DNA of 23,444 bases from a virus. Shown here one piece after another: positions 1-23,444 of the stretch; the stretch's first letter is position 1, and each line of letters opens with the position of its first letter. The position numbers and the translations under genes are program-made. The DNA is taken from IMG/VR virus record IMGVR_UViG_3300046513_000129, positions 1 to 23,444 of that record; one strand, written 5' to 3'. Under the pieces are notes generated by a model, which saw nothing but the letters and a program-made list of their open reading frames with translations, was not told where the DNA came from and ran no database searches.

Positions 1-174
1 GCCTGGAGAAAGACCAGCGCCGGCGCGCGCCTGATTGCCGAGACCGAACGCACGGCCGCGCGCTATGGCGCCGTGCGCATGCTCTGGCACACGCGCGCAG
101 GCACGCCGCTGGCTGCAGCCCTTGAACGCCGAGGTTATGCCCCCGCCGATGTCATTGTCATGAAGGAAATCTAA
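1..174 (+). CDS. C-terminal part of a GNAT-like acyltransferase-type phage protein (partial)
   Basis: Frame 1 is open from the window edge to a TAA at 172-174, giving the last 57 residues of a protein. The segment LIAETERTAARYGAVRML followed by a GTPLAAALERRGY motif and a VIVMKEI ending resembles the last helix and strands of GNAT-fold proteins. Short GNAT-like proteins are found upstream of portal genes in some podoviral prophages. The stop overlaps the next start (TAATG), so the two genes are probably translationally coupled. The acyl-CoA binding region would lie to the left and cannot be checked, so the family call is tentative and no substrate can be inferred. Confidence 0.5.
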   Translation, partial: AWRKTSAGARLIAETERTAARYGAVRMLWHTRAGTPLAAALERRGYAPADVIVMKEI

Positions 175-497
175 TGGGTATCGAAACAGGAACCGCCCTG
201 CTGATCGCAGCAGCGGCCAGCGCTGGCGCCGCCGCATACAGCGCCAACAAGCAGGCAGGCGCCCAGGAAGACGCCAACCGCACGGCCACGGCGAACGCCA
301 AGGCCACGGCGAAGGCGGCCGACGAGGCATCGAACAAGGCGAACCAGAAGCAGCCCGATGCCGGCGCGATGCTGTCCGCCAACCTCACCGCCGGCAAAGC
401 TGGCCAGTCCAGCACGCTGCTGACCGGCGCCGGTGGCATCGACCCGAACTCGCTGACGCTCGGGAAGACCACGCTGCTGGGCGGTGGGGGCACCTGA
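174..497 (+). CDS. Small alanine-rich phage protein upstream of portal
   Basis: This 107-residue protein has a hydrophobic alanine-rich N-terminus (about residues 8-22), a charged Ala/Lys/Asn helical middle (about 25-60) and a Gly/Thr-rich tail with TLLTGAGGID and LTLGKTTLLGG motifs. From memory, such tails are common in short unnamed proteins encoded next to podoviral portal genes. The start is set by AAGGA at 163-167, six bases upstream of the ATG. The ATG overlaps the preceding stop, and its own TGA overlaps the portal ATG (TGATG). Coupling to the portal suggests a minor virion or head-assembly role, but the function is unknown. Confidence 0.75.
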   Translation: MGIETGTALLIAAAASAGAAAYSANKQAGAQEDANRTATANAKATAKAADEASNKANQKQPDAGAMLSANLTAGKAGQSSTLLTGAGGIDPNSLTLGKTTLLGGGGT

Positions 498-2176
498 TGG
501 CCGAGACCACCTACCGCAACCAGTTGCTGAACCGGTGGGGCATGCTCAAGCAAGAGCGCGCCAGCTGGTTCGGACACTGGCAAGAAATCTCCAAGAATCT
601 GCTGCCCCGCCAGGGGCGCTTCTTCATCGAGGACCGCAACCGCGGCGAGCGCCGGCACAACTCCATCTATGACTCGACCGGCACCCGGGCGCTGCGCGTG
701 CTGTCGGCTGGCATGATGGGCGGCGCCACGTCGCCGGCGCGGCCATGGTTCCGCCTGGAGGTGCAGGACAAGGACCTGATGAAGTCGCAAGCCGTGAAGG
801 TCTGGCTGGACGATGTCACGCGCCTGATCCTGCAGGTGTTCCAGAAGTCCAACACCTACCGCGCCCTGCACAGCCTGTACGGCGAGATGGGCGGCTTCGG
901 CACCGGCGCCAGCCTGATCACCGACGACTTCAAGGACGTGCTGCGCCACTTCCCGCTGACCACCGGCGAGTACTGCCTGGCCCAGGACTGGCGCGGCGAG
1001 GTGTGCACCATCTACCGCGAATTCCAGTCGACGGTCGGCAGCTTGGTGAAGGAGTTCGGGCTGGACAAGGTCAGCCAGACCACGCGCAACATGTACGACC
1101 GCGGCCAGCTGGACAGCTGGGTCACCACCATCCACGCGATCGAGCCGCGCGCCGACCGCGACCCGTCGAAGCTGGACCGCATGAACATGCCATGGCGCAG
1201 CTGCTATTTCGAGCTGGGCGACACCGACGGCCGCTACCTGCGCGAATCCGGCTTCAAGCGCTTTCCGGCGATCTGCCCGCGCTGGGATCTGGCCGGCGGC
1301 GACATCTACGGTAATGGGCCGGGCATGGAAGCGCTGGGCGACATCAAGCAGCTGCAGCACCAGAACCTGCGCAAGGGCCAGGCGATCGACTACCAGACCA
1401 AGCCGCCGCTGCAGGTGCCCATCAGCATGAAGAACCAGCCGATGGACCAGCTGCCGGGCGGCGTCAGCTACTACGACCCGGCGACGGGCGCGGGCAAGGG
1501 CGGCATCCTGCCGGCCTGGCAAGTGAACCTGAACCTGGACCACCTGCGCCTGGACATGGCCGAAGTGCGCCAGCGGATCCAGCAGTGCTTCTACAGCGAC
1601 CTGTTCCTGATGCTGGCCAACATCGACCATACCGGCATGACCGCCACCGAGGTCGCCGAGCGCCACGAAGAGAAGTTGCTGATGCTGGGCCCAGTGCTCG
1701 AGCGGCTGGACAACGAGGCGCTGAACCCGCTGGTGGATAACGCCTTCGACCGGCTGGTGTCCGCCGGCGCCTTACCGCCGCCACCGCCCGAGCTGCACGA
1801 GCAGGAACTGCAGGTCATCTACACCTCGGTGCTGGCTCAGGCCCAGCGCGCCGTGGCCACCAACGGCGTGGACCGCTTCGTCGCGAACCTGGGCACGGTT
1901 GCGCAGTTCAAGCCGGGCGTGCTGGACAAGTTCGACGAGGACCAGTGGGCCGATGCGTACAGCGACATGCTGGGCGTGGCGCCGAATCTGATCACGCCGT
2001 CGGACAAGGTGGCCATCATCCGCCAGCAACGCGCACAGCAGCAGCAGGCCGCAGCGCAGGCCGAGCAGATGCAGCAGGCCAGCGAGACCGCCCGCAACCT
2101 GGGGGCGACCCCGACCAATGGCGGAAACGCCGCTTCCGACGTGCTCAATCTGTTCGCGCAGGGCGTCGGCCGATAA
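497..2176 (+). CDS. Portal protein (head-to-tail connector, podovirus type)
   Basis: This 559-residue protein matches the T7 gp8-like head-to-tail connector family in length and motifs. It should form the dodecameric ring at one capsid vertex through which DNA is packaged and ejected and onto which the tail assembles. Visible features are an N-terminal helix with WFGHWQEISKNLLP (about residues 23-36), the segment STGTRALRVLSAGMMGG (about 60-76), a GEMGGFGTGASL loop (about 129-140), a TGMTATEV stretch (about 380), and a Gln/Ala-rich C-terminal helix typical of connector barrels. It starts in a TGATG overlap with the upstream gene. The next gene begins 19 bp downstream. Confidence 0.93.
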   Translation: MAETTYRNQLLNRWGMLKQERASWFGHWQEISKNLLPRQGRFFIEDRNRGERRHNSIYDSTGTRALRVLSAGMMGGATSPARPWFRLEVQDKDLMKSQAVKVWLDDVTRLILQVFQKSNTYRALHSLYGEMGGFGTGASLITDDFKDVLRHFPLTTGEYCLAQDWRGEVCTIYREFQSTVGSLVKEFGLDKVSQTTRNMYDRGQLDSWVTTIHAIEPRADRDPSKLDRMNMPWRSCYFELGDTDGRYLRESGFKRFPAICPRWDLAGGDIYGNGPGMEALGDIKQLQHQNLRKGQAIDYQTKPPLQVPISMKNQPMDQLPGGVSYYDPATGAGKGGILPAWQVNLNLDHLRLDMAEVRQRIQQCFYSDLFLMLANIDHTGMTATEVAERHEEKLLMLGPVLERLDNEALNPLVDNAFDRLVSAGALPPPPPELHEQELQVIYTSVLAQAQRAVATNGVDRFVANLGTVAQFKPGVLDKFDEDQWADAYSDMLGVAPNLITPSDKVAIIRQQRAQQQQAAAQAEQMQQASETARNLGATPTNGGNAASDVLNLFAQGVGR

Positions 2177-2195
2177 CTACCTGGAGAATCCCCAC

Positions 2196-3011
2196 ATGTC
2201 CAACTACCGAGTTTCCCGTCACTTTTCGCTGCTGGGCCACATCGCCCGCGGCACCATTGGCTTCATCAACCCGATCACCGGCAAGGACACCCCGCTGCCC
2301 GGCGGTGAAGCTGGCGTCATTGCATCCCAGTCCGGCATGCCAGTCATCCTGCCGTCCAGCGGCACGATCGGCAACAACGGCGCGCTGTCTGGTATCACCG
2401 CCATGGGCGCCGCCTATCCGGCCTGCTACATGTACTTCCCCGCTGGCGCGATCGCCGCCGGCAGCGCGGCCGGCCTGTACTACGTCGAGATGGCCAGCAC
2501 CAGCACGGGCACGATCTACAACAACACCTATGCCAGCGGTGTGCCCGCCATCCCGAAGGTCAAGGTGCCGTTCGCCACCGTCGGGCCGGGCGCGTACGTC
2601 CAAACCACCAACGAAGTCACCCTGCGCCAGATGACGATCCCGGGCGGTAGCCTGGGCCCGAACGGGCGCCTGCGCGAGTTCTCGCTGATGGAGGTGAACA
2701 ACACGGTGGGCATCAAGACCCTGCGCGCCTACTTCGACACCCTGCTGCACGGGAACATCGCGCCTACCACCACCATCTCGCTGCGCCAGGAATTCTTCGT
2801 CCAGAACGCCGGCAGCGAGCAGGCCCAGCGCTATGCCGTCGGCACCAGCGGCGTGGCCGCCACGTCCGGTTCGCAAAGTGCCGCCAGCCTGCTGCTGGGC
2901 GCGATCGACACCACGGTCGACAAGCCGCTGACCATCACCGGCCAGCTGAGCAGCGCCGCCGATTACCTGATCTCCATGGCCTTCTCGGTCGAGACCCTGT
3001 ACGCCGAATAA
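2196..3011 (+). CDS. Beta-rich phage structural protein of unknown role
   Basis: This is a 271-residue protein between the portal and the capsid module. The reading frame stays open upstream to 2118, but the start chosen is ATG 2196, which has CTGGAGAA at 2181-2188 and avoids overlap with the portal. The sequence is rich in Gly, Thr, Ser and Ala with alternating hydrophobics, suggesting beta-sandwich folds. It lacks Cys clusters or catalytic motifs. The C-terminal part, ending SAADYLISMAFSVETLYAE, is strongly patterned. Its position makes it a likely virion or head-decoration component, but I do not recognise the family well enough to name it. Confidence 0.8.
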   Translation: MSNYRVSRHFSLLGHIARGTIGFINPITGKDTPLPGGEAGVIASQSGMPVILPSSGTIGNNGALSGITAMGAAYPACYMYFPAGAIAAGSAAGLYYVEMASTSTGTIYNNTYASGVPAIPKVKVPFATVGPGAYVQTTNEVTLRQMTIPGGSLGPNGRLREFSLMEVNNTVGIKTLRAYFDTLLHGNIAPTTTISLRQEFFVQNAGSEQAQRYAVGTSGVAATSGSQSAASLLLGAIDTTVDKPLTITGQLSSAADYLISMAFSVETLYAE

Positions 3012-3039
3012 CCCGCCAACCACGAAAGGAACTACCGAA

Positions 3040-3375
3040 ATGACCAGCCTGGCATTGACCGCCGACGAGGCGAAGAAGGAATACGGTGACTGCTGCGTCT
3101 CGCCCGACGCCGACAGCCTGCCGAAGTACCCGTACGGTCTCACCTTGTACCTGGACGACGACACCCTGAAGAAGCTGGGCATCACCGACCTGCCGAAGGT
3201 CGGCACCTCGATTCCGGCCACGATCACGGTGATGGTGACCGGCACCAGCCAGCGCGCCACCCAGTCCAGCAAGGAAGGCGAGACCATGCGCACCTGTGTG
3301 GACCTGCAGATCACCGACATGGAAATGACCATGCCGGCGAAGTCCGCGGCCGACGTCCTGTACGGTGCCCAGTAG
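3040..3375 (+). CDS. Putative capsid staple / decoration protein
   Basis: This small protein has 111 residues. The core KYPYGLTLYLDDDTLKKLGI (about residues 27-46), followed by LPKVG and a VDLQITDM strand near residues 88-95, resembles proteins annotated as capsid staple proteins in podoviruses, which clamp neighbouring capsid subunits. The start has AAAGGA at 3025-3030, nine bases upstream. The C-terminus reads KSAADVLYGAQ, and the octapeptide SAADVLYG recurs at the end of the scaffold encoded two genes downstream. The stop is followed 15 bases later by the first copy of the GTATACGT element. The family assignment is from memory of motif patterns and is moderately secure. Confidence 0.6.
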   Translation: MTSLALTADEAKKEYGDCCVSPDADSLPKYPYGLTLYLDDDTLKKLGITDLPKVGTSIPATITVMVTGTSQRATQSSKEGETMRTCVDLQITDMEMTMPAKSAADVLYGAQ

Positions 3376-3390
3376 CACCAGCACCCGCTG

Positions 3391-3402
3391 GTATACGTTC
3401 CG
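3391..3402 (+). promoter_or_regulatory. GTATACGT element, copy 1 (before Bbp19-like gene)
   Basis: GTATACGTTCCG lies 15 bases after the stop of the putative staple gene. It differs at one base from copies at 4499-4510 and 18239-18250. The preceding TGG would make TGGTATAC, a passable extended -10 box, but no convincing -35 is seen and the other copies lack the TG. Its role is unknown. Confidence 0.55.
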
Positions 3403-3403
3403 T

Positions 3404-3433
3404 CCATGGCCGCTCATACAGTGGCGGCCATGG
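3404..3433 (+). promoter_or_regulatory. Perfect 10-bp inverted repeat spanning both candidate starts of the Bbp19-like gene
   Basis: CCATGGCCGC at 3404-3413 pairs perfectly with GCGGCCATGG at 3424-3433 around a 10-base loop. The two in-frame ATG codons (3406 and 3430) lie one in each arm, so in RNA both would be buried in the stem. No Shine-Dalgarno is visible at either start. It follows the GTATACGT element by one base. Confidence 0.6.
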
Positions 3434-3753
3434 ATGACTTTGACCCCCTCGACCCCCACGAACATGAAGCCCGGCAAGCCGAAGAGGCGAAGCGCCAGGC
3501 GCTGGCCAAGCAGCAGCAGGCCGCCGACTTCCTTTGGCTGATGAGCGATCCGCGCGGCCGCCGCTTCGTGTGGCGCCAGCTGGCCGCCGCCGGCGTCTTC
3601 CAATCCAGTTTCGACCCCACCGCCATGAATATGGCTTTCAACGAGGGCCGCCGTTCCGAAGGCCTGCGCCTGCTGGCGCTTGTCATGGAACTGTGCCCTG
3701 ATCTCTACCCCACCATGATGAAGGAGCAATCGACATGTCCGACGGAACCATGA
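3430..3753 (+). CDS. Bbp19-like phage protein
   Basis: This is a protein of about 107 residues with the core FLWLMSDPRGRRFVWRQL, then AGVFQSSF, an FNEGRRSEGL stretch and a MELCPDLYPTMMKE ending. This pattern matches the Bbp19-like family found in podoviruses just upstream of the scaffold. Its function is not established, but its position implies head assembly. ATG 3430 (MDDFDPLDP) is preferred, while ATG 3406 in the same frame would add eight residues. Neither has a clear ribosome binding site, and both lie in a perfect inverted repeat. The 3' end overlaps the scaffold gene by 19 bases and contains its AAGGAG (3721-3726). Confidence 0.82.
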   Translation: MDDFDPLDPHEHEARQAEEAKRQALAKQQQAADFLWLMSDPRGRRFVWRQLAAAGVFQSSFDPTAMNMAFNEGRRSEGLRLLALVMELCPDLYPTMMKEQSTCPTEP

Positions 3754-4481
3754 TCACCGACACCGCGCCGGCCGCACCCGCAGCAGCAGCGGCAGCACCG
3801 GCCGCAGCCGCCGCACCGGCAGGCGATAACCCAGGCGCAGGCGCGCCGGCAGGTGGCCAGGGCGACGCCAGCGCCGCCGCGGCGCCTGGCGCAGGTGCCG
3901 CTGCAGGCAAGGAAGAAGGCGCCGCTGGCGCTGGCGACGAAGGCAAAACCCCCGAGCAGATCGCCGCCGACGAGGCCGCCGCGCGCGCCGCCGAGGAAGC
4001 CAAGGCCAAGACCGGCGCACCGGAGAAATACGAAGCCTTCACCGCGCCCGAAGGTGCCGTGCTGGACGATGCTGTGATGGGCAAGTTTGCCGACGCTGCG
4101 CGCGCGCTGGACCTGCCGCAGGACAAGGCGCAGCAGCTGATCAACGAGATGGCGCCGGTAATGGCCGCCCGCCAGGCCGAGCAGATCCAGCAGCTGCGCA
4201 CCGACTGGGCCGCGCAGTCGACCGCCGACAAGGAATTCGGCGGCGACAAGCTGCAGGAGAATCTGGGCTTCGCGCGCAAGGCGCTGGACACCTTCGCCAC
4301 GCCCGAGCTGAAGACCATCCTGAACGAGACCGGCCTGGGCAACCACCCCGAGCTGGTGCGCTTCATGGTCCGCGCCGGCAAGGCGATCGGCGAAGACAGC
4401 GTCATCACCGGCGGCACCCCGGCCAGCTCGGCAAACCGTTCTGCCGCCGACGTTCTGTACGGCGACAGCACCAAGAAGTAA
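3735..4481 (+). CDS. Capsid scaffolding protein
   Basis: This 248-residue protein sits directly before the capsid gene, the classic scaffold position. The first 75 or so residues are a low-complexity Ala/Pro/Gly stretch. The middle is acidic and helical (about residues 75-180, including LDLPQDKAQQLINEMAPVMA), and a compact C-terminal part carries GNHPELVRFMVRAGKAIGED. The gene product should direct capsid protein into a procapsid and then leave. AAGGAG at 3721-3726 sets the start with eight-base spacing. The last residues, RSAADVLYGDSTKK, share SAADVLYG with the putative staple protein. C-terminal tails of scaffolds commonly bind the inner capsid surface, so this may be the binding motif. Confidence 0.86.
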   Translation: MSDGTMITDTAPAAPAAAAAAPAAAAAPAGDNPGAGAPAGGQGDASAAAAPGAGAAAGKEEGAAGAGDEGKTPEQIAADEAAARAAEEAKAKTGAPEKYEAFTAPEGAVLDDAVMGKFADAARALDLPQDKAQQLINEMAPVMAARQAEQIQQLRTDWAAQSTADKEFGGDKLQENLGFARKALDTFATPELKTILNETGLGNHPELVRFMVRAGKAIGEDSVITGGTPASSANRSAADVLYGDSTKK

Positions 4482-4493
4482 TCCAGCCTGAAG

Positions 4494-4513
4494 CGGCGGT
4501 ATACGTACCGCCG
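4494..4513 (+). promoter_or_regulatory. GTATACGT element, copy 2, within a perfect hairpin before the capsid gene
   Basis: The element GTATACGTACCG occupies 4499-4510. Here it forms part of a perfect hairpin: CGGCGGTA (4494-4501), loop TACG (4502-4505), TACCGCCG (4506-4513). There is no U-tract after it, so it is not an ordinary terminator. It could be an RNA processing or stability hairpin, or a protein-binding DNA palindrome. Confidence 0.6.
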
Positions 4514-4528
4514 TCGCCCTTCCTTACC

Positions 4529-4577
4529 CTTCAGTCTCACCGAAGAAATTGTCGGTTTTCAATATCCCCTACTGAAG
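4529..4577 (+). promoter_or_regulatory. Capsid gene leader stem pairing with the ribosome-binding region
   Basis: CTTCAGT at 4529-4535 is perfectly complementary to ACTGAAG at 4571-4577. The right arm overlaps the capsid Shine-Dalgarno GAAGAGG (4574-4580). Inside it, ACCGA (4539-4543) pairs with TCGGT (4552-4556), followed by TTTT. The 108-base spacer is the longest in the structural operon, and the fold would sequester part of the ribosome binding site. Confidence 0.5.
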
Positions 4578-4589
4578 AGGTAACCACAC

Positions 4590-5609
4590 ATGGCAACTTT
4601 GAACGCCGGCCAGCTGACCCTGGCTGATTGGGCTAAGCGCCTCGATCCGGATGGCCGCGCGCCGAAGGTGGCAGAGGTCCTGTCCCAGACCAACGAGATT
4701 CTGGAAGACGCGGTCATGATCGAAGGCAACCTGCCGACCGGCCACCGTCTGGTGATCCGCACCGGCCTGCCGCAGGTCTTCTACCGCATGATCAACCAAG
4801 GCGTCCCGACCAGCAAGTCGACCACCACCCAGATCGACGAAGCATGCGGCATCCTGGAAGCGCGTTCCCACATCGACGTCGAGCTGGTCAAGCTGAACGG
4901 CAACGAAGCCGCTTTCCGCCTGTCGGAAGACCGCGCCTTCATCGAAGCGATGAACCAGGCCATGGCCGGCGCCATGTTCTACGGTAACCCGGGCGTCGAC
5001 CCGCGCCAGTTCCTGGGCCTGCAAACCCGCTACAGCTCGCTGACCGCGGGCAACGGCCAGAACATCCTGGACGCTGGCGGCACCGGCACCAACAACTGCT
5101 CGATCTATCTGGTGGTGTGGGGCGAAGACACCGTCTTCTGCCCGTTCCCGAAGGGCACGAAAGCCGGCCTGGACCACAAGGACCTGGGCGAAGAATCGGT
5201 GCAGGACGCGAACGGCAACTACTACCAGGCAGTGCGCGCGCTGTACCAGTGGAAGAACGGCCTGGCCGTCAAGGACTGGCGCTACGTGGTCCGCATCGCG
5301 AACATCAACGTGACCGACCTGACCGGCCAGTCCGCCACCCAGGCCAGCTCGGCGGCCACCGCCATCATCAACCTGATGATCCGCGCCCTGGACCGTGTGC
5401 CGAACCTGGCCATGGGCCGCCCGGCCTTCTACGCGAACCGCACCGTGTATTCGATGCTGCGCGTGGCCGCGCTGAACAAGTCGAACAACGCGCTCTCGAT
5501 CGAGAACGCCACCAACCAGTTCGGCACTGCGTACAAGATGACCACCTTCATGGGTGTGCCGCTGCGCAAGGTCGACCAGCTGCTCAACACCGAATCGCGC
5601 GTCGTCTAA
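4590..5609 (+). CDS. Major capsid protein (epsilon15 gp7 / BPP-1 Bbp17-like)
   Basis: This 339-residue protein should form the icosahedral shell with an HK97-type fold. Conserved stretches that mark the family are LTLADWAKRLDPDG (about residues 10-23), EVLSQTNEILEDAV, GNLPTGHRLVIRTGLP, a PTSKSTTTQIDEACGILEA block (about 73-91), EAMNQAMAGAMFYGNPG, and a C-terminal FMGVPLRKVDQLLNTES. The start has GAAGAGG at 4574-4580, nine bases upstream. Its 5' leader is long and structured and carries the GTATACGT element. The scaffold precedes it and a Bbp16-like cement gene follows after 29 bp, completing a standard capsid module. Assignment to this podoviral family rests on motif memory and context, both strong. 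Confidence 0.93.
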   Translation: MATLNAGQLTLADWAKRLDPDGRAPKVAEVLSQTNEILEDAVMIEGNLPTGHRLVIRTGLPQVFYRMINQGVPTSKSTTTQIDEACGILEARSHIDVELVKLNGNEAAFRLSEDRAFIEAMNQAMAGAMFYGNPGVDPRQFLGLQTRYSSLTAGNGQNILDAGGTGTNNCSIYLVVWGEDTVFCPFPKGTKAGLDHKDLGEESVQDANGNYYQAVRALYQWKNGLAVKDWRYVVRIANINVTDLTGQSATQASSAATAIINLMIRALDRVPNLAMGRPAFYANRTVYSMLRVAALNKSNNALSIENATNQFGTAYKMTTFMGVPLRKVDQLLNTESRVV

Positions 5610-5638
5610 CGCGGTTCACCAGGAATAAGGAACGAATC

Positions 5639-6127
5639 ATGATCCTCGATGCAGCATTGCTTTTGTCGGGTTCCGTCGCCGCAAACGGCACCCTGACCGG
5701 CCAGTCCCTGGTTGGTACCGGCAACATCCTGTCGTCCAACACCATCGACATCGCCCCGCTGACCTTGGGCGGCAACCAGGCCGGTGACATCGGCATCGGC
5801 GAAGAGATGTACCTGGAATTCAGCATCCTGACCGCCGTGACCGGTGGCACCAGCGTGCGCTTCCAGCTGATCCAGGCAGACGACGCCGCCCTGACCACTA
5901 ACGTGCAGGTGATCAACCAGACCGACGATCTCCCGATCGCCAACCTGGGCGCCGGCGCGCTGATCCCGCTGCACTGGGATCCGGCCCAGCCGTACACGCC
6001 GAAGCGCTACGTCGGCACCCGCTACGTGGTGACCGGCACCAACACCGCCGGCAGCGTCACGGCCGCGGTGGTTAAGAACCAGCAGAGCCGCCAGACCAGC
6101 TACAAGTCCGGCTTCTCGGTCTCGTAA
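5639..6127 (+). CDS. Bbp16-like capsid cement (decoration) protein
   Basis: The product has 162 residues. It starts at ATG 5639, with AAGGAA at 5627-5632 six bases upstream, although the frame is open farther upstream within the capsid gene. Family-like features are an N-terminal MILDAALLLSGS, a SSNTIDIAP segment, GDIGIGEEMYLEF, a TGGTSVRFQLIQADDAAL strand block (about residues 77-94) and a KRYVGTRYVVTG strand near the C-terminus. In BPP-1, Bbp16 forms dimers on the capsid surface that hold capsid proteins together. The position directly after the capsid gene fits this. A GC-rich hairpin follows the double stop (TAATAA). Confidence 0.85.
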   Translation: MILDAALLLSGSVAANGTLTGQSLVGTGNILSSNTIDIAPLTLGGNQAGDIGIGEEMYLEFSILTAVTGGTSVRFQLIQADDAALTTNVQVINQTDDLPIANLGAGALIPLHWDPAQPYTPKRYVGTRYVVTGTNTAGSVTAAVVKNQQSRQTSYKSGFSVS

Positions 6128-6134
6128 TAATCCC

Positions 6135-6152
6135 GGCGGGCTTCGGCCCGCC
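6135..6152 (+). terminator. GC-rich TTCG-loop hairpin after the cement gene
   Basis: GGCGGGC (6135-6141) and GCCCGCC (6146-6152) form a perfect 7-bp stem closed by a TTCG tetraloop. It is followed by ACCAACGTTTTAGG, a poor U-tract about eight bases away. It may act as a partial terminator or as an RNA 3'-end stabiliser that keeps capsid mRNA more abundant than tail mRNA. Confidence 0.55.
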
Positions 6153-6174
6153 ACCAACGTTTTAGGAGAAATGC

Positions 6175-6843
6175 ATGAATCGTCATCTTCGTCATTCCCG
6201 CCTGGGCGCCACTATGATGGCCGCTGTTGCCCTGGCCGCCTGCAGTATCGAAGCCGCCGGCACCGCCAGCGCCGACAACCTGGCCGGCACGAGCGCCCCG
6301 CGCGAGCCGGTGCAGTACCGCGTCAAGGAAGCATCGCTGATCGGTAACGAGATTTTCCAGCCTGGCGCAATCGTGTCCTACGACGGCCTGCCGTCCGAGA
6401 ACCTGGAACCGCTGTGCGACATCGGCCGCGCCCGCTTCGCCGAGTACCAGGAATCCAACCGCGCGCGCGTCACCAGGATGATCGAGATGAACAAGGAAAG
6501 CGGCGTCGGCGATCCGGCCCAGTTCGCTGCCCAGTTCCAAAAGGCGCTGAAGGAATCCAACGACGAGCACGAGCGCCGCATGGCCGAGCTGCAGAAGACG
6601 CTGGTGGAAGCCCAGGCGCGCGCCGCCGAGCAGATGGGCGCCGCTGTGGCCCAGGGCGTGGCCGCTGTGCTCCAGCAGCTCTTCCCGAACGGTGTGCCGA
6701 CTGCCGCCGCACCGGCTGCGCCGACCGAGCCGGCAACGCCTGCCGCACCGGCTGACGACCCCGCGGCAACCGGCGACAGCGCCACCGGCACCGATGGCGG
6801 CGACCAGTCGACCACGCCCCCGCCGAAGCGCACGCGGAGCTAA
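6175..6843 (+). CDS. Predicted phage lipoprotein with coiled-coil region
   Basis: The protein has 222 residues. The N-terminus has Arg/His residues, a hydrophobic stretch GATMMAAVALAA (about 11-22) and a lipobox LAAC with Cys23. Ser at the next position would favour outer-membrane sorting. Then comes a small domain, YRVKEASLIGNEIFQPG to LPSENLEPLC (about 45-80), resembling short proteins encoded in phage structural modules, a long helical coiled-coil region (about 85-165) and a Pro/Ala/Thr-rich tail. AGGAGA (6164-6169) sets the start. The gene lies between a hairpin and an intrinsic terminator, in the head-to-tail junction of the operon. It could be a virion component with a fortuitous leader or a membrane lipoprotein acting on the host, for example in superinfection exclusion. 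Confidence 0.7.
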   Translation: MNRHLRHSRLGATMMAAVALAACSIEAAGTASADNLAGTSAPREPVQYRVKEASLIGNEIFQPGAIVSYDGLPSENLEPLCDIGRARFAEYQESNRARVTRMIEMNKESGVGDPAQFAAQFQKALKESNDEHERRMAELQKTLVEAQARAAEQMGAAVAQGVAAVLQQLFPNGVPTAAAPAAPTEPATPAAPADDPAATGDSATGTDGGDQSTTPPPKRTRS

Positions 6844-6877
6844 AACCAGCGATCGCCACCTGAGCGGCGCACTTCCG

Positions 6878-6907
6878 AAAGGGGCGATCTTGCGGTCGCC
6901 CCTTTTT
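6878..6907 (+). terminator. Rho-independent terminator after the lipoprotein gene
   Basis: AAAGGGGCGA (6878-6887) pairs perfectly with TCGCCCCTTT (6896-6905) around an 8-base loop, and the T-run continues to 6907. This is a convincing intrinsic terminator inside the late operon, so downstream tail genes would need antitermination, readthrough or an internal promoter. Confidence 0.75.
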
Positions 6908-6924
6908 GCATTCTGGAGAACCAC

Positions 6925-7584
6925 ATGTCATCTGAAGTCGAAATCTGCAACCTGGCGCTGGCCCACCTGGGCGACAGCGCCACCGTGGCCAGCATCAACC
7001 CACCCGAGGGATCGGCCCAGGCCGAGCACTGCGCGCGCTGGTATCCGATCGCGCGCAACTCGCTGCTGGAAGTGCAGGAATGGGGATTCGCCACCACGCG
7101 CGCGCTGCTGGCGGAAGTCGCAAACACGTTCCCGCAATGGCAGCATGCCTACGCGCGCCCAGCCGACTGCCTGAAGGTGCTGGCCGTCCTGCCGTCGGAC
7201 GCCACCGGCGACCAGGCCAGCAACTACCCGGCCAACTTCTACCCGTCGGTGAACACGCCCGACCGCGCCTTCTACACGCCGCAGGAGTTCACCACCGAGG
7301 TAGACGCAAACGGGAACCAGATCATCCTGACCAACCAGGCCAATGCCCTGATCCGCTATACCCGTTTCGTCACCGACACCAGCAAATTCTCGCCGCTGTT
7401 CACCGACGCGCTGGGCTGGTACCTGTCCAGCTACCTGGCCGGACCGGTGCTCAAGGGCGAAACCGGCATCACGGTCGGGCAAGCCAACCTGAAGATCGCG
7501 CTGGCTATGCTGGCGAATGCCGCGGTGTCCAGCGCCAGCCAGCAGCAGGAAAAGCTGGTGCAGGCCTACCCATGGAGCCGCTGA
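6925..7584 (+). CDS. Tail tubular protein A-like (T7 gp11-like adaptor)
   Basis: This 219-residue protein begins SSEVEICNLALAHLGD, the hallmark of gp11-like proteins that form the adaptor ring between portal and tail nozzle. Other typical features are the YPIARNSLLEVQEWGFA block (about residues 36-52), a Pro/Asp-rich middle, a LIRYTRFVTDTSKFSPLFTD stretch (about 140-160) and a final helix with AQPWSR-like ending (QAYPWSR). CTGGAGAA lies just upstream of the ATG. The stop precedes the gp12-like start by one base, so the two tail proteins are made from a coupled pair, as in T7-like phages. Confidence 0.88.
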   Translation: MSSEVEICNLALAHLGDSATVASINPPEGSAQAEHCARWYPIARNSLLEVQEWGFATTRALLAEVANTFPQWQHAYARPADCLKVLAVLPSDATGDQASNYPANFYPSVNTPDRAFYTPQEFTTEVDANGNQIILTNQANALIRYTRFVTDTSKFSPLFTDALGWYLSSYLAGPVLKGETGITVGQANLKIALAMLANAAVSSASQQQEKLVQAYPWSR

Positions 7585-7585
7585 C

Positions 7586-9649
7586 ATGGGCGCCAATATC
7601 CGCACCTACAAGGCCAGCTTCAATGGCGGCGAACTCACCCCCGAGTTCTTCGGCCAGATCGGCGACGCCAAGTTCCAGACCGGCCTGGCGCTGTGCCGCA
7701 ACTTCGTGGTGAAGCCGCAGGGACCGATCGAGAACCGCGCCGGCTTCGAATTCGTCATCGAGGTGAAGGATTCGAACCTGGCCACGCGCCTGCTGCCGTT
7801 CACCTTCTCGACCACCCAGACCATGGTGCTCGAGGTCGGCGAAGGCTACTTCCGCTTCCACACGATGGGCGCCACGCTGCTGGACGACAGCGGCGAGCCG
7901 TACGAGATCGCCAACCCGTACGCCGTCGAAGACCTGTTCGACATCCACTTCATCCAGTCCGGCGACGTGCTCACGCTGGTGCACCCGAACTACGCGCCGC
8001 GCGAGCTGCGCCGCCTGGGCGCCACCAACTGGCAGCTGGTCTCCATCGCCTTCGTTCCGCCGATCCAGCCGCCCGACGACGTGGTCGCATCGCCCAGCGG
8101 CGTCAGCTCCGCATACGACTATTCGTACGTGGTCACCGCCTTCAGCCTGGACGGCGTCAGCCAGTCGGCGGCCAGCCCGCCGGCAAACTGCACGAACAAC
8201 CTGTTCACCACCGGCACGAAGAATTCGATCTTCTGGAATCGCCCGCCGGGCTCGGTGGAAGGGCAAACCCAGTATGCGGTCTACAAGCGCGTGGGCGGCG
8301 TCTATGGCTACATCGGCCGCACCACCGACATCACCCTGATCGACGACAACATCGCGCCGGACCTGTCGCTGACTCCGCCGAAATACGACACCCTGTTCGA
8401 CTCGGCCGGCAACTACCCGGCGGCGACCAGCTACTACGAGCAGCGCCGCGTGTTCGCCGGTACCGGCAACGACCCCCAGAAGATCCTGATGACGCGGTCG
8501 GGCACTGAATCGGACATGTCCTATTCGCTGCCCACGCGCGACGATGACCGGATTGCCTTCCGCATCGCCGCCCTGCAGGCCAACACGATCCGCCATGTGG
8601 TCCCGCTGTCCGACCTGCTGGTGCTAACCAGCTCGGCCGAATTCCGAGTCACCTCGGTGAACACCGACGCCCTGACTCCGACCAGCATTTCCGTGAAGCC
8701 GCAGTCCTACATCGGCGCCAACAACGTGCAGCCGGTGATCATCAACAAGAACTTGCTGTATGGCGCGGCGCGCGGCGGCCACATGCAGGAGCTGACCTAC
8801 TCGCGCGAAGCGAACGGCTATGTGTCGGGCGACCTGTCGCTGCGTTCCACGCACCTGTTCGACGACTTCGAAATCGCCGACATGGCATACGCCAAGGCGC
8901 CGCTGCCGGTGGTGTGGGTGGTCAGCACCTCTGGCAAGCTCCTGGGCCTGACCTATGTGCCGGAACAGCAGGTCGGCGCCTGGCACCAGCACGACACCGA
9001 CGGCGTGTTCGAATCCTGCGCCGTGGTCGCCGAGAACCGCGAAGACGTGCTGTACGTGGTGGTGCGGCGCGACATCGCCGGCCAGCAGAAACGCTACATC
9101 GAGCGCATGGCCAGCCGCCGGTTCACCGACCTGGCGGACGCCTTCTTCGTCGACAGCGGCGGCACCTACAGCGGGCCGGCCACCACTACGATCAGCAATC
9201 TGGGCTGGCTGGAGGGCAAGACCGTCAGCATCCTGGCCGATGGCGCCGTGCACCCGCCGCGCGTGGTGCAGGCCGGCCAGGTCACCCTGGACAGCCCAGC
9301 CAGTCTGGTGCAGATCGGCTTGCCCATCACGGCCGACGCCGAGACCTTGCCGCTGGCCGCGCAAATCGACACCGGATACGGGCAGGGCCGGGTCAAGAGC
9401 GTGAACAAGGTGTGGATGCGCGTGGTGAACTCCAGCGGCATTTTCGCCGGCCCGAGCACCGACAAGCTGGTGCAGTACAAGCAGCGTACCACTGAGCCGT
9501 ACGGGGCACCGCCGAGCCTGCGCACGGAAGAGATCGAAATCGACGTCAAGCCGGACTGGGGCAACGATGCGTCGATCGTGATACGCCAAACCGATCCGTT
9601 ACCCATCACCATTACTTCCATGACTATGGAAGTGTCTATCGCAAACTAA
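7586..9649 (+). CDS. Tail tubular protein B-like (T7 gp12-like nozzle protein)
   Basis: The product has 687 residues. ATG 7586 is chosen because it has GGAG at 7574-7577 and follows the upstream stop by one base, although the frame is open farther upstream. The N-terminal SFNGGELTPEF and ALCRNFVVKPQGPIENRAGF blocks (about residues 11-55) are typical of podoviral nozzle proteins. A fibronectin-like insertion occupies about 160-270 (YSYVVTAFSLDG, YAVYKRVGGVYGYIGRT). The remainder is beta-propeller-like, with SYYEQRRVFAGT, SSAEFRVTS and GAARGGHMQELTY. It should form the tapered nozzle that carries the receptor-binding spike. No interruption is visible. Confidence 0.9.
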   Translation: MGANIRTYKASFNGGELTPEFFGQIGDAKFQTGLALCRNFVVKPQGPIENRAGFEFVIEVKDSNLATRLLPFTFSTTQTMVLEVGEGYFRFHTMGATLLDDSGEPYEIANPYAVEDLFDIHFIQSGDVLTLVHPNYAPRELRRLGATNWQLVSIAFVPPIQPPDDVVASPSGVSSAYDYSYVVTAFSLDGVSQSAASPPANCTNNLFTTGTKNSIFWNRPPGSVEGQTQYAVYKRVGGVYGYIGRTTDITLIDDNIAPDLSLTPPKYDTLFDSAGNYPAATSYYEQRRVFAGTGNDPQKILMTRSGTESDMSYSLPTRDDDRIAFRIAALQANTIRHVVPLSDLLVLTSSAEFRVTSVNTDALTPTSISVKPQSYIGANNVQPVIINKNLLYGAARGGHMQELTYSREANGYVSGDLSLRSTHLFDDFEIADMAYAKAPLPVVWVVSTSGKLLGLTYVPEQQVGAWHQHDTDGVFESCAVVAENREDVLYVVVRRDIAGQQKRYIERMASRRFTDLADAFFVDSGGTYSGPATTTISNLGWLEGKTVSILADGAVHPPRVVQAGQVTLDSPASLVQIGLPITADAETLPLAAQIDTGYGQGRVKSVNKVWMRVVNSSGIFAGPSTDKLVQYKQRTTEPYGAPPSLRTEEIEIDVKPDWGNDASIVIRQTDPLPITITSMTMEVSIAN

Positions 9650-9663
9650 GGGAGAAAGAAGAC

Positions 9664-10215
9664 ATGGGAATCGCAGCAGGAACCATGGGTCAAGGTGTGC
9701 TGGCGGCGCAGGGTGCCGGCGCAGCCGCTTCGGCGGTCGGCGCCTACTTCAGCGCACGCTCGCAGCAGATCGCGGCGCGCGGCGCGGCCGACATCGCCGA
9801 CATCAACGCGCAGCAATCCGAGCAGGCCGCCCAGCAGGAACTCTACCGCGGCAATGCCGAGGTGGCCGCCGCCACCCAGCGCGCCGGCCAGGTGAAGGGC
9901 GCGCAGCGCGCAGCATTCGCCGCCAACGGTGTCGACCTGGGCGTGGGCAGCGCGGCCGAGGTGCTGACGTCGACCGACATGGCGAAGGAAAACGACATCG
10001 CCACGATCACCGGCAACGCGGTGCGCGCCGCCTGGGGCTACCGCATGCAGGGCACCAACTACAAGAACCAGGCGCTGGCCGCGCGCGCATCGGCCGATTC
10101 CATCAGCCCGTTCATGGCCGGCGCCACGTCACTGCTGGGTAGTGCCAGCCAGATCGCCACCAGCTGGTACGTGCTCAACAAAGCCGGCGCCCTGCCGACC
10201 CCGAAAGGAACTTAA
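9664..10215 (+). CDS. Internal virion protein, T7 gp14-like (ejection protein)
   Basis: This 183-residue protein is almost wholly helical, Ala/Gln-rich, with a Gly/Ala-rich amphipathic N-terminus (about residues 1-30) and another weakly hydrophobic C-terminal segment (about 145-172). The block AAFAANGVDLGVGSAAEVL, then DIATITGNAVRAAWGYRMQG, is the signature of small podoviral internal core proteins. In T7, gp14 inserts into the outer membrane during DNA ejection. GGAGA at 9651-9655 precedes the start by eight bases. It is followed after 3 bp by the transglycosylase-bearing ejection protein and then the giant third one, the expected gp14-gp15-gp16-type triplet. Confidence 0.82.
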   Translation: MGIAAGTMGQGVLAAQGAGAAASAVGAYFSARSQQIAARGAADIADINAQQSEQAAQQELYRGNAEVAAATQRAGQVKGAQRAAFAANGVDLGVGSAAEVLTSTDMAKENDIATITGNAVRAAWGYRMQGTNYKNQALAARASADSISPFMAGATSLLGSASQIATSWYVLNKAGALPTPKGT

Positions 10216-10218
10216 TCC

Positions 10219-12357
10219 ATGCCGACCGTTCCAACCTACAACGGCAGCGGCGTTGCGCCGTCGTCCATGCCCGGCGGCGGCTTCGCTGCCCCACAAGTCG
10301 CCAATGCCCAGCCGCAGCAGCTGCAACAGCTCGGCGACGCCACCACGCGCGCGGGCGCCGGCGCGGCCAACATCATCAGCGACATCCAGATGCAGGCCAA
10401 CCAGGTGCGCGTCGACGCCGCCCTGAACACCGTGCGGCAGCAACAGCTGGCGCTGACCTACGATCCGCAGAACGGCTACCTGTCGAAGAAGGGCGCGGCC
10501 GCGCTCGATCCTGACCCGCTCGACCGCTCCCTGCCGCAGCAGTACAGCGAGCAGCTGACCGACGCCATCAACAAGGCGGCCGAAGGCCTGGGCAACGACG
10601 AGCAGCGCCGCGTGTTCACCCAGCAGGCCGCAGCGCTGCACACCCAGTTCACCGGCGGCGTGGAAAGCCACATGCTGCAGGAGTACCGCACCTTCGGCCT
10701 GGAGACCCAGCAGGGCACCATCAAGTTGGCGGCCGACGCGGCGAAGCTGAACTGGTCCGACCCCGATACGATCGGCGAACAGATCAAGAGCGCCCAGGCG
10801 GCGGTGTGGAAGGCCGGGCAGCTCAGCGGCGAGCCGGGCAACCTGACCAGCGCCAAGATCAAGGAGACCACCAGCGCCATCCATGCCGGCGTGATCCAGG
10901 CGGCGCTCGACAACAACAACCCGGCCTATGCGCTGGGCTACATCGAGTCGAAGAAGGGCGAGATGACCGCCGACGACTTGCTGAAAGCGAACGGGCTGGT
11001 GAAGGCCGACGTGCGCGCGCGCGTGGCCACCGTGACCGCCCAGAACGCGATGACGTCACTGCAGTCGAAGCTGGCGCCGACCGACGCCGAGCAGGTGCTG
11101 GGGATCACCATGCAGACCGAAAGCGGCGGCGACCGTGACGCGCTCGGGCGCTTCGTACCTGGCCAGGGCCGCGCCAAGGGCGCCATGCAGGTGATGGACG
11201 CCACCAACATCGACCCAGGCTATGGCGTGACGCCGGCGAAGGACAACAGCCCTGAAGAGCGCGTGCGCGTCGGGCGCGACTACATGCTGGCCATGGTGAA
11301 GAACTACGGTGGCGACCTGTCGAAGGCCTGGGCCGCATACAACGCCGGGCCCGGTAAAGTCGACGAGGCCATGGCGGAGGCGAAGAAGTCCGGCGGCGAC
11401 TGGCTGGCGCTGATGCCGAAGGAAACCCAGGACTACGTGGCCAAGAACCAGGCCGCCTACCAGAAGTCTGCCGTGGTCGCGATTCCGTCCCAGCAGGATG
11501 TGCATGATGCGATCCGCCAGCAGCTTGGGCCAAACGCCGACCCGAAGGTGCTGGGCGCGGCGCTGGCCGAGGGCACCCGCCTGTACACCGACTTCATCGC
11601 CGACCGCAAGACCCGCGGCGAGAACGCCACCATCCAGGCGCAGCAGTGGCTGGTCCAGAACGGCGGCAACATGTCCGGCATGCCGTCGTCGCTGCTCCAG
11701 CAGGTGACCCAGTACGCGCCCGACAAGGTCGACAACCTGATCGACTTCGGCAAGAAGATCGCCAGTCGCGACAACGTCAAGACCAACATGTCGGCCTATT
11801 ACGACTCGGTGGCCAACGTCGAAGAGCTGGCCAAGATGCCGCAATCCGTGTTCAACGACTTTGTGCAGAAGAACTTTTCCAACGAGGACGGCAAGCACAT
11901 CGCGGCGCTGCGCCAGGCCGAGATCGACGGCGGCGAGAACACGGGCGCAGGTGCGCTGAACCGGCCGGCGCTGAACATGGCGCTGAACAGCCGGCTCGAG
12001 GCGATCGGCATCAATCCGACGCCGAAGAGCCTGGACGAGAAGGCGCGAGTGGGCAGCATTCAGAAGTTCGTCACCGACGGCATCTTCGCGCAGCAGAAGC
12101 AGCTGGGCCGGAAGATGACGGCCGCCGAGGTCAGCGACTTCGTGGACCAGACCATGGCGCGCAACGTCACGTTCCGGAACACCTTCCTGGGCGTCACCAC
12201 CGGCAGCAGTCAAGCCAACCTGATGGCGCTGAAGGTCGGCGACATCCCGAACGAATCCTTGGTGCAGATCCGCGCCGCGCTGGCCCGCCAGGGCAACGCG
12301 CGCCCGACCGATGATCAAATCCTTCGCACTTACTGGACGAGCAAAAATGGCCGATAA
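10219..12357 (+). CDS. Internal virion protein with lytic transglycosylase domain
   Basis: The product has 712 residues. The N-terminal 280 or so residues are helical and Gln/Ala-rich. An SLT-type lytic transglycosylase domain spans about 285-410, with the probable catalytic Glu301 in QTESGGD, then AKGAMQVM (about 320) and AAYNAGPG (about 373). The C-terminal 300 residues are helical with no recognised domain. In podoviruses such a protein is ejected with the DNA and opens peptidoglycan in the periplasm. In T7 the activity sits on the largest protein (gp16), whereas here it sits on the middle one. GAAAGGA (10203-10209) precedes the start, and the stop overlaps the next gene by 11 bases. Confidence 0.88.
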   Translation: MPTVPTYNGSGVAPSSMPGGGFAAPQVANAQPQQLQQLGDATTRAGAGAANIISDIQMQANQVRVDAALNTVRQQQLALTYDPQNGYLSKKGAAALDPDPLDRSLPQQYSEQLTDAINKAAEGLGNDEQRRVFTQQAAALHTQFTGGVESHMLQEYRTFGLETQQGTIKLAADAAKLNWSDPDTIGEQIKSAQAAVWKAGQLSGEPGNLTSAKIKETTSAIHAGVIQAALDNNNPAYALGYIESKKGEMTADDLLKANGLVKADVRARVATVTAQNAMTSLQSKLAPTDAEQVLGITMQTESGGDRDALGRFVPGQGRAKGAMQVMDATNIDPGYGVTPAKDNSPEERVRVGRDYMLAMVKNYGGDLSKAWAAYNAGPGKVDEAMAEAKKSGGDWLALMPKETQDYVAKNQAAYQKSAVVAIPSQQDVHDAIRQQLGPNADPKVLGAALAEGTRLYTDFIADRKTRGENATIQAQQWLVQNGGNMSGMPSSLLQQVTQYAPDKVDNLIDFGKKIASRDNVKTNMSAYYDSVANVEELAKMPQSVFNDFVQKNFSNEDGKHIAALRQAEIDGGENTGAGALNRPALNMALNSRLEAIGINPTPKSLDEKARVGSIQKFVTDGIFAQQKQLGRKMTAAEVSDFVDQTMARNVTFRNTFLGVTTGSSQANLMALKVGDIPNESLVQIRAALARQGNARPTDDQILRTYWTSKNGR

Positions 12358-15300
12358 CGACACCTCGATCTATGACACCGCCGCCGCCGTGGTGATGCAT
12401 CAGGACAAACAGAGCACCGCGCAGCAGGTCCGCAACAACATGCAGTTCGCGGTTGGCACCAGTGCCGACCAGGCAGCCGAGTACCAGCACCTGGCCAAGT
12501 ATGTCGGCGTGGCGCCCGAGACAGTGCAGGCCCAGCCCGACGTGGTGCGCCAGCAAGCCGCCCTGAAGGGGCTGAACACGGACACGATGGTGAACGACCA
12601 GCCGGTGCTGGCCAAGTACCTGACCGACCCGAACAACACGGCCAAGTCGCACGACGATATCGCGCCGCTGGCATCCGTCGAGCAGGCGGCCAAGAACCTG
12701 CCCGGTCCGGCGCCGGCGGCGCAAGCGCCCAGCTTTGGCGACACCCTGACCGGCCTGCCGATGAACTTCATGCAGGGTCTGGGCGGCGCCTTCAACAAGG
12801 CCGCCACTAGCGTGAACATCGTGGCTGGCGCCTTCCCGACGATCTACGACAAGGTGGCCAGCCTGTACACCGGCAAGCAGACCACCTCAGCCAGCGACTG
12901 GTGGTTCCGCAAGATGGTCGACCCGCTGACGCATGACGCGCCCGCCTTCCAGGTGGCGCCGGACGCGCCCTTCGCATCGAAGGCGGCGCAGACCCTGGGC
13001 AACCTCACCGGCATGATGTCCCAGATTGTGCTGACCGGCAGCGGCGGCACCGCGTCGACCGCCGGCACCACCACCGCCGAGGTGGTCGGCAACCAGATGG
13101 CGCACGGCGCCAAGAGCATGGCATTCCCGGCTATGACCGACGCGGTGGACACCGGTCGCAAGGTGTACCAGGAAACCGGCGACGCCCAGCAGGCAATCCG
13201 CGCCGCACAGGCGCAGTACGCCACGTCGACCCTGGGCGGCGTCATGCCGCTGTCGGCGCCCGGCGGCCTGGCCACGCGCGCGCTGGGCGGCTTCGCGTCC
13301 GGTCTCGCCGCCGGCGAGGTATCGCGCCAGGGCATGAACCTGGCCCTGCCCGATTCCATGAACCAGCCTTTCGACATCGAAGGCGCTCTGCTGGCCGGCC
13401 TGTCCGGTTCGCTGCTAGGCACGGTGATGGGCCCGCGCCCCGAACCGTCCTATCATGAGGCCATCCGCCAGTTTTATACTGACTCGACGAAGGCCGAAGC
13501 CGCCGAGCAGGGCATGGCCGCGCTGCAGAAGCTGGGCGAGGCCGCTACCGCCAGCAAGACGCGCGGGCGCGATCGGGAGGCCTTCAAGGAATTCGTGCGC
13601 AGCGCCACCGAGAACGGCCAGCTGCAGGACGTCTATGTCGACGCCAACAAGTTCACAGAGGTGCTGAACCAGGCCGGCGTCGGTCTGCCCGAACTCCAGC
13701 GCCTGATGCCCGAGGTAGCCGCCCAGCTGCACGAGGCCGGCGAGACCAAAGGCGACATCCGGATCCCGGTGGAAGACTACGCCACCCACATCGCCGGCGG
13801 GAAGCTGGACCAGGCGATTCTGCCGCACCTGAAGGTCGAGCCCGACGGCTTCACCTACGACCAGGCGCAGCAGTTCTATCAGGGCCAGCACGCCGACCTG
13901 AAGGCGCAGGCCGAGAAGATCCTGGCCATGAAGACCGCCGACGATGCTGCCCAAACCGAGGCCAAGGAAATTCACGACCGCGTGCTGGACCAGCTCAACG
14001 CCACGGGCCGGTTCCGTCCGGAGGTGAATAACGCCTACGCCGCCCTGACCCGCGACTTCTACGTGACGATGGCTGACCGGACCGGCAGTACCCCGGCGGA
14101 ACTGTTCGCAAAGCATCCGGTCAATATCGTCAGCGAACCGATTACCAGTGCCGCAGCCCTCGATCATGTTGCCCCGGCAGATGGTTCGTTTGGCATCGGC
14201 AGCGTGAAATCTGGCGGAGCGAAGGCCAAACGGAGCGATGAGGCAGCAAAGCTGGTGGACCGGGCGACCGCGCCGGCTGTCGAGACGGCAGTCGAACCGG
14301 CTGGCGGTGGCGCGCGCGGCGGCTTCTCCCCTGAATCGAACACGGTGTCGCTGCTGCGCAAAGCGGACCTGTCGACCTACCTTCACGAATCGGGCCACTT
14401 TTACCTGGAGGTGATGCACGACATCGCCAGCGCGGCGGACGCGCCGCAGCAGGTACGCGACGACTTCGACACGCTGCTGAAATCGTTCGGCATCGAGGGC
14501 GACAGCGCCGAGCAGCGCCTGGCGGACTGGACCGGACGAACCTTGGACCAGAAGCGGGCCGGCCACGAGCAGTTTGCCCGTAGCTTCGAGGCCTACCTGC
14601 TAGAAGGAAAAGCACCCACGCTCGAGCTGCAAAGCCTCTTCTCGCGTTTCCGCTCGTGGCTTGTCGCGATCTACCATTCCCTGAAAAGCCTGAACGTCGA
14701 GCTGACGGACGAGGTGCGCGGCGTGATGGACCGGCTGGTTGCAACCGACGACGCGATCCGCTACACCGAGCAGGCGCGTGGCTACTTGCCCGTGCACGTC
14801 GAGGGCACTGCCGAAGAGGTGGCGGCCTACCGGGCCATGGGCAAGGAAGCGACCGACAAGGCCGTGGCCGAGATGGACGCGCGCAGCCTGCGCGACATGC
14901 AGTGGGCCAGCAACGCGAAGGCCAAGGCGCTGCGCGAGCTGCAGAAGCAGGCCGACACCCAGCGCAAGGCAATCCGCGACGAGGTCACGCGCGAGATGGA
15001 AGCCGAGCCCGTCCGCCAGGCGGAAGCCTACCTGAAGCGCCCGAACGGCACCGACCCTGCGCCGGCCGCCGAGGTGCGCGAGTGGGAGGGTCGCCGCGAC
15101 GCTGAACAATCCCAGCTGCAGAATGAGGTGAAGGGCAAGTATCTGGCCAGCGAGGAAGGCGCCGCCACGAAGGGGCTGAAGCGCGGCCAGTTTCTGGCGA
15201 AGAACAAGCGCGCGATCGCCAACGAGGCCGAGCGCCGGCTGATCGAGTGGGAGCAGCAGAACCCGCGCCCGAGCCGCGGCGATCCCGGCATCGACATCGT

Positions 15301-18235
15301 GGCCGAAATGTTCGGCTTCGACAGCGGCGCGGCGCTGCGCAAGGCGATCAAGGAAGCAGGCAAGCTGAAGGACCGCATCGAGCAGGAGACCGACCGCCGC
15401 ATGCTGGAGCGCCACGGCGACCTGGTCGACCCGGTTAGCGTCGAACGTGCCGCCGAAGCCGCCGTGCACAACGAGACCCGCGCGCGGTTCATCGCCACCG
15501 GCCTGAAGCTCCTGGCCAAGTCGCCGATTCCGGCGCGCCAGCTGGCCGAGGCGGCCCGGGAAGCAGCTGAAGCCGCCGTCGCCGCCAAGCGCGTGCGCGA
15601 CCTGCGCCCGGCACAGCACGCGGCCGCCGAGGCGCGCGCGAACAAGGAAGCGGTCAAGCTAGCCGCTAAGGACCCGCAGGGCGCCGTGCAGCAGCAGCGC
15701 GCGGCCCTGCTGAACAACCGCCTGTTCAAGGCCGCCAGCGACGCCGTGGCCGAGGTCCAGAAGGGCGTGGTCTTCCTGGGCAAGTTCGACAAGGCCAGCG
15801 TGCGCGACAAGATCGCGCTGGAATACCGCGACCAGATCGACGCCATTCTCGAGCGATTCGACCTGCGCAAGTCCACCACCAACACGGCCCTGGACGCGCG
15901 CCAGTCGCTGCTGACGTTCGTGGAACAGCTGGCTGGCCAGGGTCTGGAGCCGCAGATTCCCGAAGGCCTGCTGAACGAGGCGCGCCGCATGCACTACAAG
16001 GACATGACGGTCGAAGAGTTCCGGGGGCTGGTCGACGCCGTCAAGTCGCTAGACCACCTGGGCCGCGGCGTGCAGAAGGTGATCGACGGCCAGGAAGCGC
16101 GCGATATCGACGAGCTGGCGCGCGAGGCGGCCGACGTGATGGCCACGCTGCCGCAGCGCGGCGACGAAAGCAACCGCGGGCTGACCCGCATTGATGCCGC
16201 CATGCTTAAGCTCAAGAGCGCCGGCCGCAGCGCCCAGGCATCGCTGCTGAAGATGGAACAGATGATGGACTGGCTGGACGACCGGAATCCGAACGGCGTG
16301 CTGAACCGTATCGTGTTCCGCCGCATCGCCGATGCCGGCGTGAAGGAAGCGGACCTGCTGGCCAAGATCAAGGGCGAGATCGACAACCTGATGGACCAGC
16401 ATCTGGCCGACGTCACGCGCGAACGTGGCAAGGTCTACGAGGCGCCCGGCATGATCGACGGCCTGACCGGCAAGCCGCAGCGGTTCACGAAGAAAGAAAT
16501 GCTGGCGCTGGCCGGCAACATGGGCAACGAGTCGAACATGTCGAAGCTGCTGACCGGCGAAGGCTGGAGCGAAACCGCCGTGTGGCAGTTCCTGCACCAG
16601 AACATGAGCAAGGCGGACTGGGACTTCGTGGCCGGTCTGGGACGCACGCTTGAATCCCTCTGGCCGGAAAAGGTTGCCATGTCGCGACGCCTGGGCAACA
16701 CCAATCCGGAAAAGATCGCCCCGCGCCCGTTCGATACGCCGCATGGTCGTTACGACGGCTGGTACTGGCCGATGATCTACGACCCGGCGCGGTCGCACGA
16801 CGTGGCCATGCGCGGCGCCCGCGACGCCGACAGCCTGTTCGAAAATGTGTACGCGCGCGCCAACAGCGATACCGGACGGATGAACACCCGCAATGCGAAC
16901 TACGCCCGCCCACTGCTGCTGTCCATCGACGCCATTCCGCGCGTGATCCGCGACGAGGTGCACGACATCGCCTACCGTGAGGCGATCATGGACGCCGACA
17001 AGATCCTGCGCAACCCTACCATGCGCAAGGCGATCGTGAACGCACTGAGCCAGGAACACTATGACCAGCTGCGCCCCTGGCTGCAGTCGATCGCCAACGA
17101 CCGCAAGGTCGACATGCAGGCGCTGAAGTGGTTCGATGCCGTCGCCCATGGCGCCCGCACACGCGCCACCATCGTCGGCCTGGGCTACCGCCTGTCGACT
17201 ATGCTGGTGCACGGCAGCTCGGCCGCCATGGAATCGATCGCCGAGGTGGGCCCGGTTTGGTTCGGCAAAGGTCTGGCCGACTTCGCGAACCCCCGCACCT
17301 GGGCCGAGAACCGCGACTTCGTGTTCGAGCGGTCGGGCGAGATGCGCAACCGGATGAACGAGGTCGACCGCGACGTGCGCGAGCACCTGCGCGAAATCGA
17401 TATCCGCCTGATGGACCCGACCAGCGGCGCGCTGGCGCGCGGCACCGATCTGATGAAGGCGCACGCCTACCAGGGCATCGCCATGCTCGACATGGCCAGC
17501 GCCCTGCCGACCTGGATGGGGGCATACCACAAGGGCATGGCGCCGGTCGAGAAAGGCGGCAAGGGGCTGAGCGAGCAGGACGCCATCTACTTCGCCGACA
17601 AGACCGTGCGCAACGCTCACGGCGGCACTGGCGTAAAGGACCTGGCCGCGGTGCAGCGTGGGCCCGAGTTCTTCAAGCTGTTCACGATGTTTTACACGTT
17701 CTGGAATCACAACGTGAACCGCCTGATGGACACCGGCCGACTGGCGACTGACGCACGCACCTGGAAGGATTCGACGCTGGCGGCAACCGTCATCATGCGC
17801 TTCCTGATCTATACCCTGGGCGTCCAGACGATGCACCACATGCTGCACCCGCAGAAGGACGACGAAGGCGAGACGCACTGGCTGGCGTGGGCCGGGAAGG
17901 AATTCGTGTCGGCAGCTTTCGCCGGCGTGCCGATCCTGCGCGACCTGTCGGCGCATTACTTGTCTGGCAAGGATTACAGCGTCACGCCAGCAGCGGGTAT
18001 GGTCGATGCGGTCGGAAAGTCGGGCGTCGACGCGGCCAATGCGCTGACCGGAAAGGAGACCGATCCGAAGGCGCTGAAGCACACCGTCACCACGGCCGGT
18101 TACCTATTCGGCCTGCCGCTCGGCCAGGTGTCCAGCAGCGCCCAGTTCATCTGGGACGTCTCGCAGGGTAAGCAGGATCCACAGAACCTGCAGGACTGGT
18201 GGAACGGCATCCTGCACGGGAAGATCGACCACTAG
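12347..18235 (+). CDS. Giant internal virion / ejection protein with HExxH zincin motif
   Basis: The product has 1962 residues, the largest in the window. ATG 12347 is preferred over the in-frame ATG 12311 because it overlaps the upstream stop by only 11 bases and the protein from there begins MADNDTSIYD. Hydrophobic Gly/Ala-rich segments occur near residues 140-175 and 220-260. The motif HESGH (residues 680-684) is a canonical HExxH zinc-peptidase signature, with downstream Glu741 and Glu748 as candidate third ligands. Residues about 850-1250 are long charged helices. The C-terminal quarter contains aromatic-rich segments such as FFKLFTMFYTFWNH. It should be the large ejection-channel protein. 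Similar polyvalent proteins combine several domains, and peptidase activity is unproven. Confidence 0.85.
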   Translation: MADNDTSIYDTAAAVVMHQDKQSTAQQVRNNMQFAVGTSADQAAEYQHLAKYVGVAPETVQAQPDVVRQQAALKGLNTDTMVNDQPVLAKYLTDPNNTAKSHDDIAPLASVEQAAKNLPGPAPAAQAPSFGDTLTGLPMNFMQGLGGAFNKAATSVNIVAGAFPTIYDKVASLYTGKQTTSASDWWFRKMVDPLTHDAPAFQVAPDAPFASKAAQTLGNLTGMMSQIVLTGSGGTASTAGTTTAEVVGNQMAHGAKSMAFPAMTDAVDTGRKVYQETGDAQQAIRAAQAQYATSTLGGVMPLSAPGGLATRALGGFASGLAAGEVSRQGMNLALPDSMNQPFDIEGALLAGLSGSLLGTVMGPRPEPSYHEAIRQFYTDSTKAEAAEQGMAALQKLGEAATASKTRGRDREAFKEFVRSATENGQLQDVYVDANKFTEVLNQAGVGLPELQRLMPEVAAQLHEAGETKGDIRIPVEDYATHIAGGKLDQAILPHLKVEPDGFTYDQAQQFYQGQHADLKAQAEKILAMKTADDAAQTEAKEIHDRVLDQLNATGRFRPEVNNAYAALTRDFYVTMADRTGSTPAELFAKHPVNIVSEPITSAAALDHVAPADGSFGIGSVKSGGAKAKRSDEAAKLVDRATAPAVETAVEPAGGGARGGFSPESNTVSLLRKADLSTYLHESGHFYLEVMHDIASAADAPQQVRDDFDTLLKSFGIEGDSAEQRLADWTGRTLDQKRAGHEQFARSFEAYLLEGKAPTLELQSLFSRFRSWLVAIYHSLKSLNVELTDEVRGVMDRLVATDDAIRYTEQARGYLPVHVEGTAEEVAAYRAMGKEATDKAVAEMDARSLRDMQWASNAKAKALRELQKQADTQRKAIRDEVTREMEAEPVRQAEAYLKRPNGTDPAPAAEVREWEGRRDAEQSQLQNEVKGKYLASEEGAATKGLKRGQFLAKNKRAIANEAERRLIEWEQQNPRPSRGDPGIDIVAEMFGFDSGAALRKAIKEAGKLKDRIEQETDRRMLERHGDLVDPVSVERAAEAAVHNETRARFIATGLKLLAKSPIPARQLAEAAREAAEAAVAAKRVRDLRPAQHAAAEARANKEAVKLAAKDPQGAVQQQRAALLNNRLFKAASDAVAEVQKGVVFLGKFDKASVRDKIALEYRDQIDAILERFDLRKSTTNTALDARQSLLTFVEQLAGQGLEPQIPEGLLNEARRMHYKDMTVEEFRGLVDAVKSLDHLGRGVQKVIDGQEARDIDELAREAADVMATLPQRGDESNRGLTRIDAAMLKLKSAGRSAQASLLKMEQMMDWLDDRNPNGVLNRIVFRRIADAGVKEADLLAKIKGEIDNLMDQHLADVTRERGKVYEAPGMIDGLTGKPQRFTKKEMLALAGNMGNESNMSKLLTGEGWSETAVWQFLHQNMSKADWDFVAGLGRTLESLWPEKVAMSRRLGNTNPEKIAPRPFDTPHGRYDGWYWPMIYDPARSHDVAMRGARDADSLFENVYARANSDTGRMNTRNANYARPLLLSIDAIPRVIRDEVHDIAYREAIMDADKILRNPTMRKAIVNALSQEHYDQLRPWLQSIANDRKVDMQALKWFDAVAHGARTRATIVGLGYRLSTMLVHGSSAAMESIAEVGPVWFGKGLADFANPRTWAENRDFVFERSGEMRNRMNEVDRDVREHLREIDIRLMDPTSGALARGTDLMKAHAYQGIAMLDMASALPTWMGAYHKGMAPVEKGGKGLSEQDAIYFADKTVRNAHGGTGVKDLAAVQRGPEFFKLFTMFYTFWNHNVNRLMDTGRLATDARTWKDSTLAATVIMRFLIYTLGVQTMHHMLHPQKDDEGETHWLAWAGKEFVSAAFAGVPILRDLSAHYLSGKDYSVTPAAGMVDAVGKSGVDAANALTGKETDPKALKHTVTTAGYLFGLPLGQVSSSAQFIWDVSQGKQDPQNLQDWWNGILHGKIDH

Positions 18236-18238
18236 GGC

Positions 18239-18250
18239 GTATACGTACCG
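18239..18250 (+). promoter_or_regulatory. GTATACGT element, copy 3 (before tailspike gene)
   Basis: GTATACGTACCG begins three bases after the stop of the giant ejection protein and is identical over 12 bases to copy 2 at 4499-4510. It runs directly into the tailspike leader stem. Its role is unknown. Confidence 0.55.
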
Positions 18251-18295
18251 TGGGCGCTGCTGCTGAGAATGCAGCTTTCCGATATGGGCGCCCAC
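18250..18295 (+). promoter_or_regulatory. Structured tailspike leader ending one base before the start codon
   Basis: GTGGGCGC (18250-18257) pairs perfectly with GCGCCCAC (18288-18295). Inside it, GCTGC (18259-18263) pairs with GCAGC (18271-18275) around a 7-base loop. The right outer arm ends one base before ATG 18297, and no Shine-Dalgarno is visible in the normal position. Initiation probably depends on this fold being opened or on an unusual mode of ribosome entry. Confidence 0.5.
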
Positions 18296-18296
18296 T

Positions 18297-20096
18297 ATGA
18301 CTATCAGCAACACCACTCGCACGGCCGGGCCTTTCATTGGCAATGGGGTCACGGCCGACTTCCCATTCTCGTTTAAGGTCTTCGACCGCAGCGAGCTGCT
18401 GGTCGCACAGACCAACACCACCACCGGCACCGAGACGCTGAAGTATCTGGACGCCGACTACACCGTCACCCTGAACACCGACCAGAATAGCAACCCGGGC
18501 GGCACCATCCATATGCTGGCAGCGCCGCCGCTCGGCACCACGCTTGCCGCCACCAGCACCGTGGCCATGGTCCAGACGTTGGACCTGACCAACCAGGGCG
18601 GCTTTTACCCGAAGACGATCAACGACGCCATGGACCGCATGATGATCGTGATCCAGCAGCTGAACGCGAAGGTGGGCGGCGGCATCAGCATCGGGTCGCA
18701 GGCGATCACCGCGGCGGCGCTGGCGGCGCTGCAGGCCGTGCAGACCCTGGGGCTGGCCGGCGGCGGCGATCAGGTCGGCATAAAGGGCGACGAGGTCGGA
18801 TCGATCCTGCACACGGTCGCCGACCAGTACCGCGAGCGCGTCAGCGTGTTCCAGTTCATGACGGCCGCCCAGATCGCCGACGTAAAGGCGCGCACCTACC
18901 AGACCGACGTGACCGCCGCCATTCAGGCAGCGCGCGACGCGGTGGCTATCAGCCGCAAAAAACTGGTCTTCCCGGCCGGCGGCTACAAGTACAACAAGTC
19001 CCCGAACTGGGCCATTCACCACTTGGAAGTGTCTTTCGAAGGCGACGTGAACCTGCGCTACACCGGCACCGGCGACGCCGTGATTTTCGACGCCAATGCT
19101 GCTGACGCCGTAGTCTTCACGCCTGGCCTGTGCTACGGCGTCAAGTGGGGCTGGGGCATCCGCCCGTCGATCGAGGCACCCGCCACCGCCGGCAATGGCG
19201 TGTTCTGCCGGTCGACCCACCATTGCCGCATCGGCGCTCGTGTGCGCGGCTGTGGCGCGTCCAGCGCCGGCCTGCTGGTGAACTTCGCCGTTTGCACCGA
19301 CTTCGAACTTGAGGTGTCGGGCAACGTCGATGGCTGGTATCTGGGTGCCAAGCCGCAGTTCGGCTACAACCTGGGGCGCCGCAATCCGGGCGAGACGACG
19401 TCCTATTGCAACTTCCTGGACCCGGTCGTTGAGGGGCCGACCATCGGCATCCAGCTGCTGAACACCCTGGGCAACAACTTCTGGGGCGGCACGTCGGAAG
19501 CATGCACCCAGTATGGCGTCTACGCCAGCCCGAGCGCCAACCAGGACAAGTTCTGGGGTACCGACTTCGAGGTCAACGGCATCGCTGACGTCTACGACAT
19601 GGGCCAGAACCTGTTGCTGCACCATTGCGACAGCTACACCCAGACCACCCTGGGAACCCAGTCGCGCAATGCGGACATCATGGGCGGTCTGTACAGCAAG
19701 ATCCTGCTGGATGCTGGTTGCGTGAACCCGACCCTGCGCGACGTCACCTTCAACCGCTTCGATGACAACTCGACGCTGGTAGATGCTGCCACCGGTACCG
19801 TGCTCGAGAACGTGCGCAATGGCGCCGCATCAGGTGGCGGTCTGATCCTGTTCGCGACCCAGGACAACTCAAGCGTCCCGATCGCCGACAAGGGCAGCGT
19901 CGAATTCGTGATGCCGGTGCCATACCTGAAATTCGGCGATCACGGCAGCTGCGGCTTCTCGGCCAACACCGGCGGCATCGCGCTGACCTGCCAGGTGTCT
20001 GCGGCCGGCTACGCCAGCGTCATCGCCACCAACAACACCGGCGCCGCCCAGACGCTGCCGGCCGGCCGCCTCACCGTGAAGTTCACGCGCGGCTGA
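18297..20096 (+). CDS. Tailspike / tail fiber protein with beta-helix body
   Basis: The product has 599 residues. The N-terminal 125 or so residues (NTTRTAGPFIGNGVTADFPF to a YPKTINDAMDRMM helix near 103-115) form the virion-anchoring domain common to podoviral tail fibers and spikes. After a linker, VFQFMTAAQIADVKAR (about 184) starts a body rich in short beta repeats, Asn and Gly, with FPAGGYKYN and NNFWGGTSE, typical of right-handed parallel beta-helix spikes that bind and often cleave surface polysaccharide. No catalytic residues can be assigned. The C-terminus (about 535-599) resembles a small beta-sandwich cap. Its leader is structured and lacks a normal ribosome binding site. Confidence 0.83.
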   Translation: MTISNTTRTAGPFIGNGVTADFPFSFKVFDRSELLVAQTNTTTGTETLKYLDADYTVTLNTDQNSNPGGTIHMLAAPPLGTTLAATSTVAMVQTLDLTNQGGFYPKTINDAMDRMMIVIQQLNAKVGGGISIGSQAITAAALAALQAVQTLGLAGGGDQVGIKGDEVGSILHTVADQYRERVSVFQFMTAAQIADVKARTYQTDVTAAIQAARDAVAISRKKLVFPAGGYKYNKSPNWAIHHLEVSFEGDVNLRYTGTGDAVIFDANAADAVVFTPGLCYGVKWGWGIRPSIEAPATAGNGVFCRSTHHCRIGARVRGCGASSAGLLVNFAVCTDFELEVSGNVDGWYLGAKPQFGYNLGRRNPGETTSYCNFLDPVVEGPTIGIQLLNTLGNNFWGGTSEACTQYGVYASPSANQDKFWGTDFEVNGIADVYDMGQNLLLHHCDSYTQTTLGTQSRNADIMGGLYSKILLDAGCVNPTLRDVTFNRFDDNSTLVDAATGTVLENVRNGAASGGGLILFATQDNSSVPIADKGSVEFVMPVPYLKFGDHGSCGFSANTGGIALTCQVSAAGYASVIATNNTGAAQTLPAGRLTVKFTRG

Positions 20097-20122
20097 TCGC
20101 TTTCCCACCCTGAAAGAACAAC

Positions 20123-20455
20123 ATGAACAAAACCCAACTGTGGCAAGCACAGGCCAGCACACTCGGCGGCCCGGACCTTGTCCAGGTCCTGATCGAAATT
20201 CGTGACGGCCAAGTCCGATTGACTGAACGTGTTGCGCAAGCAGAAGGCGCGATCGAGCGCCTTCTGTCTGGCTTCCCGGCCGATGACGTCGACGGCCACC
20301 GCCGCTATCACGAGTCGGTGATCGAGTGGCGCGAGCTGCGGAACAAGATGGTGCGCGAAGCAATGCTGAAAGTAGCACAGGCGGGCGCCCTGGCTGCCTG
20401 TGGCTGGTTGGCGTTGGCCATCTGGAAAGCGCTCAAGATATCGGTGACGCAATGA
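20123..20455 (+). CDS. Holin-like small membrane protein (lysis cassette)
   Basis: This 110-residue protein has a soluble charged helical N-terminal part, including GHRRYHESVIEWRELRNKM (about residues 58-76), and one C-terminal hydrophobic segment AGALAACGWLALAIW (about 87-101) followed by Lys. From memory, such tail-anchored proteins are common just before the endolysin in phages of Burkholderiales and could be holins, antiholins or anchors. The upstream ribosome site is weak (GAAAGAAC). The stop overlaps the endolysin start (ATGA), implying coupled translation and control of endolysin dose. Whether this or the 65-residue protein downstream is the true holin cannot be settled here. Confidence 0.72.
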   Translation: MNKTQLWQAQASTLGGPDLVQVLIEIRDGQVRLTERVAQAEGAIERLLSGFPADDVDGHRRYHESVIEWRELRNKMVREAMLKVAQAGALAACGWLALAIWKALKISVTQ

Positions 20456-21009
20456 GCGGCCCGCGCAAAAGCGTCGACCAGATGATCGACGAGCTGATCG
20501 GCCGGGAAGGCCGCTACACCTACAACCCGAACGACAGCGGCGGCGAAACGATGTGGGGCATCACCGCCGCGACTGCGCGCCGGAACGGTTACCAGGGCGC
20601 CATGTCGCAGATGCCGCGCACCACAGCCGAGACCATCTACCGTGCCGAGTTCTTCACCGCGCCGGGTTTCGACAAGGTGTACAGCGTGTCGCAGGCGATC
20701 GCCGAAGAGATGTTCGACACCGGCGTGAACATGGGCGTGGGCCTGCCCGGGTCCTGGCTCCAGCGCATCCTGAACGCGCTGAACCGCGGCGGCAAGGATT
20801 ATCCGGACATGGCGGTCGACGGTCGCATCGGGCCGGGCACTATCAGCGCGCTGCGCACCTTTCTGAATCTCCGCGGCGCCGATGGCGAAACGGTAATTCT
20901 TCGCGCCCTCAACTGCCAGCAGGGCGTGCGCTACCTGGACATCACCGAGGCCAGGGCGCAGAACGAGGACTTTTATTTCGGCTGGCTGCTCAACCGTGTT
21001 GCAACCTGA
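20452..21009 (+). CDS. Endolysin, glycoside hydrolase family 108 type with peptidoglycan-binding domain
   Basis: The product has 185 residues. ATG 20452 overlaps the preceding stop, so it is preferred over in-frame upstream starts. The motif REGRYTYNPNDSGGETMWGI (residues 18-37) matches GH108 N-acetylmuramidases, with Glu19 as the likely catalytic residue; the family usually has EGGY where this has EGRY. The C-terminal part with YPDMAVDGRIGPGTISALR (about 121-139) fits the peptidoglycan-binding domain that follows GH108 domains. There is no signal peptide, so release should depend on a holin. It is flanked by two small membrane proteins and followed by spanins, a full Gram-negative lysis set. 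Confidence 0.92.
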   Translation: MSGPRKSVDQMIDELIGREGRYTYNPNDSGGETMWGITAATARRNGYQGAMSQMPRTTAETIYRAEFFTAPGFDKVYSVSQAIAEEMFDTGVNMGVGLPGSWLQRILNALNRGGKDYPDMAVDGRIGPGTISALRTFLNLRGADGETVILRALNCQQGVRYLDITEARAQNEDFYFGWLLNRVAT

Positions 21010-21019
21010 AAGGTGACCT

Positions 21020-21217
21020 ATGAAACGAAAGATTCAAATCGGCCTCGAGTATCTTGCCGCCCGTCTGTCCGAACCTTCCACCTGGCAGGGGATCGGCTTC
21101 CTGGCCACCCTCGCAGGCGCCAAGCTGGGCGCGGGCATGGACTGGGGACAAGCTGCAGGCCTGGGCGGGGTCATCTCGGCCGGCCTGAAAATGATCTTTC
21201 CTGACCCGGTGAAATGA
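21020..21217 (+). CDS. Small holin-like membrane protein
   Basis: This 65-residue protein has a basic N-terminus and the motif ARLSEPSTWQGIGFLATLAGAKLG (about residues 13-37), given here only to locate it, then a second hydrophobic stretch AAGLGGVISAGLKMIF (about 45-60). The SEPSTW-G pattern is common in short holins of proteobacterial phages. AAAGGTG lies upstream of the start. The stop overlaps the i-spanin start (ATGA). It may be the membrane-pore holin, with the 110-residue protein upstream acting as a regulator, or the reverse. Confidence 0.75.
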   Translation: MKRKIQIGLEYLAARLSEPSTWQGIGFLATLAGAKLGAGMDWGQAAGLGGVISAGLKMIFPDPVK

Positions 21218-21708
21218 TGACGATCCCCGACATCATCCCCTGGCCTTGGAAGCTCGGCGCGGCTGTACTGGCGATCGCCGGCGGAGCTGCCGCGCTGCTG
21301 GCCTACGGCGAACACAAATACGACGAGGGCCACGCGGCCGCCGTGTCAGAGCGAGCTGCGCAGGATCTCGTCGCCGTCGTCAAACGCACGGCTGACAATG
21401 CCGTGATCGAGGCGGCGCAAACCCAAGTAAACACCATCATCACGAAAGCCAAGAATGAAGAACTTGCCCCTGTTCGCGAGCGCATTGTTACTCAGCGCGT
21501 GTACGTCGGTTCCGCCATCTGTAACGGACCTGCCACCCCCGCCCAAGCCGAAAGCACCGCCGGCAGCGACGGCACCGATCCACCCGGCCGGCTGGTTCGA
21601 CAAGACGTTGAGCGAGATATTGTCGCGCTGAAACTGGCGGTCGAGGAGGATCTGGCCACCGGCCGCGCGTGCCAAGCCTTCCTGGAAAAGAACGGGCTCA
21701 CGCCGTGA
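21214..21708 (+). CDS. i-spanin (Rz-like)
   Basis: The product has 164 residues, with one N-terminal membrane segment LGAAVLAIAGGAAALLAYG (about residues 14-32) followed by a periplasmic region of charged helices (about 33-100), then a Gly/Ser/Pro-poor linker and a final helix ending FLEKNGLTP. This is the layout of lambda Rz-type inner-membrane spanins. It starts in an ATGATG where the first ATG overlaps the holin-like stop. An o-spanin is fully nested in another frame at 21455-21631, which strongly confirms the call. Together they fuse the inner and outer membranes in the last step of lysis. Confidence 0.86.
   Translation: MMTIPDIIPWPWKLGAAVLAIAGGAAALLAYGEHKYDEGHAAAVSERAAQDLVAVVKRTADNAVIEAAQTQVNTIITKAKNEELAPVRERIVTQRVYVGSAICNGPATPAQAESTAGSDGTDPPGRLVRQDVERDIVALKLAVEEDLATGRACQAFLEKNGLTP
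21455..21631 (+). CDS. o-spanin (Rz1-like lipoprotein), nested in the i-spanin gene
   Basis: In a different frame inside the i-spanin gene, ATG 21455 opens a 58-residue ORF ending at TGA 21629-21631. It begins MKNLPLFASALLLSACTSVP, a lipoprotein signal with lipobox LSAC and Cys16, and continues with a proline-rich region (LPPPPKPKAPP) and a short tail ending SEILSR. A Rz1 lipoprotein typically has exactly these parts: a signal, an acylated Cys and a Pro-rich periplasmic segment. It should be anchored in the outer membrane and pair with the i-spanin. Unlike overlapping Rz/Rz1 pairs where Rz1 extends past Rz, here it is wholly contained. Confidence 0.88.
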   Translation: MKNLPLFASALLLSACTSVPPSVTDLPPPPKPKAPPAATAPIHPAGWFDKTLSEILSR

Positions 21709-21848
21709 TCGACTTCCACGCCCTGACGCCTGCCGGCACCGTGTACCTTTTCAGCACGGTCGCCGGCAAGCTGATCCTTCCCTCAGGGTGCGCCGAGCTG
21801 CCGGCAGGACCAGCACCCGCGCCGCCACCTCCACCGGTACGCCGCTGA
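21705..21848 (+). CDS. Possible 47-residue ORF coupled to the i-spanin stop
   Basis: GTG 21705 overlaps the i-spanin TGA (GTGA) and opens 47 codons ending at TGA 21846-21848. The product begins MIDFHALTPAGTVYLFSTV and ends in a Pro/Ala-rich stretch with six consecutive prolines. Third codon positions are GC-rich, as in neighbouring genes. The coupling is suggestive, but the ORF is short, has no recognised family and is overlapped by a minus-strand ORF. It could be a late-operon tail gene or chance. Confidence 0.35.
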   Translation: MIDFHALTPAGTVYLFSTVAGKLILPSGCAELPAGPAPAPPPPPVRR

Positions 21849-22005
21849 CCGCGAGCATGTAGGATGCCTCCAGCCAGGTGATGGCCGGCAGCAGTATCAG
21901 GGCCAGGTCGACCCGGCTGGCGGTGATGAGGTCGGTGCGCGGTGTCATGGTCGCCATGGTGCTGCCGCTGCTGCTGATCAGGCTGAGGTGGAGCAAAAGT
22001 GCCAT
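21751..22005 (-). CDS. Possible small minus-strand phage-edge gene, unknown function
   Basis: This 84-residue ORF is on the strand opposite to the late operon, between the lysis genes and attR, where prophages often carry accessory genes. The start chosen is the ATG at 22005-22003, preceded on that strand by CAGGTG. The central part has strongly GC-rich third positions and includes VDLALILLPAITWLEASYML (about residues 32-51) and GVPVEVAARVL. The last 15 residues lose this pattern where the ORF overlaps the + strand GTG ORF. An inverted repeat (21999-22014) covers its start codon. I recognise no family. Confidence 0.4.
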   Translation of the reverse strand: MALLLHLSLISSSGSTMATMTPRTDLITASRVDLALILLPAITWLEASYMLAVSGVPVEVAARVLVLPAARRTLREGSACRRPC

Positions 22006-22014
22006 AATTGGCAC
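21999..22014. promoter_or_regulatory. Inverted repeat GTGCCA-TAAT-TGGCAC, possible operator
   Basis: Two perfect 6-base arms around a 4-base spacer cover the start codon of the minus-strand ORF. The size and symmetry suit a small dimeric regulator. The TGGCAC arm resembles half of a sigma-54 -24 box, but the -12 GC is absent. Confidence 0.35.
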
Positions 22015-22069
22015 CTGATTTTGTTGGAAGATGGTGGAATAGACCACGCAACCATGCGGGTTTCAGCGG

Positions 22070-22097
22070 TGCTGATGTTCCAAAGAATTCATCAGCA
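22070..22097. repeat. 8-bp inverted repeat in the phage arm next to attR
   Basis: TGCTGATG (22070-22077) and CATCAGCA (22090-22097) are perfectly complementary around a 12-base centre. No T-run follows on either strand, so it is not an evident terminator. It may be an arm-type site for recombination proteins. Confidence 0.4.
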
Positions 22098-22192
22098 GGG
22101 GTAGAAAAATCAACAGGTTAGATGATTTTAGGCACCGGATTGTGATTCCTGTCGTCGTGGGTTCGAGTCCCATCAGCCACCCCAAAGAATTC
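22080..22192. repeat. Direct repeat CCAAAGAATTC flanking the tRNA-His fragment
   Basis: CCAAAGAATTC occurs at 22080-22090 and again at 22182-22192, 102 bp apart. The similarity continues as ATCAGCAG in the first and AGCAG in the second. The second copy starts in the tRNA CCA end and runs into host flank; the first lies on the phage side. Confidence 0.45.
22137..22184 (+). pseudogene. tRNA-His(GTG) 3' fragment marking attR
   Basis: These 48 bases hold the anticodon loop TTGTGAT (anticodon GTG), the 3' arm of the anticodon stem, the T-arm (GTGGG, loop TTCGAGT, CCCAT) and the acceptor end AGCCACC plus CCA. The order and bases fit bacterial tRNA-His. No D-arm or 5' acceptor strand is found upstream. 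The base before GGATTGTGATTCC breaks the stem: the left arm would be CCGGA, while the right arm TCCTG needs CAGGA. The left side is therefore phage DNA and the crossover lies in or after the anticodon stem-loop. The intact, phage-reconstituted tRNA-His should lie at the left end of the prophage, outside this window. Confidence 0.88.
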
Positions 22193-22203
22193 AGCAGTAA
22201 AAC

Positions 22204-22245
22204 AACGGGTTACAAGCGTCGTCGCTGTAACCCGTTTTCGTTTTT
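22204..22245 (+). terminator. Intrinsic terminator of the original tRNA-His gene
   Basis: AACGGGTTACA (22204-22214) pairs perfectly with TGTAACCCGTT (22226-22236), with an extra GCG/CGC pairing in the loop, followed by TTTTCGTTTTT. This is a strong terminator 20 bases after the tRNA CCA end. It belongs to the host side and was separated from the functional tRNA by the prophage. Confidence 0.88.
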
Positions 22246-22371
22246 GGCGCCCGGTTCATGAAGAACATGCAGTCGTTCCCTGGATGTCTTTGTCTCATGT
22301 GATGGCGTCAGCATTCCGGCTGGCTCAAATTCCCCGACAGCGATAGCAAGCACTTTGCCAACGGAGTGAAT
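22246..22371. other. Non-coding stretch between tRNA terminator and next gene
   Basis: No ORF with coding character, RNA gene or convincing promoter was seen here. With the attR region to its left it completes the roughly 370-base stretch without a gene between 22005 and 22372. A promoter for the following gene is presumably present but not recognisable. Confidence 0.4.
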
Positions 22372-23004
22372 GTGCGAAAACTGTTCGATTGGGCCGGTGT
22401 GCTGCTGGTAACGTCGATCTCGACGCTGGCCTTCGTCGCCGTGCTTCTCTTTTTGCGAACCTTTGGCGAGCCCTTGTGGTCGCAAGAGGCTTCAGGCTGG
22501 GCGCAGGCGATCGGTGCTGTGGCCGCGATTTACTTCTCGTACAGGGCCGGGCAGAAGCAGGGCGAAGACGCGCTCAAAACAGTGCGTGAAGCCGACAAGA
22601 TTGCGGCCGAGCGCAAGTTCAATGCCGTGCTTGCGGTGGTCGACACGGCTGTGTCCTACGCGCACCGGATCTCGGACATTTTTTCCGAGGGCTCTGCAAG
22701 TTATCTGGATCTTTGCATTCGGTACTCGGAACGCTTCATGAGCGACCTGATGGACGCATTGCAGGTCATTCCTGCGCATGAGCTTGGTTCGTACGAGACT
22801 GTGAGCGCCTTTCTCACTTTGCGGAATGCGATGCACGACCTCCGGACCAATGTGAATGGCGCTCGCGCAAAATTTGAGGACGCGCGCGAAGGTGACGCTT
22901 ATCCCCACTCGATCCAGTTCGACAGAGGCGGCGTCGACCTCTGCATAACAGCGATCGAAAGTGCAGCGGAATTTCTGCACAAGGCCCGCAGTAGCGTGGC
23001 CTGA
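22372..23004 (+). CDS. Membrane protein of unknown function beside attR
   Basis: The product has about 210 residues. GTG 22372 is preferred because GGAG lies at 22363-22366; GTG 22366 in the same frame would add two residues but overlaps that site. Two hydrophobic segments are visible, VLLVTSISTLAFVAVLLFL (about residues 10-28) and AIGAVAAIYFSY (about 47-58). They are followed by a charged helix beginning RAGQKQGEDALKTVREADKI and a helical, probably cytoplasmic, C-terminal domain. The codon usage is visibly less GC-rich than in the flanking genes. It is convergent with murI, with 7 bp between the stops. Similar two-segment proteins of unknown role are frequent in variable chromosomal regions. 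Confidence 0.75.
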   Translation: MRKLFDWAGVLLVTSISTLAFVAVLLFLRTFGEPLWSQEASGWAQAIGAVAAIYFSYRAGQKQGEDALKTVREADKIAAERKFNAVLAVVDTAVSYAHRISDIFSEGSASYLDLCIRYSERFMSDLMDALQVIPAHELGSYETVSAFLTLRNAMHDLRTNVNGARAKFEDAREGDAYPHSIQFDRGGVDLCITAIESAAEFLHKARSSVA

Positions 23005-23011
23005 AGCATTT

Positions 23012-23444
23012 TCAGAACACGACTTCTTCCACGCTCGGATCAATCCCGACCAGGCTGTTGAACGCCGCCGACAGCGCGGTGGCGCTGGCGCTCGTATACC
23101 CTTCCAGCCGCGCCGGCGCCTGCTCATCAACAGCGCGCAGCAAGCCGCCAGACTCCAGCAGCCTCCCCAACTGGCGCGCAACAGCCTCGCCGGTATCGAC
23201 CAATGCGACATCCCTGAAGCCGGCCGCAGCAATCACCTGCTCGATCGACGCCTGCACCAGCGGATAGTGGGTGCAGCCCAGCACCAGCGTATCGGCCCCT
23301 TGCGCCAGCAGCGGTTCGATATAGCGCCTCAGCATGGCCGACGTCTCTTGCGAATCGAGCTCGCCGAATTCGATCTGGTCGGCCAGGCCCTGGCAGGGCT
23401 GCAGCAGGAACTGCACGCCCGTCGCTTCCACGATCTCGTCGCGC
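23012..23444 (-). CDS. murI: Glutamate racemase, C-terminal part (runs off the window)
   Basis: The minus-strand frame is open from the window edge to a TGA at 23014-23012, giving 143 residues of the C-terminal half of a protein that is normally about 270. The motif LVLGCTHYPL contains the second catalytic cysteine of glutamate/aspartate racemases and the adjacent histidine, and it is preceded by CQGLADQIEFGELDS. The enzyme makes D-glutamate from L-glutamate for peptidoglycan synthesis in the cytoplasm. The N-terminal half with the first catalytic cysteine lies beyond the edge. A GTG near 23431 is internal, not the start. This is host chromosomal sequence. Confidence 0.93.
   Translation of the reverse strand, partial: RDEIVEATGVQFLLQPCQGLADQIEFGELDSQETSAMLRRYIEPLLAQGADTLVLGCTHYPLVQASIEQVIAAAGFRDVALVDTGEAVARQLGRLLESGGLLRAVDEQAPARLEGYTSASATALSAAFNSLVGIDPSVEEVVF

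Follow-up and report, generated by a model that had tools for sequence, protein, structure and literature searches.

Putative late promoters with a phage-specific box in the place of the -35 element in a prophage fragment and in related podoviruses, including BPP-1

Three copies of a bipartite element in the window

The stretch of DNA analysed here (the window) is a 23,444-base IMG/VR virus record, apparently the right part of a prophage, whose last few kilobases contain a tRNA-like sequence along with apparent host DNA, and whose start falls inside a GNAT-like gene represented only by its 3′ end (1..176, + strand). A Bbp19-like gene (3430..3753; Pfam PF25181), the major capsid gene (4590..5609) and a tailspike/tail gene (18297..20096; phrogs tail families) follow on the same strand. 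Each of the three is preceded by a copy of a 12-mer, all on the + strand: GTATACGTTCCG at 3391-3402, and GTATACGTACCG at 4499-4510 and again at 18239-18250. The copies lie 15, 17 and 3 nt past the preceding stop codons (3375, 4481 and 18235, respectively). No further copy is found in the window at 0-1 mismatch and just one single match appears at 2 mismatches, while the count at 3 mismatches (12 found vs 14 expected) is uninformative.

The first-pass annotation had described a 12-mer recurring at these three sites, 3 to 17 bases past a stop codon. Both the sites and the distances held, while the extent of the unit and the number of copies had to be corrected. Specifically, the 12th base is not conserved, and the unit is bipartite: an 11-bp box, which in the closest relatives reads GTAYACGTNCC, is joined by a spacer of exactly 15 nt to a downstream hexamer, TAnnnT, that resembles the sigma70 -10. 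This layout is present at 3/3 window copies and locates the box at -38 to -28, that is, where a -35 element would be. As for the number of copies, a fourth site is expected to the left of the window, ahead of the GNAT-like gene; this is inferred from relatives, since the window starts within the very gene that their additional copy precedes.

Ahead of the Bbp19-like gene, the box GTATACGTTCC (3391..3401, + strand), whose ortholog is found in all relatives with that junction, is combined at the fixed 15-nt spacing with the hexamer TACAGT (3417..3422), which carries the invariant A(-11) and T(-7); the RNA start is predicted at about 3429-3430, namely at the ATG. The 12-mer copies and the alignment with relatives assign to the predicted capsid promoter the box GTATACGTACC at 4499..4509 and the hexamer TACCCT at 4525..4530, and to the third promoter, predicted to drive the tailspike gene, the same box GTATACGTACC at 18239..18249 and the hexamer GAGAAT at 18265..18270. 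In the latter, A-11 and T-7 are kept, and G takes the place of T-12, as in the orthologous sites of relatives.

Conservation and concerted variation of the box in related phages

With the capsid protein (window 4590-5606) as query, 80 viral and 18 genome loci were retrieved. Among these, the exact 12-mer form occurs in 6 viral loci and in the prophage of Massilia sp. PDC64, and in these seven relatives the box is found at orthologous junctions and always on the late strand. Scanning of whole records returned four sites each in five near-complete relatives (G001, G002, G004, G006 and G007) and in the fragment G003, the six records in which a copy ahead of the GNAT-like gene is present, and three sites each in the fragment G005 and in the window. 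No copy of the box was detected on the opposite strand of any relative scanned, and the complete Massilia genome (7.5 Mb) contains four copies in all, every one in its prophage. In G003, GTATACGT is replaced by GTACACGT at 4/4 sites.

Alignment of the 30 sites of these eight phages shows A at position +28 and T at +32 in 30/30, with position 27 mostly T, thereby defining the TAnnnT hexamer past the constant 15-nt spacer. The two invariant positions correspond to A(-11) and T(-7), the bases best conserved in the sigma70 -10 element. The -10 part of the definition of a sigma70-dependent promoter, namely A at -11 and T at -7 at a fixed distance, is thus met at 30/30 sites. The -35 part, a TTGACA-like sequence 16-18 nt upstream, is not met: the mean best match to TTGACA is 1.9/6 at the sites vs 2.3 at random positions. 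These promoters escape a generic sigma70 promoter scan of window 3000-7100, as they have no -35 element.

A search for the exact 12-mer in all capsid relatives gave matches confined to Massilia-type phages. The provisional reading that the element is absent from the other capsid relatives was dropped once their intergenic gaps showed variant boxes. In fact, distant relatives carry 2-4 or more copies of a box spelling of their own, at orthologous junctions and with the same rigid spacing. In Bordetella phage BPP-1, for example, GTGCCCGTGCC-N15-TAnnnT precedes bbp24, bbp19 and bbp9, and a box match with the hexamer AAAACT is found in the bbp27-terS region; the junctions are alike in the window, in the Massilia-type phages and in BPP-1. 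The box is GTACCCGT in zth2-2, Limnohabitans DC33 and MW202722, GTGCCCGT in MW202640, and GTGCGCGT, GTGCACGT, GTGTACGT or GTATTCGT in other groups. A box-free search, which required solely A(-11), T(-7) and a gene downstream, added GTGTGCATA, GTGTGCTTR, RCGTACATARG, GTTCACATAC, GTTCCAATAGG and GGGCACATAG at the expected junctions of further groups.

The spacing and the strand preference hold across all loci. GT[AG]NNCGT combined with TAnnnT at a spacing of 18 nt occurs in 73 unique contexts on the late strand vs 7 on the other strand, and every other spacing from 10 to 25 gives 0-10. Among the 129 curated sites, T-31, A-11 and T-7 never vary and C-33 is present in 127/129; the selection of these sites included A-11 and T-7 fully, and T-31 and C-33 just in part. 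Moreover, the spelling of the box is a property of the phage. In 27 phages, 37/38 of the other TAnnnT-type sites match the Bbp19-junction site of their own phage at the three variable bases, whereas 5000 permutations averaged 7.0 such matches and never exceeded 19. Certain distant sites were identified by virtue of being repeated, which biases within-phage similarity for those groups; this bias does not touch the strict-grammar test of within-phage sharing. Variation inside one phage, at one or two box positions, was met in L021, L035 and L063. Spacer identity is 0.33 within a phage vs 0.34 between phages, and the boxes therefore change in concert without copying of whole sites. Since the spelling is shared within a phage and shifts at all sites together between phages, this concerted change would be the signature of one trans-acting reader per phage, an inference made from sequence alone and without binding data.

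These findings bear on three rival explanations. According to the first, the copies would reflect chance or a recent duplication of the 12-mer, for example as a recombination linker between modules. The sites do lie at module borders; against this, dozens of phages have kept the element together with its rigid -10, and the spacers differ between the sites of one phage, so that recent duplication does not account for the copies. With the comparative data refuting it, this explanation is practically excluded. The second views the element as acting at the RNA level, as a processing site, an antitermination signal or an intercistronic hairpin. Hairpins are possible at the window sites at 3391 and 4499, one of them with compensatory changes; yet no hairpin is common to the three sites, and what they share is the box and the -10 at a fixed distance, with a spacer that is not conserved within a phage (the mean identity of 0.33 given above). 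This explanation, too, is virtually ruled out. The third rival invokes ordinary sigma70 promoters with an odd -35, whose box would be read by host sigma70 or a host factor with no phage activator. The -10 hexamer is clearly present, as this requires; nevertheless, the box falls short even of random positions in similarity to TTGACA, its spelling varies between related phages and shifts at all sites of one phage together, and the 7.5-Mb host genome holds no copy outside the prophage. We consider a host-only reader highly improbable.

The first-pass annotation had also argued that the recurrence exceeds chance, which held in view of the empty opposite strand of the relatives and of the exclusively prophage-borne copies in the Massilia genome. 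It would have been refuted by absence of the motif from the same junctions in close relatives, or by abundant copies within coding regions elsewhere in the prophage; the motif is present at those junctions and absent elsewhere in close relatives. Among the functions it had listed, a phage-specific late promoter or a site for a phage regulator is supported by the comparative evidence, and antitermination or RNA processing is not needed to explain the data. It had missed the -10 half, the per-phage variants, the regulator and the link to BPP-1.

A helix-turn-helix protein as candidate reader of the box

Two small proteins encoded upstream of the terminase genes are common to 7/7 relatives that reach that region. 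One is a helix-turn-helix (HTH) protein of 109-111 aa, and is thus present in all close relatives of the window that extend this far; the second, of 93-108 aa, adjoins it and has no family match. The window fragment lacks the regulator gene, and the regulator of its phage is inferred from these relatives. A profile of the HTH protein matches most of the remaining capsid relatives, in the corresponding place upstream of the terminase genes, as well as Bbp27 of BPP-1, which is called "endonuclease" in RefSeq. Across phages, the candidate measures 60-111 aa and is encoded just before the terminase genes. A search with the HTH protein alone retrieved further phages, and all true-ortholog contigs that reach a late junction carry the same promoter. 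Similarly, in 11 phages that bear the regulator but lack the strict grammar, the box-free search recovered a repeated box at the junctions where it was expected, vs 0/12 relatives without a close regulator homolog; it returned no repeated box in L053, L058 and Caulobacter BL94 despite a regulator homolog. One of the 12 relatives, L072, gives a marginal HTH match.

AlphaFold2 models the regulator as an HTH of three helices, in which residues 73-80 form the recognition helix with a pLDDT of about 90. Similarity searches point to the HTHs of resolvases, homeodomain-like proteins and sigma region 4 and to the HTH part of HNH endonucleases, with Pfam affinities to HTH_38/HTH_7/Sigma70_r4_2; the structure search returned generic HTH matches alone (DeoR, sigma region 4), none with E below 0.1. 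The protein does not qualify as a sigma factor, which requires regions 2 and 4, as it has only a sub-threshold region-4-like HTH. Nor does it qualify as an HNH homing endonuclease, defined by the HNH nuclease domain, as at 60-111 aa it matches the HTH part alone.

The recognition helix covaries with the box. With Gln or Lys as residue 77, box position 3 is A in 12/12 cases; with Arg it is G in 16/16, and with Ala it is G in 5/6; exceptions to this residue code are G007 and L216, L218 and L219. Box distance follows recognition-helix distance also when the rest of the protein is allowed for (partial r 0.35, a value reached in 0/5000 permutations). When the protein is tested window by window, however, the correlation with the box is just as good for a stretch near the N-terminus (partial r 0.37 vs 0.35-0.36 for the helix), and the helix is therefore not singled out by the distance test. 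In addition, shared ancestry of the phages inflates covariation statistics.

An out-of-sample set of 80 new loci, fetched with regulators of the BPP-1/zth2-2 type only, reproduces the box, the spacing and most of the code. Specifically, spacing 18 accounts for 56 unique sites, as opposed to 3 on the other strand, and no other spacing exceeds 6; Gln or Lys goes with A in 28/28 loci, and Ala with G in 24/27. These loci are mutually related and the counts overstate the independent events; Gln/Lys with A is backed by 11 unique helix-box combinations. The set includes no Arg77 protein, which leaves the Arg-G part of the code without out-of-sample support.

A further rival accepts such promoters and assigns the box to another phage protein, the HTH protein merely travelling with the late module. 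In its favour, the neighbouring protein of 93-108 aa is also kept in 7/7 close relatives, and the distances are confounded by ancestry. Against it, the HTH protein is the DNA-binding candidate found together with the box from Massilia to Bordetella, DC33 and zth2-2, its gene is located where early genes give way to late ones, and one base of the box can be predicted from its recognition helix in the out-of-sample set, whereas the neighbour has no family match (its presence in distant phages was not tested). A different reader is in our judgement very improbable. The association and covariation of the HTH protein with the box are shown by sequence; binding and activation data are lacking, and the HTH protein of 60-111 aa, Bbp27 in BPP-1, is the best candidate for the reader of the box and probably the switch of the late genes.

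Proposed mechanism and relation to known systems

It is very probable, in our view, that the elements are late promoters at which sigma70 acts on the -10 and the box is read by a phage activator, most likely the HTH protein. Promoter function, binding to the box, activation and contact with polymerase are all inferred, with no transcription start, binding or activation data. In this model, host RNA polymerase with sigma70 would read the hexamer TAnnnT, and the phage-encoded activator the 11-bp box at -38 to -28, instead of a -35 element, either displacing sigma region 4 or binding beside it. The gene of the proposed activator is placed where the early operon ends and the terminase genes begin, a location that suits a delayed-early role. 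Once made, it would turn on separate late units, namely those after terL and at the Bbp19, capsid and tailspike junctions, and in many relatives also terS. The pairing of box and protein would drift from phage to phage, giving each phage private late promoters.

The closest parallel is offered by the middle promoters of T4, where 12 +/- 1 bp separate the -10 from the MotA box, whose centre lies at -30, and MotA/AsiA displaces sigma region 4 (PMC2988021). Both systems have a phage box at about -30 in the place of the -35 beside a sigma70 -10, and a small phage DNA-binding reader, here a candidate. In contrast to T4, the box described here is centred at -33 with 15 nt to the -10, varies from phage to phage and belongs to late virion genes; it is not TGCTTTA, reading instead GTnnnCGT/GTnnnCAT, and its candidate reader is a simple three-helix HTH without the double-wing fold of MotA. 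In class II phage promoters (lambda cII; Mu Mor/C), the activator site overlaps or abuts the -35 and the activator works with host sigma70 holoenzyme. That arrangement is similar, but the box is one 11-bp asymmetric unit whose consensus does not meet the TTGC-N6-TTGC flanking the -35 in cII promoters, and no relation of the regulator to cII, Mor or C was found.

The Xpf-type factor of PBSX controls late phage genes. This sigma-like factor (NCBIfam NF005385) shares a sigma region-4-like HTH with the regulators, one of which shows a weak profile similarity to it (E 9e-4, far below the curated cut-off); unlike it, they are 60-111 aa long, contain a single HTH and lack sigma region 2. The stretch GExHPNAKLTD...HTH matches the HTH part of HNH homing endonucleases (phrog_6156, phrog_20467), from which the regulator differs in having neither room for nor a match to the nuclease domain and in its conserved place before the terminase genes. 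Promoters of the T7 type are set apart by the sigma70-like -10 of the element, and the annotated BPP-1 gene list contains no T7-type single-subunit RNA polymerase.

BPP-1 is the model phage for diversity-generating retroelements. In the open-access literature searched, nothing relevant was found on its late promoters or on Bbp27, and no late regulator was found described for BPP-1 or for the broad set of podoviruses related to it; the repeat may nonetheless have been mentioned before. The proposed mechanism would offer a testable account of late-gene activation in all these phages. If confirmed, the annotation of Bbp27 would change from "endonuclease" to probable late activator, and the many matched protein-box pairs would lend themselves to deciphering an HTH recognition code and would supply orthogonal phage promoters for engineering. 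A bolder reading derives the regulator from the HTH of homing endonucleases: this domain would have been co-opted to substitute for sigma region 4, occupying the -35 position of host polymerase, and the box would coevolve with one recognition helix through a simple residue-base code. Each phage of the lineage would thereby have private late promoters, among them a conserved leaderless one for the Bbp19-like gene. We lean slightly against this version.

A further prediction of the late-promoter model is a conserved leaderless message. In 33/37 orthologous Bbp19-junction sites, the gap between the -10 and the ATG/GTG is 6-8 nt, and the RNA start is therefore expected at or beside the start codon. 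The Bbp19-like gene is thus predicted from sequence, without transcription start data, to have a leaderless or near-leaderless mRNA, a feature conserved in relatives. In the Massilia-type phages, an inverted repeat spans the Bbp19 -10 and the start codon, with compensatory changes; in the window it is TCCATGGCCGC...GCGGCCATGGA (3403..3434, + strand), with the start codon inside. A possibility, no more than a speculation, is that the start codon is hidden in read-through RNA and exposed in the RNA made from the promoter itself. A common RNA structure for the three window sites was considered and rejected, as the sites fold differently. At the capsid junction, the box is enclosed by another inverted repeat, CGGCGGTA-TACG-TACCGCCG (4494..4513, + strand), and a dyad holds the box at this junction in relatives too.

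Symmetric elements at the proposed Bbp19 and capsid promoters

An inverted repeat is located at positions 3403-3434 of the window, with its arms on either side of the -10 hexamer of the promoter preceding the Bbp19-like gene and with the start codon inside it. Ten related phages show compensatory changes that preserve the pairing of this repeat, with a covariation score of 0.283 (0/500 shuffles). A possibility is that the repeat serves as an operator; alternatively, it might form an RNA hairpin that hides the AUG of read-through transcripts. The box, that is, the 11-bp motif found in place of a -35 element, is contained in a 20-bp dyad at the capsid junction (4494-4513; CGGCGGTATACGTACCGCCG). 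In the relatives, a dyad is likewise observed at the capsid junction and is absent from the other junctions. In the related loci L054/L055, L004 and L009, the capsid-proximal promoter lies within the 3′ end of the coding gene preceding the capsid gene, so that both its box and its -10 share their bases with codons.

Hairpins in box-free spacers and the right end

The two long late spacers devoid of the box are occupied by hairpins read directly from the sequence, GGCGGGC-TTCG-GCCCGCC (6135-6152) and GGGGCGA-N8-TCGCCCC-TTTTT (6878-6907), and comparable hairpins are found in the corresponding spacers of relatives. Neither was among the terminators listed by a terminator scan; both might represent ends of transcription units. 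Near the right end, a sequence resembling a tRNA 3′ end (22140-22185; gggttcgagtcccatcagccacccca) suggests the attachment site of the prophage. Beyond it, the sequence reads as host DNA.

Homologs of the candidate regulator in related phages

In Bordetella phage BPP-1, the regulator homolog Bbp27 (L202, 26340-26573) is annotated by RefSeq as an endonuclease. This 78-aa protein is too small to hold a nuclease domain, and it appears to be the late regulator. Caulobacter phage BL94 (L205) and the related loci L053 and L058 encode a regulator homolog, and no repeated box was found there; different spacing, a different -10 or a single site may account for this. Limnohabitans phage DC33 (L204, PQ492659) is classified in its record under Inoviridae. 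Despite this label, its genome measures 39 kb and carries a regulator gene on the terminase side and capsid genes that are of the window's tailed-phage lineage.
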